Assembly (NCBI GenBank): GCA_025149285.1
Contig: CP102274.1
Span: forward strand, 826,501 to 890,500
Length of the DNA stretch: 64,000 nucleotides
Reading direction: 5' to 3'
DNA from: Hungatella hathewayi
GTDB lineage: Bacteria > Bacillota > Clostridia > Lachnospirales > Lachnospiraceae
Shown: positions 1 through 64,000 of the stretch, piece by piece
Layout of the letters: each line of letters starts with the position of its first letter
Numbering within the stretch: the first letter of the stretch is position 1
Position numbers and translations under genes: made by a program
Notes under the pieces: model-generated
Told to the model about the DNA's origin: nothing
The model's input: the letters and a program-made list of their open reading frames with translations, nothing else
The model's database searches: none

Positions 1-411
1 GCTGTAAAACGGAGTGTAGCGGAGTACGTGGCAGATGCTTAAAAGCCGTTTGTTTTTTTCAGCGGCCGCCCCGATCCGGCGGCAGTCCTCTTCGCGTACC
101 GCCATGGGCTTTTCAAGCAGCACATGGTAACCGAGCTCCAGCGCTTTTACCGCGGGCCCGGTATGCATCTGATCCATTGTGCAGATAAGCGCTGCGTCAG
201 CGAAACGCGGCTGTTCGAGAAGTGGTTCCCACGTTTCATATACGGAGTCTTCCGGTATTTTGTGAGCTTTTTTCATGGCTTCCCGTTTTGCAGTATCCGG
301 CTCCGCAATGGCAACAATCTGAAATTCGTCCGGATGGTCCAGCGCATACCGGGCGTATACGCCGCCTCTGGCGCCTGCACCAAGCAGTACTGCTGTTATT
401 TTCTTTTTCAT
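1..411 (-). CDS. Gfo/Idh/MocA-family oxidoreductase, N-terminal part
   Basis: This is the first 137 codons of an NAD(P)-dependent sugar or inositol dehydrogenase-like enzyme; the rest lies beyond the window edge. The N-terminus shows a Rossmann nucleotide-binding strand and glycine loop (LLGAGARGGVYARYAL, about residues 9-24). About residue 100 the family's EKP motif appears (HVLLEKPMAV), whose lysine is used in catalysis or cofactor contact in this family. The start ATG is preceded by AAGGAG. It lies 16 bases downstream of the permease gene on the same strand, so it is probably the third or later gene of the sugar-uptake operon, acting in the cytoplasm on the imported sugar or a derivative. 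The substrate cannot be told from this part. Confidence 0.9.
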   Translation of the reverse strand, partial: MKKKITAVLLGAGARGGVYARYALDHPDEFQIVAIAEPDTAKREAMKKAHKIPEDSVYETWEPLLEQPRFADAALICTMDQMHTGPAVKALELGYHVLLEKPMAVREEDCRRIGAAAEKNKRLLSICHVLRYTPFYS

Positions 412-427
412 ATCGATACTCCTTTTC

Positions 428-1780
428 TTACCCCTTAATTCCTGAAGATATGATGCTTTTCTTGATCTGGCTTGAAAATATGATTGTGAGAAGCATGACA
501 GGAAGAATGGAAAACAGGGATAATCCCATAATAAAATTCATTTTAATAAACTGGTTTTTTGAAATGTTATAGAGCGCCACATTTAAGGTCCACAGGCTTT
601 GCTTTTCGGTGACAAGCCAAGCCCAGAAAAAGTCATTCCAGTTTGCCAGAAAGGTCTGAAGCGCAATTAAGGAAATAATAGGCTTCGACAGCGGCATACA
701 GATTTTTACAAAGCTGTACCAGTTGCCGGCGCCGTCGATTCTGGCCGCATCGAAGAGACTCTGGGGAAGCTGATCGAAAAAGCCCTTGTATAAATAGATA
801 TAGAAACCGTAGGGCAGCAAAAACGGCATCAGCAGCGCACGGTAGTTATTATAAAAGCCCAGTCTCTGAAACATGGTAAACTGGGGAATCATGATCGATA
901 TAAAAGGGATCATAGTACTTCCAAGGAAAAAAAACAACATAATTCCGGATAACTTTTTCGGAAGAAGGCGTGAGATGGGGAATGCGGTGATTCCGCACAG
1001 CACTACCTGAGTGACTATGGCCCATGTAATCACGAGAGCAGTATTCATGATAAAAATTAAAAAGCTGTAGCGGCTTACCAGTTCGTTTTTGCTGTACATT
1101 ACAGAAGGAAGCTGGAAATAGTAGGAGAAACTTTCCAGGAGCAGAAGGTTATTTTTATGACTCGTTATCGCAGTGAGTGCCCCATGGAGCTCGTATTTTT
1201 CCTGAAATACAGCCTGTATCCTGGAGGCCAGTTCCTCCCCGGAATTTTTTATCCGGAATTGATCCCCTTTCGGAATCCCGGCCGGATCATACTGATATCC
1301 CAGAAAATCAGAAGCTTTTTCCCAACGCTTTGGATTTAGCAGAACTTTGGGTTCCATGGTGGCATGGGAGTAAAGCCCTGCATCTCTTTGCAGCTCCAGG
1401 GCTCCGCGGTGTGCCCTGGACTGAAAGACCGGAACGCCATCCCTTGTGCCGACGAGTCTGACTTCAAACACAGAGTCCTCATCCATTTCATAGATCGTCA
1501 GGAATCCGGTCAGAATCTGATCCTGGCGCATAGCCTCCAGAAGCTGGTCCTCCGGTACCCGGCTGTAATCCAGTTCAAATGTAACGCTGTTAGCCGCATA
1601 GGGAAGCAGCCTGGGCGGCAGCTCATACAGTTTTTTGCTGTCTTTCATGGAAGTGGCCGCTATGTAAAGCAGAGGATAAAGAATGACGACTGCGAAGAAG
1701 ATTGATACGGCATAAGCTGCGATTTTCAGGCTTATCGTACTGCCACCGGCTTTGATTCCTGTCTGTTTTTTTCTTTTCAT
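428..1780 (-). CDS. Carbohydrate ABC transporter permease, MalG-type, with large extracytoplasmic insertion
   Basis: Membrane permease of a CUT1 sugar importer. The cytoplasmic EAA loop that docks the ATPase is clear (DAARIDGAGNWYSFVKICMP), and membrane segments surround it. The protein has 450 residues, whereas MalG-type permeases usually have about 275-300. The excess lies between the first membrane segment (about residues 18-42) and the second (about 240-268), as a hydrophilic, presumably external, stretch of about 150 extra residues. The start follows an AAGGGGGG ribosome binding site. It lies 15 bases after the partner permease and is followed by the oxidoreductase gene. It has no recognisable ATPase partner in the window; many Firmicutes CUT1 systems use a shared MsmX-like ATPase. 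The family is sure, the sugar unknown. Confidence 0.93.
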   Translation of the reverse strand: MKRKKQTGIKAGGSTISLKIAAYAVSIFFAVVILYPLLYIAATSMKDSKKLYELPPRLLPYAANSVTFELDYSRVPEDQLLEAMRQDQILTGFLTIYEMDEDSVFEVRLVGTRDGVPVFQSRAHRGALELQRDAGLYSHATMEPKVLLNPKRWEKASDFLGYQYDPAGIPKGDQFRIKNSGEELASRIQAVFQEKYELHGALTAITSHKNNLLLLESFSYYFQLPSVMYSKNELVSRYSFLIFIMNTALVITWAIVTQVVLCGITAFPISRLLPKKLSGIMLFFFLGSTMIPFISIMIPQFTMFQRLGFYNNYRALLMPFLLPYGFYIYLYKGFFDQLPQSLFDAARIDGAGNWYSFVKICMPLSKPIISLIALQTFLANWNDFFWAWLVTEKQSLWTLNVALYNISKNQFIKMNFIMGLSLFSILPVMLLTIIFSSQIKKSIISSGIKG

Positions 1781-1795
1781 GTTATTTTCCCCCCT

Positions 1796-2683
1796 TTATT
1801 CTGCTTCAGACTGGTCCATTCGCAGTTGAAGAAACGTCAGGACTGCAATGACGAGAAACAGGATACAGGATGCCGCCGTTGCTTTTCCGTAATCCAGGTC
1901 TGTATAAAAGGTAGAGTAGATATAGACCCCCATGGAGGTGGAGGCGCCGCTGGGCCCTCCGGCTGCAAATTGGTAAGGTGCATCCAGAATCTGCATGGAA
2001 CTGATAACCGCCAATACTAACTGAATGATAATGATGAACCGGATATTCGGCAGAATGATATGGCGGATTCGCTGCCAGCCGGAACAGCCATCTAACTGGC
2101 TGGCCTCCAGGACATCTTCCGAAATACCGTTAATTGCGGATAAAAACAACAGAACTCCCACACCTCCGCCCACAAATCCGGGAAAAATAATACAGAATTT
2201 AGTCAGTGCTGGATTACTGAGCCACATCTGCTGCGGCAGGCCAAATGCTTTTACAATCTGGTTGGCAAGACCGAAATCGGGATTCCAGATCCATTTCCAC
2301 AGGATAACGCTTACGGAAATGGGAATCAGGGCAGTAATCAAATAGATGGTGCTGAATGTCTTCTGAAAACGCTTCAGCTCATTTAAAAAGATTGCCTGGA
2401 CCAGCGGAACCCAGAATACGAGGAACAGCTGCAGGATCAGGAAAATAAACGTATTTTTCCACGCATCCCAATAGTAGGCTGCGGTAAACAGATTGATATA
2501 ATTCTGAAATCCCGCAAAATGTCCCGGTGGATTGACTGCATCATAACTGAACAGCGACATGTAAAACGATTTTATGATCGGATAATACCGCAGCCATACC
2601 GTAAATATGATTCCAGGCAGCATGAACAGCCATGGAGACAGGGCTTTGCGGAAGGAAGCAGAGTGAAACCTGTTATTTTCCAT
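1796..2683 (-). CDS. Carbohydrate ABC transporter permease, MalF-type
   Basis: First gene of the leftward sugar-transport operon. At 295 residues it has the normal CUT1 length, with about six membrane segments and an EAA loop (EASQLDGCSGWQRIRHIILP, about residues 190-210). It would pair with the following MalG-type permease to form the channel. The start has a strong AAGGAGGAG ribosome binding site. The solute-binding lipoprotein gene is divergently transcribed from the other side of a 279-base gap, and the YesM/YesN-like regulators lie beyond it, so the uptake system is probably controlled by those regulators. The substrate is not known. Confidence 0.93.
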   Translation of the reverse strand: MENNRFHSASFRKALSPWLFMLPGIIFTVWLRYYPIIKSFYMSLFSYDAVNPPGHFAGFQNYINLFTAAYYWDAWKNTFIFLILQLFLVFWVPLVQAIFLNELKRFQKTFSTIYLITALIPISVSVILWKWIWNPDFGLANQIVKAFGLPQQMWLSNPALTKFCIIFPGFVGGGVGVLLFLSAINGISEDVLEASQLDGCSGWQRIRHIILPNIRFIIIIQLVLAVISSMQILDAPYQFAAGGPSGASTSMGVYIYSTFYTDLDYGKATAASCILFLVIAVLTFLQLRMDQSEAE

Positions 2684-2702
2684 AGTGACTCCTCCTTTTG
2701 AG

Positions 2703-2736
2703 CTTTAACTGTTCTTATTATATCGAACTTTAACTG
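2703..2736 (-). promoter_or_regulatory. Candidate promoter with flanking direct repeats for the permease operon
   Basis: Read on the minus strand, a TATAAT box (2717-2722) lies between two exact copies of CAGTTAAAG (2728-2736 and 2703-2711), whose starts are 25 bases apart. No good -35 box is seen, which suits a promoter needing an activator. AraC-type regulators often bind direct repeats, so the nearby YesN-like regulator is the obvious candidate. The repeat is seen; its function is inferred. Confidence 0.4.
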
Positions 2737-2909
2737 CCTTTTCTGATAAACAAAATTAACCAAACAGGAGACATAATTAATATATTTTATTTAAAATGTC
2801 TGCAAATAGCTGAAAAATTAAGGGGAACATGTTAAAATTGTTACATATATACGCTGCGTTTGTCTCTATGTCATGGTAAAAATATCCTGTAGAATAAAAA
2901 TATAACAGG

Positions 2910-2938
2910 TTCCGGCATGGAGAAGGCACCTGCCGGAA
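2910..2938 (+). promoter_or_regulatory. Inverted repeat in the leader of the solute-binding protein gene
   Basis: TTCCGGCA at 2910-2917 and TGCCGGAA at 2931-2938 form perfect 8-base arms around a 13-base loop, ending 12 bases before the ribosome binding site (GGAGG, 2951-2955). It could be an operator or a messenger hairpin that affects stability or translation. There is no T-run, so it is not a standard terminator. Confidence 0.4.
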
Positions 2939-2962
2939 TGACATAATAAAGGAGGATTTTAT

Positions 2963-4381
2963 ATGAGACGTAGACAGGTTATGAAAAAAGCGGCAGCTAT
3001 CCTGTTAACCGCAGCTGTGGCGGCAGGGCTAACCGCCTGTGGATCTAAGCCGTCGGAAACGCAGAGTACGGCAGCCGAGGTGAAAAAAACAGAAGAGGAA
3101 AAAACAGCGGCTGAAAATGGGAAGGCAGCGGAGGACAAGGGAAACGGAGAGGCTGTTACACTGACCATGTGGGTGGAAAGTAAGAATGAGACCGATATAA
3201 AGCAGGAACTGGATGAAGAATTCATGGAAGAAAACCCTGACATTATTCTTAATAAGGTAATGAAAGAGGGAGACCCGGGAAACGATTTTTATCAGGGGGT
3301 TGCTGCCGGCAACGCGCCGGACTGTGTAACGGTTTCCTTCACTTTAATGGACAAATACGCCAATGCCGGTATACTGACTCCGCTGAATCAATATTTCGAT
3401 CAGTGGGATGAGAAAGACGGATTCTCCCAGTCCTATGTGGATATGTTTACAAAGAACGGGAATCTCTATGGAATTACTTCAATCGATGCGAATTTCCTGC
3501 TGGCTTACAACAAGGCGGTATTCAGGGAAGCAGGAATTGAAAATCCTCCGGCAACATGGGAGGAGGCTTATGAGACGGCAAAAAAGATCACGAATCCGGA
3601 TACTCAGACGTATGGCTATGGTGTCCTCGGTTCGGAGTGGACCGACTGGTTCTTCCAGTATTATGTATGGCAGGCCGGAGGTGATTTAACGAAGAGAAAT
3701 GCAGACGGCACTCTGGAACTCACCTTTACAGATCCCGCAGTGATTGAGGCGGCAAATTATTATCAGAAGCTGCGCCGGGACGGTGTCAGTCAGCCGGATC
3801 TGACCCTGAAATTCAACGAACTGATTGAAAAATTTGCTCAGGGCAAGATTGCCATGATGCCGTTCGCTACGGATTGGGTGAGCACGGCGGCAAGCCTGGG
3901 AGCAAAAGTGGATGACATAGGACTCTGTCCGTTCCCGGCGGGTCCTTCAGGAAAGAGTGTTACCACAAGCCTTGGATACAACTGGGTAATTAACGCGAAG
4001 AGTTCTCCGGAAAAGCAGGATGCAGCATGGCGATACATTGCTTTTATGAGTTCTAAGGAATCCATGGAACGTACGATTGAAGCTTCTGCAGACAAAGGAG
4101 CGGTAGATCCCATTCATTATCCGCGTACAGATGTTAATGTAAGTGAATTAACAGATATGAACCCGGAATATCAGGAGGTACTTAAGAAGATTGAAGGGAC
4201 AGGCAGGCTTGAGTATGAAGGAAAAGACATAATTTCTCCATATGTAGACCGTACCGTTCAGAAAATCCTGGCTGATTTAAATGCAGATCCGGAAAAGGAA
4301 TTTGCAGCGGCTTCCGAACAGGCTCAAAAAGAGGTCGTAGACCAGTATAACAAAGAGGTATTGGAAAAAGCAGAAAAATAA
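2963..4381 (+). CDS. Extracellular sugar-binding lipoprotein (CUT1 solute-binding protein)
   Basis: Captures a sugar outside the cell and hands it to the two permeases encoded divergently. The N-terminus is a lipoprotein signal with a lipobox (LTAC; cysteine about residue 26), followed by a charged Ser/Glu/Lys-rich linker to about residue 60 and then a MalE-like bacterial extracellular solute-binding domain (472 residues in all). Internal sequences such as GSEWTDWFFQYY and the C-terminal helices fit this family. The start chosen has GGAGG seven bases upstream; a second ATG six codons later is possible but poorly spaced. A terminator follows immediately, before the sensor kinase gene. Confidence 0.93.
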   Translation: MRRRQVMKKAAAILLTAAVAAGLTACGSKPSETQSTAAEVKKTEEEKTAAENGKAAEDKGNGEAVTLTMWVESKNETDIKQELDEEFMEENPDIILNKVMKEGDPGNDFYQGVAAGNAPDCVTVSFTLMDKYANAGILTPLNQYFDQWDEKDGFSQSYVDMFTKNGNLYGITSIDANFLLAYNKAVFREAGIENPPATWEEAYETAKKITNPDTQTYGYGVLGSEWTDWFFQYYVWQAGGDLTKRNADGTLELTFTDPAVIEAANYYQKLRRDGVSQPDLTLKFNELIEKFAQGKIAMMPFATDWVSTAASLGAKVDDIGLCPFPAGPSGKSVTTSLGYNWVINAKSSPEKQDAAWRYIAFMSSKESMERTIEASADKGAVDPIHYPRTDVNVSELTDMNPEYQEVLKKIEGTGRLEYEGKDIISPYVDRTVQKILADLNADPEKEFAAASEQAQKEVVDQYNKEVLEKAEK

Positions 4382-4397
4382 TGATAGATATTTCCAG

Positions 4398-4426
4398 AAA
4401 GAAGGCTGCATGCTCGCCTTCTTTTT
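4398..4426 (+). terminator. Intrinsic terminator after the solute-binding protein gene
   Basis: AGAAGGC and GCCTTCT form a stem around a 9-base loop, followed by TTTTT. It lies 17 bases after the stop codon and would limit read-through into the sensor kinase gene. Confidence 0.8.
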
Positions 4427-4465
4427 GGTGTATCGTCAGGAAAATCAGCAGGAGGCTCAGTCACG

Positions 4466-6382
4466 ATGGAAACTCTGGAAAAACGGAATGATCTTGTAGG
4501 ACGGCTTTTGGGTATATGCCGAAAAACCTCTATTTTTGTGCGCCTCATCATTCTTTCCTGTACTCTTTTGATGATACCCAGCTGTCTTCTTATTTTTCTC
4601 ACCTTTCATGTGTATACCAGTGATTTGTTTAAGACGACGCTTCAGCTGTTTAAGAACAACAACCTCCTTATCGGGAGTTCCATATCCCATGTCCTGAAAC
4701 AAAATGAACAGTTCCTTTATGAAATCTATTCCGACGAGGAGCTGACCGGTGCGCTGATCGAGCTGTACCGTCTGGAAAATAATCCGGAGGAGGATCTGTC
4801 CGATAAAAAGGAGATTCTGAGAGATCAGATCAACAGCCGTCTGTACCATTACTATACGGACGGAGACAGTCTGATCCGCAGTATACAGATCATCACGGAA
4901 TACGACCAGTTTTCTCCGGTCAGTACATACGGGAATATGGCGGGGGCCTGGATTCCTGACATATCTGCCTTTCGGGACAGTGATATCTATCAGAAAACAA
5001 TCAGGGCTTCCGGAACGCCGGTCTGGTTCGATCCGCCTCAGTTTTACAACACCTTTTACCATCAGACCATGTTCAATACGCCTCTGGTGGACACGTTTGT
5101 GCTTGCGCGGTCGATTCCCAGCTATCAGGTTAATTCCAGCCTCGGTATCATTGTAATCAATCTGGACATGAAATCTCTGCTAAAAAATGTGGATGCCTCC
5201 ACCCTGACATCGGACAGTAATCTTCTGCTTATGGGCAGCCAGCCCCTGTGGTCTTTCAATGTCAATATCGAAGGTCCTACCCTGGCATCTGACGATCCGG
5301 TTATGGAACAGGTGAAAGGCAGGGAAGAAGGGGACATAGAGGCGGTGATTCGCGGGGAAGCGTGTGAACTCACCTTCCTTCGCATCACAGGGACCGATAT
5401 GTACCTGATCAATCTGGCTTACCGTGACCGGCTGTTTGAGCGGCCTCTGATGCTGCGCAGGTTCAGCTTTCTGGTGCTGGCAGTCAGTCTGATAATCGCC
5501 GTCTTCATCGCATATATTATTACGGTCAGTATTGTATCTCCGCTGAACCGTCTGAAGAATACCATGCAGACCGCTTCAAGAGGAAATCTGGAGGTGGAAT
5601 ATGAAGATCCGGCAGGTGACGAAGTGGGAATACTGGGACAAAAATATAATGAGATGATCGCCGATTTAAAAAGCCTGATTCAGGAAACCTATGTATCCGA
5701 GCTTAACAAACGCCATTTGGAAATGCTGAAAAAAGAGGCGGAATTAAACGCCTTTCAGATGCAGATCAATCCCCATTTTCTATATAATACACTGGATATG
5801 ATCCGGTGGAAAGCCATTGCAGAGGAACAGGGGGATGGGGAAGTAAGCCATATGATTAAACAGTTTTCCGATCTTTTGAGACTGGGAATTAAGAAGAACA
5901 GCGTGATTGTTCCTTTTTCAGAAGAACTGAGCCATGTGGACGCCTATCTTGCGATTATAAATCTGCGTTACTCCGAACCCATTCAGCTTACGGTTGATCT
6001 GCCGTTCGACCCCGGAGACGTAACGATTGCCAAGCTGTCTTTGCAGCCTCTTGTGGAAAACAGCGTTATTCATGGCTTTGACAGTACTCCGGCGGAGATT
6101 TCCCATAAGAGGATCGCCATAAGCGGGTTTATTGAGCAGAATCTGATTCATATTCTGGTGGAGGACAACGGAATCGGAATGACGCAGGAGCAGATGGAGG
6201 CATTAAACCGGGAACTGAAAGACCGTGTTCATACGCAGGGTGGAATCGGAGTGTTCAACGTCAATGAGCGTCTGAAACTTTATTTTGGCGATGACTGCGG
6301 ACTGCATTACCAGAGCTCTCCATTGGGAGGGACAGGAATCGAGATGCTTCTGCCCAGACAGAGTCAGGAGCAGGAGATCTAG
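4466..6382 (+). CDS. Sensor histidine kinase, YesM/LytS-like (HPK7)
   Basis: Membrane sensor that phosphorylates the next gene's AraC-type regulator. Domains in order: membrane segment about 22-48; extracellular sensing region about 50-325; second membrane segment about 328-352; HAMP about 350-405; His_kinase domain with the phosphorylatable histidine in QMQINPHFLYNTLDMIRW (about residue 436); ATPase domain with VENSVIHGF, DNGIGM and GGIGVFNVNERL. This layout is typical of YesM-type kinases controlling sugar uptake and polysaccharide use. The gene starts after an AGGAGG with ten-base spacing and is followed 20 bases on by the regulator. The neighbouring CUT1 transporter is the likely target. 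The ligand is unknown. Confidence 0.93.
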   Translation: METLEKRNDLVGRLLGICRKTSIFVRLIILSCTLLMIPSCLLIFLTFHVYTSDLFKTTLQLFKNNNLLIGSSISHVLKQNEQFLYEIYSDEELTGALIELYRLENNPEEDLSDKKEILRDQINSRLYHYYTDGDSLIRSIQIITEYDQFSPVSTYGNMAGAWIPDISAFRDSDIYQKTIRASGTPVWFDPPQFYNTFYHQTMFNTPLVDTFVLARSIPSYQVNSSLGIIVINLDMKSLLKNVDASTLTSDSNLLLMGSQPLWSFNVNIEGPTLASDDPVMEQVKGREEGDIEAVIRGEACELTFLRITGTDMYLINLAYRDRLFERPLMLRRFSFLVLAVSLIIAVFIAYIITVSIVSPLNRLKNTMQTASRGNLEVEYEDPAGDEVGILGQKYNEMIADLKSLIQETYVSELNKRHLEMLKKEAELNAFQMQINPHFLYNTLDMIRWKAIAEEQGDGEVSHMIKQFSDLLRLGIKKNSVIVPFSEELSHVDAYLAIINLRYSEPIQLTVDLPFDPGDVTIAKLSLQPLVENSVIHGFDSTPAEISHKRIAISGFIEQNLIHILVEDNGIGMTQEQMEALNRELKDRVHTQGGIGVFNVNERLKLYFGDDCGLHYQSSPLGGTGIEMLLPRQSQEQEI

Positions 6383-6402
6383 TATTCGGGAGGTAAGGAC
6401 AG

Positions 6403-7986
6403 ATGGAAACGAAAAAATTATATCAGCTTCTCATTGTGGATGATGAGAGCTTTGTGCGTCAGGGCCTTTCTCAGTATGTGGACTGGGAGGCGCTGGGCTA
6501 TACGGTGGCGGGAACTGCTGACTGCAAGGAGACAGCTCTGCATTTTCTGGAGGAAAATCCGGTTGATGTCATTCTGACGGATATCCGAATGCCTGATGGC
6601 ACCGGACTGGAGCTTCTGCAGGAATGCCGCGGCATACAACCGGATGTAAAATCCGTGATTTTAAGCGGTTACGGGGAGTTTGAATATGCGCAGAAGGCGC
6701 TGAGGCTGGGGAGCTTTGATTTCCTCACAAAACCGGTAGATTTTTCTCAGCTCACTGCTATTTTTCTCAAGCTGCACGATACCCTCAGCCAGCTGGAAAC
6801 TCAGAACCGGAATTTACAGGAGGTATACCGGCTGAAAAAAGATAATTTTTTTCATAATGTGACGAAGTATTCGGTAGAACCGGAAACACTGGCTCAACGG
6901 TGCAGAGAATACAATCTGCCGCCATGCGGCCGCTATGGGATTTTAAGAATCAGATATCCCGACGCAGAGAACTGCCTTCCTGGCCTGCCGCCGGATTGCA
7001 GAGAGGCGGTCAGCCGGCTGATCGGGGAGAGCGGGGGCGGTGACCGCTGCTACGTTTTTCCAAATGAAGCACATGAAATTACAGTTGCGCTGTATGATAT
7101 TCCGAAAGGGGAGACGACAGGCCTCCTGGAACTGTTGAAACCATATTTGGATTACCATGAGGCCATAGCCGGCGTGGGATCCTTTTATGAGGGCATAGGA
7201 AAATTAAAAGAAGCGTACCAGGAGGCCGGTCAGGCTCTGGAATACCACCATCTCCAGACAGAAGAGCGGATCATAGAATATGGTAAGGCGAGTGGACAGA
7301 TTGATTTTGGCGCGGCTTACAGCCAGAACAGTAAGGAATCCATGTTAGACTGCCTGTCGGAGGGACGTTCCGATCTGCTGGCGGAGTTTCTGGTCAGTCA
7401 TATTGACAATTTGATAGCCGACGGAAGTTCTATTGATACGATCAAAGCGCTGGCCATCAATTCGATTCTGGTGGTGGAAGAGTATTTAAAGCAGAATACA
7501 TCCTGCCGTGAGACTGGAAACGGTATTCAGGAGTTGATCTGCCGGATCATTTCCATGAAGTCGAGACACCGGATTCAGGATATTGCCAGAGAGTATCTGG
7601 CTTCTACGGCGCCTTTGATTGAATCTGCCAAAAGCAGGAGTCCGGTTATTGACCGTGCGTTAGTTTATATCAGAGAACATTATTCGGAAAACATTACGCT
7701 GCAGTCACTTGCCGAGGACATTTACCTCCATCCCGTCTACTTGAGCCGGCTGTTTAAAGAAAAGGTCGGTCAGACATTTCTGGAGTATTTAACTCATTAC
7801 CGCATCGAAATGGCGAAAGACTACCTGCGTAATCCCAATCTTCGTATCTACGATATCGGTCAAATGGTAGGATATGAAACACCGCAGTATTTCAGCAGAG
7901 TTTTTAAAGAACTGACAGGAACGACACCGAAGGGATTTCGGGAGGAACTGGCAGGAAAAGGGGAAAAACACGAAAAGGGTGTTTAA
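6403..7986 (+). CDS. Response regulator with AraC-type DNA-binding domain, YesN-like
   Basis: Partner of the preceding kinase. Receiver domain at about 1-125, with acidic pocket VDDE and phosphoacceptor Asp60 (DVILTDIRMPDG) and the conserved lysine in LTKPVDF. A middle region of unclear fold covers about 130-415. The C-terminus (about 425-520) carries two AraC helix-turn-helix motifs (LQSLAEDIYLHPVYLSRLFK and the IYDIGQMVGYETPQYFSRVF segment). At 527 residues it has the usual YesN length. It probably activates the transport operon, where direct repeats flank a promoter. Start supported by GGGAGG. Strong terminator after the stop. Confidence 0.93.
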   Translation: METKKLYQLLIVDDESFVRQGLSQYVDWEALGYTVAGTADCKETALHFLEENPVDVILTDIRMPDGTGLELLQECRGIQPDVKSVILSGYGEFEYAQKALRLGSFDFLTKPVDFSQLTAIFLKLHDTLSQLETQNRNLQEVYRLKKDNFFHNVTKYSVEPETLAQRCREYNLPPCGRYGILRIRYPDAENCLPGLPPDCREAVSRLIGESGGGDRCYVFPNEAHEITVALYDIPKGETTGLLELLKPYLDYHEAIAGVGSFYEGIGKLKEAYQEAGQALEYHHLQTEERIIEYGKASGQIDFGAAYSQNSKESMLDCLSEGRSDLLAEFLVSHIDNLIADGSSIDTIKALAINSILVVEEYLKQNTSCRETGNGIQELICRIISMKSRHRIQDIAREYLASTAPLIESAKSRSPVIDRALVYIREHYSENITLQSLAEDIYLHPVYLSRLFKEKVGQTFLEYLTHYRIEMAKDYLRNPNLRIYDIGQMVGYETPQYFSRVFKELTGTTPKGFREELAGKGEKHEKGV

Positions 7987-7996
7987 TCCCCTTTTC

Positions 7997-8039
7997 GGTT
8001 CTTTCACGGCTTTGGGAGCGGGGAAAGAACCTCTTTTTT
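7997..8039 (+). terminator. Intrinsic terminator after the YesN-like regulator
   Basis: GGTTCTTTC and GAAAGAACC pair around a 14-16-base loop and are followed by TCTTTTTTC. It closes the sensor/regulator transcription unit. Confidence 0.8.
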
Positions 8040-8087
8040 CTTTATTTCCGTTCATAAAATTACCGCTTTGGGTACATACTGGTACTT

Positions 8088-8591
8088 ATGAAGACGACAA
8101 CACTAAACACAACAACATTCAAAAAATTCACAATCAGCAGCACGGCGCTGCAGCTAAAACAGCTTCCGGTCAATTTTTGCAAATGCGGAATCACAGGCTG
8201 GTGCCTGGAGGTCCTTTTTACTTCAGCGGAATCGATCATGAGGCACGACTGGAGGCTGATGGGGAGGACGTCCCTTTTGATGTTCCCTATCTACGGCTGC
8301 GGAGCGCTTCTGGGACCCATCGGGAAATGGATTGACGACTGGCTTAATCCGGGCAGAGTATTAACTGTAAAAAAATCGGATCTGGCAGTGCGCCACGGGA
8401 TGCTTTACATGGTTCTGATTTTTGTGGCGGAATACGCCTCAGGAGCGTGGCTTCGGTCACGGGGAATGTGTCCGTGGGACTATACGGGGCGCAGTACAAA
8501 TATAGACGGCCTCATACGGCTCGATTTTGCTCCGCTGTGGTTTGCTACAGGGCTTTTATTTGAACAAATTACGAAAAAGAAAGGCGGGTAA
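8088..8591 (+). CDS. CmpB-like putative ABC transporter permease family protein
   Basis: A 167-residue membrane protein resembling the putative ABC-transporter type IV family (ABC_trans_CmpB). Recognisable family features are an early GITGWCLEVLF segment, RLMGRTSLLMFPIYG, and the C-terminal CPWDYTGRSTNIDGLIRLDF segment, followed by a last membrane helix. Members are small integral membrane proteins of unknown biochemical role. No clear ribosome binding site precedes this ATG, but a later start would remove the conserved GWCLEV region, so the long form is preferred. It stands alone between a terminator and plsC. Confidence 0.7.
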   Translation: MKTTTLNTTTFKKFTISSTALQLKQLPVNFCKCGITGWCLEVLFTSAESIMRHDWRLMGRTSLLMFPIYGCGALLGPIGKWIDDWLNPGRVLTVKKSDLAVRHGMLYMVLIFVAEYASGAWLRSRGMCPWDYTGRSTNIDGLIRLDFAPLWFATGLLFEQITKKKGG

Positions 8592-8646
8592 GTCTTGTAA
8601 TTACACTCTTCATTTTATATAATAGTAAAAATGGAGGGGAAGACCA

Positions 8647-9396
8647 ATGATACGTTTTATATTTGTAGCAGCTACAGTCATTCTGTTTTTGATTTTGAGT
8701 ATTCCGCTGATGCTGGTGGAGTTTCTGATCGGGAAGAAAAACCGCCATCTGCGCGATGTGCAGAGTCTGGCCGTGATCCAGTGTGTATTCCGGCTGATCC
8801 TTAGGATGGCAGGGGTGAAGATTACGGTAAAGGGAAGAGAAAATGTCCCGACAGACCAGGCGGTACTTTACGTAGGGAACCACCGCAGCTATTTTGATAT
8901 CCTGGTGGGCTATGTGACGGTTCCGTCCCTGACCGGTTTTGTGGCTAAAAAGGAGATGGAGAAGATTCCGCTGCTTTCATCCTGGATGAAGCTGGTCAAC
9001 TGCCTTTTTCTCGACCGTGTGAATTTAAAGGAAGGCTTAAAGACCATCCTTGCAGGGATCGAGCAGGTGAAACGCGGCGTCTCCGTATGGATTTTCCCGG
9101 AGGGAACGAGAAATAAAAATGACAATCCGCTGGATTTGCTGCCATTTAAAGAGGGCAGCTTAAAGATTGCAGAAAAGAGCGGCTGTTACGTGGTGCCGGT
9201 GGCGCTGACCGGAACCGCAGAAGTTTTTGAACAGCATTTTCCGAAGATTAAACCGTCCCATGTGACCATCACCTTTGGAGAACCGTTCCACACAAAGGAA
9301 CTTCCGCCGGAAGTGAAAAAATTCCCGGGCGCCTATACAGAAGAACAGATAAAGGCCATGCTTACGCTTCAGCTGGCAGAAGGACAGGATTTATGA
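8647..9396 (+). CDS. plsC: 1-acyl-sn-glycerol-3-phosphate acyltransferase
   Basis: Transfers a fatty acyl group to lysophosphatidic acid to make phosphatidic acid, at the inner face of the membrane. The 249-residue protein has an N-terminal membrane helix (about 2-26), the acyltransferase HX4D motif in NHRSYFDILV (about residue 78) and the FPEGTRNKND motif (about 157). Length and motif spacing fit PlsC. Start supported by an AGGGG site. The stop overlaps the start of pheA by four bases (ATGA), so the two are translationally coupled although their pathways differ. Confidence 0.93.
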   Translation: MIRFIFVAATVILFLILSIPLMLVEFLIGKKNRHLRDVQSLAVIQCVFRLILRMAGVKITVKGRENVPTDQAVLYVGNHRSYFDILVGYVTVPSLTGFVAKKEMEKIPLLSSWMKLVNCLFLDRVNLKEGLKTILAGIEQVKRGVSVWIFPEGTRNKNDNPLDLLPFKEGSLKIAEKSGCYVVPVALTGTAEVFEQHFPKIKPSHVTITFGEPFHTKELPPEVKKFPGAYTEEQIKAMLTLQLAEGQDL

Positions 9397-10529
9397 GTAC
9401 ATTCGATTTACAGGAAATCAGAAAACAACTGGATAAGATCGACAGGGAAATCGTGACCCTGTTTGAAGAACGCATGCGTTTATGCGGCGATGTGGCGGAA
9501 TATAAGATTGAAAACGGCAGACCGGTCTATGACGGAGATCGGGAGAGACAGAAGCTGGAGTCTGTGAAGGCCATGACGGACGACAGCTTCCAGAAGCAGG
9601 CCGTGGAAGAACTGTTCAGCCAGATGATGACGATCAGCCGTCGGTTTCAGTATAAGCTGATGGCGGAACACGGACTGACCGCCAGGATGGATTTTCAGGC
9701 CGTGAAGGGACTTCCCATGAAGGGGGTACGCGTGGTCTACCAGGGCGTGGAAGGGGCGTACAGCCATGAAGCTACACTTCAGTACTTTGGAGATGACGTG
9801 GATGCTTACCACGTGCAGTTCTGGGAGGACGCCATGAAGGAAGTCGAGGCGGGCCGGGCCGATTACGCGGTTCTTCCCATTGAGAATTCCTCGGCTGGAG
9901 CGGTCAGCGATAATTACGATCTGCTGATCAAGTACCATAATTATATTGTCGCGGAGACCTTCATTCCGGTCAGCCACGCACTGCTGGGACTTCCGGATGC
10001 GGAACTTTCGGATATCACCACCGTATTTTCCCACCCCCAGGCGCTGATGCAGTCTTCCCGGTACTTAAACTCCCACCGGGAATGGACGCAGTACAGTGTG
10101 GAGAACACCGCGGCATCGGCAAAGAAAGTCTTAAACGACGGGAAAAAGAATCAGGCGGCAGTGGCCAGCGAGACGGCCGGCCGGCTGTACGGCTTAAAGG
10201 TGCTGGAACCTTCCATCAACTTTAATAAAGACAATACCACCCGGTTCATCATACTGTCCAGAGAACCCATATACCGGGAGGACGCGTCAAAGGTAAGCAT
10301 CAGCTTTGAACTTCCTCATACCAGCGGCTCCCTGTACAATATGCTGAGCAATTTTATCTACAATAACGTCAACATGCGCATGATCGAATCGAGGCCCATT
10401 CCGGGAAGAAACTGGGAATACCGGTTCTTCGTCGACATCGAGGGGAACTTAGGCGACGCGCAGATTCAGAATGCGTTAAAGGGGATTGAAGAAGAAGCGT
10501 CCAACATGAGAATTTTAGGCAATTATTAA
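9393..10529 (+). CDS. pheA: Bifunctional chorismate mutase / prephenate dehydratase
   Basis: Makes phenylpyruvate from chorismate via prephenate, the committed route to phenylalanine. Domains: chorismate mutase type II about 1-90 (IRKQLDKIDREIVTLFEER); prephenate dehydratase about 110-290, with YQGVEGAYSHEATLQYFG and the active-site TRF motif (NTTRFIIL); C-terminal ACT domain about 298-378 with the ESRP motif used for phenylalanine feedback binding. At 378 residues it matches full-length P-proteins. Begins inside the last codons of plsC. A GC-rich hairpin follows the stop. Confidence 0.95.
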   Translation: MSTFDLQEIRKQLDKIDREIVTLFEERMRLCGDVAEYKIENGRPVYDGDRERQKLESVKAMTDDSFQKQAVEELFSQMMTISRRFQYKLMAEHGLTARMDFQAVKGLPMKGVRVVYQGVEGAYSHEATLQYFGDDVDAYHVQFWEDAMKEVEAGRADYAVLPIENSSAGAVSDNYDLLIKYHNYIVAETFIPVSHALLGLPDAELSDITTVFSHPQALMQSSRYLNSHREWTQYSVENTAASAKKVLNDGKKNQAAVASETAGRLYGLKVLEPSINFNKDNTTRFIILSREPIYREDASKVSISFELPHTSGSLYNMLSNFIYNNVNMRMIESRPIPGRNWEYRFFVDIEGNLGDAQIQNALKGIEEEASNMRILGNY

Positions 10530-10541
10530 GGGATGAAGAAC

Positions 10542-10568
10542 GGTCAGGCGGCCGCAGGCTGCCTGGCC
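10542..10568 (+). other. GC-rich hairpin between pheA and the DUF815 gene
   Basis: GGTCAGGC and GCCTGGCC form outer arms with GGCC/GGC inside. It is not followed by a T-run, so it is at best a weak or Rho-assisted terminator, or a processing or stability element. Confidence 0.45.
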
Positions 10569-10593
10569 ATTTCGAAAAATAAGGGAGGAACAT

Positions 10594-11898
10594 ATGAAAT
10601 CGCAGGAACTCATTATCTACCGAAATCTGCAGCACCGGGAACTGTTTGATCACGTTTCCACACTTCTGGCCGTCGGGCCGGACGACAAGCCGGGAACAAT
10701 GCCGGATTCCTATGCCTGTGCCAGCCAGTTGATCGACATGGCGGTGACTTACGGCTTTGAGGGGAATCTCTGGCATTGTTTTTTAGCATTCTGCCTTGCC
10801 AATAACGAAAATGTATACAGCACCTCATGTGAGATTGTGGGCCATATCGAAGGTTCTTTAAATGAACTGGCCGCCCATGACTTCAACGTGATCAAGGAAC
10901 TGTTTGATTACGATATCCGCACACTGGACGGAGGAAACGGCCGGACAGGCGGTATCTGGTCCGCTCTTTCAGACTATCATGCGGCCAACGGAAACAGCCG
11001 CGTGTTTAATAAGAGAATCCGGGATCAGATCGTTGCTCTGGCCGTGGAACTGGAGCAGGCCGTGGACGTGGAGGCCTTCGGAAGGGCTGTGACGGAATTT
11101 TACCGCCGGTTCGGCGTCGGTAAGTTTGGGCTTAACAAGGCATTCCGAATCGAGGAGATCGATCACGAGGTCCACATTAATCCCATTCCCAACGTGGAAC
11201 ATATCTATCTGGACGACATCATTGGCTATGAGCTTCAGAAGAAGAAGCTGATCGAGAACACGGAGGCGTTTATCCAGGGAAGAGCCGCCAATAACGTGCT
11301 GCTGTTCGGCGACAGCGGAACGGGCAAGTCTTCCAGCATCAAGGCTATTTTAAATGAGTACTACGACCAGGGGCTGCGCATCATCGAGGTATACAAGCAC
11401 CAGTTTAAGAGTCTCTCTGAAGTACAGGAGCAGGTGAAGGACAGAAATTACAAGTTCATCATCTATATGGACGATTTGTCCTTTGAAGACTCTGAGCTGG
11501 AATACAAATATTTAAAGGCCATCATCGAAGGCGGACTCGGAAAGAAGCCGGGCAACGTACTGATCTATGCCACCTCCAACCGGCGCCATTTAATCCGTGA
11601 GAAGTTCAGTGATAAGAGAGAACTGGATGATGAATTACATAATAACGACACCGTGCAGGAGAAGCTGTCGCTGGTAGCCAGATTTGGCGTGACCATTTAC
11701 TTTGGTTCGCCGGATAAGAAGCAGTTCCAGAACATTGTGCGGGAGCTGGCGGAGCGGTATCATGTAAATATGCCTTTGGAGGAGCTTTACGCGGAGGCAA
11801 ATAAGTGGGAACTGAGCCACGGAGGACTGTCCGGAAGGACTGCCAGCCAGTTTATCACTCACCTGATGGGGACACGGGAAGATTTTACAAAAATTTGA
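10594..11898 (+). CDS. DUF815-family AAA ATPase
   Basis: Cytoplasmic ATPase of the DUF815 family, function unknown. The 434-residue protein has an N-terminal region of about 200 residues without known motifs, then an AAA core with Walker A GDSGTGKSSSIKAIL (about residues 233-247), Walker B FIIYMDDLSFE (about 289-299) and a following sensor region (LIYATSNRRHLIRE). Such proteins are related to clamp-loader/replication-type AAA proteins by fold only. Start supported by GGGAGG. The exopolyphosphatase/polyphosphate kinase pair follows 70 bases later. Confidence 0.88.
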   Translation: MKSQELIIYRNLQHRELFDHVSTLLAVGPDDKPGTMPDSYACASQLIDMAVTYGFEGNLWHCFLAFCLANNENVYSTSCEIVGHIEGSLNELAAHDFNVIKELFDYDIRTLDGGNGRTGGIWSALSDYHAANGNSRVFNKRIRDQIVALAVELEQAVDVEAFGRAVTEFYRRFGVGKFGLNKAFRIEEIDHEVHINPIPNVEHIYLDDIIGYELQKKKLIENTEAFIQGRAANNVLLFGDSGTGKSSSIKAILNEYYDQGLRIIEVYKHQFKSLSEVQEQVKDRNYKFIIYMDDLSFEDSELEYKYLKAIIEGGLGKKPGNVLIYATSNRRHLIREKFSDKRELDDELHNNDTVQEKLSLVARFGVTIYFGSPDKKQFQNIVRELAERYHVNMPLEELYAEANKWELSHGGLSGRTASQFITHLMGTREDFTKI

Positions 11899-11968
11899 CA
11901 CATGTCCTTACAAAAGGATAGTATAATGGAAAGGATGTTGCCCGTACTGGGCGGTAAGGAGGACAAGT

Positions 11969-13537
11969 ATGGCAATTAAACTGTTTGCAGCCATCGACGT
12001 GGGTTCGTTTGAACTGGAACTCGGTATCTATGAGGTTTCGCCCAAATACGGAATCCGCCGGGTAGATCATGTGCGCCACGTCATCGCCCTTGGAAAGGAT
12101 ACCTATAAAAACGGAAAAATAAGCTACGAACTGGTTGAGGAGATGTGCGGCGTCTTGCAGCAGTTTGCGGAGATTATGGAGTCCTATAAGATTTCAGAGT
12201 ACCGCGCCTATGCCACCAGCGCCATGCGCGAGGCACGCAACAATCAGATCGTACTGGATCAGATCCGGGTTCGGACAGGAATTGAGGTACAGATCATCAG
12301 CAACTCCGAACAGCGTTTTATCAGCTATAAGGCCATTGCCTCCAAGGATGCGGAATTTAATAAGACGATACAGAAAGGGACTGCCATTGTGGATGTAGGC
12401 TTTGGCAGCATGCAGATATCCCTGTTTGACAAGGATGCGTTGATTTCCACCCAGAACCTTCTCCTGGGGGTTTTAAGGATCAGGGAGATGATGTCCAACA
12501 TGCAGGCAGACATCCGGATGGAGAATACCCTGATCGAAGAACTGGTAGACAACGAGCTTATGACCTTTAAAAAGATGTATCTGAAGGATCGGGAGATCAA
12601 GAATTTAATCGGGATCGGCGAATGCATCCTCTATCTGTCCAGGGGAAGCGGAACGGGTAAGCCTGTGGACCGGGTGACAGCCGAAGATTTCAAGGCATTT
12701 TACGAAAAGCTGGTGGATATGCCTCTCTACCAGATCGAGGAGCGGTTCGGTGTCAACAGCGACTATGCGGCCCTCTTAATGCCGGCCGCCATCATTTACC
12801 GGAGAGTTCTGGAACTGACCGGCGCCGAGATGTTCTGGATTCCCGGAATCCGTCTCTGTGACGGCATTGCGGCGGAGTACGCGGAGGAGACCAGGGCGGT
12901 AAAATTCAGCCACGATTTTACCGAGGATATCCTTGCCGCATCCCGCAACATGGCAAAGCGCTACAAATGCCACGCCTCCCATACGGCGGACATGGAGAAG
13001 CACGTACTCGATATTTTCGACAGCATGAAGCGGTATCACGGCATGGGAAAGAGAGAGCGTCTCCTGCTGCAGATTTCCGCCATTATCCACTCCTGCGGCA
13101 AGTTTATCGGGATGAAATATACGGGTGAGTCGGGATACAATATCATTATGTCGACGGAGATCATCGGTTTATCCCATATGGAGCGCGAGATCATTGCCAA
13201 TGTGGTGCGGTATAACAGCATTGATTTCGATTACAACGAGGTTATATTTAATGAAGACCTGTTCCGTGATACAAAGGGGGAGCTGACCCATAATGACGTG
13301 ACCATACTGATTGCCAAGCTGACGGCGATTCTGAGGCTGGCCAACGCCATGGACCGGAGCCATAAGCAGAAACTCCACGACTGCCGCTTAAATGTCAAGG
13401 AGGGCCAGCTGCTTGTGACTACAACGTATGGGGGAGACATGACCCTTGAGGCGGTGGCGTTTGCCCAGAAAGCGGATTTCTTTGAGGAGATCTTCGGAAT
13501 CCGGCCTGTATTAAAACAGAAGAGGAGGTTATCCTGA
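11969..13537 (+). CDS. ppx: Ppx/GppA-family exopolyphosphatase
   Basis: Predicted to degrade polyphosphate (or hydrolyse pppGpp) from the chain end. N-terminal actin/hexokinase-like domain about 1-300 begins with the phosphate loop AIDVGSFELELGIYE and contains a second loop TAIVDVGFGSMQISLF; the C-terminal third (about 320-500) is helical, like the HD-type domain of long Ppx proteins. Length 522 residues is typical of the long form. Its stop shares one base with the polyphosphate kinase start, so the making and breaking enzymes of polyphosphate are coupled. Start supported by AAGGAGG. GppA activity cannot be excluded. Confidence 0.88.
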   Translation: MAIKLFAAIDVGSFELELGIYEVSPKYGIRRVDHVRHVIALGKDTYKNGKISYELVEEMCGVLQQFAEIMESYKISEYRAYATSAMREARNNQIVLDQIRVRTGIEVQIISNSEQRFISYKAIASKDAEFNKTIQKGTAIVDVGFGSMQISLFDKDALISTQNLLLGVLRIREMMSNMQADIRMENTLIEELVDNELMTFKKMYLKDREIKNLIGIGECILYLSRGSGTGKPVDRVTAEDFKAFYEKLVDMPLYQIEERFGVNSDYAALLMPAAIIYRRVLELTGAEMFWIPGIRLCDGIAAEYAEETRAVKFSHDFTEDILAASRNMAKRYKCHASHTADMEKHVLDIFDSMKRYHGMGKRERLLLQISAIIHSCGKFIGMKYTGESGYNIIMSTEIIGLSHMEREIIANVVRYNSIDFDYNEVIFNEDLFRDTKGELTHNDVTILIAKLTAILRLANAMDRSHKQKLHDCRLNVKEGQLLVTTTYGGDMTLEAVAFAQKADFFEEIFGIRPVLKQKRRLS

Positions 13538-15672
13538 TGGCAGATATTGATGAAAGATTTTACAATCCAGACAATTATGTAAACCGTGAACTGAGCTGGC
13601 TGGAGTTCAACTACCGGGTGCTGAGCGAGGCCAGGGATAAGAACCTGCCTCTGTTTGAAAGGCTGAAATTCTTAAGCATCACCTCATCAAACCTGGATGA
13701 GTTCTTCATGGTCCGCGTTGCCTCCTTAAAGGACATGGTTCACGCAAAATATACGAAGCCGGATATCGCCGGCCTAAAGCCCTCCGAGCAGCTGGAGAAG
13801 ATTGGCGTAAAGACGCACGAGATGGTGGCCATGCAGTATTCCACCTACAACCGCTCCATCCTCCCTGCCCTAAAGCAGAATGGCCTGTGCGTGGTCACAA
13901 GCCATGTTGATTTAAATGCAGAGCAGGGCGCTTATGTAGATGAGTATTTCCGGGAAAATGTATATCCCGTTCTGACTCCCATGGCGGTGGATTCTTCCCG
14001 GCCGTTTCCGTTAATCCGGAATAAGACGTTAAACATCGCGGCGCTTCTGCAGAAGAAGAGCGGGGAAGAGGATTTAGAGTTTGCAATGGTTCAGGTTCCC
14101 AGCGTACTGCCGAGAATTGTGGAGATTCCGGCCGGCAGGAAGTCCGGGCGGTCCGTGATTCTGCTGGAAGAGATTATTGAGCGGAATATCGGTTCCATGT
14201 TCTTAAATTATAATGTGATTGCCTACAGCCCCTTCCGTATCATGAGAAACGCGGATTTAACCATCGATGAAGAAGAAGCGGTAGACTTACTGGAAGAGAT
14301 CCAGAAACAGTTAAAGAAGCGTCAGTGGGGCGAGGCCATCCGTCTGGAAATCGATGAAAAGATGGACAAAAGCCTGCTGAAGATCTTAAAGAGAGAGCTT
14401 TCCATCAGCTCCGGCGATATCTATGAGATTGGAGGACCTCTCGATCTGACATTCTTAATGAAGATGTACGGGCTTGAAGGCTTCGAGCATTTAAAAGCCC
14501 CGAAGTACATTCCGCAGCGGGTTCCGGCGCTGATGAATGAGGACGACATCTTCACCAATATACGAAAAGGCGATATCCTGCTTCACCATCCGTATGAGAC
14601 CTTTGCCCCTGTGGTCAACTTCGTAAAGAGCGCGGCCAAGGATCCGGATGTACTGGCCATAAAACAGACGCTTTACCGCGTCAGCGGCAATTCCCCGATC
14701 ATCGCGGCCCTGGCGGAGGCGGCTGACAACGGGAAACAGGTCTCTGTTCTGGTGGAGTTAAAGGCGCGATTCGATGAGGAAAACAACATCAACTGGGCGA
14801 AGAAGCTGGAGAAAGCAGGCTGTCACGTTATTTACGGTCTGGTAGGGTTAAAGACTCACAGCAAGATCACTCTGGTGGTGCGCCGGGAGGAAGACGGAAT
14901 CCGCCGCTACGTGCATCTGGGAACCGGTAACTACAACGATTCCACCGCAAAGCTCTATACGGACTTGGGACTCATGACGTGTAACCCGCAGATCGGCGAG
15001 GATGCCACCGCGGTGTTCAACATGCTGTCCGGTTACTCTGAGCCGCTGCACTGGAATAAGCTGGTGGTGGCTCCGATCTGGCTGAGAAACAGATTCTTAA
15101 AGATGATCCGCCGGGAGACACAGAACGCCTTAAAAAAGAAACCGGCGCATATCATGGCAAAGATGAACTCCCTCTGCGACAAGGAGATCATAGCCGCGTT
15201 ATACGAGGCATCCTGCGCCGGAGTAAAGATTGAGATGGTAATCCGCGGCATCTGCTGCTTAAAGGCAGGTATTCCCAATTTAAGTGAGAATATCGAGGTA
15301 CATTCCATTGTCGGTAACTTCCTGGAGCATGCCCGCGTGTTCTATTTTGAGAATGACGGGAGCCCGGAGGTATATATGGGAAGCGCTGACTGGATGCCGA
15401 GAAACTTAGATAAGCGTGTAGAGATCATGTTTCCGGTAGAAGAGGAGTCCTTAAGGGAACAGGTGATGCATGTCTTAAAGGTTCAGCTGGAGGACAATGT
15501 GAAGGCTCATATTCTGAAGCCGGACGGAACCTATGAGAAGCCGGATAAACGCGGAAAAGTGCTGGTGAGCAGCCAGGAACAGTTCTGTGAGGAGGCGATT
15601 AATAACGTGGAAGCAGAACTGGGAAAGATGGATCCGGTGAGCAACCGGGTGTTTGTTCCGGTGAACAGTTAG
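13537..15672 (+). CDS. ppk1: Polyphosphate kinase 1
   Basis: Builds long-chain polyphosphate from ATP, reversibly. The 711-residue protein has the PPK N-terminal domain (NRELSWLEFNYRVL near residue 17), middle domain, and two phospholipase-D-like catalytic domains. The catalytic histidine lies in RYVHLGTGNYNDSTAKLYTD, and the second domain shows EIMFPVEEE. ATP-binding features such as DSSRPFPLIRNKTLN are present. It directly overlaps the exopolyphosphatase gene and ends before a strong terminator. Family assignment is secure. Confidence 0.96.
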   Translation: MADIDERFYNPDNYVNRELSWLEFNYRVLSEARDKNLPLFERLKFLSITSSNLDEFFMVRVASLKDMVHAKYTKPDIAGLKPSEQLEKIGVKTHEMVAMQYSTYNRSILPALKQNGLCVVTSHVDLNAEQGAYVDEYFRENVYPVLTPMAVDSSRPFPLIRNKTLNIAALLQKKSGEEDLEFAMVQVPSVLPRIVEIPAGRKSGRSVILLEEIIERNIGSMFLNYNVIAYSPFRIMRNADLTIDEEEAVDLLEEIQKQLKKRQWGEAIRLEIDEKMDKSLLKILKRELSISSGDIYEIGGPLDLTFLMKMYGLEGFEHLKAPKYIPQRVPALMNEDDIFTNIRKGDILLHHPYETFAPVVNFVKSAAKDPDVLAIKQTLYRVSGNSPIIAALAEAADNGKQVSVLVELKARFDEENNINWAKKLEKAGCHVIYGLVGLKTHSKITLVVRREEDGIRRYVHLGTGNYNDSTAKLYTDLGLMTCNPQIGEDATAVFNMLSGYSEPLHWNKLVVAPIWLRNRFLKMIRRETQNALKKKPAHIMAKMNSLCDKEIIAALYEASCAGVKIEMVIRGICCLKAGIPNLSENIEVHSIVGNFLEHARVFYFENDGSPEVYMGSADWMPRNLDKRVEIMFPVEEESLREQVMHVLKVQLEDNVKAHILKPDGTYEKPDKRGKVLVSSQEQFCEEAINNVEAELGKMDPVSNRVFVPVNS

Positions 15673-15737
15673 AGGGATGTGCTGTGAGAGAAAAGCAGTA
15701 GCGCAGGACGTTTTTTGAAATGAGAATATGGTAACAG

Positions 15738-15774
15738 GGCGGTTCATCTCTGATGGGGTGAGCCGTCTTTTTTT
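15738..15774 (+). terminator. Intrinsic terminator after ppk1
   Basis: An 11-base stem (GGCGGTTCATC with GGTGAGCCGTC, counting G-U pairs) is followed by TTTTTTT. It ends the ppx-ppk1 unit. Confidence 0.85.
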
Positions 15775-15875
15775 GAGCCGGGAGAGGGCGGAGAAATTTG
15801 TGTTGAATGTAGAGAAATATTAGGAAAAAAGTAAAGATATTGAGGGGGTAAAATGATAGAATAAGTTTATGGTGA

Positions 15876-16964
15876 ATGAGTAACGGGAAAGGCGGTGTCG
15901 GCGCTGTGACAGCGGTATATGCTCTTGTTCATATGGCAGTGGATTTATCCTGTGCTTTTCTGGTTTTTGCATATGTGTCAGGGGGAGAGCGGTGGTATCT
16001 TTGGCTGCTGATTTATAATTTCTGCGCATTTGCCCTGCAGATGCCGATTGGTGCAGCTGCGGACCGGTTGGACCGCAACAGCTGCGTGGCGGCGGGAGGC
16101 TGTGCCGGCGTGCTGGCGGGGCTTCTGCTTGGAAGCGTGGGATTTCCGGCTGCTGCTGCCGTTGCAGCTGGTATTGGGAACGCCTGCTTTCATGTGGGAG
16201 GAGGGATCGACATTCTGAACCGAAGCGGGGGGAACGCGGCGCCTCTGGGGATTTTTGTGGCTCCCGGTGCTCTGGGAATTTTTCTGGGAACCATGCTTGG
16301 CCGGGCAGGAAAGGGGCCGGAGGTCTGGCTTGGAGGGCTTCTGATCCTGTCTGCGGCTGCGATCCGTTTGATGGCGGGAAGAGAGAGGCTGTGGACCTCA
16401 TCCGGGAATGCACCGGTTTCCTTTGCGGTGCAGTCGGACAAAACGGTGCCGGCTGCCGCCTGTTTTCTGGCGGCTGTGATTCTTCGGTCGTATTCCGGTA
16501 TGGTGCAGAACTTTCCGTGGAAAGAGACGCTGGCGGGAAGCGGTTTTATTCTGGCAGGAGCAGTAGTACTGGGAAAGATGGCAGGTGGTGTTTTGGCGGA
16601 TAAGACAGGAGTTTGGAGGACTGCGTTCTGCTCTATGTGCGCGGCTGCGGTGGGATTTCTCTGTCTGGTTTACCCGGCCGCGGGTATTCTGGCGGTATTT
16701 TGCTGGAATATGTCCATGCCGCTGACACTTTGGGCCGTCGCGGAGGCGTTTCCGGGAGCGAAGGGCTTTGGCTTCGGTCTGCTGACTTTCGGCCTGTTTG
16801 TGGGCTTCTGTCCGGCCTGGCTTGGCGGAAGCAGCGTCGGTTTCGCGGCTCAGTCCGGCATCCGGCAGCTGGCCGGAGCTGCCTCTTCGCCCGTCGGCCT
16901 GGCTCTGATGGCAGTGCTGTCCCTTTTGCTGCTGGACTGGGGACTTAAGCAGGTGGTGAAATGA
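15876..16964 (+). CDS. MFS-like multi-pass membrane transporter
   Basis: A 362-residue hydrophobic protein with about ten to eleven membrane segments, resembling a shortened major facilitator protein. A short basic/acidic loop (AAADRLDRN, about residues 60-68) after the second helix fits the MFS loop 2-3 motif, and a similar GGVLADKTG follows in the second half. The substrate is unknown. The ATG has no good ribosome binding site; a GTG at 15906, preceded by AAAGG, is an alternative start that would drop ten residues before the first helix. The stop overlaps the next gene by four bases. Confidence 0.7.
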   Translation: MSNGKGGVGAVTAVYALVHMAVDLSCAFLVFAYVSGGERWYLWLLIYNFCAFALQMPIGAAADRLDRNSCVAAGGCAGVLAGLLLGSVGFPAAAAVAAGIGNACFHVGGGIDILNRSGGNAAPLGIFVAPGALGIFLGTMLGRAGKGPEVWLGGLLILSAAAIRLMAGRERLWTSSGNAPVSFAVQSDKTVPAAACFLAAVILRSYSGMVQNFPWKETLAGSGFILAGAVVLGKMAGGVLADKTGVWRTAFCSMCAAAVGFLCLVYPAAGILAVFCWNMSMPLTLWAVAEAFPGAKGFGFGLLTFGLFVGFCPAWLGGSSVGFAAQSGIRQLAGAASSPVGLALMAVLSLLLLDWGLKQVVK

Positions 16965-17308
16965 TGGGGCTGTGGCTGGTGCCCGTTCTGCTGGTGTCGC
17001 TGGGACTTACCATTGCTTTGGAGGAAGCCTTCGGCTGGCTTGCCGGTGTGCGGGACTGGTGGAATCGTCTGCTGATTGTACTGGTCAATATTCTGACGAA
17101 TCCGGCGGTGGTATTTCTTTACTACGTGAATGATCTGTATCTGGGCTGGAATCCCATGATCGTTACTGTGGCTCTGGAAGCAGCGGCAGCTGCAGTGGAA
17201 GCCGTATGCTATAGATCGGCAGGGAAAATACGCCGCCCCTGGCTTTTTTCGATCGGCGCGAACCTGTTTTCTGTTACGCTGGGGGCGGTGGTGACAAAAT
17301 GCTTTTGA
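16961..17308 (+). CDS. Small membrane protein of unknown function
   Basis: 115 residues with about three to four membrane segments (about 5-25, 35-57, 66-85, 95-112). It begins within the stop of the MFS-like gene (ATGA), so the two are coupled and may work together. No motif was recognised. Coding status rests on the overlap, clean frame and hydrophobic pattern. Confidence 0.65.
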   Translation: MMGLWLVPVLLVSLGLTIALEEAFGWLAGVRDWWNRLLIVLVNILTNPAVVFLYYVNDLYLGWNPMIVTVALEAAAAAVEAVCYRSAGKIRRPWLFSIGANLFSVTLGAVVTKCF

Positions 17309-17380
17309 AGCTTGCGGCGGTTTCTATTGAACGGTTTGACTGAATCTGCCATCATAAATAAACAGGGAGGAGAGAACAGA

Positions 17381-18301
17381 ATGAAAGAAATGAATCAGAA
17401 AGGAGTCAGCAGAGGCCCGGCAATGAATGTAAAACGTATCCTGGCTGCTTCCGTATTTATCCTGGTCCTGGCGTCCTTTCTTCTGGTGCCGGGAAGAAGA
17501 GCATCAGCCGATGTGATCTGGACGCCGGATGATACGTTTTATGAGAAACATTATGAAGACTGTAAGTATATAGGACGCCGTTACTACGCCAATGGTGCAG
17601 ACGGATATGTCACAGTTGTGGAAAGCCCTCTGCGCAGAAACGTGATCGATTTTATAGCCAACGGCCCAGTCTTATTCGTTTACATAACTTACGACAAAGG
17701 GAATTCCGGGACCTGGGGACTGGTCCAGTACGTTCTGGATGAGGAAGGAAAGCCGAAAACGGATGGTAACTGGGAAGAAGAGGCCGCCGTGGGCTGGATT
17801 AAGATGGAAGAGCTGGTGAATGTATACGATGGCATCAGCTTTTCCGAAGAGCACGGGGCGGAGATTCAGGAGACGGATGAGAGTACGGCTCCCAGAGTAA
17901 TTATGCCGGATACGGGAGTCATCTGCCTGTGGGAATATCCCGGCTCGGATATTTCTTATGGAAAACTGGAATCACTGGAGAGTGAGATATCTATCGACCG
18001 GACGTATCGTGATCCCGGCGGAGATCTCTGGGGGCACTCGGGTTACTATTTCGGCCACAGGGACTTCTGGATTAACTTAAGCAGTCCGGACGAGACGAAT
18101 CCGAAGTTAGAACCAAAGGCGGCGCCGGAACTGATCCCGCCTGCAGACAGTAAAACGCTGGAAAGTCTTCCGAAGACAGGAAGATCCGGCCTGGGACTGC
18201 CCCTTGCCATGGCCGGATTAATTATTTTGACAATTGTCCTGACCGTGTTTGCAATACGGTTTATGGCAGTGAAAAAGAGGGGAGAAGAAATAACGGAGTA
18301 G
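17381..18301 (+). CDS. Secreted protein with LPxTG-type cell-wall sorting signal
   Basis: Predicted surface protein of 306 residues. It has an N-terminal signal (about residues 10-40, cut near RASA), an extracellular domain with aromatic and acidic residues, and a C-terminal sorting signal: LPKTG at about 263, a hydrophobic helix, then VKKRGEEITE. Sortase would link it to the wall. The start with GGGAGGAG upstream is chosen over an in-frame TTG 69 bases earlier. The two-component system and ABC module follow after 105 bases, so it may supply or sense an envelope signal, an inference from position only. The external domain was not recognised beyond a weak resemblance to SH3-like wall proteins. 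Confidence 0.82.
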   Translation: MKEMNQKGVSRGPAMNVKRILAASVFILVLASFLLVPGRRASADVIWTPDDTFYEKHYEDCKYIGRRYYANGADGYVTVVESPLRRNVIDFIANGPVLFVYITYDKGNSGTWGLVQYVLDEEGKPKTDGNWEEEAAVGWIKMEELVNVYDGISFSEEHGAEIQETDESTAPRVIMPDTGVICLWEYPGSDISYGKLESLESEISIDRTYRDPGGDLWGHSGYYFGHRDFWINLSSPDETNPKLEPKAAPELIPPADSKTLESLPKTGRSGLGLPLAMAGLIILTIVLTVFAIRFMAVKKRGEEITE

Positions 18302-18406
18302 GAAATATCATGGTAATTTTGTAAGAAAATAGTAAAGCAAAGAACCCTTTCTTGTGGTAGAATGGAAACAGACTAAAGCTGAAATAACACAAGGGAGGTA
18401 TTTTTC

Positions 18407-19114
18407 ATGTCAGAAACTACGAACATTCTGGTGGTAGATGATGAAAAAGAGATTGCTGAGCTGGTAGAGATCTACCTGGTCAGCGACGGATATAAAGTAT
18501 TTAAGGCCAATAACGCCATGGACGGATTGGATATTCTGGATAAAAACGAGATTCATCTGGTGCTGCTCGATATCATGATGCCGGGCATGGATGGGATGGA
18601 GATGTGCAGAAAGATCAGAGAGACGAACAACATTCCGATTATCATGCTGAGCGCCAAGTCCACCGACTTAGACAAGATCATGGGACTGGGAACGGGAGCC
18701 GACGATTATGTGACCAAACCGTTTAACCCGCTGGAGCTGACGGCCCGTGTGAAGTCCCAGCTACGCCGCTACACACAGCTGAATCCCAACAGTGCAGTGA
18801 ATGAGAAGGCGGGCAACGAGATTACCATCCGCGGACTGATTATCAACAAAGACAACCATAAAGTGACCGTTTACGGGGAAGAGATCAAGCTGACGCCCAT
18901 CGAATTCGATATCCTCTATCTTCTGGCGTCCAATCCGGGCCGCGTGTTCAGCACGGATGAGATATTCGAGAAGGTGTGGAACGAAAAGGTATATGAGGCC
19001 AACAATACGGTCATGGTACATATCAGGCGTCTGCGGGGCAAGATGAAGGAAGACACGAGGCAGAACAAGATTATCACCACAGTGTGGGGGGTAGGATATA
19101 AAATTGAAAAATGA
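18407..19114 (+). CDS. OmpR-family response regulator, VanR-like
   Basis: Cytoplasmic regulator controlled by the sensor kinase that follows. The receiver domain (about 1-120) has the acidic pair VVDDE, phosphoacceptor Asp55 (LVLLDIMMPG) and lysine in VTKPFNP. The winged-helix domain (about 135-235) ends in the family's typical GVGYKIEK. 235 residues is the normal length. Start supported by GGGAGG. It overlaps the next gene by eleven bases, and upstream an extended -10 box (TGGTAGAAT, ending at 18362) probably drives the unit. Likely targets are the downstream envelope and ABC genes. Confidence 0.94.
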   Translation: MSETTNILVVDDEKEIAELVEIYLVSDGYKVFKANNAMDGLDILDKNEIHLVLLDIMMPGMDGMEMCRKIRETNNIPIIMLSAKSTDLDKIMGLGTGADDYVTKPFNPLELTARVKSQLRRYTQLNPNSAVNEKAGNEITIRGLIINKDNHKVTVYGEEIKLTPIEFDILYLLASNPGRVFSTDEIFEKVWNEKVYEANNTVMVHIRRLRGKMKEDTRQNKIITTVWGVGYKIEK

Positions 19115-20240
19115 CATGAACCGGCGCTTCCGCACCCGCGTGATAACAAATATTTTTTACAGCGCTGTCGTTACCGTCTTAATCGAGATCTTCCTAGTAA
19201 CCAACGTATCCCTGATCGCCACCTATATGGATAATGCGGGAATCGATAATTTCTTTATATCGATTCTCGTAACCTTTGATGTGGTGGTTATTCTGATGTA
19301 TGTGCTGTTTGGCATCCTTGTCTTTACCGTCACATTTATGATTCTTCAGGAAAAGTCGCTCCGCTATATCACAAAGATTTCCGACGCCATGCAGAACATT
19401 TCCGAAGGGGATTTGAATGTCACCGTGGAGGTGGAGGGAGACGACGAGTTTTCTTCCATGGCCGCCAATTTGAATAAGATGGTAGAAGAATTAAAGGAAC
19501 TGATGGATAAGGAGAGAGAGTCGGAGCGGACCAAGAATGAACTGATTACCAATGTGGCACATGACCTGCGGACACCGCTTACCTCTATTATCGGTTACTT
19601 AGAGCTGCTCTCCGGAGATGTGAAGCTGGATCCGGAGCTGCAGAAAAAGTACATAAATATTGCCTATGTGAAGACGAAGCGTCTGGAAAAACTGATCGAG
19701 GACTTATTTGGTTTTACAAAGATGAATTACGGAAAGCTAACCATGCATGTGGCCCAGGTGGATGTGGTAAAACTGCTCAGCCAGCTGCTGGAAGAGTTTT
19801 ATCCCAGCTTTGTAGACAAAAACTTATCGTATGAACTGCAGAGCAACGTTCCCGCCAAGGTGATTACCGCGGACGGGAATCTTCTGGCCCGGCTTTTCGA
19901 CAATCTGATCAACAATGCCATCAAATACGGTGCGGATGGAAAAAGGATCATGGTAAAGCTGCATGCGGATGATGAGATTGTCACAGTTTCTGTTATCAAC
20001 TACGGCTATGTAATCCCTGCGGATGAACTGCCGCTTATCTTTAACAAGTTTTACCGTGTGGAACAGTCCCGTTCCACCAATACGGGAGGGACCGGACTGG
20101 GCCTGGCCATTTCAAAGAATATCGTGGATATGCACGGCGGTACAATCACTGTGACCAGCGATTTGTCCGGTACGGTATTTACGGTGAAACTGAAAGTGAA
20201 TTTTGACGTTAACAAGGAAAACTTTGGAAAGATAGGATGA
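19104..20240 (+). CDS. Sensor histidine kinase, VanS-like
   Basis: Membrane kinase paired with the preceding regulator. Two membrane segments (about 12-38 and 56-82) enclose a very short external loop, followed by HAMP (about 83-135), the HisKA box VAHDLRTPLTSIIGYLELL (histidine about 153) and an ATPase domain with N box (LFDNLINNAIKYG) and G box (GGTGLGLAISKNI). The short loop suggests it senses within the membrane or through a partner protein. TTG at 19104 is taken as start because GGGGGTAGG is well spaced from it; ATG at 19116 is the alternative. Confidence 0.93.
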   Translation: MKNDMNRRFRTRVITNIFYSAVVTVLIEIFLVTNVSLIATYMDNAGIDNFFISILVTFDVVVILMYVLFGILVFTVTFMILQEKSLRYITKISDAMQNISEGDLNVTVEVEGDDEFSSMAANLNKMVEELKELMDKERESERTKNELITNVAHDLRTPLTSIIGYLELLSGDVKLDPELQKKYINIAYVKTKRLEKLIEDLFGFTKMNYGKLTMHVAQVDVVKLLSQLLEEFYPSFVDKNLSYELQSNVPAKVITADGNLLARLFDNLINNAIKYGADGKRIMVKLHADDEIVTVSVINYGYVIPADELPLIFNKFYRVEQSRSTNTGGTGLGLAISKNIVDMHGGTITVTSDLSGTVFTVKLKVNFDVNKENFGKIG

Positions 20241-20247
20241 CAAAAGG

Positions 20248-22740
20248 ATGAGATTCAGAAAAAATACCCTTGTATGGGCAGTGATACTGAGTATGGCAGG
20301 CAGTGTTCTACTGCCTGCCTCCTGTGTAACGGCCTATGCTGTGCAAACGATGACGGAGCCGGCCAATAACTTAAATACGGAGTCCGATATCTATCTGGCG
20401 TCGTCGCCGGTCGTGATGGATGTGGCTTACGGATATGACGGAGCGGCCAAGAGCGGCCGCTATGTGCCGGTTCGCATCTCTCTGGCCAATCAGGAACAGA
20501 AGGCGTTTGAAGGAACGATTCGAATCCAGGCGATGGAGTCCGACTATGATATTTATGACTACGATTATCCGGTATCCTTAGGCGCTGAGGAGAAGCTGGA
20601 GAAATCCCTGGATATTCCCGCGGGCAGAGGCGAGATTCTGTATGTAAAGCTGTTCGATGGGAATGGCACGGAGCTTGTGCGCAAGCGGCTGAGAATCAAT
20701 GTGAGCCGCGAAGTTGCAGAACTGTATGTGGGCATTCTTTCTGATTCCCCGGACCGTCTGAACTATTTAAACGGCGTGGGGGTCAATTACAGTTCAGTCA
20801 GGACAAAGACATTTCATATGACGGCGGATACCATGCCGGATAAGGCGGCGGGGCTGGACCTTCTGGATGTGCTTCTGATCACGGACTACGATACGAGAAA
20901 GCTTTCAGACAGCCAGACAGGGGCTGTCTGGGAATGGGTCAGGGGAGGAGGAACTCTGTTAATCGGAACCGGAGGCCGCGCGAATGATACCCTGGCAGCG
21001 TTTCGTGAGGAGATCGTGGAGACGGCATTTCCGGCACCGGAGGTGCGCTCCGTGGATATGGGCGTGGAATACGCCACCGACGGCCCTGGAGATTCCTTTA
21101 TCAATCTGACCTGTGCAGACATCTCGTTAAAGGGCGGTACCGAAGTGCTGGCCAACGACGAGTTTCCGGTTCTCACATCGACTCCGAAAGGAAAGGGGCT
21201 GGTGGGAGTTGCAGCTTATGACTTCGTGGACATCGCGGACTTCTGTGAGACACAGCGCTCCTACGTGGATAAACTTCTGACCGCCCTTCTGGGTGAAGAT
21301 AAGCTGAATAACTTATCGTCCTATCTCTATTACGGCAATTCCAGCAAATACTGGTCGGTTCAGAGTATTTTAAACACAGGAAACGTAGATAAGCTGCCGA
21401 ACATGCCTCTGTATGTGATCGTGATTCTCGGGTATATCATTCTGGTGGGCCCGGGGCTTTATCTGCTGTTAAAGAAGCAGGAGCGGAGAAGATTTTACCG
21501 GACAGGAGTGGTCGTTCTTTCTCTTGCCTTTGCGGCTGTCATCTATCTTATGGGAGTCGGAACCCGGTTTAAAAATACATTCTTTACCTATGCCACGATC
21601 CTGGATACCTCGGAAAAGTCCATTGATGAGTATACGTACATCAACATAAGGACTCCGTATAATAAACCGTACGCAGTTTCCCTGGATCCCGGCTATGACC
21701 TGCTTCCGATTACCAGAAGCTATTATTACGATATGACGCCGGTACCGAAGTTCACAGGCACCGAGGAGAGCAAGGTGAGGGTGGAACACGGCCTCCAGGA
21801 GACGAAGATTTCCGCGCAGGGTGTGGTTGCCTTCACTCCCAAGTACTTCTCCCTTGTGAAGAAGAGTCCTAACACGGAGCATCAGGGACTGACGGGGAAT
21901 GTCACACTGTTTGACGGCCGGATAAGCGGTACGGTGACGAATCGTTACACGTTCCCGGTGGAAAAAGTCGGTGTAATGATGTATGGACAGATGGTAGTGA
22001 TCGATGAACTGGGACCGGGAGAGACAGTGTCGCTGGACGGTCTGAAGATCATCAATTATCCGTTAAACAGCTCTTACTTAATCGCAGAGCGGGTAACGGG
22101 CGGATATCAGTATGAGAAGCCGGATATCGAGGATGAGAACTATATGCTGGCGCTTTCCCGTTCCAAGATTCTGAGCTTTTACCTCGATACGTATGCCTCT
22201 GTCTACAGTCCAGAGGCGCGGATCGTAGCGTTTGGCAGGGAACAGTCTGACAGCAAGTTTCTGGCAAAGGGGGACTTTGAGACCTACGGTATGACCATGT
22301 TTACCTCGGCCCTGGATATCAGTACGAAGAAGAACGGCTATACCTACCGTTCGGCGCTGATGAAGGCGCCCCACGTGGTGAGCGGCCAGTATTACGCCCC
22401 CAGCAATTCCGTCTACGGCATGGATCCGACGGTTTTAGAGTACTCCCTGGGGAATGATATCGAGGTGGAGAGTCTGACATTTGAAAAGATTTCGGACGAA
22501 TTCCTGGAAGGTGAGAAGAACAACGGATTGTCCCTGTTCAGCGGAAGCATCTACTTCTATAATCATGATACGGGAATTTACGATCTGATGGATTCCGGAA
22601 AAGACGTTTATACTGCGGATGAACTGGAGCCTTATCTGTCTCCTGGGAATACGATGACAATCAAATATATCTTTGACAACAATACGGATTACAGCTGGGT
22701 GACACTGCCGATGCTGACCGTTATGGGAAAGGATAAATGA
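20248..22740 (+). CDS. Large membrane-anchored extracellular protein linked to an ABC transporter
   Basis: 830 residues with a signal peptide (about 1-32), an extracellular region of about 350 residues, two membrane helices (about 387-408 and 419-438) and a second extracellular region of about 390 residues. Around residues 190-250 there is a glutamine-amidotransferase-like fold hint (LDLLDVLLITDYD, then WVRGGGTLLIGTGGRAND), as seen in membrane proteins that accompany GldA/GldF-type ABC transporters. It sits between the sensor kinase and the ATPase, overlapping the latter by four bases. A role as substrate-binding or assembly subunit of that transporter is inferred. No enzyme motif seen. Confidence 0.75.
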   Translation: MRFRKNTLVWAVILSMAGSVLLPASCVTAYAVQTMTEPANNLNTESDIYLASSPVVMDVAYGYDGAAKSGRYVPVRISLANQEQKAFEGTIRIQAMESDYDIYDYDYPVSLGAEEKLEKSLDIPAGRGEILYVKLFDGNGTELVRKRLRINVSREVAELYVGILSDSPDRLNYLNGVGVNYSSVRTKTFHMTADTMPDKAAGLDLLDVLLITDYDTRKLSDSQTGAVWEWVRGGGTLLIGTGGRANDTLAAFREEIVETAFPAPEVRSVDMGVEYATDGPGDSFINLTCADISLKGGTEVLANDEFPVLTSTPKGKGLVGVAAYDFVDIADFCETQRSYVDKLLTALLGEDKLNNLSSYLYYGNSSKYWSVQSILNTGNVDKLPNMPLYVIVILGYIILVGPGLYLLLKKQERRRFYRTGVVVLSLAFAAVIYLMGVGTRFKNTFFTYATILDTSEKSIDEYTYINIRTPYNKPYAVSLDPGYDLLPITRSYYYDMTPVPKFTGTEESKVRVEHGLQETKISAQGVVAFTPKYFSLVKKSPNTEHQGLTGNVTLFDGRISGTVTNRYTFPVEKVGVMMYGQMVVIDELGPGETVSLDGLKIINYPLNSSYLIAERVTGGYQYEKPDIEDENYMLALSRSKILSFYLDTYASVYSPEARIVAFGREQSDSKFLAKGDFETYGMTMFTSALDISTKKNGYTYRSALMKAPHVVSGQYYAPSNSVYGMDPTVLEYSLGNDIEVESLTFEKISDEFLEGEKNNGLSLFSGSIYFYNHDTGIYDLMDSGKDVYTADELEPYLSPGNTMTIKYIFDNNTDYSWVTLPMLTVMGKDK

Positions 22741-23702
22741 TGCTGGAGATCAGAAACTTAAAAAAAACATTTGGAAAATTTTACGCGCTGGATGGTCTGG
22801 ACATGGATATCGGCGACGGGGCGCTCTACGGCTTCGTTGGACCCAACGGAGCCGGAAAGACAACGACCATCAAGATTATGACCGGACTGCTGGAGGCGGA
22901 CGAGGGGCAGGTACTGATCAATGGAGTGAATGTTACGGGAGGCCTGTCCCAGCTGAAGCTTAAGATCGGGTATGTGCCGGATTTCTTTGGCGTATACGAC
23001 AATTTAAAGGTCAGTGAATATATGGAGTTTTTCGCCTCCTGCTATGGAATCTATGGCCTGAAGGCGAGAACGCGTTATATGACGCTTCTGGAACAGGTTG
23101 GTCTGGATGACAAGGTGAATTTCTATGTGGACGGCTTATCCCGCGGTATGAAGCAGAGACTGTGTCTGGCGAGGGCGCTGATCCACGATCCGGCCCTTCT
23201 CGTCATGGATGAGCCGACTTCCGGTCTGGATCCGAGAACCCGGTTTGAATTTAAGGAGATCCTAAAAGAGCTGCGGGAGCAGGGAAAGACGATTCTGATC
23301 AGTTCCCACGTCCTCTCTGAGCTTTCCGAGCTCTGTACGGACATCGGGATCATCGACCAGGGGAAGATGGTGTTAAGCGGCAGTATGGAGGCGATCCTGC
23401 GCCGGGTCAATACCTCGAATCCGCTGATCATCTCCATTCTGGGGAACAAGGAGAAGGCGCTGACGATTTTGAAGAGCCAGCCCTGCGTACAGACCATTTC
23501 CGTAAAGGAAGGCGATATCATGGTCCAGTTCGTCGGGGATGAGGAGGACGAGGCGGTTCTGCTTCAGCAGCTGGTGGATGCGGAAGTGATGGTGCACGGT
23601 TTTACCCGTGAGCCCGGAAGCCTGGAGTCCTTATTTATGCAGATAACTGACCACGATGTAGAAAAGGCGGTGTTGGTACATGAAAATGAATCCGGTATAT
23701 AA
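22737..23702 (+). CDS. ABC transporter ATP-binding protein
   Basis: Cytoplasmic ATPase of an ABC-2-type exporter or gliding-type (Gld-like) system. Walker A GPNGAGKTTTIKIM (about residues 34-47), signature LSRGMKQRLCLARAL (about 136-150), Walker B LLVMDEPTSGLDP, then H-loop SSHVLSELS. The last 100 residues form the C-terminal domain common in ABC-2 ATPases. Starts in the stop of the 830-residue protein gene and overlaps the permease gene by 23 bases, so the three are co-translated. Confidence 0.94.
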   Translation: MMLEIRNLKKTFGKFYALDGLDMDIGDGALYGFVGPNGAGKTTTIKIMTGLLEADEGQVLINGVNVTGGLSQLKLKIGYVPDFFGVYDNLKVSEYMEFFASCYGIYGLKARTRYMTLLEQVGLDDKVNFYVDGLSRGMKQRLCLARALIHDPALLVMDEPTSGLDPRTRFEFKEILKELREQGKTILISSHVLSELSELCTDIGIIDQGKMVLSGSMEAILRRVNTSNPLIISILGNKEKALTILKSQPCVQTISVKEGDIMVQFVGDEEDEAVLLQQLVDAEVMVHGFTREPGSLESLFMQITDHDVEKAVLVHENESGI

Positions 23703-24642
23703 AAGAGAGACCACCGTCAGCTCCAGAAGCTTCCGGCTGGCGCTGATTATCATGGTATTTAACGGAATTCTTGCCCTGGTGGCCCTGCTCAATATGTATT
23801 CCGTGGTTGCGAGAGTAAAGATTACGGCGGAGATTCAATACTCCTCCTTCCTGAACCTCTATGTATTTGTGAGTGTGGTAGAGTTTGTCATGCTGATGTT
23901 CATCATGCCGGCGCTGACAGCCGGAAGTATCAGTGGGGAACGGGAGCGCCAGACACTGGATCTGATGCTGACGACGACGATGAAGCCGTCGGACATTATT
24001 TTAGGAAAGCTGAGCGCGTCCTTTTCGACCATGTTTATCCTGATCGTATCCAGTTTCCCGCTGCTGGCCGTGTCCTTTGTATACGGAGGCATCACGTTCT
24101 ATGATGTCTGCCTTCTTCTCCTGTGCTATGTGGCGGTAGCGCTGCTTACCGGAAGCATGGGAATCTGTTTCTCGGCCATATTCAAGCGTTCTACCATAGC
24201 AACGGTGGTGACCTACGGCATTCTGATACTGATAGCGGCGGGAACGTACGCGATTAACGTATTTGCGCTCTCCATCGCCCGCATGAACATGAACAATACG
24301 TACATAAGCTCGGTCGGTTCCATGACGGAGCAGGCCAATTCAGGCGGATTTTTATATCTGCTGCTATTCAATCCGGTGGCAACCTTTTATGTGATGATCA
24401 ACGGCCAGGCCGGAGATAATCAGGTGACAGGAGGTTTAAACCGCTGGTTTGGCCCGCATCCGGATAATTTTATTATGAATTACTGGGTGGTTATCAGCAT
24501 TGTCATTCAGCTGGCGCTGTCTGCGATCTTCCTGCTGATCGCCATACGCGCCATCAATCCGGTAAAGAAAAAACCGGTAAAACAGCAAAAAGAAAAGAGA
24601 AAGGTGGGGGTAAGCGTCCCTGCGGCAGGCAGCCAGCTGTAA
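23680..24642 (+). CDS. ABC-2-type transporter permease
   Basis: 320 residues with six membrane segments and a basic C-terminal tail (KKKPVKQQKEKRK). The second segment is followed by the family-typical GSISGERERQTLDLMLTT loop. It pairs with the preceding ATPase. The start lies inside the ATPase gene with AAGGCGG upstream. What is moved is unknown; the link with an envelope-type two-component system suggests a wall-related or antibiotic-related substrate. Confidence 0.9.
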   Translation: MKMNPVYKRETTVSSRSFRLALIIMVFNGILALVALLNMYSVVARVKITAEIQYSSFLNLYVFVSVVEFVMLMFIMPALTAGSISGERERQTLDLMLTTTMKPSDIILGKLSASFSTMFILIVSSFPLLAVSFVYGGITFYDVCLLLLCYVAVALLTGSMGICFSAIFKRSTIATVVTYGILILIAAGTYAINVFALSIARMNMNNTYISSVGSMTEQANSGGFLYLLLFNPVATFYVMINGQAGDNQVTGGLNRWFGPHPDNFIMNYWVVISIVIQLALSAIFLLIAIRAINPVKKKPVKQQKEKRKVGVSVPAAGSQL

Positions 24643-24728
24643 GGCGGCGGCCGTGTACGCTTCGCGCGGTACTGTGCAGTATGGAGCTGTCTTACCGATC
24701 ACCATGATAATGAACGCGGCCCGCGAAC

Positions 24729-24765
24729 ACGCGCACTTTGTGTCCGACAGTCGCGTTTATTTTTA
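24729..24765 (+). terminator. Probable terminator after the ABC permease gene
   Basis: ACGCG and CGCGT form the base of an imperfect stem with further pairing inside (TGT/ACA), followed by TTATTTTTAT. The stem is imperfect, hence moderate confidence. The remaining bases between 24643 and 24835 show several GC-rich short inverted repeats but no gene. Confidence 0.5.
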
Positions 24766-24835
24766 TGGTGAAGCCGTGGTACGCCGGCCGGAGACCCTCA
24801 CGTTTGCAGTGATCAAAGAGTAAAGGAGAAAAAAT

Positions 24836-25666
24836 ATGCTTACAATTGGATGTCATTTATCATCTTCAAAAGGTTATCTTGCCATGGGGAAAGAGGCTGT
24901 GAAGATTGATGCGAATACGTTTCAGTTTTTTACCAGGAACCCGAGGGGAACGAAGGCGAAAGCGATCGATGAAAACGATGTGGAACGGTTCCTGGTATTT
25001 GCAAAGGAAAATGGAATCGAACGGATTCTGGCCCATGCGCCGTATACCCTGAATGCCTGCTCAGCAGATGAACATCTGCGTGAGCTTGCGAGAGATACGA
25101 TGGCGGACGATTTGAGGCGTATGGAATATACGCCAGGAAACTGCTATAATTTCCATCCGGGAAGCCATGTGGGACAGGGGGCAGAGGCGGGAATCGCATT
25201 TATTGCGGATATGCTCAACCAGATTCTGAAACCGGAACAGCGCACCACAGTACTTCTTGAAACCATGTCGGGAAAAGGAAGCGAGGTAGGCCGTGAGTTC
25301 GAGGAACTGAGAGAGATTCTGGACCGTGTGGAGTGCAGGGAACGTATGGGGGTCTGCCTCGATACGTGCCATGTGTGGGATGGCGGTTATGACATTGTGA
25401 ATGATTTAGACGGCGTCATTGGAACGTTTGACCGGATCATCGGCCTGGAAAAGCTGAAGGCCATTCATTTAAATGACAGCATGAGTCCGCTGGGAGCCCA
25501 TAAGGACCGCCATGCGAAGATCGGAGAAGGATATATCGGTGAGGAAGCCCTGAAGCGGGTGGTGACTCATCCGGCTTTTAAGGATCTGCCGTTTTACCTG
25601 GAAACGCCGAATGAACTTCCGGGGTATGCGAGGGAGATTGCGATGATGAGAGAGGTCTGCAGATAA
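24836..25666 (+). CDS. nfo: Deoxyribonuclease IV (AP endonuclease, endonuclease IV family)
   Basis: Repairs abasic and oxidised DNA by cutting 5' to the damaged site with a three-metal zinc centre. The 276-residue TIM barrel shows the family's metal-binding segments in order: GCHLSSSKG start, HAPYTLN (about 65), [11 protein letters not shown] (about 106-116), [26 protein letters not shown] (about 180) and [20 protein letters not shown]. Full length. Start supported by AAAGGAG. It stands as a single-gene unit. Confidence 0.95.
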
Positions 25667-25738
25667 AACTGTGAAAATTATAGAATAAAAATATAACTTC
25701 TGGTTAAAAAAATAAACTATGAATTAAAAGATGCTCAA

Positions 25739-25792
25739 TTGCAGACCTGCCTGCGTCCTGCTATAATAAAATCATGAAGGGCCCTTCTTCAT
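25739..25792 (+). promoter_or_regulatory. Promoter and candidate operator of the XRE regulator gene
   Basis: TTGCAG (25739-25744) and TATAAT (25762-25767) are 17 bases apart. Just downstream, CATGAA (25773-25778) and TTCATG (25787-25792) form an inverted repeat around GGGCCCTTC, covering the likely transcription start. Such placement would let the XRE protein repress its own gene; that is inference. Confidence 0.65.
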
Positions 25793-25813
25793 GGAGAACA
25801 GGAGGGAAGACAG

Positions 25814-26881
25814 ATGGCAATGAATACGGTAATACGTGAAAAACGAAAAGAACTGGGTCTGACCCAGGAGAAGGTGGCTGTGTACTTAGGGGTGTCGGCG
25901 CCGGCTGTGAACAAATGGGAAAAGGGAATCACCTGTCCTGATGTTTCGGTGCTGCCTGCGCTGGCCCGTCTTTTGAAAACGGATTTAAACACGCTGCTCT
26001 GTTTCAAGGAAGAGTTGACGGAACAGGAGATTGCCGGTTTCTGCACGGAGGTGGCGGAGGCGGTCCGGGCGGACGGGATGAGTGCGGGAATCCGGCTGGT
26101 GCGGGAAAAGGTGCAGGAGTATCCCGCGTGCGGCGCGCTGATTCACAGGGTTGCAATGATCCTGGATGGCGCATGGTTTATAAAGGGCTCGTGCTCCGGG
26201 GAGCGGGAGGCGTATGCGGATGAGATCCTTTCCCTCTATGAACGCGCGGCAGAGTGCGGTGATGAGGAAGTATCCACCAGCGCCCGGTTTATGCTGGCAT
26301 CGAAATATATGGTCCGGATGGAATATGATAAATCCCAGAGGATGCTGGATCTGCTTCCGGAAAACAATCACGCAGACAAACGCCAGATCCAGGCGAATCT
26401 ATACATCAGACAGGAAAAGCTTGATGAGGCGGCCCGTCTGATGGAGCGGACGCTGCTGATGCGGCTGAATGAGCTTATGGGTGTCCTCTTAAGCCTGGCA
26501 GAAATCGCAGTGAAAGAGGGCCGTCCGGGTGATGCCACAGACATAGGAGAGCGCTGGAAGGTGGTGGCGGAGCAGATGGGGCTGTGGAACTATAACGGCC
26601 TGGTAATTGCGCTACAGGCCGCTCTCGATCAGGAAGACACGGAGCAGAGCCTCCGGCTGATCAAGGAGTTACTGAAGGCCGCCGAAGGGCCGTGGGAGGT
26701 GAATCACTCCCCGCTGTTTTGCCATATCCCGGTTTATGGGGCACCGGAAACTTATACAAAGCAGATAATTCCGCCGATTTTATATGAGCTTGAGAACAGT
26801 GAGAAATGCAGCTTTGTTCAGGATAACCGGGAATTTAAGCAGCTGATCGAACAGTACCGGAAGCAGATGAAAGATTTTTAA
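25814..26881 (+). CDS. XRE-family transcriptional regulator with TPR-like C-terminus
   Basis: N-terminal Cro/C1 helix-turn-helix (about residues 8-62: RKELGLTQEKVAVYLGVSAPAVNKWEKG split over two helices) and a long helical C-terminal part (about 80-355) with repeat-like pairs of helices suggesting tetratricopeptide-like folding, as in regulators that bind peptides or partner proteins. 355 residues. Start supported by GGAGGG. Its own promoter has an inverted repeat at the start site, suggesting self-control. Target genes unknown; the SPFH module follows under a separate promoter. Confidence 0.87.
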   Translation: MAMNTVIREKRKELGLTQEKVAVYLGVSAPAVNKWEKGITCPDVSVLPALARLLKTDLNTLLCFKEELTEQEIAGFCTEVAEAVRADGMSAGIRLVREKVQEYPACGALIHRVAMILDGAWFIKGSCSGEREAYADEILSLYERAAECGDEEVSTSARFMLASKYMVRMEYDKSQRMLDLLPENNHADKRQIQANLYIRQEKLDEAARLMERTLLMRLNELMGVLLSLAEIAVKEGRPGDATDIGERWKVVAEQMGLWNYNGLVIALQAALDQEDTEQSLRLIKELLKAAEGPWEVNHSPLFCHIPVYGAPETYTKQIIPPILYELENSEKCSFVQDNREFKQLIEQYRKQMKDF

Positions 26882-26923
26882 ACAGTATCCCGTAAATTTT
26901 GTAGATAGATGGAATCCCGGTAT

Positions 26924-26935
26924 GGTATAATAGCT
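26924..26935 (+). promoter_or_regulatory. Extended -10 promoter of the SPFH module
   Basis: TATGGTATAAT carries a TGN extension before a perfect TATAAT box, about 45 bases before the start codon. No convincing -35 box is seen, as is common for extended -10 promoters. Confidence 0.5.
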
Positions 26936-26979
26936 TTATATCGGGATATTTATTATTTAACGTGACAGGAGGCAGCAGC

Positions 26980-28218
26980 ATGGGAATTATCAAAGCGGTT
27001 ACGACCGCGATCAGCGGTTCACTGGCTGACCAGTGGCTTGAGGTCATTGAGTCAGGCAATATGGGAGATCAGACAGTTTTTACCAGCGGTGTGAAAATCC
27101 GCAGGGGATCCAATACGAAGGGAACGGAGTATACAATATCCGACGGTTCTGTCATCCACGTGTACCCCAACCAGTTTATGATTCTGGTAGATGGCGGCAA
27201 GGTGATCGATTACACGGCGGAAGAAGGGTATTATACGGTCAGGAATTCTTCCCTGCCATCCCTGTTTAACGGACAGTTTGGGGAGGCGCTTAAAGAGTCC
27301 TTTGACCGTGTTCGTTACGGCGGTGAGACGCCTACCTCCCAGAAGGTCTACTTTATCAATCTGCAGGAGATCAAGGGAATCAAGTTTGGAACTCCGAATC
27401 CCATTAATTATTTCGATCAGTTTTATAACGCGGAGCTGTTCCTGCGTGCTCACGGTACGTACTCTATTAAGGTGACAGATCCGCTGTTGTTTTACAACGA
27501 GGCGATTCCGAAAAACAAGACAAGAGTCGAAGTCACAGATATCAATGAACAGTATTTATCGGAATTTCTGGAGGCGCTGCAGTCCTCCATCAACCAGATG
27601 TCGGCTGACGGGATCCGCATCTCCTATGTAGCATCCAAGGGCAGAGAACTGGGCAGCTATATGGCTGACACTCTGGACAGTCAGTGGAAGGCCAGCCGGG
27701 GGATGGAGATTCAGTCTGTGGGAATTGCCAGTATCTCTTATGATGAAGAATCCAAGAAGCTGATCAATATGAGAAACCAGGGCGCCATGTTAAGCGACCC
27801 CGGCGTGCGGGAAGGCTACGTTCAGGGAGCGGTTGCCAGAGGAATGGAGGCCGCCGGAAGCAATCGTAACGGCTCCATGGCCGGTTTTATGGGAATGGGC
27901 GTTGGCATGAATGCGGGAGGCGGCTTTATGGGTGCAGCCTCTCAGGCGAATTTACAGCAGATGCAGATGAACCAGATGGCTGGGAACCAACAGATGACCG
28001 GAGCTCCACAGATGGCCGGGAACCAACAGATGACCGGAACCCCACAGATGGCCGCCGCCCAGACAGGCACCTCCTGGACCTGCCAATGCGGAGCTGTCAA
28101 CACGGGAAAATTCTGTCCGGAGTGCGGAACTCCCCGGCCGGCCGGACCGTGGACCTGTGAATGCGGAACTGTCAACAGTGGAAAATTCTGTTCGGAGTGT
28201 GGAAAACCAAGACCATGA
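26980..28218 (+). CDS. SPFH-domain protein with C-terminal zinc ribbons, YdjI-like
   Basis: 412 residues. The N-terminus (MGIIKAVTTAISGSLADQWLEVIE) and the SPFH/band-7-like body to about residue 300 match the family often named virion core protein, B. subtilis YdjI. A Met/Gln-rich linker with a 12-residue tandem repeat follows, then two near-identical treble-clef zinc ribbons (CQCGAVNTGKFCPECG and CECGTVNSGKFCSECG). The ATG with AGGAGG seven bases upstream is preferred over an in-frame GTG 18 bases earlier. Overlaps the next gene (ATGA). In B. subtilis the YdjGHI proteins link the PspA stress protein to the membrane; no pspA gene is seen here. Confidence 0.88.
   Translation: MGIIKAVTTAISGSLADQWLEVIESGNMGDQTVFTSGVKIRRGSNTKGTEYTISDGSVIHVYPNQFMILVDGGKVIDYTAEEGYYTVRNSSLPSLFNGQFGEALKESFDRVRYGGETPTSQKVYFINLQEIKGIKFGTPNPINYFDQFYNAELFLRAHGTYSIKVTDPLLFYNEAIPKNKTRVEVTDINEQYLSEFLEALQSSINQMSADGIRISYVASKGRELGSYMADTLDSQWKASRGMEIQSVGIASISYDEESKKLINMRNQGAMLSDPGVREGYVQGAVARGMEAAGSNRNGSMAGFMGMGVGMNAGGGFMGAASQANLQQMQMNQMAGNQQMTGAPQMAGNQQMTGTPQMAAAQTGTSWTCQCGAVNTGKFCPECGTPRPAGPWTCECGTVNSGKFCSECGKPRP
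27973..28044 (+). repeat. Two tandem 36-bp copies inside the SPFH gene
   Basis: Copies at 27973-28008 and 28009-28044 encode QMAGNQQMTGAP and QMAGNQQMTGTP. They lengthen the flexible linker in front of the zinc ribbons and could change in copy number between strains without a frameshift. Confidence 0.85.
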
Positions 28219-29300
28219 GTGCAACCATAACATATAAGTGTCCAAACTGCGGCGGTGGTCTGCAGTTCGATCCTGAGAAACAGAAATATGCATGTGAATA
28301 CTGTCTTTCCGAGTTTACGCAGGATGAACTGGAACGGCTGAGCCCCGAAGAATCGGCTGATCAGGCCGGCTTTTCGTTCGATGAAGCGGCTGGAGAGGAG
28401 AACACCGGGGAGCAGAGCAGAGAGGGGACCTCCGTCCTTTATACGTGTCCCAGCTGTGGCGCGGAGATCGTAACGGATGAGACCACTGCGGCTGACATAT
28501 GCTATTACTGCCATAATCCGGTAATCCTCTCCGGAAAGCTGTCGGGAGAGTATAATCCGGATTACGTCATCCCCTTTCAGCTGGACCGGGAAAAGGCAGT
28601 CTCCATATTTTCCCAGTGGATGAAGAAAAAGAGATACGTCCCCCGCGCCTTTTATTCGGAAGAGCAGATCCAGAAGATGTCCGGCGTGTATTTTCCCTAT
28701 CTGATGTACAGCTGCCGGGTGGAAGGCGAACTGGAGGCCCGTGCCGACCGGCTGCGGGTCTGGGTGAGCGGGCGGTATCAGTATACGGAGACCCAGACGT
28801 ACGATATTCTCCGCGAAGGCGACATGGAGGTGAGCCACGTTACCCGCAATGCTTTAAAAAAGGCGAACCGGGAGCTGGTGGAAGGAGTTCTTCCCTATGA
28901 CATGAAGCAGCTGGAACCCTTTACGCCCGGTTATCTGTCAGGCTTCGTGGCGGAACGGCGCGATATGGAAGAACAGGATTTTTCTGCCGATGTCTGCAGC
29001 GAGGTGCGCCAGTTTGCTCTCGACTCCTTAAAAGAAAGCGTTGGAACGTATGACCGGGTCAGCGTGCGCCGGTCGGATGCAATGCTGAGAGATGAGAGAT
29101 GGGAATATGCCCTTCTTCCCGTCTGGACGCTTACCTATCACGACCAGGCCAAAAACGAGATGTACTATTTTACCGTCAATGGACAAACGGGAAAAGTCTG
29201 TGGAAAACTTCCGGTCGACAGGAGAAAATTGTTGATTCTGTTTGCTGAGATATTCTTCCCGGTCCTGATATTTATGCTTCTGATGGGGTATCTGATATGA
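28215..29300 (+). CDS. Zinc-ribbon membrane protein, YdjG-like
   Basis: 361 residues. Two N-terminal zinc-binding ribbons (CPNCGGGLQFDPEKQKYACE... with CEYC, and CPSCGAEIV... with CYYC) are followed by a soluble region and a single C-terminal membrane helix (about 335-357), so most of it faces the cytoplasm. In the B. subtilis counterpart, such a protein helps anchor the SPFH partner at the membrane. The start in the stop of the SPFH gene is preferred over an in-frame ATG 54 bases earlier, because it begins at the first ribbon. Ends in an ATGA overlap with the next gene. Confidence 0.82.
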   Translation: MSATITYKCPNCGGGLQFDPEKQKYACEYCLSEFTQDELERLSPEESADQAGFSFDEAAGEENTGEQSREGTSVLYTCPSCGAEIVTDETTAADICYYCHNPVILSGKLSGEYNPDYVIPFQLDREKAVSIFSQWMKKKRYVPRAFYSEEQIQKMSGVYFPYLMYSCRVEGELEARADRLRVWVSGRYQYTETQTYDILREGDMEVSHVTRNALKKANRELVEGVLPYDMKQLEPFTPGYLSGFVAERRDMEEQDFSADVCSEVRQFALDSLKESVGTYDRVSVRRSDAMLRDERWEYALLPVWTLTYHDQAKNEMYYFTVNGQTGKVCGKLPVDRRKLLILFAEIFFPVLIFMLLMGYLI

Positions 29301-30226
29301 CAAGACGACAAAGAAACAGGATATCCGCATACATAACAAAGGATAGTCTGGTGCTTCGGCTTCTGCTGTTAGCTGTCATGGCTGTTTTTCTGGCCGGTGC
29401 CGGCAGCGGATTTACGGCTTATGCCTCCGGGAAATCTGATCTGGCGGCCGGAGAGAAGAGGGTTTTCGATGAAGCAGGACTGTTTGGGGAAACGGAGAAG
29501 AGTTCCATGGAAGAAGAAATTGCTTCCATGCGGAAAGAGATGAATATGGACGTGGTAATAGCCACCACGGACGACGCAGAGGGAAAATCAGCCGAAACAT
29601 ACTGTGAAGATTTTTACATCAATGGAGGCTTTGGAACAGGGAAAGACTACAGCGGTGTGATATTCCTGATTGATATGGATAACCGGGAACTGTATATTGC
29701 GCCGGTAGGGACGATGAACCGGTTTCTGACCGATAAACGGTGGAATGAGATTTTAGACAATGCCTATGAAGGCGCATCGAACGGGGATTACGCGGCCAGT
29801 GCGGAAGCGTTTCTGGATGGGGTCCGTCAATATTACGCAGCCGGGATACCGGGCGGTCAGTATAATTACGACCGTGACACCGGAAAGGTCAGCATTTACC
29901 GCAGCATAACCTGGTTAGAAGCCCTGGTTGCCCTGGCAGTGGCGCTGTTTACGGCGGCTGGACCATGCATCGGCGTCATGAACCGCTACGCGATGAAGAA
30001 GGAGCGGAGGCAGGCCGGTAATTACTTAAAAGCCTATCGGGCAGACTGCCGTTTCTGCTTTTCTGCCAATACGGATCATCTGGTCAATAAGACCGTTACC
30101 CATATCGTGATTCCGAAAAGTAATACCGGCGGTCATACCGGCGGTGGCGGCGGTTCCTCTTCCGGCCGCAGTACGACCCATTCCTCCGGAGGCCGCAGCT
30201 TCGGCGGCGGTGGAAGGAAATTTTAA
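29297..30226 (+). CDS. TPM-domain membrane protein, YdjH/UPF0603-like
   Basis: 309 residues. Signal-like membrane segment at about 17-37, TPM domain about 50-195 (VFDEAGLFGETEKSSMEEEI, then DVVIATTDDAEGKSAETYCE), a second membrane helix about 213-236, and a Gly/Ser-rich tail ending in GGGGRKF. TPM domains have been proposed to be phosphatases or assembly factors. Overlap with the zinc-ribbon gene makes a three-gene coupled unit equivalent to ydjI-ydjG-ydjH in content but in another order. Likely acts in membrane stress or membrane-domain organisation. Confidence 0.85.
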   Translation: MTRRQRNRISAYITKDSLVLRLLLLAVMAVFLAGAGSGFTAYASGKSDLAAGEKRVFDEAGLFGETEKSSMEEEIASMRKEMNMDVVIATTDDAEGKSAETYCEDFYINGGFGTGKDYSGVIFLIDMDNRELYIAPVGTMNRFLTDKRWNEILDNAYEGASNGDYAASAEAFLDGVRQYYAAGIPGGQYNYDRDTGKVSIYRSITWLEALVALAVALFTAAGPCIGVMNRYAMKKERRQAGNYLKAYRADCRFCFSANTDHLVNKTVTHIVIPKSNTGGHTGGGGGSSSGRSTTHSSGGRSFGGGGRKF

Positions 30227-30443
30227 CAAAACAAGCGAGAATTCCCCTACCTCTATAGGTGGAGGGATGAAACGCCAAAAACAAGTTTAACGGCAGTGGC
30301 GGGCGGAGAGAGATCGGTATCCCCCACTGACATGAAGTCAAGCCGCGCATCTATATGATGTAGCCGCACTCTGTGAAATTATCGAGCGTGGATTGAAACA
30401 AAAGAGAATCCAGCAGCAGAGTCATCCTGAATGATCTATGGGT
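30227..30443. other. Non-coding gap with hairpin and CRISPR-like remnant
   Basis: No gene is seen. CCCCTACCT and AGGTGGAGGG (30247-30269) form a strong hairpin resembling the right-end hairpin of IS200/IS605 elements, and 30342-30399 holds a stretch ending in GCGTGGATTGAAAC, as in type I-C CRISPR repeats. Both are single, degenerate copies. No transposase or Cas gene is near. Confidence 0.3.
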
Positions 30444-31253
30444 TCAAAATGTGGCGGGAAATACCGGCACAGGCTGGTCGATTGCCAATGAATCCACAGT
30501 TACCATACAATCATAGGCGAGAACATGAACGCCGGACTCGTGTGCCTGGCGCAGCGCATCTCCGAACTGGGGATGCGTTTTTTTGTTGGGCGTGAATTCC
30601 CGGATGCCCTTCATCTGGATTACAAACAGAATATAGGCCTCATACCCTGCCTTTACCGCTTCTGCCAGCTCCAGAATGTGCTTGATGCCCCGCTCGGTCG
30701 GAGCGTCGGGGAACATGGCGATGCCGTTCTCCTCTAAGGTTACGCCCTTAACTTCCATAAAAGCCGGCTTTCTCTGTTCCTGGGACGCAGAGGCGGATGA
30801 GCCGAAAACCAGATGAAAAGCCAGATCAAACCGGGACTGTCCATAGGTAACTTCCCTGCGGATATCGGCCAGTGTAAGAGACGAAGGAAGTTTCTTCCCG
30901 TCAAAACCGGAAACCGGCAGTGTGGGCGCCTGTTCCATTGAATGAAGCCATTCCGCCGCCACCTGGTTCGGAGCCTGGGAGTCCATGTTGATAAGCAGAA
31001 ATTCACCATGCTGCTCCTTCCAAACACCAATAAGCGAATATTCCGTCTTCCTGCCTGACGCCGCAGCTTCCGGATGAAACTGAAGAATCACCGCAGCACC
31101 CGGCAGGAGCAGTTCCCTGCAGCGGCCCGTGTTTTTGACGTGGCAGACCACAATTTCTTCCTCAGCGCCCTCATTTCTCCGGATCGCCGCGTGGGCGATA
31201 AAGCGGTTGGGCCGGTTTATAAAAGTTCCCTGTATGATATGTTCGTATCTCAT
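30444..31253 (-). CDS. sfsA: SfsA family DNA/RNA nuclease (sugar fermentation stimulation protein)
   Basis: 269 residues, full length for SfsA. Family features: an N-terminal OB-like region (FINRPNRFIAHAAI, then CHVKNTGRCRELLLPGAAV) and a PD-(D/E)XK-type nuclease-like core, where FMEVKGVTL carries the E-x-K pair and FPDAPTERGIKHILEL follows. SfsA was first described as affecting maltose metabolism in E. coli; nuclease-like activity is suggested for the fold. Transcribed leftward as a single gene between the TPM gene and thrC. Confidence 0.93.
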   Translation of the reverse strand: MRYEHIIQGTFINRPNRFIAHAAIRRNEGAEEEIVVCHVKNTGRCRELLLPGAAVILQFHPEAAASGRKTEYSLIGVWKEQHGEFLLINMDSQAPNQVAAEWLHSMEQAPTLPVSGFDGKKLPSSLTLADIRREVTYGQSRFDLAFHLVFGSSASASQEQRKPAFMEVKGVTLEENGIAMFPDAPTERGIKHILELAEAVKAGYEAYILFVIQMKGIREFTPNKKTHPQFGDALRQAHESGVHVLAYDCMVTVDSLAIDQPVPVFPATF

Positions 31254-31384
31254 GACCGAATGGTATCCTTTCTATGCAGACTATTCATAGCATACCACAT
31301 TGCGGAACAAAAATAAATTGGAATGTGCTGTCTTTAAACTAGATACATATGTCCGTACTGTGAAAACTTTTTTGCTGTTTCTGG

Positions 31385-31413
31385 TTGCACCTTCCAACAA
31401 AGTGTGCTACAAT
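31385..31413 (+). promoter_or_regulatory. Promoter of thrC
   Basis: TTGCAC (31385-31390) and TACAAT (31408-31413) are separated by exactly 17 bases, 79 bases before the thrC start codon. The 70-base leader shows no clear attenuator. Confidence 0.7.
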
Positions 31414-31491
31414 TCTGGCAAGGTTTTAGAGTAAAAGCTTGAAAATACGGCTGAATGACAATCTGTAAGAGCAAGAAAGGAAAGACATATC

Positions 31492-32979
31492 ATGGAATTA
31501 TCCTATCAAAGCACCCGCGGCGGCGAGACCGGTGTGACGGCCTCCCAGGCAATCTTAAAGGGGCTGGCCGACGACGGCGGCCTGTTTATGCCGACCTTTA
31601 TCCCGAAACTCGACAAAACGATGGAAGAGCTTGCGGGCATGACGTATCAGGAGACCGCCTATGAGGTAATGAAGCTGTTCCTCACCGATTATACGGAAGA
31701 AGAACTGAAGAACTGTATCGCCCGGGCGTATGACAGCAAATTTGACACTGAGGAGATCGCGCCATTAGCGAAAGTGTCCGGTGCGTATTACCTGGAACTG
31801 TATCATGGAAGTACCATTGCATTTAAAGATATGGCTCTTTCTATTCTGCCGCATTTCATGACGACCGCAGCAAAGAAAAATCAGGTAAAGAACAAGATTG
31901 TAGTTTTGACTGCGACCTCCGGTGATACCGGTAAGGCGGCCATGGCAGGCTTTGCAGATGTCGAAGGCACAGCTATTATCGTCTTCTATCCCAAAGACGG
32001 CGTAAGCCGCATTCAGGAGCTCCAGATGGTGACTCAGAAGGGGGATAACACTCATGTGGTGGCTATCCACGGCAATTTTGACGATGCCCAGACCGGCGTG
32101 AAAAAAATATTCGGTGATAAGGCATTTGCAGAAGCTCTCGCTGAAAAGGGCTGCCAGCTGTCCTCCGCCAATTCCATCAATATTGGCCGCCTTGTACCTC
32201 AGGTGGTATACTATGTGTACGCCTATGCAAAGCTTCTGGAGGCGGGGGAGATTGAAGCAGGAGAACCGATCAATGTGACGGTGCCTACCGGCAACTTCGG
32301 CAATATTCTTGCAGCTTATATAGCGAAGCAGATGGGCGTTCCGGTGAAGACTCTGATCTGTGCTTCCAATGAGAATAAGGTCCTGTATGACTTTTTCCGC
32401 ACGGGTACATACGACAGGAACCGCGATTTTATACTGACCACCTCCCCATCCATGGATATCCTCATCTCCAGTAACTTAGAGCGCCTGATCTATTTAAGCG
32501 CCGGCAGCGATGCGGCAGCCAATGCGGCTCTGATGAAGGAACTGAATGAGAAGGGAAGCTACACAGTCACAGATGAGATGCGTGAGTTCATGAAGGATTT
32601 CCGCGGTGGTTTCGCATCAGAAGAAGAGAACCGCGCCACGATTCAAAAGATCTTTAAAGATACCGGATACTTAATCGATACCCACACAGGCGTTGCAGCG
32701 TCTGTATACAACCGCTATAAAGAAGAGACAAAGGATGCGGCAAAGACTGTTATCGCCTCCACAGCCAGTCCGTATAAGTTCTCAGGAAGTGTTCTGGAAG
32801 CCATCGACGGTGTTCGTCCAGAAGAAGATGAATTTGCCATTGTGGACCGCCTGGCAGAGCTCTCAGGCACGGTGATTCCACAGGCGGTGGAGGAGATCCG
32901 CACGGCCCCTGTGCGCCATACTGTCCAGTGCGATACCGATCAGATGCAGGCCACGGTAGCCGGGATTCTTTCAGTATAA
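31492..32979 (+). CDS. thrC: Threonine synthase
   Basis: Converts O-phospho-homoserine to threonine using pyridoxal phosphate. The 495-residue protein begins with the family's YQSTRGGETGVTASQAILKG-like start, has the cofactor lysine in STIAFKDMALSIL (about residue 112), the phosphate loop TATSGDTGKAAMAG (about 142-155) and FPTGNFGN-like VTVPTGNFGNILAAY. Length matches full-length enzymes. Start supported by AAAGGAAAG. It stands alone with its own promoter; no other threonine gene is in the window. Confidence 0.96.
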   Translation: MELSYQSTRGGETGVTASQAILKGLADDGGLFMPTFIPKLDKTMEELAGMTYQETAYEVMKLFLTDYTEEELKNCIARAYDSKFDTEEIAPLAKVSGAYYLELYHGSTIAFKDMALSILPHFMTTAAKKNQVKNKIVVLTATSGDTGKAAMAGFADVEGTAIIVFYPKDGVSRIQELQMVTQKGDNTHVVAIHGNFDDAQTGVKKIFGDKAFAEALAEKGCQLSSANSINIGRLVPQVVYYVYAYAKLLEAGEIEAGEPINVTVPTGNFGNILAAYIAKQMGVPVKTLICASNENKVLYDFFRTGTYDRNRDFILTTSPSMDILISSNLERLIYLSAGSDAAANAALMKELNEKGSYTVTDEMREFMKDFRGGFASEEENRATIQKIFKDTGYLIDTHTGVAASVYNRYKEETKDAAKTVIASTASPYKFSGSVLEAIDGVRPEEDEFAIVDRLAELSGTVIPQAVEEIRTAPVRHTVQCDTDQMQATVAGILSV

Positions 32980-33132
32980 TCTGCCTCCAGTCCATTTCGC
33001 ATCGTGCGCGTGGAAGACAGTGTTTTCAGACGCATCCACGCCGGTTCATCGAAAAGATGATGGTCGAAAAAGGAGATATGTAAGAAAATATGTAAGATTG
33101 TTATAAAAATCACAATTCAAAAATATTTATCT

Positions 33133-33160
33133 TTGCAAATTCCGAGAAATGGTATATAAT
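33133..33160 (+). promoter_or_regulatory. Promoter of fba
   Basis: TTGCAA (33133-33138) and a perfect TATAAT (33155-33160) are separated by 16 bases, 43 bases before the fba start codon. The near-consensus form fits a highly expressed glycolytic gene. Confidence 0.7.
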
Positions 33161-33202
33161 GTAGAAATGAAATAAATATAAATCGAATTGGAGGTTTGTG
33201 AT

Positions 33203-34066
33203 ATGTTAGTTTCAGCAAAAGAAATGCTTGAAAAAGCAAGAGACGGAAAGTATGCTGTTGGCCAGTTCAACATCAACAACCTTGAGTGGACCAAGGCGGT
33301 CTTACTGACAGCAGAAGAACTGAAATCCCCGGTCATCCTTGGCGTATCCGAGGGTGCTGGTAAATACATGACAGGTTACAAGACAGTATCAGCGATGGTG
33401 AAGGCTATGATCGATGAACTGAACATCACGGTTCCGGTAGCTTTACATCTGGATCACGGCAGCTACGAAGGCTGCTATAAATGTATCGAGGCAGGATTCT
33501 CCTCCATCATGTTCGATGGCTCTCACTATCCGATTGCAGAGAACGTAGAGAAGACGAAAGAACTCGTAGCCGTATGTGCAGAGAAAGGCATCTCCTTAGA
33601 GGCAGAGGTCGGCTCCATCGGCGGTGAGGAAGACGGCGTAGTCGGAATGGGCGAGTGCGCGGATCCGAATGAGTGCAAGCAGATTGCAGACTTAGGCGTA
33701 ACCATGCTGGCTGCCGGTATCGGCAACATCCATGGCAAATACCCGGAGAACTGGGCTGGATTAAGCTTTGAGACTCTGGCTGCTGTAAAAGATAAAGTAG
33801 GCGACATGCCGCTGGTACTTCACGGTGGTACAGGCATTCCGGAGGATCAGATCAAGAAGGCGATCAGCCTCGGCGTAGCCAAGATCAACGTTAACACAGA
33901 GTGTCAGCTGTCCTTCGCTGACGCTACCCGTAAATACATCGAAGCAGGCAAGGATTTAGAAGGCAAAGGCTTTGACCCGCGTAAACTTCTCGCACCAGGT
34001 ACGGAAGCAATCAAGGCAACCGTAAAAGAGAAAATGGAATTATTCGGTTCCGTGGGAAGAGCTTAA
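33203..34066 (+). CDS. fba: Class II fructose-bisphosphate aldolase
   Basis: Zinc-dependent glycolytic enzyme that splits fructose 1,6-bisphosphate. 287 residues, the usual length for the short class II type. Key segments: YAVGQFNINN (about 17), LHLDHGSYEGCYKCIEAGF with catalytic aspartate and zinc histidine (about 80-98), VMFDGSH-like IMFDGSHYP, LEAEVGSIGGEEDGV, and the phosphate-binding LHGGTGIPED and KINVNTE. ATG with GGAGG eight bases upstream is chosen over an in-frame TTG 15 bases earlier. Related tagatose or other ketose-bisphosphate activity cannot be excluded from sequence alone. Confidence 0.94.
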   Translation: MLVSAKEMLEKARDGKYAVGQFNINNLEWTKAVLLTAEELKSPVILGVSEGAGKYMTGYKTVSAMVKAMIDELNITVPVALHLDHGSYEGCYKCIEAGFSSIMFDGSHYPIAENVEKTKELVAVCAEKGISLEAEVGSIGGEEDGVVGMGECADPNECKQIADLGVTMLAAGIGNIHGKYPENWAGLSFETLAAVKDKVGDMPLVLHGGTGIPEDQIKKAISLGVAKINVNTECQLSFADATRKYIEAGKDLEGKGFDPRKLLAPGTEAIKATVKEKMELFGSVGRA

Positions 34067-34111
34067 GTTTGATATTCCTGTCTCCTGAAATGTAATTATT
34101 AAAAAAAATAC

Positions 34112-34184
34112 TTGCATTTTTGAGAAAAATGGTTTATTTTAATTAAGGAACGATGGCGTTCTCCTGACAACAGGAGGGCGCCAT
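34112..34184 (+). promoter_or_regulatory. Probable promoter and leader hairpin of glnN
   Basis: TTGCAT (34112-34117) and TATTTT (34135-34140) are 17 bases apart. The leader then has a 14-base-pair stem with an ACAA loop (34153-34184; outer arms ATGGCG and CGCCAT, inner CTCCTG and CAGGAG). It is not followed by a T-run, so termination is doubtful; a role in message stability or regulation is possible. Confidence 0.5.
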
Positions 34185-34225
34185 TTCTGGTATCATAGAT
34201 AATTGCGCGAGAGGATGGAAAATTT

Positions 34226-36343
34226 ATGAGCGAAGTAGTAAATGTTGCCGAGATCTTTGGTAAAAACGTATTTAACGAAACTGTCATGAGAGAGCGTTTG
34301 CCGAAATCCGTTTTCAAGAAATTAAAGAAAACGATCGAAGACGGAGCGGAACTGGACCCGTCCATTGCTGATGTCGTTGCACATGCGATGAAGGACTGGG
34401 CAATTGAGAGAGGCGCAACCCACTATACCCACTGGTTCCAGCCGTTAACCGGCATCACGGCTGAAAAGCATGATTCCTTTATTTCAGCACCGACCTCCGA
34501 GGGAAAAGTCATCATGGAGTTCTCCGGAAAAGAACTGATCAAAGGCGAGCCGGATGCTTCCTCCTTCCCGTCAGGCGGATTGAGAGCAACCTTCGAGGCG
34601 AGAGGCTATACCGCATGGGATTGTACCTCACCGGCATTCTTAAGAGAAGACGCCATCGGCGTTACTCTTTGCATTCCAACCGCATTCTGCTCCTATACCG
34701 GAGAAGCCCTGGATAAGAAGACTCCTCTTTTAAAATCCATGGAGGCCGTTGACGAGCAGGCGCTGAGAATCTTACGATTATTCGGCAATACCACTTCCAA
34801 ACGGGTGATCCCGTCCGTAGGGGCGGAGCAGGAGTATTTCCTGGTTGACCGTGAAAAATATTTACAGAGAAAAGACTTAATTTACGCGGGGCGCACCTTA
34901 TTCGGCGCCATGCCTCCCAAGGGACAGGAGCTGGAAGACCACTACTTCGGCGCTATCCGGGAACGCGTTGCAGCATATATGAAGGAAGTCAACGAAGAGC
35001 TCTGGCGCTTAGGCGTCCCGGCCAAGACCCAGCATAACGAGGTGGCGCCGGCCCAGCACGAACTGGCACCGATTTACGAGCAGGTCAACGTGGCCGTAGA
35101 CCACAACCAGATGGTCATGGAGACCTTAAAGAAGGTAGCCGGCCGTCACGGGTTAAACTGTCTGCTTCATGAGAAGCCCTTTGCCGGAGTCAACGGTTCC
35201 GGTAAACATAACAACTGGTCCCTGACTACGGAGGATGGAATCAACCTGTTAAATCCAGGCGAGACTCCCCACGAGAACATTCAGTTCCTTCTGGTGCTCT
35301 CCTGTATCCTAAAGGCGGTTGACCGCCACGCCGATCTGCTTCGCGAATCCGCGGCAGACGTGGGAAATGACCATAGACTGGGGGCCAACGAGGCGCCGCC
35401 CGCGATTATTTCCGTGTTCATCGGCGAGCAGCTGGAGGACGTGGTGGATCAGCTTTGCAGCACCGGAGAGGCCACTCATTCCAAGGTGGGCGGCACATTA
35501 AAGACCGGCGTCAGAACGCTCCCGGATCTCTTTAAGGATGCCACTGACAGAAACAGGACATCACCGTTTGCCTTTACCGGCAATAAGTTCGAGTTCCGTA
35601 TGGTAGGCTCCTCCGATTCCATTTCCTCGCCGAACGTGGTATTAAATACCATTGCGGCGGAAGCATTTAAGGAAGCGGCTGACATACTGGAAAAGGCGGA
35701 GGATTTCGATACCGCGGTACATGACATGATCAAAGAACAGCTGGCGGCCCATAGAAGGATTATCTTTAATGGAAACGGCTATTCGGACGCATGGGTGGAA
35801 GAAGCCGAGAAGAGAGGCCTTCCGAACATCAAATCCATGGTAGAAGCGATCCCGGCCCTCACTACGGAAGCATCTGTCAGGATGTTCGAAGAGTTTAACG
35901 TATTTACGAAAGCCGAACTGGAATCCCGTGTTGAAATCGAATACGAGGCATACAGCAAGGCAATCAACATCGAGGCCAGAACCATGATTGATATGGCCGG
36001 CAAGCAGATCATCCCGGCAGCCGTCAAATACGCGACGATGCTGGCTGATTCCTTAAGCAAAGTGCAGACTGCCTGCCCGGATGCAGACGTAAGCGTACAG
36101 GCCGAACTACTGACAGAGACCTCCGCCTATCTTTCCGACATGAAGGTGGCGCTGGCAGCGCTGATCGATGCAACCGAGAAATGCGGAACCATTGAGAACA
36201 ATAAGGAACAGGCCAATGCCTACCACGATACGGTAGTCCCGGCCATGGAAGCGCTCCGCGCTCCGGCCGATAAGCTTGAAATGATGGTTGATAAGGAATT
36301 ATGGCCGATGCCAAGCTATGGAGATTTGATTTTTGAAGTATAA
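34226..36343 (+). CDS. glnN: Glutamine synthetase type III
   Basis: Makes glutamine from glutamate, ammonia and ATP. At 705 residues it is the long, GlnN form. Family features include the N-terminal region ([19 protein letters not shown]), [10 protein letters not shown] with metal-binding glutamate, [17 protein letters not shown], and [11 protein letters not shown]. Forms dodecamers in characterised relatives. It is preceded by a hairpin leader and closed by a terminator that also serves the opposite gene. Start supported by a GAGAGGATGG site. Confidence 0.97.
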
Positions 36344-36398
36344 GAAATAAAATCGCCTGAGAAGGTTTCAATAACAATAACACCCCGGCTGTAATATA

Positions 36399-36432
36399 AA
36401 AACCGCCCCCTGTCTGACAGGAGGCGGTTTTA
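36399..36432. terminator. Bidirectional terminator between glnN and the GH25 gene
   Basis: AAACCGCC and GGCGGTTT form the arms, extended by CTGTC/GACAG, with A-run on one side and TTTTATT on the other. It serves glnN rightward and the lysozyme gene leftward. Confidence 0.88.
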
Positions 36433-36464
36433 TTACGGCCGAAGCTGTTTTAGAATCTATGCTG

Positions 36465-38315
36465 CTATTTGATTCCGGGTCCAATCTCTTTCTTAGAATC
36501 TGTCTGGCCGCTGTCCGCAGGAGATTCCTGCGTGGCGCTGCCTGTATTTTGTCCATTTACTGCCGGTTCATTTTGGCTGCTCTGTCCGCTCTGACCGTTT
36601 CCTTCGGCTCCATTTTGTCCATCCTGTGTGCCGTCCGCCGGTTCTTCTACCTTCGTGCAGACACCATTTGCATCGACCGTATAATCGACGCCGTCAAAAT
36701 CAAGGGTGGTAGAAACCGCCATCCTGCCGTCGGAAGGATTTAAGTAATAAAGCTGTCCGTTGATCTCTGTAAGTCCCGTCACCATGGCACCGCTGCCGTT
36801 GAAATAGTACCACGCGCCGTCAACTTCACGCCATCCAACTGTCATCTTTCCGGAAGAAGTGCTTAAGTAGTACTTTGCGCCGCCGTCATCCAGCCATCCG
36901 GTCTGCATCTTTCCGTCCTGATTCAGATAATACCAGTTTCCATCCGGATTGATCCAGCCGCGCGCCATATCGCCGCCCTGGTTGAAGTAGTACCATGTAC
37001 CGTCTAACTGAAGCCATCCGACCGCAGCCGCGCCGCTGTCTGTTAAGAAGTACTTTTTGTCGCCCTCCGTATGCCAGCCGGTTACCATGGATCCGTCGTT
37101 GTTTAAGAAATACTTCGTTCCATTTTGATCCAGCCATCCGGTCGCCATGATTCCAGTATCCTGAAGGAAATACCATTTTCCGGACAGCTGTTTCCATCCG
37201 GTCGCCATCTTTCCGGAATTCTCATCGAGATAGTAATACTGATTCATCTGCTGAAGCCATCCCGTCTTCATGGTACCGTCGGCGTTCAGGAAATACCGGG
37301 AACCATTGTCATCCAGCCATCCAGTGCTCATTGCACCGCTTGAATTAAAGAAATACCAGCTATTAGAAAGCTGTTTCCACCCGGTAACCATGCGTCCGGT
37401 GGTTTCGTCAAGGTAGTAATGTAAGCCCAGCTTTTCCAGCCATCCGACAGAGGCAAGTCCGTCCCCGTTCATATAGAACCAGCCGGTTCCGTCATTGATC
37501 CAGGCGTCCTTCTGCATCTGATAATTCTGGTAATAATACGTCTTATCCCCTATGGTTCTCCAGAGATTACCTGGAAGATAGGGAGTCAGGTCTTTATAAA
37601 GGAAATTAATATCAACATTTCCGGCAATTCCGTCGATGGAGCCGGTACTGGTGGCCTGCCACATGATCGGGTCAGAAAAATTGTGTTTTACCTCATAACG
37701 GGCCACCCATACATCATAGTGCATGTTCGACATATCAATCTTATTGGCCAGCCAGTAGTCGTTGGCATAGACCATGGGATAATAGCCGGCTGCCTCCACA
37801 CGTTCGCAGAACGCGTTGATGATCTCCGTCACCTGTGCCGGCGGCAGCGATCCCAGTGTGGAACTGTCCTCCGCGTCAAATGCGATCGGAAATGAAATTG
37901 GATAATCCTTCACCAGATCGAGGACGAAATCCGCCTCCTCCACAGCCATCTGTGGTGTGGTGGCCAGCGAATATATGTAGGCGCCGACCCGTACTCCGGC
38001 ATCGGAGGCCTCCTTCACGTTTTTATGAAAATAGGGGTCAACCGCCCCTTTCGACCGGGTTCCCAGCATGACGAATTCCACATCGTCAGCGGCCACGGCA
38101 TTCCAGTCGATATTGCCCTGCCATCGGGATACGTCGATTCCTCTTGCTACGACGCCGTCGATCACGGTTCCATCCAGCATCTGATAATACCCGTTTACCC
38201 GTTCATAGCCCGCGGCATAAGCGGGCGGGGCGGAGTACAGGAATGCTCCTGAACAGCCCATGACGGCGCTGAGCGCTGCCGCCGTAATTCTTCCAGTAAG
38301 TCTTCTGTGTTTCAA
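36465..38315 (-). CDS. GH25 lysozyme-like hydrolase with about 13 cell-wall-binding repeats
   Basis: Secreted peptidoglycan hydrolase, 616 residues. Signal peptide about 1-33 (cut after AYAA), then a GH25 domain (about 50-245) with catalytic-type residues in ARGIDVSRWQG and AFDAEDSS, followed by about 13 repeats of about 20 residues of the form GWxxxxGxWYYxxxxGxM (about 255-520) and a Gln/Gly/Ser-rich tail. The repeats resemble choline-binding modules. The start is taken as TTG at 38315 with GAGGAGG eight bases upstream; the longer in-frame reading to 38399 lacks such a site. Near the phosphocholine-activating gene, so choline-like binding is plausible but unproven. Confidence 0.92.
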   Translation of the reverse strand: MKHRRLTGRITAAALSAVMGCSGAFLYSAPPAYAAGYERVNGYYQMLDGTVIDGVVARGIDVSRWQGNIDWNAVAADDVEFVMLGTRSKGAVDPYFHKNVKEASDAGVRVGAYIYSLATTPQMAVEEADFVLDLVKDYPISFPIAFDAEDSSTLGSLPPAQVTEIINAFCERVEAAGYYPMVYANDYWLANKIDMSNMHYDVWVARYEVKHNFSDPIMWQATSTGSIDGIAGNVDINFLYKDLTPYLPGNLWRTIGDKTYYYQNYQMQKDAWINDGTGWFYMNGDGLASVGWLEKLGLHYYLDETTGRMVTGWKQLSNSWYFFNSSGAMSTGWLDDNGSRYFLNADGTMKTGWLQQMNQYYYLDENSGKMATGWKQLSGKWYFLQDTGIMATGWLDQNGTKYFLNNDGSMVTGWHTEGDKKYFLTDSGAAAVGWLQLDGTWYYFNQGGDMARGWINPDGNWYYLNQDGKMQTGWLDDGGAKYYLSTSSGKMTVGWREVDGAWYYFNGSGAMVTGLTEINGQLYYLNPSDGRMAVSTTLDFDGVDYTVDANGVCTKVEEPADGTQDGQNGAEGNGQSGQSSQNEPAVNGQNTGSATQESPADSGQTDSKKEIGPGIK

Positions 38316-38462
38316 AGTGTCAGCCTCCTCATCCTTGCAGTCAGTTGTTCCGTTAAAACTACAATGGGTATCCGCGCCGAAGTGCAGATACCCACACAAA
38401 ATCTGTATTTAATTTCCACCGGCCATGAGCCATAAGCTATGAGCCGAACGGACACGCCGGCA

Positions 38463-39587
38463 TCAGCCCGGTCCGTTAGTCAGTCCCGGTGCCAGCTGGT
38501 AAACACCGTTGTTGGAGGAAGAACCTCCGGGAGCATTGCTGCCCCCCGGTGAGCTGCTGCCGCCTGGTGTATTATCGCTGCTGCCTGGCGCACTGCTTAA
38601 ACTGCCGTTCCCCGTGGATGATCCGCCGGGGCCTCCGGAAGTATTGGTGTTATTGTTGCTGGTACCGGGAGCATTGGTATTATTTGTTCCGCTGCCCGGT
38701 GCTGATATATTGCCGCCTGTGCTGGGAGCGCTGGAATTGCTGTTCTGGTAAGCGCCGTTGGAGGCAAATGTATAGCTGACTCCGTCAATGGTTAAAGTCG
38801 TATTAGCCGCCATCTTACCGGTAGAAGGATCAAGGTAATAGTAGACACCGGAAAGCTGGATCCATCCCGTCATCATGTGGCCTGCATCATTAAAGTAGTA
38901 CCAGGCACCGTCAAGTTCCTTCCAGCCGTGAGTCATCTTACCGCTTGATGTGTCCATATAGTACTTATTCGTGCCGTCGCTGAGCCAGCCTGTCATCATC
39001 TTGCCGAGAACGCTCTTGCTGTCTGAGTTCAGGTAGTAATAGTCTCCGCCGATCTGCTGCCATCCGGTCAGCATCTTGCCATCGGGCCCGAAATAGAACC
39101 AGTCGCTGCCGATCTGTCCCCATCCAAGGGTACACTTCCCGTTTTCCTTAAAATAGAACCAGCCGCCATCCATCTCACGCCATCCGGTGGACATGGCGCC
39201 GTCGCCCTTCATATAGTAGTAATCATCGCCGATTCTCAGCCAGCCTTTAACGAGAACGCCGGTGTCGTCCATCAGGTAGTAATACTTCCCGCCATCCTCC
39301 ACCCATTTCGTCGCCATAGCCCCGTTTGAACGGAAATAATACCAGTTATTGTTAATCTGCTTCCATCCCGTTACCATGTAACCGGTTGAGAGATCCATAT
39401 AATAATAAGTACCATCAGTACTTTTTGCCCAACCCTTATGTTCAGACCCATCCGTGTCGATATATTTCCATTGTGAGCCTTCCTGCTTCCATCCTGCTGC
39501 TGCCCAGGCAGTGTCCGCCGACATGAAAACGGAACTTCCCACGAGTCCGGCCAGGAGTAACGCAGTCATTGTTTTCCCACATCTCAT
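38463..39587 (-). CDS. Secreted protein of 11 cell-wall-binding repeats with Ser/Gly/Pro/Asn-rich tail
   Basis: 374 residues: signal peptide (about 1-29, cut near AWAA), about 11 cell-wall-binding repeats (about 30-270, for example GWKQINNNWYYFRSNGAMAT), and a low-complexity tail of about 80 residues rich in serine, glycine, asparagine and proline, ending LAPGLTNGPG. No catalytic domain is present, so it is probably a surface anchor or adhesin. Start supported by AGGAGGAG. Read on the minus strand, an extended -10 box (TGTTATAAT) precedes it. The phosphocholine-activating gene lies next upstream on the same strand with its own ribosome binding site. Confidence 0.9.
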   Translation of the reverse strand: MRCGKTMTALLLAGLVGSSVFMSADTAWAAAGWKQEGSQWKYIDTDGSEHKGWAKSTDGTYYYMDLSTGYMVTGWKQINNNWYYFRSNGAMATKWVEDGGKYYYLMDDTGVLVKGWLRIGDDYYYMKGDGAMSTGWREMDGGWFYFKENGKCTLGWGQIGSDWFYFGPDGKMLTGWQQIGGDYYYLNSDSKSVLGKMMTGWLSDGTNKYYMDTSSGKMTHGWKELDGAWYYFNDAGHMMTGWIQLSGVYYYLDPSTGKMAANTTLTIDGVSYTFASNGAYQNSNSSAPSTGGNISAPGSGTNNTNAPGTSNNNTNTSGGPGGSSTGNGSLSSAPGSSDNTPGGSSSPGGSNAPGGSSSNNGVYQLAPGLTNGPG

Positions 39588-39634
39588 CCTAATCTCCTCC
39601 TATTCTTACAAGATACGACATCACATATGAATTC

Positions 39635-39643
39635 ATTATAACA
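39635..39643 (-). promoter_or_regulatory. Extended -10 promoter of the 11-repeat surface protein
   Basis: On the minus strand TGTTATAAT (a TGN extension with a perfect -10 box) lies 48 bases before the start codon. No clear -35 box. Confidence 0.5.
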
Positions 39644-39701
39644 CAGGAGACCTTATAATGCATAAAAAAATTATTACGATTTGTGGACAAATTTCCAAAA
39701 C

Positions 39702-41522
39702 TCATCCAATTTCCCTGCATTTTTTATAAAAATGCTTTGCGTACCGGTACATAATGATCGTATATTCGCCGAACTCTTCTCCGAGCGCCGCCTTGTACAC
39801 AGCCCAGAGGCTCCATAAAAATCCGCCGAGGGCCATATGGGCGTAAACCGAATAACGCTCATCCAGTGACGGTTCACGTTCCAGATAAATCCGGATCAGC
39901 CGCTCAGTCTCCTCATCTGTATAATAGGAATAGATTGCGCACATGGCCACATCCACCAGCGGATCGCACATACCGGCGTATTCCCAGTCGATCAGCCGGA
40001 CCCCGCCGTCTTCCAGCATCAGGAAATTATCGCCGTTGTCATCGAGGTGAGAAAGGACTTTCCTGCGTCCCATGGAGTCCAGCCGGTCCATCAGTTCCGT
40101 CATCCAGCCACGTACTTTTCCGTAATCTTCAAATGGGATTTCTCCATGTCTCCTGCAAAGATCCTCATAAAAGTCAATCCGCTCCCTCATATCAAAAGAG
40201 TGCTCAACAGTAAGCCCGGAATGATGAAGGCGGCGAACGATTGCCATGCATTTTTCCATCTGCTCCCAGTTCCGGGGATCGGCATTATTGGCCCCGTCAT
40301 AATACTCCGCGATCTTATAACCGGTCTCTCCGTCAAAGTAAATGATTTTTTCCGTAATACCGAGACCGGCTACCACATCGTATACCGCCTTTTCCTGCCT
40401 TCTGTTAATAAGAAGCTCCGTACCCGGACCGGGAATTCTGCAGATATAGTGGCGTTCCTTCACTTTAAACAGAAATGATTTGTTCGTCATACCTGATTTT
40501 AAGCATCTGATTTCCGTTATTTCCGACTCAGGAACTTTGAAAACCCGGGCGACCAGTTCCATAGCCTCGTTGTCAGAATGGCGCTGATACTTGATATCAA
40601 ATCTCCGGAGTTCCTCCAGATTTTCAAACTCGTATACCTCATCCTCCGGTCTGCGGTTCACATACATGTCAATGTCTTCGCCTGCTTCCTTAAGGTCAGG
40701 AAGGCGTTTGGCCGCTTCTCCGGAGAGCATTTCCATATAGACATTTTCCCAATAGAACTGTTCCGTCCCCGGAAGCTCATAATAGGCCTCAAGGACAGGC
40801 AGAAATTTGGCAGTAAATTCTTTTGAGAAGTAGGAGGGGCCATACATGACCCACTGATTGGTTCCGCCAACTGAGACGCCTCCGATTCTGCCTTTCTTAT
40901 TATAATCGAGGCACCATTCTGAAGTCTCCCCTTCCATAAAAGCGGAAGAGTACCAGGCGCCGCCCTCATAGGCATGATACATATTGTGCCGCATCCAGTT
41001 ATCGGAAGAGAGAACATACATATTTCTGCCCCGCAGGACCTCTCTTGCGCGGTAAATGGTGGTCAGTGTATTCTTGGTAGAGTACTCGGGATTATATAGA
41101 AGCTTTACGTCATATTTATCAATCAGGTATTCAAATTTTTCTTTCAGATACCCGACGACAATCGTTATATCTTTGATGCCGACCTCATGGAGCTGCCGAA
41201 TCTGCCGTTCAATCATGCGTTCTCCGAAGACCTCCAGGAGACCCTTTGGCATTTCAAAGGTCAGGGGAACGAAACGGGATCCAAAGCCGGCGGCGATAAT
41301 CAGAGCTCCGTCAACCTTATATTGTTTCAGCAGCTCCAGCCCTGCCGGGAGCAGTTCGTATGCTCCGCCTGTACCGGCCGGCGTGATAAGATGCTGCGAA
41401 ATACATTCCTTCACAAGATTATTGGCTGTGCCGAGAGAGACATCCAGCGCCTGGGCCAGTTCCCGCTGTGTGATAGCAGGATTCTCGAGGATAGAACGGC
41501 AGATGATGATATTACGATTCAT
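39702..41522 (-). CDS. Fusion of winged helix, LicC-like cytidylyltransferase and LicA-like choline kinase
   Basis: 606 residues with three parts. Residues about 1-70: MarR/Lrp-like winged helix (ITQRELAQALDVSLGTANNL). About 72-300: nucleotidyltransferase of the LicC type, with the loop AAGFGSRFVPLTFEMPKG and later DNWM-type metal site. About 320-600: choline/aminoglycoside kinase fold, with SHLDDNGDNFLM as the Brenner-type motif and RLIDWEYAG. LicA and LicC make phosphocholine and CDP-choline for transfer to surface polymers in streptococci; here one protein could do both, under its own DNA-binding part. Ethanolamine or another amino alcohol is possible. Start supported by CGGAGG. No LicD transferase is seen in the window. 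Confidence 0.88.
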   Translation of the reverse strand: MNRNIIICRSILENPAITQRELAQALDVSLGTANNLVKECISQHLITPAGTGGAYELLPAGLELLKQYKVDGALIIAAGFGSRFVPLTFEMPKGLLEVFGERMIERQIRQLHEVGIKDITIVVGYLKEKFEYLIDKYDVKLLYNPEYSTKNTLTTIYRAREVLRGRNMYVLSSDNWMRHNMYHAYEGGAWYSSAFMEGETSEWCLDYNKKGRIGGVSVGGTNQWVMYGPSYFSKEFTAKFLPVLEAYYELPGTEQFYWENVYMEMLSGEAAKRLPDLKEAGEDIDMYVNRRPEDEVYEFENLEELRRFDIKYQRHSDNEAMELVARVFKVPESEITEIRCLKSGMTNKSFLFKVKERHYICRIPGPGTELLINRRQEKAVYDVVAGLGITEKIIYFDGETGYKIAEYYDGANNADPRNWEQMEKCMAIVRRLHHSGLTVEHSFDMRERIDFYEDLCRRHGEIPFEDYGKVRGWMTELMDRLDSMGRRKVLSHLDDNGDNFLMLEDGGVRLIDWEYAGMCDPLVDVAMCAIYSYYTDEETERLIRIYLEREPSLDERYSVYAHMALGGFLWSLWAVYKAALGEEFGEYTIIMYRYAKHFYKKCREIG

Positions 41523-42833
41523 GATGAATACCTCCGTGATTGATAATCATTATTTTAGTAAAATGCATATTTTAAAAGTAGAGATTTGGTGTTCAAAAAA
41601 TACGATATATTAATGTATGTGAACATTATAGCATAATTGTGGGGAAATGCAAGATTGGAGTTAGGGGATGAGAGGGAGAGAGGTGGGCGGTTGAAAGTTG
41701 GGAGTTGTTGAGAAGATGGAGATTGGGCAGGGGATTGACGATAATAGGAAGGGAGGGGCGGAGGGAGACGGTTTTAGAGGGGAGTTTGGGAGGAGGTTTA
41801 ATGAGATTTATTATATTGAGTAGGTCTTATATCTGTTTGTCTGCCTGGTATAGAAATATTATAGTATATATAAAAAGATGACTGTGTATAAAGAAATATG
41901 GAGGAGTGGTTCGGTAAAGGGGGGATTTGACGGGGGGAAGGAAGTGTTTGTAAAGAAGATTGTTTGTTAAGGGCATTATTTGTGAAAAGGGTTATTTGTA
42001 AAGAGTATTGTTGTAAAGATTATTATTTAATAGGTAAGAATAATATTGGTGGAGATAATTTGATTAAACATAATATTAGATAATTTCAGGTAAGCACAGA
42101 TATACACAGGATTATTATTAAGTGTAATTCGTTGGTCTAAGATTACGTGTGGTATTAAAAAGTGGGATAAGCTATTTACTTAAAAATTAGAGCTTTGTAA
42201 TTTATTCCGTCAAATGCTTTTATAATTTATAACATAGAAAGAAACATTTATTCAATGAGTGTATTTAATGAATGTATTCAATGAATGAAATGGAGTAAGA
42301 ATAAAAATGGAAGAATGGAAATAGGGAGGAGGGGAGCGTGCGTGGGCGAAAAAATACAGAGAGCACCGGAGTAAAGAGCGTAGCTGATCAGTCATTTTTG
42401 ATCCTATCAGTAATGAGCCTACAGTCTCTCGAATTCATTATTAGGATAATGGTGAATACTTAAAGTATGCAATAAAAGCTATTTTTACTATCTAAAATAT
42501 AAATCTGTATGATAGTTTCGCAATATAATGGTTTGTACTATTAAAATTTTGGCCGCATGCGACATCATGCATGCAGCGAAATATATAGCACAAAATTAAG
42601 AGAATTAAGCGGATAATCCGAAATAAGATTGGATTGTACTAATTTGAGTACAATATGTCGCGGAGGCCCGGTTTTCGTAAAGATTACGTAAGAAAATGCA
42701 CAGAGAAAAGTTATAGCATTTTTGAAAAAATTATATTATACTGTCAGTGTGATGGAGGAAATGATATTTTCCTGGAGGAATTGTGAATATTTATTACTTT
42801 TTGAAAAATATGCAAAAAAAGTGAAAAAAAGTA
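41523..42833. other. Long gene-free region, purine-skewed then AT-rich
   Basis: About 1.3 kb without a supportable gene. From about 41640 to 42000 the plus strand is very poor in C and rich in G and A, with runs such as GGGAGGGGCGGAGGG. From 42000 on it is AT-rich. An inverted repeat (ATTGTACT at 42633-42640 and AGTACAAT at 42647-42654) lies about 180 bases upstream of the cassette A promoter. It shows no convincing ORF or RNA gene. Confidence 0.6.
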
Positions 42834-42862
42834 TTGATAATTTCCCTTATAGGAAGTATAAT
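42834..42862 (+). promoter_or_regulatory. Promoter of cassette A; the only intact one of four
   Basis: TTGATA (42834-42839) and TATAAT (42857-42862), 17 bases apart, preceded by an A-rich stretch that could act as an UP element. The -10 box and spacer lie inside the block shared by cassettes A-D, but the first four bases of the -35 box lie outside it. At the same position B has CACCTA, C has CTTTTA and D has CCCATA, none of which looks like a -35 box. Confidence 0.75.
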
Positions 42863-42970
42863 TACCTCGTAATGCAATTAGGAATTTCAAAAAGTATTTC
42901 AAAAAGAAAAAGGAGAGTGCATTTTTATGAGAAAGCAGACAAAATTAGTTGCAGTATTATCTGCAGCAGC
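42838..42970 (+). repeat. Shared 5' block, copy A
   Basis: 133 bases identical to copy C and, except for the four or five bases just before the start codon, to copies B and D. It holds a TATAAT box, a TTCCcttataGGAA inverted repeat, a doubled TTTCAAAAAG, the AAAGGAG ribosome binding site and the first 44 bases of the signal peptide. Confidence 0.95.
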
Positions 42971-44597
42971 ACTGCTTGCCATCGGTGCTTCCATGACTTC
43001 TCTTGCAGCTACAGGCTGGCAGGAAGAAAATGGTACATGGGTTTATTATGATAAGAATGGCGATGCAGTAACAGAACAGTGGGCAAAATCCGGTAATAAC
43101 TGGTTTTGGCTCAATGAAGATGGTGAAATGGCTACGGATTATCTGGTAGATGATGATGGCAATTACTATTATGTGGATGCCAACGGAGCTATGGTAACCA
43201 ATCAGTGGGTTTCCATTGAAAATGAAGACTATGATGGAGACGATGGTGATGAACCGTTAAACTACTGGTATTATTTTGGAGCTAACGGCAAAGCATACAA
43301 GAGCTCTTCCAACAGCAACAGTGCATCATTTAAGACCATCAATGGCAAGAAATACATCTTTAACGATGAGGCTCAGATGCTTTATGGCTGGATTGATACA
43401 GACGGTCAGAGAGTAACTGGTGATGATGACTGGCGTGAAGGCACTTATTACTGTGGTGATGAAAATGATGGTGCTCAGAAGGCTGGAGAATGGGCTTATC
43501 TTGATATTACAGACAACAACTGGGACGATGTAGATACAGGGCTTTCCAGCAATAATCTGTTTGACGACGAAGATCAGACCCGCTATTTCTATTTCAAAAC
43601 TAATGGTAAGAAAATGACCGACGAGAAGGGAAAAACCATCAACGGCAGAAAATATAGTTTTGACGAATATGGCCGAATGAATGCAGAGTGGGTTAACTGG
43701 GATGCAACTCCATCCACAGCTAGCGCTGGTTCAGCTTCCTATACAACCGGTTACAGATACTATGGAGATCCTGAGGATGGTGCAAGAGTCACAAAAGGCT
43801 GGTTCCAGGTTGTTCCGGATTCTTATTTAAGCCCAGATGATTATGAAGACGATGAAAACAACTGGTATTATTCTGATAAGGATGGAAAATTAGTTGCCTC
43901 TGAAGTTAAAACAATCAATGGCAAGAAATATGCATTTGACTCTTATGGCGTAATGAAGAGTGGCCTGAAGGCAATTAAGTTCGTTGGAAGCAGCACTACT
44001 GAAATCGACGAAATTAAGGGCGATGATGGTATCGCTAATATGCATTTCGATACAGAAGATAACTTCAAGGATAACGTTTCTGACTTATATGGTGCTGATT
44101 ATAAGTTATATTACTTTGGATCCGGCGATGACGGCGCTATGAAGACAGGAAAGCAGACCGTAACCATTGATGGAGAGGACTATTCCTTCTTATTCAACAA
44201 ATCGGGCAGCTCCAAGGGTGCTGGTAAATTAGGTATCGATGACGATAAGTATTACTTAGGCGGCATGTTATTAAAGGCATCTAAAGATGACAAGTATTCT
44301 GTAATCAAAATTACAAAAGATGCAAGTGGTACAATTACTGCACTGGAATGCTTAAGTACAGAAGAGTTCCTTGATGATGTAAATGCAACTTCCTCTATTC
44401 CGACAGGAAAAGCCGACGATTACGATGAGTACTATGATGTAAAAGCCGATGCTGCTGATACTGCTACAACACAGTACAGACTTGTAAATACCTCTGGTAG
44501 TGTTCAGAAGAATAAGAATAAAGCAAAAGACGGCGATGATCGTTGCTTCAAGGTTGGCAGCAATAAAGAAATTGAGGCTGTTTTTGTAGAAAGCTAA
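42927..44597 (+). CDS. Cassette A: secreted cell-wall-binding repeat protein
   Basis: 556 residues. Signal peptide (about 1-28) shared with B-D, then about three short cell-wall-binding repeats (GWQEENGTWVYYDKNGD start), followed by three composite units of roughly 90 residues, each opening KTINGKKY.F and closing with a WYYF-type repeat, and a C-terminal section with LVNTSGSVQKNK as in the others. Very acidic (many Asp/Glu) and AT-rich compared with the genes before 36 kb. Probably a non-covalently wall-bound surface protein; no catalytic domain. It is the only one of the four genes with a full promoter. Ends before a shared 3' box and a private terminator. Confidence 0.9.
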   Translation: MRKQTKLVAVLSAAALLAIGASMTSLAATGWQEENGTWVYYDKNGDAVTEQWAKSGNNWFWLNEDGEMATDYLVDDDGNYYYVDANGAMVTNQWVSIENEDYDGDDGDEPLNYWYYFGANGKAYKSSSNSNSASFKTINGKKYIFNDEAQMLYGWIDTDGQRVTGDDDWREGTYYCGDENDGAQKAGEWAYLDITDNNWDDVDTGLSSNNLFDDEDQTRYFYFKTNGKKMTDEKGKTINGRKYSFDEYGRMNAEWVNWDATPSTASAGSASYTTGYRYYGDPEDGARVTKGWFQVVPDSYLSPDDYEDDENNWYYSDKDGKLVASEVKTINGKKYAFDSYGVMKSGLKAIKFVGSSTTEIDEIKGDDGIANMHFDTEDNFKDNVSDLYGADYKLYYFGSGDDGAMKTGKQTVTIDGEDYSFLFNKSGSSKGAGKLGIDDDKYYLGGMLLKASKDDKYSVIKITKDASGTITALECLSTEEFLDDVNATSSIPTGKADDYDEYYDVKADAADTATTQYRLVNTSGSVQKNKNKAKDGDDRCFKVGSNKEIEAVFVES

Positions 44598-44612
44598 TTG
44601 TAATTAACAATA

Positions 44613-44631
44613 AGAAATTCTAATTGCCAAA
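44613..44631 (+). repeat. Shared 3' box, copy A
   Basis: AGAAATTCTAATTGCCAAA, 16 bases after the stop. The same 19 bases follow all four cassettes. It begins with the palindrome AGAAATTCT. Confidence 0.85.
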
Positions 44632-44646
44632 GAAGTTCTGTTTTGA

Positions 44647-44690
44647 ATGTTGGAAGTGTACTTAACGAGTACATTTCCAACATTTTTTTA
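44647..44690 (+). terminator. Terminator of cassette A
   Basis: ATGTTGGAAGTGTACTT and AGTACATTTCCAACAT form an imperfect long stem, followed by TTTTTT. It differs in sequence from the terminators of B, C and D. Confidence 0.85.
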
Positions 44691-44763
44691 ATTTGATTGA
44701 GCAGTCTTGGGCGAATATAATTTTAACAGCTTATATCCTTGAATACACAAATGAATACACAAA

Positions 44764-44815
44764 TAAAGAGGATATTCAACAAATTATGATACGCTTTGTT
44801 GAATACCCTCTTTTA
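44764..44815 (-). terminator. Terminator of cassette B
   Basis: Read on the minus strand, AAAGAGGGTATTCAACAAA pairs with TTTGTTGAATATCCTCTTT and is followed by TTTG-type bases. The stem sits just beyond the shared 3' box of B. Confidence 0.8.
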
Positions 44816-44830
44816 GCAATTAGAATTTCT
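44812..44830 (-). repeat. Shared 3' box, copy B
   Basis: AGAAATTCTAATTGCTAAA on the minus strand, one base different from the other copies. Like copy A it is preceded by TA rather than TT. Confidence 0.85.
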
Positions 44831-44859
44831 TATCGAAATTTATGGAATTACTAATTATA

Positions 44860-46320
44860 TTATTTTGCCTTTGCAGTACTTCCAAAGTATGTTACCACAC
44901 CATATTCATCTGTACAGTAGTACATACCATCAGCATCTTTTAAGTTGGTCTTCTTCTTCATGATAGAAGCAGATGTATTAACTAAATATCCACCAACCTT
45001 ACCAGCAACTTCTTTACCATCTTCACCAAAGGACTGATATCTGTAGTCTTTGTCAGCTTTGATCTTACGTCCTAAAACTAACAGAGTCTTCTTGGTCTCA
45101 TTTACACCTTTGTACTTAGTAGCGCCTGTGGTACCAAAGGAATAAGAATAGTTATCGCCATCTACATCAATGGTCTGATTACCAGTCTTAGCTGCGCCAT
45201 CATCCCCACTACCAAAATAGTATACGGCATAATTTTTGTTTGTACTATATGCTGCATATGCAGTATCGAATTTACCAGCGTCATCAATTTCAATCATTTC
45301 GCCAAGAATTTTACCAGTAGAATCAATATTAAGTGCCCATAATCCACTGATCATTTCGCCATTAGCATTAAATGCGTATTTCTTGTTATTGATTGTCTTT
45401 AAAGCTGAGTTATATACATTACCACTTCCGTCAGCATAGAACCACTTTGTAGAATCATCATCATAAGCGCTCTTATTAACCTTTTCTGCCGGAACTACTT
45501 TAACCCAGCCCTTCTGTAATCTCCAACCTTCATCGCCACCGTTGAAGTACTGATATTCAGTAATAGTAGCTACATCTGCATCTGTTGCCAAAGTATCAGT
45601 CCAACCATCCTGCATTACACCAGTCTCATCAAACGCATACTTCTTGCTGTTAATTGTCTTGATTGCAAACTTTGTAGCATCGTCAGCTGCATACTTTTTG
45701 CCATTCGATGGGTTGAAGTAGAACCAGTAGCTCTTATCTTCATCATCTTTAATAACATCAAGTTTCATCCAGCCTGAAGCACGAGAACCATCATTTTCGT
45801 CGCCACAGTAATAATCACCTGACTGCCATGCATCATCGCCAGTGATTCTGGTAGCATCCTCTTTGTTTACCCAGCCATAAAGCATCTTGCCTTCGCTGTC
45901 AAAAGCATATTTCTTACCGTTGATTGTCTTGAAAGAAGCGGAACCGGAGGACTTATATGCCTTACCATTAGCCTGGAAATAATACCAGTATGCATCTGGC
46001 TCGTCAGTATCGCCTGCATTCTCATTCTCAACTGCTACCCATCCATTAGTTACCATAGCACCATTGGAATCTACATAGTAGTAGTTTGTACCATCATCGA
46101 TCAGTTCATCGGTAGCCATAACGCCATCACCGTTTAAATAGAACCAAGCGTCTCCTGATTTTGCCCAAGTATCTGTTACCTGATCGCCGTCCTTGTTATA
46201 ATAAACCCACTCGCCATTCTCTTCCTGCCAGCCAGTTGCTGCAAAAGAGGTCATGGAAGCGCCGACAGCTAACAGAGCTGCTGCAGATAATACTGCAACT
46301 AATTTTGTCTGCTTTCTCAT
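44860..46320 (-). CDS. Cassette B: secreted cell-wall-binding repeat protein
   Basis: 486 residues, same plan as cassette A: shared signal peptide, short wall-binding repeats (GWQEENGEWVYYNKDGDQ start), composite KTINGKKYAFD units, and a C-terminal LVNTSGSIMKKK and YYCTDEYGVVTYF section. It lies tail-to-tail with A. Its shared 5' block has the -10 box, leader and ribosome binding site but, upstream, CACCTA in place of a -35 box, so it looks silent in this orientation. Coding sequence is intact, with no frameshift. Confidence 0.9.
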   Translation of the reverse strand: MRKQTKLVAVLSAAALLAVGASMTSFAATGWQEENGEWVYYNKDGDQVTDTWAKSGDAWFYLNGDGVMATDELIDDGTNYYYVDSNGAMVTNGWVAVENENAGDTDEPDAYWYYFQANGKAYKSSGSASFKTINGKKYAFDSEGKMLYGWVNKEDATRITGDDAWQSGDYYCGDENDGSRASGWMKLDVIKDDEDKSYWFYFNPSNGKKYAADDATKFAIKTINSKKYAFDETGVMQDGWTDTLATDADVATITEYQYFNGGDEGWRLQKGWVKVVPAEKVNKSAYDDDSTKWFYADGSGNVYNSALKTINNKKYAFNANGEMISGLWALNIDSTGKILGEMIEIDDAGKFDTAYAAYSTNKNYAVYYFGSGDDGAAKTGNQTIDVDGDNYSYSFGTTGATKYKGVNETKKTLLVLGRKIKADKDYRYQSFGEDGKEVAGKVGGYLVNTSASIMKKKTNLKDADGMYYCTDEYGVVTYFGSTAKAK

Positions 46321-46410
46321 AATTAATGCACTCTCCTTTTTCTTTTTGAAATACTTTTTGAAATTCCTAATTGCATTACGAGGTAATTATACTTCCTATA
46401 AGGGAAATTA
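46277..46410 (-). repeat. Shared 5' block, copy B (inverted relative to A)
   Basis: 134 bases matching copy A except that the bases before the start codon read TAATT instead of TTTT. Being in the opposite direction to A, the pair forms 3.4-kb-spaced inverted repeats suitable for inversion. Confidence 0.95.
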
Positions 46411-46734
46411 GGTGGAAGAAGAATGTGATTAATAATTGATACTGCTTGATATACTAGATTTTATAATTAAATTACAGATTATATGCTTTGCATTAAAAAT
46501 ATCCATGTAACAAAGCTTGCCTGCATGCAATGCATAATTTGTTTAAAAAATGAATATTTATTACAGCGATATTATTGCTTTTTATCGAAAAATATACGTA
46601 TATTTTTATTGCTTTGATATTATATAAAATTAAAAGCAAGTCTTATTATACCAATCATATGTGTTAGTAAGACTCGCTTTCAACTATATATTATACAATG
46701 AATTCCTGATATAAGCAGAATTAATGCTTCTAAC
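46411..46734. other. AT-rich gap between cassette B and the ATPase gene
   Basis: No gene. Contains the ATPase terminator and otherwise only AT-rich sequence upstream of cassette B without a -35 box. Confidence 0.6.
46632..46680 (-). terminator. Terminator of the ATPase gene
   Basis: AAAGC-AGTCTTA and TAAGACT-GCTTT form the stem; on the minus strand it is followed by TAATTTTA. Confidence 0.7.
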
Positions 46735-48153
46735 TCACTCTAAATCATAAAGTTCATCAAGCGTAAAGAGTTTCATGTAAACCGACTGTTGAGCAGTTAA
46801 TTTTAGTACACTATCGCTAAATCCTTTCTTCGAGTATAATATATACCCTTTCTTTCTATATCTGGAAAAGAGTTCGGAGCGTTGGATTAACAGTTCCAGC
46901 GTATCCAGATCAAGAACTTCATTTCGATATTTGCATTCACCGAACAATGCAGTCTTATCTATATCGTTGATTCCCATTATATCAATCTCTTCCTGGCGCT
47001 TTAAAACCGGATTATTGCCCCACCATCTGCCAAGTTTTAATATATCATAAGGAAATTTTTCCTGAGCGTTAAGCATAGCAACATGTTGCAGACACATTTT
47101 CTCAAATACCTTTCCCATATAATTCTGCAAATCGGGAACAATAATTTTTTCATAAGCTCGTTCCGGGCGTCTGGTATTAATGAGCAGCATGCATTTTGGC
47201 ACATAACGGTACCAGAAGCGGAACATATGATCCGCCAGGATATAGCCGGTTTTCTTTTTGTTATCTTCTTCTGTAATGGCACTTTCCTTTTCGACTAACC
47301 CTAAAGAGATTAATGACTTAAGACATGCCGAAACATTTGAATTTTCCATTTGTACTTTATTAGATATTTCATTTAGTTTTGTAGCTCCCTGTGCGATTGC
47401 TTCAACAATAGCGTTATAATTGGCCGGTTCTTTTAATTCCTGCTTCATCAGATTAGCAGGCTCCTCGTAAAGATAGGCGTTCGGATTTAAATACATCTCC
47501 AAAATATTTTCCTTAATCGAAATAGAGTCATCTACCATTTCCAGGTATTGAGGAATTCCGCCAGTTATACCATATACGAGTGCCTTTTCTTCCGCTGAAT
47601 ATCGGGGCACAAATAAAGAAGACTCATAGTAATCTAATGGATCAAGCCGAAATTGTGCTGTTCTTCTTCCATATAGAGGACTTTGATATCCCAAAACCTG
47701 ATTCTCCATAAAACTCATGGACGAGCCACATAGAATGAGCATAATATTACTGGTTTTCCATTCCTGATCAATCGTAGCCTGAAGAATCGAAGAAATACTT
47801 TTATCCGCCTGAGCCAGATAAGGATATTCATCAATAATAAGTAATACTTTTGATTCTTTCGCTTTTTGAGTAATATATTGTAAGGCAGTTCTAAAATCTT
47901 TGAATGATGGCATCAATGTAGCCTCTTCTTCACCTAAAAATGTCAGATAGGTAGCAGTGCTAAGAAGTTCCAGATTTATGGCTATACCGGCCTCTACTGC
48001 TGTCATATAGACAGCGGACTTGTCTTTCATAAACTCTTGTATCAATCTGGTTTTTCCTATTCTACGACGTCCGTAGATGACTGCCATTTGAAATGAGGTT
48101 TTATTGTATAACTTATTTAGTTCGTTTAATTCAGTTCTTCTTCCTATAAACAT
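46735..48153 (-). CDS. AAA ATPase with DUF234/PD-(D/E)XK-like C-terminus
   Basis: 472 residues. N-terminal ATPase of the archaeal-type family: FIGRRTELNELNKLY, Walker A YGRRRIGKTRLIQEF (about residue 28-42), Walker B KVLLIIDEYPYLA (about 118-130). A winged-helix segment (about 240-300) follows, then the DUF234 region, where EEIDIMGIN and GECKYR look like a restriction-type nuclease core. Such proteins are widespread and poorly understood; some are thought linked to mobile or defence functions. It lies between divergent cassettes B and C. An inverted repeat upstream (48181-48206) could control it. A role in cassette inversion is possible but unsupported. Confidence 0.85.
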   Translation of the reverse strand: MFIGRRTELNELNKLYNKTSFQMAVIYGRRRIGKTRLIQEFMKDKSAVYMTAVEAGIAINLELLSTATYLTFLGEEEATLMPSFKDFRTALQYITQKAKESKVLLIIDEYPYLAQADKSISSILQATIDQEWKTSNIMLILCGSSMSFMENQVLGYQSPLYGRRTAQFRLDPLDYYESSLFVPRYSAEEKALVYGITGGIPQYLEMVDDSISIKENILEMYLNPNAYLYEEPANLMKQELKEPANYNAIVEAIAQGATKLNEISNKVQMENSNVSACLKSLISLGLVEKESAITEEDNKKKTGYILADHMFRFWYRYVPKCMLLINTRRPERAYEKIIVPDLQNYMGKVFEKMCLQHVAMLNAQEKFPYDILKLGRWWGNNPVLKRQEEIDIMGINDIDKTALFGECKYRNEVLDLDTLELLIQRSELFSRYRKKGYILYSKKGFSDSVLKLTAQQSVYMKLFTLDELYDLE

Positions 48154-48180
48154 ATAATTTCTCCATTATATTTTAAGATA

Positions 48181-48206
48181 TTATACTATGAATGATTATA
48201 GTATAA
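48181..48206 (-). promoter_or_regulatory. Inverted repeat upstream of the ATPase gene
   Basis: TTATACTAT and ATAGTATAA are perfect 9-base arms around an 8-base spacer, 28-53 bases before the ATPase start. Likely an operator, because the arms contain -10-like TATACT sequences. Confidence 0.45.
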
Positions 48207-48429
48207 CATCTCATAGTAAACATAGCAATACTAATTAATTAAGTCATTGCTTTAATATTTTTTACAATAGGGGACAATTAAATATACAATTATTTTTATA
48301 TTCATTCATAAATTATAATAATATAAAAATATCACTATAATATATGCGTTGAATAATTTTTGATTAGTATTTAAAGATAAATATCAAACAGATGACAAAA
48401 CTGCTGATTTATTATCACCTATTTCCTTT
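48207..48429. other. AT-rich sequence upstream of cassette C
   Basis: No gene. At the position where cassette A has its -35 box, this flank has CTTTTA, so no full promoter for cassette C is seen. Confidence 0.6.
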
Positions 48430-48562
48430 TAATTTCCCTTATAGGAAGTATAATTACCTCGTAATGCAATTAGGAATTTCAAAAAGTATTTCAAAAAGAA
48501 AAAGGAGAGTGCATTTTTATGAGAAAGCAGACAAAATTAGTTGCAGTATTATCTGCAGCAGC
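48430..48562 (+). repeat. Shared 5' block, copy C (same direction as A)
   Basis: 133 bases identical to copy A, including TTTT before the start codon. Direct orientation to A (recombination would delete) and inverted orientation to B and D. Confidence 0.95.
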
Positions 48563-50159
48563 TCTGTTAGCTATCGGTGCCTCCATGACTTCCTTCGCAG
48601 CTACAGGCTGGCAGGAAGAAAGTGGTACATGGGTGTATTATGATAATGATGGCTACAAAGTAAGCAACGAATGGAAGAAGTCGGGAAATAACTGGTTCTA
48701 TCTTAATGACGACGGAGAGATGGCAACAGAAACTCTGGTTGAAGACGGCGATTATACCTATTATGTTGATGAGAATGGTGTTATGGCTGCTAACAGATGG
48801 GTACAGGTAGCTAATGATGACGATAACAGTGATGATGCACCAGCAAACTACTGGTATTATTTTCAGGCATCTGGAAAAGCATATAAAGCTGGCGACTCAA
48901 CTTCCTTCAAGACTATCAACGGTAAGAAATATGCTTTTGATGATGAAGGAAAGATGTTATATGGCTGGGTTGATGGCACATCTAACAGAATAACTGACGA
49001 TGAAGGCTGGAAAGAATCTACTACACTTTATTATTGTGGTACAGAAGATGATGGTGCACAGAGAGTTGGCTGGGCACAGATTCATGTAATTAATAAAGAT
49101 GAAGATGACGAAGATCAGGACTACTGGTTCTACTTCAAAGCAAATGGTAAAAAGCTCTTTGCTGAAGATGGAGATTCCATTACCAACAAAACAATCAACG
49201 GCAGAAAATATGGCTTTAATAGCTGGGGTAAGATGGTATCTGGCTGGACAGAGGCTACTGCCGGAGAAATTCCAACTGCTTCTAATTACCAGAACTACAG
49301 CACTTCTGAAGATGGTTCCAGAAGAAAAGGCTGGTTTAAGGCAGTTCCAACAGATAAGATTAACAAAGAAGCAAATCAGGATGATGAAGAGAAGTGGTTT
49401 TATGCCAACAATGATGGCTATTTAGTAGTAAATCAGTTAAAGACCATCAATGGTAAGAAGTATGCATTCTACGACAAAGGTGAAATGTTAAGCGGATTAT
49501 ATGCATTAGGCGTAGATGATGATAATTTTATCTGGGGTGCAGAGAAGATTGACAGTGAGTCTAAGGTTAAATCCTACTGGGCTCCGAAGGAAGAAGATTC
49601 TAAGGCTGGTATTCCATTAAGTGACGAGAGAGCTACTTATGTAGATGAGAATAATATCAAATTAAATGTTGATGTATATTATTTCGGATCTTCTGACGAT
49701 GGTTCCATGAAGACTGGCGTTCAGAATGTCGATGTTGATGGCGATACCTATGCTTACTTCTTTGGTAAGAGTGGCAATAATAAGGGTAAAGGATTTGGTT
49801 CTACAACTGTAGGCAATTATTCTGATACAGTACTTGGTGATGGTACAGTTGTTAAGACCTTTATCTATGATAAGAGTGCCATGTATGTTCAGGGTAGAAA
49901 GATCAAAGCAGACAGTGATCTGAAATACGAAGCATTTGATGCCATAGGTGTTAAAGTATCAGCTAGAAACGAAGGTTATAAAGATGAACCTTTATTCTTA
50001 CTTAACTCCTCAGGTTCTCTGATGAAGAATAAGAAGAATGTTAAAGACGGTAATGATATGTATTACTGTACAGACGGTGCCGGAAGAGTTACTTATTATG
50101 GTTCCGAAAAATGTGACAGCAAAGACGGCGTTAAACATGACAAAAACAATATTCACTAA
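48519..50159 (+). CDS. Cassette C: secreted cell-wall-binding repeat protein
   Basis: 546 residues, same plan as A: shared signal peptide, GWQEESGTWVYYDNDGY-type short repeats, three composite KTINGKKYAF units of about 80-100 residues, and a C-terminal LLNSSGSLMKNKKNVKDGND section. Acidic and AT-rich. Intact frame. Its upstream flank lacks a -35 box, so expression from this position is doubtful. A shared 3' box and private terminator follow, then another secreted protein gene 77 bases on. Confidence 0.9.
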   Translation: MRKQTKLVAVLSAAALLAIGASMTSFAATGWQEESGTWVYYDNDGYKVSNEWKKSGNNWFYLNDDGEMATETLVEDGDYTYYVDENGVMAANRWVQVANDDDNSDDAPANYWYYFQASGKAYKAGDSTSFKTINGKKYAFDDEGKMLYGWVDGTSNRITDDEGWKESTTLYYCGTEDDGAQRVGWAQIHVINKDEDDEDQDYWFYFKANGKKLFAEDGDSITNKTINGRKYGFNSWGKMVSGWTEATAGEIPTASNYQNYSTSEDGSRRKGWFKAVPTDKINKEANQDDEEKWFYANNDGYLVVNQLKTINGKKYAFYDKGEMLSGLYALGVDDDNFIWGAEKIDSESKVKSYWAPKEEDSKAGIPLSDERATYVDENNIKLNVDVYYFGSSDDGSMKTGVQNVDVDGDTYAYFFGKSGNNKGKGFGSTTVGNYSDTVLGDGTVVKTFIYDKSAMYVQGRKIKADSDLKYEAFDAIGVKVSARNEGYKDEPLFLLNSSGSLMKNKKNVKDGNDMYYCTDGAGRVTYYGSEKCDSKDGVKHDKNNIH

Positions 50160-50168
50160 TAATTGATT

Positions 50169-50187
50169 AGAAATTCTAATTGCCAAA
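50169..50187 (+). repeat. Shared 3' box, copy C
   Basis: AGAAATTCTAATTGCCAAA, identical to copy A, here within a longer palindrome TTAGAAATTCTAA, as in copy D. Confidence 0.85.
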
Positions 50188-50216
50188 GCGGACGAAGATT
50201 ATTATTCGTCCGCTTT
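50185..50216 (+). terminator. Terminator of cassette C
   Basis: AAAGCGGACGAA and TTCGTCCGCTTT form a perfect stem, followed by a short TTTT. It lies 21 bases before the next gene, so read-through may be partial. Confidence 0.85.
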
Positions 50217-50236
50217 TAAAAGTTAAAGGAGATTGT

Positions 50237-51706
50237 ATGAAAAAAGTATACTATCAACTGACTCTAATACTTGCTATTCTTGTACTGACAGGAGTTTTTA
50301 ATATATTTCCAGCAAAAGGAGAGACCTTACTGACTTCAATTAAAGATAACGATGTTCCGACTATGGCTAGTGATAGCAATGCATCAAAGCAAAGAGATAT
50401 TGACAAGTCTAAAAATACTCTTATTAGTATATCATCGGCGAATATAGTCTTTGACCTCCATCATGAACTTGATAATACTTATAGCCTACCTCAACCAATC
50501 AATGTAACTATTGAATTAGCCCAATCAGACACTCCTAAAACTAATATTCATTTTGAAGTATCAGATAATTTGACTGAAAAATTATCAATCACCCCCGAAT
50601 CTTTTGACATACTAGAGCCAGAAAGACAAGCCGATATTCAGGTTGCATTTATAGACAAGAATCTGGATACATTAAATCAACTACCGTATGATAGTGGGTA
50701 CATTAACATTTTATCAGAAAATGAAATATTAGGACAAATTAATGTAACTTATTGCATCGATGGATTGTATGATGAACATTATACTAATAATATTGATCGA
50801 TATTCAGGAACAAAGATTCGAATAGACGGTAGCTTTTATAAAAACATCGGCAGCATAAATCTCAGAAACTCAGTTCCCCCAGTAATGACAATTACTTTTA
50901 ATCCGTATATTTTAGATACAAGCAATGTGCCTAATGATATGGGAGTAGAAATAAATAACGACTCGCTTGGACGTATTTTATTAAATGAGGTTGGAAATTT
51001 TGAATTTTCAGATCATACGTTTGAACAGAATATTATTGATGGAAATAAAAAGGTAACCTTGTATATACAGATGAAGCAATCTGTTTTTGATGATATAAAG
51101 GAAAAGGCTAAACAGAATCCAAGTGCTTATAATGGGAGCTATCTGTTATCTGACTTGGTGTTCGAATTTAAGGATGGTTGCCGAATGGGAGGAAGAATCT
51201 CCCCACTGCCATTAGTATATAAAATAACGCCCGAATCATACAACAATAGCAGTAATTCTGGCGGAGGTAATTCGAGCGGAAGCAGTAATAGCAGTAATAC
51301 AAACAGTGGCCCTGGCATAGATAGTACCTTTACATCTAACGAGTATAATACTATTGGAAGCAATGATATTGGCTGGCGACAGAGTGATAATGGAATGTGG
51401 CAGTATCTGGGACCGGATGGACGCGTCAAAACAGGCTGGTTATGGGACCCAACGGGTATCTGGTATTATATAGATTCTACAGGTAATATGGTCACTGGCT
51501 GGGCCCAAATAAACAATATATGGTATTTATTACGCCCTGATGGTTCTATGGTAACAGGGTGGTCATTTACGGCAGATAAGTGGTACTATTTCAATCAGGA
51601 TGGATCAATGAGAACTGGCTGGTTCCAGGATACGGATAAAAGATGGTATTATTTTCAGAATGATGGTTCTATGGCCATGGAAACGACAACTCCGGATGGA
51701 TTATAA
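50237..51706 (+). CDS. Secreted protein with unrecognised N-terminal domain and five cell-wall-binding repeats
   Basis: 489 residues. Signal peptide (about 1-28), then about 300 residues of an unrecognised, beta-rich-looking extracellular region (for example PQPINVTIELAQSDTP, IHFEVSDN), a Ser/Asn/Gly linker (about 350-385) and five wall-binding repeats (GWRQSDNGMWQYLGPDGRVK first). It does not carry the shared 5' block. The ATG with AAAGGAG five bases upstream is preferred over a longer in-frame reading. It lies directly behind the cassette C terminator and may depend on read-through. It ends tail-to-tail with cassette D. Confidence 0.85.
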   Translation: MKKVYYQLTLILAILVLTGVFNIFPAKGETLLTSIKDNDVPTMASDSNASKQRDIDKSKNTLISISSANIVFDLHHELDNTYSLPQPINVTIELAQSDTPKTNIHFEVSDNLTEKLSITPESFDILEPERQADIQVAFIDKNLDTLNQLPYDSGYINILSENEILGQINVTYCIDGLYDEHYTNNIDRYSGTKIRIDGSFYKNIGSINLRNSVPPVMTITFNPYILDTSNVPNDMGVEINNDSLGRILLNEVGNFEFSDHTFEQNIIDGNKKVTLYIQMKQSVFDDIKEKAKQNPSAYNGSYLLSDLVFEFKDGCRMGGRISPLPLVYKITPESYNNSSNSGGGNSSGSSNSSNTNSGPGIDSTFTSNEYNTIGSNDIGWRQSDNGMWQYLGPDGRVKTGWLWDPTGIWYYIDSTGNMVTGWAQINNIWYLLRPDGSMVTGWSFTADKWYYFNQDGSMRTGWFQDTDKRWYYFQNDGSMAMETTTPDGL

Positions 51707-51722
51707 GATAATGCGACATATT

Positions 51723-51760
51723 AAAGAGGCTATCGCATTTATTATACGATAGCCTCTTTT
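51723..51760. terminator. Bidirectional terminator between the 489-residue protein and cassette D
   Basis: AAAGAGGCTATCG and CGATAGCCTCTTT form a perfect 13-base stem, with TTTTT on the plus strand and A/T bases on the other. Serves both converging genes. Confidence 0.88.
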
Positions 51761-51777
51761 TGGCAATTAGAATTTCT
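51759..51777 (-). repeat. Shared 3' box, copy D
   Basis: AGAAATTCTAATTGCCAAA on the minus strand, within TTAGAAATTCTAA as in copy C. It directly abuts the terminator stem. Confidence 0.85.
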
Positions 51778-51797
51778 AAATCTTATTAATAAAGAAA

Positions 51798-53357
51798 TTA
51801 TTTGTGTTTTGGATTACTACAAGTATAAACGGTACCGTCGTCTTTCTTCGTTCCGCACTTGGTTTCGCTATAACCAGTTACATGTCCCTTAGAATCTGTG
51901 CAGTAGTATCCGTCGTCTGTATCTTTCAGATTTTTCTTATTCTTCATGATAGATCCGGATGTATTTACTAAGTAAGCATTCTGATCATCGATAATAGTTG
52001 TTGGATCTTCTACAGCTGTTCCATTCTTAAACGCCTGGTATCTCATATCAGAATCGGCTTTAATTCTAAGACCATTTACATAAAGAACGTCATCAGCTTC
52101 ACTTAAGCCACGGCCCTTGTTAGAACCTGTTTTCCCAAATGAGAATGCATATGTGTCACCATCAACATCAACATTCTGATTACCAATCTTCATAGCACCG
52201 TCGCTACCAGCGCCGAAGTAGTAAACATATACATCTGATCCGATTGTATAAGTATTGCCATTATAGCCTTCGAATGATAAAGTGCCAGCCTTTAATGCAT
52301 CAACTAAATCAGCATCATCAATAGCCTTATTTCCAACAATTTTACTGCTTGATGACATAGCTAATGCCTGAACACCGCTAAGCATCTCACCCTTGTTATT
52401 AAATGCATACTTCTTGCTAGAGATAGTTTTGATTTCAGATTTGACTAAATCGCCATCACTCTCAGCATAGAACCATTTTGCACTGTCATCGTTATATGCA
52501 CTTTCATTTACATCTTCTTCCGGAACAACATTAAACCAACCTTTAGCTCTCCAGCCCTGATCTGACAGGTTGAAATAATGATAACTGCTAATGGAAGCCT
52601 GATCAGCAGTTGCCTTTGGCATTGCCCACTCAGATACCATTTTACCATATTCATTAAAGGCATACTTTAATCCATTGATGGTCTTGCTCTTTAATTCACT
52701 AGCATCAGAAGCCTTAACCTTCTTGCCATTGCTTGCATCAAAGTAGAAGTAGTAGCTCTGATCAGGATCATCCTGAGTGTCATCTACAACATCGATCAGC
52801 GCCCAACCGTTTGCCTGTGCACCATCATTTTCATCGCCACAGAAGTAAAGGCCATTAGTCCAAGCATCATCACCTGTCTGGCGCTCTGAACTTTCATTTA
52901 CCCAACCGTAGAGCATCTTGCCTTCGCTGTCAAAAGCATATTTCTTGCCATTGATATTTTTGAAAGAAGTTTTTCCACTGGTCGGAGCTTTATATGCTTT
53001 ACCATTACTCTGGAAGTAATACCAGAAGTAGTCAGGATCGTCATCACCGTAGCTGTCTTCATTTTCTACCTGAATCCACTGATTTGTTACCATAGCGCCG
53101 TTGGCATCTACGTAATAGGTGTAATCATCATCTTCAACGATTGCGTCAGTAGTCATTTCTCCATCACTGTTTAAATAGAACCAGTTGTTACCTGATTTCT
53201 GCCACTGATCACTTACCTGATAACCATCCTTGTCATAATAAACCCATGTACCGTTCTCTTCCTGCCAGCCCTGAGCCGCGAAGGAGGTCATGGAGGCACC
53301 GATAGCTAACAGAGCTGCTGCAGATAATACTGCAACTAATTTTGTCTGCTTTCTCAT
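51798..53357 (-). CDS. Cassette D: secreted cell-wall-binding repeat protein
   Basis: 519 residues. Shared signal peptide, GWQEENGTWVYYDKDGYQ start, short wall-binding repeats, composite KTINGKKYAFD units (SFKNINGKKYAFDSEGKMLY, KTINGLKYAFNEYGKM, IKTISSKKYAFNNKGEM), and a C-terminal LVNTSGSIMKNKKNLKD section followed by YYCTDSKGHVTGY. Intact frame. Its flank has CCCATA where A has a -35 box. It is the outermost cassette, next to the polysaccharide operon, and inverted relative to A and C. Confidence 0.9.
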   Translation of the reverse strand: MRKQTKLVAVLSAAALLAIGASMTSFAAQGWQEENGTWVYYDKDGYQVSDQWQKSGNNWFYLNSDGEMTTDAIVEDDDYTYYVDANGAMVTNQWIQVENEDSYGDDDPDYFWYYFQSNGKAYKAPTSGKTSFKNINGKKYAFDSEGKMLYGWVNESSERQTGDDAWTNGLYFCGDENDGAQANGWALIDVVDDTQDDPDQSYYFYFDASNGKKVKASDASELKSKTINGLKYAFNEYGKMVSEWAMPKATADQASISSYHYFNLSDQGWRAKGWFNVVPEEDVNESAYNDDSAKWFYAESDGDLVKSEIKTISSKKYAFNNKGEMLSGVQALAMSSSSKIVGNKAIDDADLVDALKAGTLSFEGYNGNTYTIGSDVYVYYFGAGSDGAMKIGNQNVDVDGDTYAFSFGKTGSNKGRGLSEADDVLYVNGLRIKADSDMRYQAFKNGTAVEDPTTIIDDQNAYLVNTSGSIMKNKKNLKDTDDGYYCTDSKGHVTGYSETKCGTKKDDGTVYTCSNPKHK

Positions 53358-53447
53358 AATTAATGCACTCTCCTTTTTCTTTTTGAAATACTTTTTGAAA
53401 TTCCTAATTGCATTACGAGGTAATTATACTTCCTATAAGGGAAATTA
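53314..53447 (-). repeat. Shared 5' block, copy D (inverted relative to A and C)
   Basis: 134 bases matching copy B, including TAATT before the start codon, and matching A and C elsewhere. Its outer end lies 107 bases from the -35 box of the polysaccharide operon promoter. Confidence 0.95.
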
Positions 53448-53553
53448 TGGGCAGTATTGGAAGGGGCGGAAATGCGTTGAAATACTGGGAATAAAAGTTG
53501 CAAAAATTCATAAAATCTTAAATAATATCCCAGCTTTTTCATGAGGGAAGCGG

Positions 53554-53582
53554 TTGCGGTATCTGAGTTAAAATGTTATACT
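53554..53582 (+). promoter_or_regulatory. Promoter of the polysaccharide operon
   Basis: TTGCGG (53554-53559) and TATACT (53577-53582) are 17 bases apart, with a TGT extension before the -10 box. It lies 72 bases before the first gene of the operon. Confidence 0.7.
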
Positions 53583-53653
53583 GTGTAATAAAAGTAAATC
53601 AGTAAACCATAAATTGATGTGTTCTGGTAATATGCAGTTTGGAGAGGATAATT

Positions 53654-55306
53654 ATGTCGTCAGTGAAAATTAATAAAAGTAAGAATAGTAAAAGTGATTC
53701 GGCACTTTTATCACATATAATAGATATTTTTACGTTTTTAATATTATGTTTGTTTCCACTTTTTGTAATGGATAAATATTATAATATATTACAGGCAAAA
53801 TATTATTTTTATATTGGTTCAGTGATACTATTAGTTATAGCTGTTATTTTTGCGGGCTGTATAGAACACAATAAGCTGGAAAAGTATATTACATCTTTTA
53901 AGTGGAACGACTTTATAAAGAAATTTTCTGTTACGGATGTCGCACTGCTGGTCTTTCTAATCATCGCGGGTATCTCAACGATAAGTTCCGATTACGTATA
54001 TGAATCTTTTTGGGGGAATGAAGGGCGGTTTTCAGGGCTCTTCTTACTCTGTTTGTATGGTGTGGCATATTTTTGTGTTACCAGATTCGGAAAATTAAAA
54101 AGATGGTATTTAGATGCCTTTTTAATTGCAAATATGCTGGTTTGCATATTTGGGATTACAGATTACTTTAAGATGGATCTTTTACATTTTAAGGTGGGCA
54201 TGCTGGAAGAACAGAAATTTATGTTTACCTCAACGATCGGTAACATTAATACATATACTGCACTGGTAGGGATGGTGACCGCAGTATCGGCAGTATTATT
54301 TGCAGTGGAAGATAAATGGAAAAAACAGAGCTTTTATTTTGTCAGTCTTGTGATCAGTTTTTTTGCACTGGTGATGGGCATCAGTGATAACGCCTATTTA
54401 TCATTAGCAGCTTTGTTTGGATTCCTTCCGCTGTATTTATTTAAGAATAAGAAAGGAGTAAAATCCTATTTATTAATTCTTACTGCATTTTTTTCGGTAA
54501 TCCAATGCATCGACTGGATTAATACTGGAATGGGAGATAAAGTACTGGGAATTGACAGTGCTTTTAATATAATAGTTAAATACGACGGATTATTATTGAT
54601 TGTAACAGCTCTTTGGATTATTTGTGCCATTGTTTATGGGTTAGATTATTTATATGCAAAAAAGAAGAGCCGGAATGTGGAGATACGTGGCGGAGATTCC
54701 GAAGAGAATGGGAAAAAGTTAACCGGGTGTGGCGTTTTGCGAATTATCTGGCTGGCGATATTGGTTATCTGTATTTTAGGAATTGGATATGCCTTATATG
54801 ATGTGAATATCCAGGGGAATACGGAACGATATGGAGCCATTGGTGGTTACCTGTTGTTTAATGATGACTGGGGGACTCACAGAGGCTATATCTGGCGAAA
54901 TGCTATGGAATGCTTTGAACAATTTCCAGTAATGAAAAAGATATTTGGCTTTGGGCCTGATACCTTTGGAATTGTTTTGTTGGATAAGACAAAGGGAAAT
55001 ATTTATGGCCAAATTTTTGATAATGCCCATAATGAGTATCTGCATTATCTTATTACAGTAGGAATTACAGGATTAATGGCGTATCTTGTTTTTATAAGTT
55101 CTTTTGTAGTTCGAGTTATTCGTAAAGCTGGAAAAAATCAGTATATTGTAGCGGTTTTTTTTGCAGTGCTGTGTTATAGTACACAGGCATTTGTTAATTT
55201 GAATTTACCAATTGCAACTCCGGTCATGTGGATGTTTCTGATGCTGGGTGAATTAAACATTAGAGAACGTTACAGACAGTCTGGAAGTAAGGATAAAGGA
55301 AAATGA
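53654..55306 (+). CDS. O-antigen ligase/polymerase-like membrane protein
   Basis: 550 residues with about 11-12 membrane segments and a large loop carrying the O-antigen ligase-type HNEYLHYLITVG segment near the C-terminal third. It probably polymerises or ligates a surface polysaccharide. Start ATG with GGAGAGG upstream is preferred over an earlier in-frame TTG. First gene of the operon; overlaps the next by four bases (ATGA). Not distinguishable from sequence as polymerase or ligase. Confidence 0.82.
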   Translation: MSSVKINKSKNSKSDSALLSHIIDIFTFLILCLFPLFVMDKYYNILQAKYYFYIGSVILLVIAVIFAGCIEHNKLEKYITSFKWNDFIKKFSVTDVALLVFLIIAGISTISSDYVYESFWGNEGRFSGLFLLCLYGVAYFCVTRFGKLKRWYLDAFLIANMLVCIFGITDYFKMDLLHFKVGMLEEQKFMFTSTIGNINTYTALVGMVTAVSAVLFAVEDKWKKQSFYFVSLVISFFALVMGISDNAYLSLAALFGFLPLYLFKNKKGVKSYLLILTAFFSVIQCIDWINTGMGDKVLGIDSAFNIIVKYDGLLLIVTALWIICAIVYGLDYLYAKKKSRNVEIRGGDSEENGKKLTGCGVLRIIWLAILVICILGIGYALYDVNIQGNTERYGAIGGYLLFNDDWGTHRGYIWRNAMECFEQFPVMKKIFGFGPDTFGIVLLDKTKGNIYGQIFDNAHNEYLHYLITVGITGLMAYLVFISSFVVRVIRKAGKNQYIVAVFFAVLCYSTQAFVNLNLPIATPVMWMFLMLGELNIRERYRQSGSKDKGK

Positions 55307-56691
55307 GAAATTACGAGCAATATAAAAGGCTGATAAAATTATTTTCATCCTCTGTGATTGTACTGTTGGAAGTTAGTGCTTATTGGATTGTGTGGCATCG
55401 CTATTATAATAATCTTATCATGGCCCCCTTTTTCAGGCGGGGAAACTGGTTGATGGTAGCGGTATACGGAATTTTATTACTATTCTTCTTAAAAACCTAT
55501 GGAGGTTTGAAGATCGGGTTTTATAAGACTGGTAATGTGATTTATTCGCAAATTCTGTCGATTCTCTTTGTTAACATTATTACTTACCTGCAGATCGCGT
55601 TACTTGCCTTGGGATTTCCACCGGTCGGCGTAATGTTTCTCATGACTTTGACTGACGTTGTATTAATTGTTTTATGGGCATTTATTTTCCAGGCAGTATA
55701 TGAGAAAATGTTTCCGAGAAAGCGTATGCTGTTGGTATACGGAGATATTCCGGCATTTCATTTACAGGAAAAGATTAATTCAAGGGAAGACAAGTACCAG
55801 ATCTGTGGGGCTGTGCATATCCGGATTGGCATCAGGCGGATTATGGAGATGGCAGGAGATTACGATGCAGTAATTATAGGAGATGTTCCATCGCATGAAA
55901 GAAACTGTTTGATGAAGGAATGTTTTGGTGCATCGATAAGAAGTTATACAGTCCCTAAAATATCGGATATTCTTTTGAGCTCATCGGTGGAGCTTAATAT
56001 ATTTGATTCGCCGTTATATCTTTCCAGAAATGAGGATTTAAAGGTTGAACAGAAGTTTTTCAAAAGACTGATAGACATACTTTTTTCATCGCTGGGATTG
56101 ATTGTAACATCGCCATTTTGGGCAATTATATCGATCATGATCAAATGCTCGGACAGAGGCCCTGTGTTTTATAAACAGCTGCGTTTGACCAAAGATGGAA
56201 AGGTCTTCGAGATATATAAATTCCGAACAATGGTTCAAAATGCAGAGGAAGATGGAGTCGCAAGGCTAGCATCAGAATCTGATAACAGGATTCTCCCAGT
56301 GGGACGTTTTTTAAGAATGACCAGATTAGATGAACTTCCCCAGTTGATCAATATACTGAAGGGGGAAATGTCAGTTGTAGGTCCGCGTCCAGAACGTCCG
56401 GAACTTGCAGCTGAGATTGAGAAGGAGATTCCTGAGTTTTCCTACCGCCTTAAAGTTAAGGCCGGCTTAACCGGTTATGCGCAGGTTTACGGGAAGTATA
56501 ATACGACTGCGTATGATAAGCTGAAGCTGGATCTTACTTATATAAGGAAGTATTCCGTTTTCCTGGATCTTAAATTGATTCTTATGACACCTAAGATTAT
56601 GCTTTTGAAAGAAAGCACAGAGGGAGTAAAGGAAAGCCTGGCTGAACAATCAGCAAGAGAGGAAGCAGCGGCGGCTAGTTTAAAGGATTAA
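55303..56691 (+). CDS. Polyprenyl-phosphate sugar phosphotransferase (initiating glycosyltransferase)
   Basis: Starts polysaccharide repeat units by adding a sugar phosphate to undecaprenyl phosphate. 462 residues: about four to five N-terminal membrane helices, a CoA-binding-like region, another helix at about residue 260-285, and the catalytic domain with GPVFYKQLRLTKDGKVFEIY, KFRTMVQNAEEDG, DELPQLINILKGEMSVVGPR. This layout is the WbaP/CpsE type. Overlaps the upstream gene by four bases. The sugar is unknown. Confidence 0.93.
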   Translation: MRNYEQYKRLIKLFSSSVIVLLEVSAYWIVWHRYYNNLIMAPFFRRGNWLMVAVYGILLLFFLKTYGGLKIGFYKTGNVIYSQILSILFVNIITYLQIALLALGFPPVGVMFLMTLTDVVLIVLWAFIFQAVYEKMFPRKRMLLVYGDIPAFHLQEKINSREDKYQICGAVHIRIGIRRIMEMAGDYDAVIIGDVPSHERNCLMKECFGASIRSYTVPKISDILLSSSVELNIFDSPLYLSRNEDLKVEQKFFKRLIDILFSSLGLIVTSPFWAIISIMIKCSDRGPVFYKQLRLTKDGKVFEIYKFRTMVQNAEEDGVARLASESDNRILPVGRFLRMTRLDELPQLINILKGEMSVVGPRPERPELAAEIEKEIPEFSYRLKVKAGLTGYAQVYGKYNTTAYDKLKLDLTYIRKYSVFLDLKLILMTPKIMLLKESTEGVKESLAEQSAREEAAAASLKD

Positions 56692-56757
56692 TTTAAGAGT
56701 GAATGGTGGTTAATGGAAGAAATGTAAGAAGGAAAATGTCGCATTTTGTTTAAAAAG

Positions 56758-56786
56758 TTGATTAATATGAGATAAGGTGGTATACT
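56758..56786 (+). promoter_or_regulatory. Promoter of the glycosyltransferase/export part
   Basis: TTGATT (56758-56763) and TATACT (56781-56786) are 17 bases apart with a TGG extension before the -10 box. Confidence 0.65.
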
Positions 56787-56840
56787 ATCCGAAGGTTTAG
56801 TTCGCATAAGCGCGATTATTAGAACCCATTTATCTCTCAC

Positions 56841-56868
56841 AAAAAACGGCAGTCGCAGCCGATTTTTT
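56841..56868 (+). terminator. Possible attenuator before the glycosyltransferase genes
   Basis: CGGC and GCCG form a short stem flanked by AAAAAA and TTTTTT, in the leader between the promoter and the GTG start. An intrinsic terminator here would make the genes depend on antitermination. Confidence 0.4.
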
Positions 56869-56900
56869 CATAATATTACGCGCAAAACGAGGATAATACT

Positions 56901-58022
56901 GTGATAGAAATAGTTGTTGATGCGAGGACTATGGGAAGCCAGCCCAGCGGAATCGGATTTTATTTATATGACTTTTTAAAAGGTCTGGTTCATGCAGAAA
57001 AGCTTCATATAAAGCTGATCACTGATGTGGCAGAGAGTGAGCAGATCCATTATCTGCAGCAGCAAAAAGTTCCTGTTATCTGCTATGGAAAAAGGGTATA
57101 CCGAAGCGCAGGCGTTTACGCATATTTTAAATTTATAAAAAACTACTTAATCAAAGAACAGCCTGATATTTTCTGGGAACCAAACAATCTTATACCTATC
57201 AAGCTGCATGGATTTTCCGGGAAAATAGTATTGACGGTCCACGACCTGTTCCCGATAACGAATCCCGAATATTTTAGTCTGCTTTATTGCTTATATTTTC
57301 GACGCGGAATCAGGCAGTCAATTCATCGCGCAGATGCTCTGCTTTTTGACTCTGATGAAACCCGGAGTTTTGTACACCATTATTTTTCAGAAGCTGTGTG
57401 TAAGCGTTCCTTTATTTCTTATTTGATCATTGATCGCCACATAAACGTGGAACCACATGATGGCGGATACTTTCTTTATGTAGGAAACATCGAAAAAAGG
57501 AAAGGCAGTAATCTGCTTATAAAAGCTTATAAAAAATATTGCAGCGAAGGCGGTACAATGCCTCTCTATCTGGGAGGCCGCATACGTGAAAAGAAGCTCC
57601 AGTCACTAATGAACGAAGCAGCCGACAAATATCCGATGCTTCATCACCTGGGATACTTATCTCAGGAAGAAAAAGAAAAATGGATCGCAGGATGCAGCTG
57701 TTTTCTATTCCCATCTAAGGCAGAGGGGTTTGGCCTTCCTCCTCTGGAAGCGATCAAGTATGGGAAAAGGGTGATCACCAGTAATCTCCCGATTTTTCGG
57801 GAAATTTTATGTGGAACAACAGAATGCTTTGATATTAATGGTTCAGAGGCGCAGCAGATTGACCGTTTGTGCAAATGCATGATGTCATATCCGGAGCCCC
57901 TTGAATCTGACAAAAACGAAATATACGCCAACGTATTAAAAAAATATGATCCTCAGATACTTACTGAGTCATTAAAGAACTTTATGCTGAGCCTGGAGGA
58001 TAACCGTGAGGATAGCATTTGA
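56901..58022 (+). CDS. GT4-family glycosyltransferase
   Basis: 373 residues, GT-B fold. The C-terminal donor-binding domain shows EGFGLPPLEAIKYGKRVITS (EX7E motif) and a preceding GRI-type loop. Likely adds a sugar to the surface polysaccharide repeat unit in the cytoplasm. GTG start with GAGG upstream. A short overlap joins it to the next glycosyltransferase. Linkage unknown. Confidence 0.87.
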   Translation: MIEIVVDARTMGSQPSGIGFYLYDFLKGLVHAEKLHIKLITDVAESEQIHYLQQQKVPVICYGKRVYRSAGVYAYFKFIKNYLIKEQPDIFWEPNNLIPIKLHGFSGKIVLTVHDLFPITNPEYFSLLYCLYFRRGIRQSIHRADALLFDSDETRSFVHHYFSEAVCKRSFISYLIIDRHINVEPHDGGYFLYVGNIEKRKGSNLLIKAYKKYCSEGGTMPLYLGGRIREKKLQSLMNEAADKYPMLHHLGYLSQEEKEKWIAGCSCFLFPSKAEGFGLPPLEAIKYGKRVITSNLPIFREILCGTTECFDINGSEAQQIDRLCKCMMSYPEPLESDKNEIYANVLKKYDPQILTESLKNFMLSLEDNREDSI

Positions 58023-59175
58023 TGCACAATTATTGTTCGAAAAACAAAAAACCGGCATTGGCTGGAATTCAAAAAAAATGATTGATGAATTAATTCAATT
58101 GCCGGGGAATGAATATCATTTAAATTGCTTTAATTTCAGGAAAAATCCAGAACGTGACCAGTTGATCCGGCAATATCGGGAAAAAGGATGTATTGTACAT
58201 GAATGCAAATGGATGCCAGCGTCTGTCTATAACCATTTAGAACGGCTGATTCCTTTTCCCTATAGGTTTGTCTTCGGTGAAAAGACAGATATTACACAGT
58301 TTTTTAACTACACGGTTCCGCTGGGAGTAAGAGGAAAACGGATTACGTTTGTCCACGATATGTCCTATAAATCCTGTCCTGATACAATGGCGCTTAAGAC
58401 AAAACGCTGGTTGGAAGATCATCTGGAACAGTACTGCCGGCGAGCGGATTTAGTTATTACTATATCAGAATTCAGCAAATGTGAAATTATAAAATACCTA
58501 GCCATCCCATCTAAAAAAATACATGTAGTTCACTGTGGCGTGGATTTAAAGCAGTATCGTGAAATAGATAATATAAAGCAAATCGAGGACGTAAAACAAA
58601 AATATGGCATTGTCGGCAATTATATACTTTATTTAGGCACATTAGAACCAAGAAAGAACCTCGATAGTCTTTTAACTGCATATATGTACTTAAAAAAAGA
58701 ACAGAAATTTGTCCCAAATCTTGTCTTAGCCGGAAAAAAGGGCTGGTTATATGATTCTATCTTTGAAAAAGTGAAAGAATACGGATTGCAGGAAAATGTT
58801 GTTTTTCCGGGATATATTGCTGCAAGTGACGCTCCTATTCTGCTTAGCGGAGCACTTCTGTTCGTGTTTCCTTCCCTCTATGAAGGCTTTGGCATACCGC
58901 CTCTTGAGGCAATGGCGTGTGGAACTCCGGTTATTACTTCCAATAGTTCTTCACTTCCCGAGGTAGTAGGAGATGCAGCCATCTTAACAGATCCACTGGA
59001 TATTCAGGGACTAAAAAACGCCATGCAGAAGTTGATTAACAGCCCGGAATTGAGACGGAAGCTAAAAGAAAAGGGGAAACTACGAGCTGAACAGTTCAGC
59101 TGGAGAGCTTCCGCAAAAAGGCTTCTGAATATTTATAATGAAGTAAAAATGGAGACAGGAAATGCAGATATTTAG
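58006..59175 (+). CDS. GT4-family glycosyltransferase
   Basis: 389 residues. Starts with a Rossmann-like segment, and the C-terminal domain has [20 protein letters not shown] and LPEVVGDAA, typical of GT4 enzymes. Second glycosyltransferase of the operon; its GTG start (GGAGG at 57995-57999) overlaps the previous gene by 17 bases and its end overlaps the exporter permease gene by 14 bases. Sugar and linkage unknown. Confidence 0.9.
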
Positions 59176-59938
59176 AGAACTATACGCTTACAGAGAAATG
59201 ATATTCAGCCTGGTAAGAAGAGATTTAAAGGGCCGTTACAAAGGATCCGTACTTGGATTTCTCTGGACCTTTATTAACCCGCTCCTTCAGTTGGCTGTGT
59301 ATACCCTTGTATTTTCTGTTATTTTGAGAAACAACATTGAAGATTTTTACCTGTTCTTATTTGTCGCACTGGTACCCTGGATTTTTTTCAGTACCTCGGT
59401 TGCCGGCGGCTCAAGCTGCATCTGGCAGCAGCAGGATATGGTTAAGAAAATTTACTTCCCACGGGAAGTTCTTCCAATTGCTTTTGTAACAAGCCAGTTT
59501 ATCAATATGCTTCTTAGTCTTTTGGTTGTTCTGGCGACATTAATAGTCAGCGGTTTTGGTATCAATTTTAAAGCGCTGCTCTATCTGCCGATTATTATGA
59601 TTATCGAGTATTCGCTGTCTTTAGGTATGGCTCTTATTACCTCGGCAGTTACGGTTTACGTACGCGATCTAGAATATTTGCTCGGCATCATCACCATGGC
59701 ATGGCAGTTCTTAACTCCAATCATGTATTCCGTTGAGCTCGTTCCGGCAGGCCTGATGCCAGTTTTTAATTTGAATCCGATGACTCCTGTTATTATCGCA
59801 TACCGCGATATTCTGTATTATAAACAGCTGCCTAAAATGGAAACGCTGCTTCAAGCCACAATCTTAGGAGTACTTTTAATTGTAATAGGCTGGTGGACAT
59901 TCTCAAAATTAAAACGGCACTTTGCGGAGGAATTGTAA
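59162..59938 (+). CDS. wzm: ABC-2-type polysaccharide export permease, Wzm-like
   Basis: 258 residues, six membrane segments, starting with the family's amphipathic head (RRDLKGRYKGSVLGFLWTFINPLLQ, split here in two parts). Exports lipid-linked polysaccharide together with the following ATPase. Start follows GGAGACAGGAA. Overlaps the ATPase gene by one base. This makes the locus an ABC-transporter-dependent rather than a flippase-dependent export system. Confidence 0.92.
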   Translation: MQIFRELYAYREMIFSLVRRDLKGRYKGSVLGFLWTFINPLLQLAVYTLVFSVILRNNIEDFYLFLFVALVPWIFFSTSVAGGSSCIWQQQDMVKKIYFPREVLPIAFVTSQFINMLLSLLVVLATLIVSGFGINFKALLYLPIIMIIEYSLSLGMALITSAVTVYVRDLEYLLGIITMAWQFLTPIMYSVELVPAGLMPVFNLNPMTPVIIAYRDILYYKQLPKMETLLQATILGVLLIVIGWWTFSKLKRHFAEEL

Positions 59939-61173
59939 TGAAGCCAGAAAATGCGATCGAAGTTAATCATATATCCAAAAAGTTTAAAGTTTATATGGAT
60001 AAAGGTCATACCCTAAAAGAAAAAATGCTTTTCAGCAAGCGGCGAAAATATGAAGAACGAATTGTTCTGGATGATATCAGCTTTGAAGTGAAAAAAGGGG
60101 AAGCTATCGGACTGATCGGTCAGAACGGGTGCGGGAAAAGCACTACATTAAAGCTTCTGACCAGGATCATGTATCCGGATTCAGGAAATATTGAGATGTG
60201 CGGACGCGTGTCCAGTCTGATCGAACTGGGCGCAGGGTTTCATCCTGATATGAGTGGGCGTCAGAATATTTATACTAATGCGTCTATCTTTGGTTTGACG
60301 AGGAAAGAAATTGAGGCTCGTTTTGATGATATTGTAGCATTCTCAGAGCTGGAGCAATTCATCGATAACCCGGTCAGGACTTACTCCTCAGGAATGTATA
60401 TGAGACTGGCATTTTCAGTGGCAATTAATGTTGATGCGGATATTTTGCTGATTGATGAGATACTATCCGTAGGTGATTCAAGCTTTCAGACAAAATGTTT
60501 TAAAAAAATTCTGGATTTAAAAAAAAGAGGAGTAACCATCATTATAGTTTCGCACGACTTACAAAGCATACAAAAAATATGTGATCGGTGTATTTGGATT
60601 CAGAATGGAAAGGTTGAAGATAATGGATATCCATTCCATGTTATAAATAGATATTTAAAATATATGGAATATAAAGGTGCAGAAAAGGAATCCGAAGAAT
60701 TAAAAATAAATTTACCAATAAATCAATCAGAAACCATTAGTTCCAGTCTGGAAAATTGGGGAAATAAAAAAGTTTTTTTTGAAAATGTTTTTCTAAGAAA
60801 TATGGTTGGTACTGAAATTACTCATGTAAAAGCGGGTGAGTCTTTTTGGATTGAATTAGAAATAGCAGTTAATGAAGAGATTAAAAATGGTGTAATAGGC
60901 ATAGGTATAAACGATGACATGGGGAAAATGGTTTTTGGCCTAAATACAGATATGGATGCCATACATGTTCCTCCTATTGTAAAAAGGCGAAAAATAAGCT
61001 TATTGATTAAAAATGTAAATCTGATATCCGGAGAATATACCATACATGCATCAATTAGTGACGGAAGAGAAGAAATATATGACTGGTACCCTGTTATAAA
61101 TCGCTTTTTTATTGATAATGAATCTAGATTTGTTGGAATATTCTATTTGGATCATGACTGGAATTTTGATTAG
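59938..61173 (+). CDS. wzt: Polysaccharide ABC transporter ATPase with C-terminal Wzt-like domain
   Basis: 411 residues. Walker A GQNGCGKSTTLKLL (about residues 60-73), signature YSSGMYMRLAFSVAIN, Walker B ADILLIDE. Residues about 255-411 form a beta-rich extension like the Wzt C-terminal domain, which binds the polysaccharide end in characterised exporters. ATG with GGAGG seven bases upstream is chosen; a longer GTG reading overlaps wzm more. The C-terminal domain suggests a modified terminal sugar, fitting the methyltransferase that follows. Confidence 0.92.
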   Translation: MKPENAIEVNHISKKFKVYMDKGHTLKEKMLFSKRRKYEERIVLDDISFEVKKGEAIGLIGQNGCGKSTTLKLLTRIMYPDSGNIEMCGRVSSLIELGAGFHPDMSGRQNIYTNASIFGLTRKEIEARFDDIVAFSELEQFIDNPVRTYSSGMYMRLAFSVAINVDADILLIDEILSVGDSSFQTKCFKKILDLKKRGVTIIIVSHDLQSIQKICDRCIWIQNGKVEDNGYPFHVINRYLKYMEYKGAEKESEELKINLPINQSETISSSLENWGNKKVFFENVFLRNMVGTEITHVKAGESFWIELEIAVNEEIKNGVIGIGINDDMGKMVFGLNTDMDAIHVPPIVKRRKISLLIKNVNLISGEYTIHASISDGREEIYDWYPVINRFFIDNESRFVGIFYLDHDWNFD

Positions 61174-61183
61174 GAGAAGATAG

Positions 61184-63244
61184 ATGCTAGATAATTGGAA
61201 AAGAAAATACTATGGATTATGTGAAAAAGTTGCAAATAGACATGAAATACAGGAATTATTGAGCTTTTTATTTATGGATATTCCCAATGAAGAATTAATA
61301 AGCTTTTATCTAAGCCAAAAATTCACATTAACCCAAGTTTTTATTGATGTATGGAAAAAGAGAACAGGATTTATTGAAAATGGAATAAAACCAGCTGATC
61401 CTAAAGATATTATTAATTTATATAGCAGTTTGCTAAGTAGGAAACCCTCCAAAGAAGAGTTGAATTTTTACAAAACTGAGTCCTGTAGTGTTTATTATAT
61501 TTTTAATACTATACTCTCCTCTGACGAATATAAAGAAGCGACTTCTAAAACTTATAATCCTAGTATTATAGAAAAATTATCATTACTATTGTCCGGAGAA
61601 AAAAAACAAAATTTATGTTGCCAATCATCTGAATTAACCTGTAGCGACATGAAGCTTTATATAGGACACCTGTTAGAGGAGCATATAAATGAAATAGATA
61701 TAAAAATATCTGATTATCAGGATATCAAAAATATATATTATGATCTATTAGGAAGATTTCCTACTAATGAAGAACTGGGATATTTTTTTGAAAAAAGCAC
61801 AATCAATTATGTACTAAATCATATATACAATTCTGAAGAATATATGGAGAAATGTAAGATATATAACGTAGAAACAGTGATTCCTAAATTGATTTTACTC
61901 TTACAAGGCAGTGATTCCATTTCTGAAGAAATCAAATCAGCATTAGCACATAACTATACTATTGGCCACGTTACTGAAAAATTAATTTGTACGGATTTTG
62001 TACGGAATCGTATTGATAATGTTAGAAAAATAGAAAAAAAGGATATAATTAATGGATTTGTTGGTATCCTCGGACGTTTTCCAACAGAAAGCGAAGTGGA
62101 TTACTATTTACATCAAGGATATGAATTAGGCTCCTTTTTACAAACGTTGCTTTATTCAGATGAAGGAATACAAAACATAGAGAAAAAGAATGATGACCTA
62201 AATGTGCATTATGGTATTACTCAGTTTAATTGTTTTCAGACAAATTTCGATATAGTATTTGACAATAGTATGAGTGATGTGATTTCCATGGGAATTAAGG
62301 AAAAAAAATTTTTATGGGATGATGAATATAATTACATTAAATTATTACCTGATACAGGTTTTGTTCTAGATATAGGAGCTAATGTCGGTGCAATTTCAAT
62401 GATCTTTGGCGCGAAGGGGTGGTCTGGTTTTTGTATCGAAGCGTCGAAAAAAAATACAGAGTGCCTAAAACGGAGTATTTATTTAAATCGATATAATTTC
62501 GGAGTTGGTTGTTTTGCTGTTTCAGATGCCACAAAGAAAATAGCTTTCATGGAAAATGGCCCATGGGGAGTTATTAATAATACGCTGATACAGGATGATA
62601 CGAATAATTTTTTACAAACATTTAAGAGTGGTAGTGTTTTAAAAGAAATTCAAGCTTACTGCCTAGACGACTGGGAAAAAACTGAGTTGAGATATATAAA
62701 AAAAATCGACTTTATAAAAATGGATATAGAAGGTTCTGAATATTCCGCCTTACAGGGAATGGGGGAATTTTTGAAAGTATTTCAATATCCCTCCTTTTAC
62801 AGCGAGGTTAATGGATATAACCTTTTTACCTATAACAAAACGCCAAGGCAGCTATTCGATAAATTCAGAGAATATGGCTATATGCCTTATAAACTAATCG
62901 AAGATCAGCTAAAAGAATTCGATTATAATAATTTTCAAACAGAACTATATGATAATTATTTATTTATTCATAAAACCAACCACTATTTCGATAAAATGAT
63001 TAATGGCAGAATAGTCTTTGACACGCTAAAAGTAAAATTGGAGATACTAAACATCTTGAATAACGGTTGGAGCCAACATATAAAATATTTACTTTTTGCC
63101 CTAAAAGATTATCCGCAATTTTACAACGATATTGATATTAAGGAAAAATTGATGCTTTACAGTAATCTCCAAGACGACAAAGTGATCAATTACGCCCTTG
63201 ATTGGCTAAATAAAACAAACGAGGTGAACAGTGATGAAAGATGA
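61184..63244 (+). CDS. FkbM-family methyltransferase with N-terminal DUF4214-like repeats
   Basis: 686 residues. Three N-terminal repeats look like DUF4214: YSSLLSRKPSKEELNFY (about 80), YYDLLGRFPTNEELGYF (about 185) and FVGILGRFPTESEVDYY (about 286). The S-adenosylmethionine-dependent FkbM domain follows (about 370-600) with VLDIGANVGAISMIF and IDFIKMDIEGSEYSAL. It may cap or modify the polysaccharide by O-methylation, an idea supported by the preceding Wzt-type domain. Start supported by GGAGAAG. Confidence 0.87.
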   Translation: MLDNWKRKYYGLCEKVANRHEIQELLSFLFMDIPNEELISFYLSQKFTLTQVFIDVWKKRTGFIENGIKPADPKDIINLYSSLLSRKPSKEELNFYKTESCSVYYIFNTILSSDEYKEATSKTYNPSIIEKLSLLLSGEKKQNLCCQSSELTCSDMKLYIGHLLEEHINEIDIKISDYQDIKNIYYDLLGRFPTNEELGYFFEKSTINYVLNHIYNSEEYMEKCKIYNVETVIPKLILLLQGSDSISEEIKSALAHNYTIGHVTEKLICTDFVRNRIDNVRKIEKKDIINGFVGILGRFPTESEVDYYLHQGYELGSFLQTLLYSDEGIQNIEKKNDDLNVHYGITQFNCFQTNFDIVFDNSMSDVISMGIKEKKFLWDDEYNYIKLLPDTGFVLDIGANVGAISMIFGAKGWSGFCIEASKKNTECLKRSIYLNRYNFGVGCFAVSDATKKIAFMENGPWGVINNTLIQDDTNNFLQTFKSGSVLKEIQAYCLDDWEKTELRYIKKIDFIKMDIEGSEYSALQGMGEFLKVFQYPSFYSEVNGYNLFTYNKTPRQLFDKFREYGYMPYKLIEDQLKEFDYNNFQTELYDNYLFIHKTNHYFDKMINGRIVFDTLKVKLEILNILNNGWSQHIKYLLFALKDYPQFYNDIDIKEKLMLYSNLQDDKVINYALDWLNKTNEVNSDER

Positions 63245-63497
63245 CGTAACATGGGATGCGCAGATAGAATTTATTGATTTATTATTGTATGTCAAGCATA
63301 ACACTGTTTCTAAATACTATTTACTAGATAATAATGAGTTAAAAGGTCAGCCAGAAGTTATTTATAAAGACCTGGGAGTTAAAGCCGCGTTAAAAAATTG
63401 GTGGATTAGGAAACTAAATAACGAGAAACTAAGAAGTTTAAAAATAGTTAAATTTATAATAAAAATCAAACGGATCATGCATATTAAGTTTTATTAA
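63234..63497 (+). CDS. Small basic protein of unknown function
   Basis: 87 residues ending in a strongly basic stretch (KIVKFIIKIKRIMHIKFY). It overlaps the FkbM gene by eleven bases. GAGGTG is seven bases upstream of the ATG chosen. No motif recognised. It could be a helper or regulatory protein of the operon. Confidence 0.6.
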   Translation: MKDDVTWDAQIEFIDLLLYVKHNTVSKYYLLDNNELKGQPEVIYKDLGVKAALKNWWIRKLNNEKLRSLKIVKFIIKIKRIMHIKFY

Positions 63498-63509
63498 TTT
63501 GGAGGCAGC

Positions 63510-64000
63510 ATGGATAATAAAATATTTATATTGGTATTAAGCAATTATATGGTTTGCCCGCCAATAAGCGGCGGTGCAAGAAGAATGTTAGCGCCTGCAC
63601 AGAATATGGATTCAAACAGCAATATTGAATATTCCTACATATATATGAGCTATACACTTGAAGATATAGAAAGCAACAACAAATATTTAATGGATATACC
63701 AGTTGTGAAATTTGCAGATGGGGTTTTAACGAGCGAGGCATTTCAATGGGATTGGACAAACATACCTACCAATGTAGCACCTCAGGTTTGGTATACCTTA
63801 AATAAAGATTATCTTGATTTTATCAAACAGCATCTTGAAACAAATGATTACGATATCATACAAATAGTTCATTCGCAATTTGCTTGGTTAGTTCCAACGA
63901 TAAGGAAATTAAGACCTGAAATTAAAATTATTGTAGATTACCAGAATATTGAATGGTTAGTTTACAAAAGATGGATTGATTATATTGATGATTCAGAAAA
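63510..64000 (+). CDS. Glycosyltransferase, N-terminal part
   Basis: Cut by the window end after about 163 residues. N-terminal GT-B acceptor domain: strand start (KIFILVLSNYMVCPPISGGA), then YDIIQIVHSQFAWLVPTIRK and KIIVDYQNIEW. Such early features suit GT4 or GT1 enzymes. Start follows GGAGGC five bases upstream. Continues the polysaccharide operon. Confidence 0.85.
   Translation, partial: MDNKIFILVLSNYMVCPPISGGARRMLAPAQNMDSNSNIEYSYIYMSYTLEDIESNNKYLMDIPVVKFADGVLTSEAFQWDWTNIPTNVAPQVWYTLNKDYLDFIKQHLETNDYDIIQIVHSQFAWLVPTIRKLRPEIKIIVDYQNIEWLVYKRWIDYIDDSE

Follow-up and report, generated by a model that had tools for sequence, protein, structure and literature searches.

Introduction

The S-layer (sap) genes of Campylobacter fetus have conserved 5' ends and a single promoter, and they undergo RecA-linked inversions in which the whole promoter lies on one invertible segment. 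In Mycoplasma agalactiae, passages of PMC2268961 describe the Vpma surface proteins as a multigene family with one unique promoter and the gene of a tyrosine recombinase, Xer1, beside the locus. According to these passages, silent genes are placed behind the promoter by site-specific rearrangement, and the dependence on Xer1 was shown by disruption. Recombination is proposed to occur at sites within the 5' untranslated region (-1 to -72), with the entire promoter upstream of them (PMC2268961). The cwpV switch of Clostridioides difficile depends on the recombinase RecV: downstream of the promoter, 21-bp repeats bound an invertible segment of 195 bp, with a proposed terminator action; one gene is turned on or off, and the recombinase gene lies away from the locus (passages of PMC2784873). 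A survey of gut Clostridia that detects two-repeat invertons describes, in passages, inverton group 139 with invertase group 35 (PMC11892184); the words Hungatella, symbiosum and choline do not occur in its main text. No cassette system of Lachnospiraceae was found in the titles and abstract openings that searches of open-licence PMC papers returned, or in passages of PMC3047005 and PMC5903667.

In this study, we analyzed an array of genes for predicted surface proteins in a stretch of 64,000 nucleotides from Hungatella hathewayi (the window). We put the probability at about 80% that its cassettes are shuffled by a Xer-like tyrosine recombinase crossing over in a dyad, the cassette behind the sole -35 box being the one likely transcribed.

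Results

The surface-protein array and its single complete promoter

Four near-identical block copies were found where the first-pass annotation had placed them, starting at 42838 (+) for cassette A, 46410 (-) for B, 48430 (+) for C and 53447 (-) for D. The copies of A and C were 100% identical across 133 bp, and those of B and D 98.5%. Alignment showed no common sequence among the four copies 5' of TAATTTCC, and there was no further copy in the single-contig 6.93-Mb genome. The proteins of the array carry choline-binding repeats (Pfam PF19127/PF19085/PF01473). Cassette A (42927..44597, +) encodes such a protein of 556 aa, with a signal peptide by eye, and is predicted to be ON. Cassettes B (44860..46320, -; 486 aa), C (48519..50159, +; 546 aa) and D (51798..53357, -; 519 aa) are predicted to be off.

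A second choline-binding-repeat gene (50180..51706, +) stands 3' of C, with an ATG at 50237, 77 bp beyond the C stop, and likely moves together with this cassette. A similar arrangement (32% identity) was present in genome G404. An AAA ATPase gene of the ATPase_2/DUF234 type (46735..48153, -) lies between the B and C flanks, and a 46% identical homologue occupies the equivalent place in the G404 array. A terminator-like hairpin of 19 pairs (44645..44685, +) separates the convergent cassettes A and B. On the left, a nucleotidyltransferase/choline-kinase-like fusion gene (39702..41522, -) is divergent from the expression site and marks the fixed flank; by eye, a similar ORF was in the equivalent position in all eight ON flanks inspected at length. 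On the right lies a Wzy_C (O-antigen ligase-like) gene (53639..55306, +), and a similar neighbour was also seen in the H. effluvii genome (G001) and others. At gathering cut-offs, no Rfam family matched the array; therefore, the leader is not explained by a curated RNA family.

Only one of the four blocks has a complete core promoter, which we regard as the expression site: TTGATA, 17 bp and TATAAT at 42834..42862 (+). As had been reported from the first reading, the -35 position is occupied by TTGATA in A, CACCTA in B, CTTTTA in C and CCCATA in D, and the last three differ from a -35 box. The promoter of A was the top sigma-70 match in 13 kb (11/12), and B, C and D were absent from the best 60 of the 68 matches in this region. 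One promoter is thus accompanied by several homologous surface genes that lack a complete one, as in a Vpma-type system, with each predicted-silent cassette retaining its -10 box. The flank of promoter A was homologous to ON flanks from other genera.

A 28-bp dyad at the block boundary

The block boundary had been described as cutting through the -35 box. This was confirmed, and the boundary proved to be more than a cut box: it forms the left arm of an 11-6-11 dyad with a total length of 28 bp. Site A (42830..42857, +) reads AGTATTGATAA.TTTCCC.TTATAGGAAGT; most of the -35 box falls within its left arm, and 6/11 arm positions pair. The other three sites are without the -35 box: site B (46391..46418, -), CTTCCACCTAA.TTTCCC.TTATAGGAAGT, with 5/11 paired; site C (48422..48449, +), TTTCCTTTTAA.TTTCCC.TTATAGGAAGT, with 6/11; and site D (53428..53455, -), ACTGCCCATAA.TTTCCC.TTATAGGAAGT, with 9/11. 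The site motif of the arms is ACTTCCGATAA-N6-TTATCGGAAGT. A whole-genome search with the 21-base junction core at up to 3 mismatches returned the four sites and one place with 3 mismatches, versus 0 for the reversed control.

All four sites share the centre and the right arm, giving each gene a common candidate recombination site, as in Vpma-type systems. The left arms at the window sites are imperfect, most of all in B. The dyad spans the spacer between -35 and -10, and not the leader downstream of the promoter. Since it lies between the two boxes, a crossover there would itself complete the promoter. Downstream of the dyad, the copies share more of the leader than a recombination site requires, which counts against a site-specific reading.

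Across genomes, the left and right arms of 36 off copies matched at 6.97/11 positions in register and at 2.50-3.86 when slid by 1-4, with the relatedness of the genomes left in, as in the label shuffles and Fisher tests below. Perfect dyads of different letters occurred in several genomes. The dyad centre was identical across all anchored copies within a genome in 20/22 genomes. General homologous recombination (RecA) between the conserved blocks, with no dedicated enzyme, as in the C. fetus S-layer genes, is one alternative. The near-identity of the copies over 133 bp agrees with it, but this length is short for efficient RecA exchange. The similarity also ends upstream at the dyad, whose arms covary between genomes, and homologous recombination needs neither feature.

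One ON copy per genome and cassette swaps between sister species

The block was present in 22/397 sampled genomes of the family at the threshold of at least 100 bits, with two candidates scored per genome. Exactly one copy with a TTG -35 was found in 21 of 22 genomes with at least two anchored copies, and 0 of 20,000 label shuffles gave this result. Homologous flank pairs between genomes numbered 431/496 for ON-ON, 0/1524 for ON-off and 16/1133 for off-off. Both counts cover 81 anchored copies, including four from C57_80, two of which are degenerate. Copies with the -10 region off the anchor were excluded, including those of G111, G398, G400, G117 and G293, one of three in G048, and the distant L032-L039. 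The exception to the one-ON rule was G048, with 0/2 anchored copies ON, or 0/3 counting its unanchored copy. Outside the count, labels assigned by eye gave 0/4 ON in G111, 0/9 in G398 and 1/3 in G400. These comparisons indicate that the predicted promoter-bearing flank is one conserved locus.

The first-pass annotation had centred on cassette exchange behind one promoter, and sister-species comparison supported this. In three pairs the ON flanks were 86-93% alike, and the gene behind one matched the other's off gene at 76-93%, versus 46-67% between the two ON genes. In H. effluvii DSM 24995 (G001), a D-type gene (78% aa) follows the A flank (92% over 245 nt); the nearest relative of cassette D in that species thus stands behind the ON flank. 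The D flank of this strain (79% over 112 nt) is joined to another gene, and its A-type gene (93% aa, with paralogues at about 50%) sits behind a flank without a -35 box. In the outgroup P2415 the ON gene is A-like (64%), which suggests that the arrangement in G001 is the derived one. L. celerecrescens is less informative here, with ON and off genes at 67% and 65% to A. Two other genera gave similar exchanges. In the second pair, the ON gene of Copromonas avistercoris was 90.7% identical to a C. faecavium off gene versus 52.7% to its ON gene, with flanks at 86%. In the third, the ON gene of C. symbiosum ATCC 14940 (G403) was 91.7% identical to the G404 off gene versus 66.7% to the G404 ON gene; the ON flanks were 93% alike, and the off partner in G404 is inverted and 3.4 kb away. 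The comparison of ON-flank pairs was complete for strong pairs. No swap was seen between the window and P2415 or between the window and L. celerecrescens, although the ON flanks in both pairs are 84-86% alike, and the pair of G321 and L. celerecrescens was marginal. These results suggest that a recombinase likely acts within the promoter, cutting and rejoining the DNA there so that each event would turn on a different gene.

Assembly error at the repeat could produce such swaps in H. effluvii and other drafts. Repeats of 133 bp can mislead short-read assembly, in G001 the ends of contigs C23 and C15 are no more than about 2.3 kb from a block, C39 is just 5.9 kb long, and the other two pairs are mostly draft genomes. 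However, the joins are internal to contigs with an entire gene beyond the block, they come from three independent data sets, and G404 and G399 consist of 10 and 2 contigs. We regard this explanation as highly improbable. Draft contigs ending at blocks, a possible sign of mixed orientations, were left out of the evidence, because a repeat longer than k explains such ends equally well.

The swaps were seen between species only, and the block is 84-98% conserved in the best-matching genomes. Both observations would suit an old duplicated family with rare rearrangements and no present-day switching, in which selection or gene conversion maintains the similarity of the leaders. This is unlikely in our judgement: all three swaps fall at the block, and the one-ON rule, the separation of ON and off flanks and the identical centres within genomes fit a maintained switch.

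A clade of Xer-like recombinases

The earlier reading saw no recombinase in the window and called for RecA or a gene elsewhere. A candidate for the latter was found. Matches to tyrosine recombinases number 29 in this genome, in about 26 genes, and the candidate (G000:C1:927616-928425) lies apart from the array, 37 kb right of the window and 48 kb from D. It scored 92.8 bits against PF00589 (cut-off 27.1), which identifies it as a tyrosine recombinase. It has the R, K, HxxR, H and Y positions in common with the genome's XerD-like protein, and we presume that these residues are catalytic. Its scores were below the NCBIfam cut-offs for XerC (94.8/335 bits), XerD (91.3/330) and XerA (129.9/220). 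By sequence, its clade is a distinct group of Xer-like tyrosine recombinases.

The clade was present in 32/397 genomes (E <= 1e-60, six candidates scored per genome). It was found in 17/22 genomes with the block and in 15/375 without a strong block (Fisher 4e-17). Within the 397-genome sample, 15/15 multi-copy versus 2/7 single-copy block genomes had it, the 100-bit threshold and the single/multi split having been chosen after inspection of the block results. Five genomes (G321, G172, G253, G059 and G361) have the block without the clade at E <= 1e-60, as the RecA explanation would allow, but each has one copy with the site, and the second G253 match is a partial leader with no site. Since the clade is in every multi-copy genome of the sample, we consider RecA alone a distinctly unlikely basis for the exchange.

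Clade genes directly adjoin off copies in six genomes from several genera. G366 and G057 each carry, upstream of csrA and flagellin, a pair of inverted dyads that are 156 bp apart and similar in their arms, next to a clade gene. The window has no such RecV/CwpV-type pair of inverted sites flanking a short segment ahead of a single gene; each of its four sites lies 5' of its own full-length gene. We also considered whether tandem recombinases go with asymmetric dyads and single ones with symmetric dyads, which was unsupported (means 7.38, 8 copies, versus 6.81, 16 copies).

The host XerC/XerD pair might instead act at dif-like sites. With up to 3 mismatches allowed, a Firmicutes dif consensus matched the genome at site A alone, and the site arms end in ATAA/TTAT, as in dif. 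This comparison is weak, because the search with that consensus did not find the genome's own dif. Against this explanation, the clade co-occurs with multi-copy arrays and adjoins sites in several genera, as well as similar arms before csrA and flagellin. We judge it very unlikely and favor the clade member as the enzyme.

Discussion

In the mechanism that we propose, the clade member at G000:C1:927616-928425 would cross over inside the 6-bp centre TTTCCC of the 28-bp dyad, between -35 and -10. Whichever cassette lands behind the sole -35 box, now A, would be the transcribed one. Recombination of A with B (3.6 kb) or with D (10.6 kb) would invert the DNA and give a different ON gene. C with D (5 kb) would also invert, and a second step could carry C to the promoter; B with C would invert the 2 kb between their flanks. 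The pairs A with C and B with D are direct and would lead to deletion. We expect inversion to be reversible and frequent, the off cassettes to be silent and the variation to alter the cell surface.

With less assurance, we lean towards a wider proposal, that of an ancient, family-wide split-promoter shufflon in gut Lachnospiraceae with a dedicated Xer-like enzyme, the same clade running the flagellin promoters of relatives. The fixed expression site by the choline-kinase-like gene would give only the -35 box and an upstream element, and each cassette would bring its own -10 and leader. The enzyme would assemble a working promoter during recombination, drawing choline-binding surface proteins from nearby and even unlinked reservoirs.

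If this is true, a family of wall-bound surface proteins varies in common gut commensals, Hungatella and Clostridium symbiosum among them, by a mechanism best known from mycoplasmas, and crossover inside the core promoter would ensure a full promoter for one cassette only. The site motif, the enzyme clade and the expression-site marker would make the switch state scorable in a genome or metagenome. A testable link among surface variation, phage or host recognition and colonization would follow.

Like C. fetus sap, the array has conserved 5' ends and a single promoter, with inversions predicted in Hungatella. Unlike in sap, the dyad splits the promoter, a recombinase clade co-occurs, and the identity among copies is just 133 bp, versus the long identity of the sap type. 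C. fetus had been offered as an analogy, with RecA as one possible agent; given the 11-6-11 dyad at the junction and the co-occurrence of a Xer-like clade with multi-copy genomes, it is not the best one. The array is like Vpma, as described in the passages of PMC2268961, in having a multigene surface family and one promoter, here predicted from sequence alone. It differs from Vpma in that the site lies within the core promoter and every predicted-silent cassette retains its own -10, and its choline-binding-repeat proteins are unrelated to the Vpma lipoproteins. With cwpV/RecV, as presented in the passages of PMC2784873, it shares a Firmicute cell-wall protein and a candidate site-specific recombinase gene not near the locus, whereas whole cassettes would be exchanged in Hungatella. 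Its candidate recombinase clade, as in the passages of PMC11892184 on invertons, is of the Clostridia tyrosine type, with members beside inverted repeats. These comparisons suggest that the Hungatella array is a variant of single-promoter surface-antigen shuffling, in which the new part would be the crossover inside the core promoter.

Organization of the choline-binding-repeat array

The array lies in a single-contig 6.93-Mb genome, of which the window covers bases 826501-890500. By Pfam, its left neighbour is a divergently oriented gene (39702-41522) encoding nucleotidyltransferase and choline-kinase domains, and its right neighbour is a Wzy_C gene (53639-55306). The order within it is A+, B-, ATPase-, C+, a second repeat gene+ and D-, and cassettes A-D encode choline-binding-repeat proteins. 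The first-pass annotation had reported four copies of a 133-bp block at the cassette starts, and a whole-genome search returned exactly these four, all in the array. Its claim that copy A alone has a -35 box also held, and the A promoter was the best sigma-70 match across 13 kb (11/12).

Two further choline-binding-repeat genes, both without the block, are located immediately left of the choline-kinase-like gene (36465-39587), and one has a GH25 lysozyme domain. An ATPase_2/DUF234 AAA ATPase (45-48% identity) was found inside the arrays of the window (46735-48153, minus strand) and of three comparison genomes, G404, C. symbiosum (G403) and G399 (L204:7704-9161, L206:5517-6911, L211 and L197). 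The G404 array is laid out throughout like that of the window (A+, B-, ATPase-, C+, extra gene+, D-). The ATPase is possibly an accessory part of the array.

The array junction resembles a recombination site

The bases shared among copies start within a 28-bp element composed of an 11-bp arm, a 6-bp centre and an 11-bp arm. The left arms are AGTATTGATAA at site A, CTTCCACCTAA at B, TTTCCTTTTAA at C and ACTGCCCATAA at D, each followed by TTTCCC.TTATAGGAAGT, and 6, 5, 6 and 9 of the 11 arm positions pair, respectively. The left arm contains the -35 box, and the final base of the right arm is the first base of the -10 box. Across genomes, arm pairing in 36 off copies (those without a -35) averaged 6.97/11 in register versus 2.50-3.86 when slid by 1 to 4. 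Perfect dyads with differing letters were found in H. hathewayi WAL-18680, C57_80, 1XD42-76 and G111. In 20/22 multi-copy genomes every anchored copy had the same centre, and eight distinct centres occurred between genomes. This pattern is the one required by a tyrosine recombinase.

A dyad with another centre, ACTTCCCATAA.TCGCGC.TTATAGGAATC, was seen 41 kb right of the array (L120:11147-11174; G000:C1:921147-921174), between two divergent genes that by eye are glycosyltransferase-like.

Each genome has one putative expression site

A family search for the block, scoring two candidates per genome, gave any match in 48/397 genomes and a match of at least 100 bits in 22, including the window genome and its sister. 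Pooling this search with handle, genus and GTDB scans gave 81 anchored copies from 36 genomes, the comparison genomes being mostly drafts. Exactly one TTG -35, a presence call on sequence rather than measured expression, was found in 21 of the 22 genomes with two or more anchored copies; label shuffling never reached 21 in 20,000 runs (maximum 19). The exception, G048, had a -35 in 0/2 anchored copies and none in a third, unanchored copy. Among unanchored copies outside the count, a -35 was seen by eye in 0/4 in G111, 0/9 in G398 and 1/3 (TTGATA) in G400. Single-copy genomes had a -35 in 11/14 cases.

Flanks upstream of the -35-bearing (ON) copies were homologous between genomes in 431/496 pairs, versus 0/1524 for ON against off and 16/1133 for off against off. 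The upstream neighbour was the same kind of divergent gene in all eight ON flanks inspected at length, two of these genes having been run against Pfam. Since ON flanks are homologous and share this neighbour, the site of the promoter seems to be old and stationary. The off pair of G399 was 2.1 Mb away from its ON site, and G404 had four off cassettes on a contig other than that of the ON site.

Sister species differ in the cassette behind a shared ON flank

In H. effluvii, the A flank is joined to a D-type gene, and an A-type gene (93%) is behind a flank without a -35. Two leader variants just upstream of the start codon stay with the A-type and D-type genes in both Hungatella species, so the exchange happened upstream of them. 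In the one-copy outgroup P2415, the ON-site gene is A-like (64%). Two more exchanges were found, in Copromonas and in C. symbiosum/G404; in the latter, the displaced gene matches an inverted partner 3.4 kb off. A transposase-like ORF (by eye; L009:5511-5939) ends the H. effluvii contig with the displaced A-type cassette.

Twelve between-species ON-flank pairs matched at 84% or more over at least 150 nt. In eight of them the genes could be read and one or both members were multi-cassette (three others were single-copy and one unreadable). For five of the eight, comparison in one or both directions gave an off gene as the top match, ahead by at least 7 points, two of these pairs stemming from the single H. 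effluvii event. Two pairs kept ON matching ON, and one was marginal (65.8 versus 62.9).

A Xer-like recombinase is the likely enzyme

PF00589 gave 29 matches in the genome, some split, representing about 26 genes. The candidate recombinase (269 aa, 927616-928425) lies outside the window. It is divergent to a diverged choline-binding-repeat gene (L120:16118-17476) with a related leader, where no 28-bp site was seen. It has the catalytic residues, scores under the NCBIfam cut-offs for XerC, XerD and XerA, and by sequence its top solved-structure relatives are XerC-like, XerA and XerD. The full-length members of its clade that were compared are 53-66% identical to it, and the other small recombinases compared from the same genome at most 33%. 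The H. effluvii orthologue (98% identical) is on the same contig as the D flank, 57 kb apart. Clade genes adjoin off copies in H. hathewayi WAL-18680 (G149), Lacrimispora celerecrescens, G034, G217, G048 and G020.

A search of 397 genomes (cut-off E <= 1e-60, with no more than six candidates scored per genome) found the clade in 32, comprising 17/22 with the block versus 15/375 without (Fisher 4e-17, relatedness uncorrected). Among the 22 block genomes, it was present in 15/15 multi-copy versus 2/7 single-copy genomes (Fisher 8e-4, relatedness uncorrected). We infer that the 269-aa clade member is likely the enzyme of the array. Six more small tyrosine recombinases of this genome (L096, L098, L100-L103; 280-300 aa, 40-52% alike) may each serve other inversions.

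The family search with two candidates scored per genome gave no match to the block in G366 or G057. In both, a clade gene is beside two inverted dyads, 156 bp apart, ahead of csrA- and flagellin-like genes. The two dyads have similar arms, and their centres are reverse-complements of each other. From its sequence, the pair looks like the boundary of an invertible segment (predicted at L135:1271-1454 and L136:1299-1482, respectively). In G366, the csrA-like gene (52 of 73 bits) and the flagellin-like one, which the end of the locus truncates (186 of 352 bits), are below the NCBIfam cut-offs, and the G057 labels are by eye. The segment independently points to the pairing of enzyme and site, and flagellar phase variation in Lachnospiraceae through it is possible.

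Proposed mechanism and comparison with known systems

The anatomy, the cassette swaps and the statistics are observed. We propose that a crossover at the centre would link the -10, leader and gene of a different cassette to the fixed -35. Inversions would result from A x B and A x D and deletions from A x C and B x D, and C x D would let C get to the promoter in two steps. Every inversion product would retain one -35, so one active cassette is predicted. We infer that such switching would be reversible and frequent, that off copies would be silent, and that the cell surface would be affected.

No description of such a Lachnospiraceae system was found in searches of open-licence literature. In CwpV/RecV (PMC2784873), a leader segment of a single gene flips. 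The proposed mode of working of the array is like that of Vpma/Xer1, whose proposed sites are in the leader (PMC2268961). Unlike in Vpma/Xer1, the core promoter is split by the site in the array, and the two systems have different proteins.
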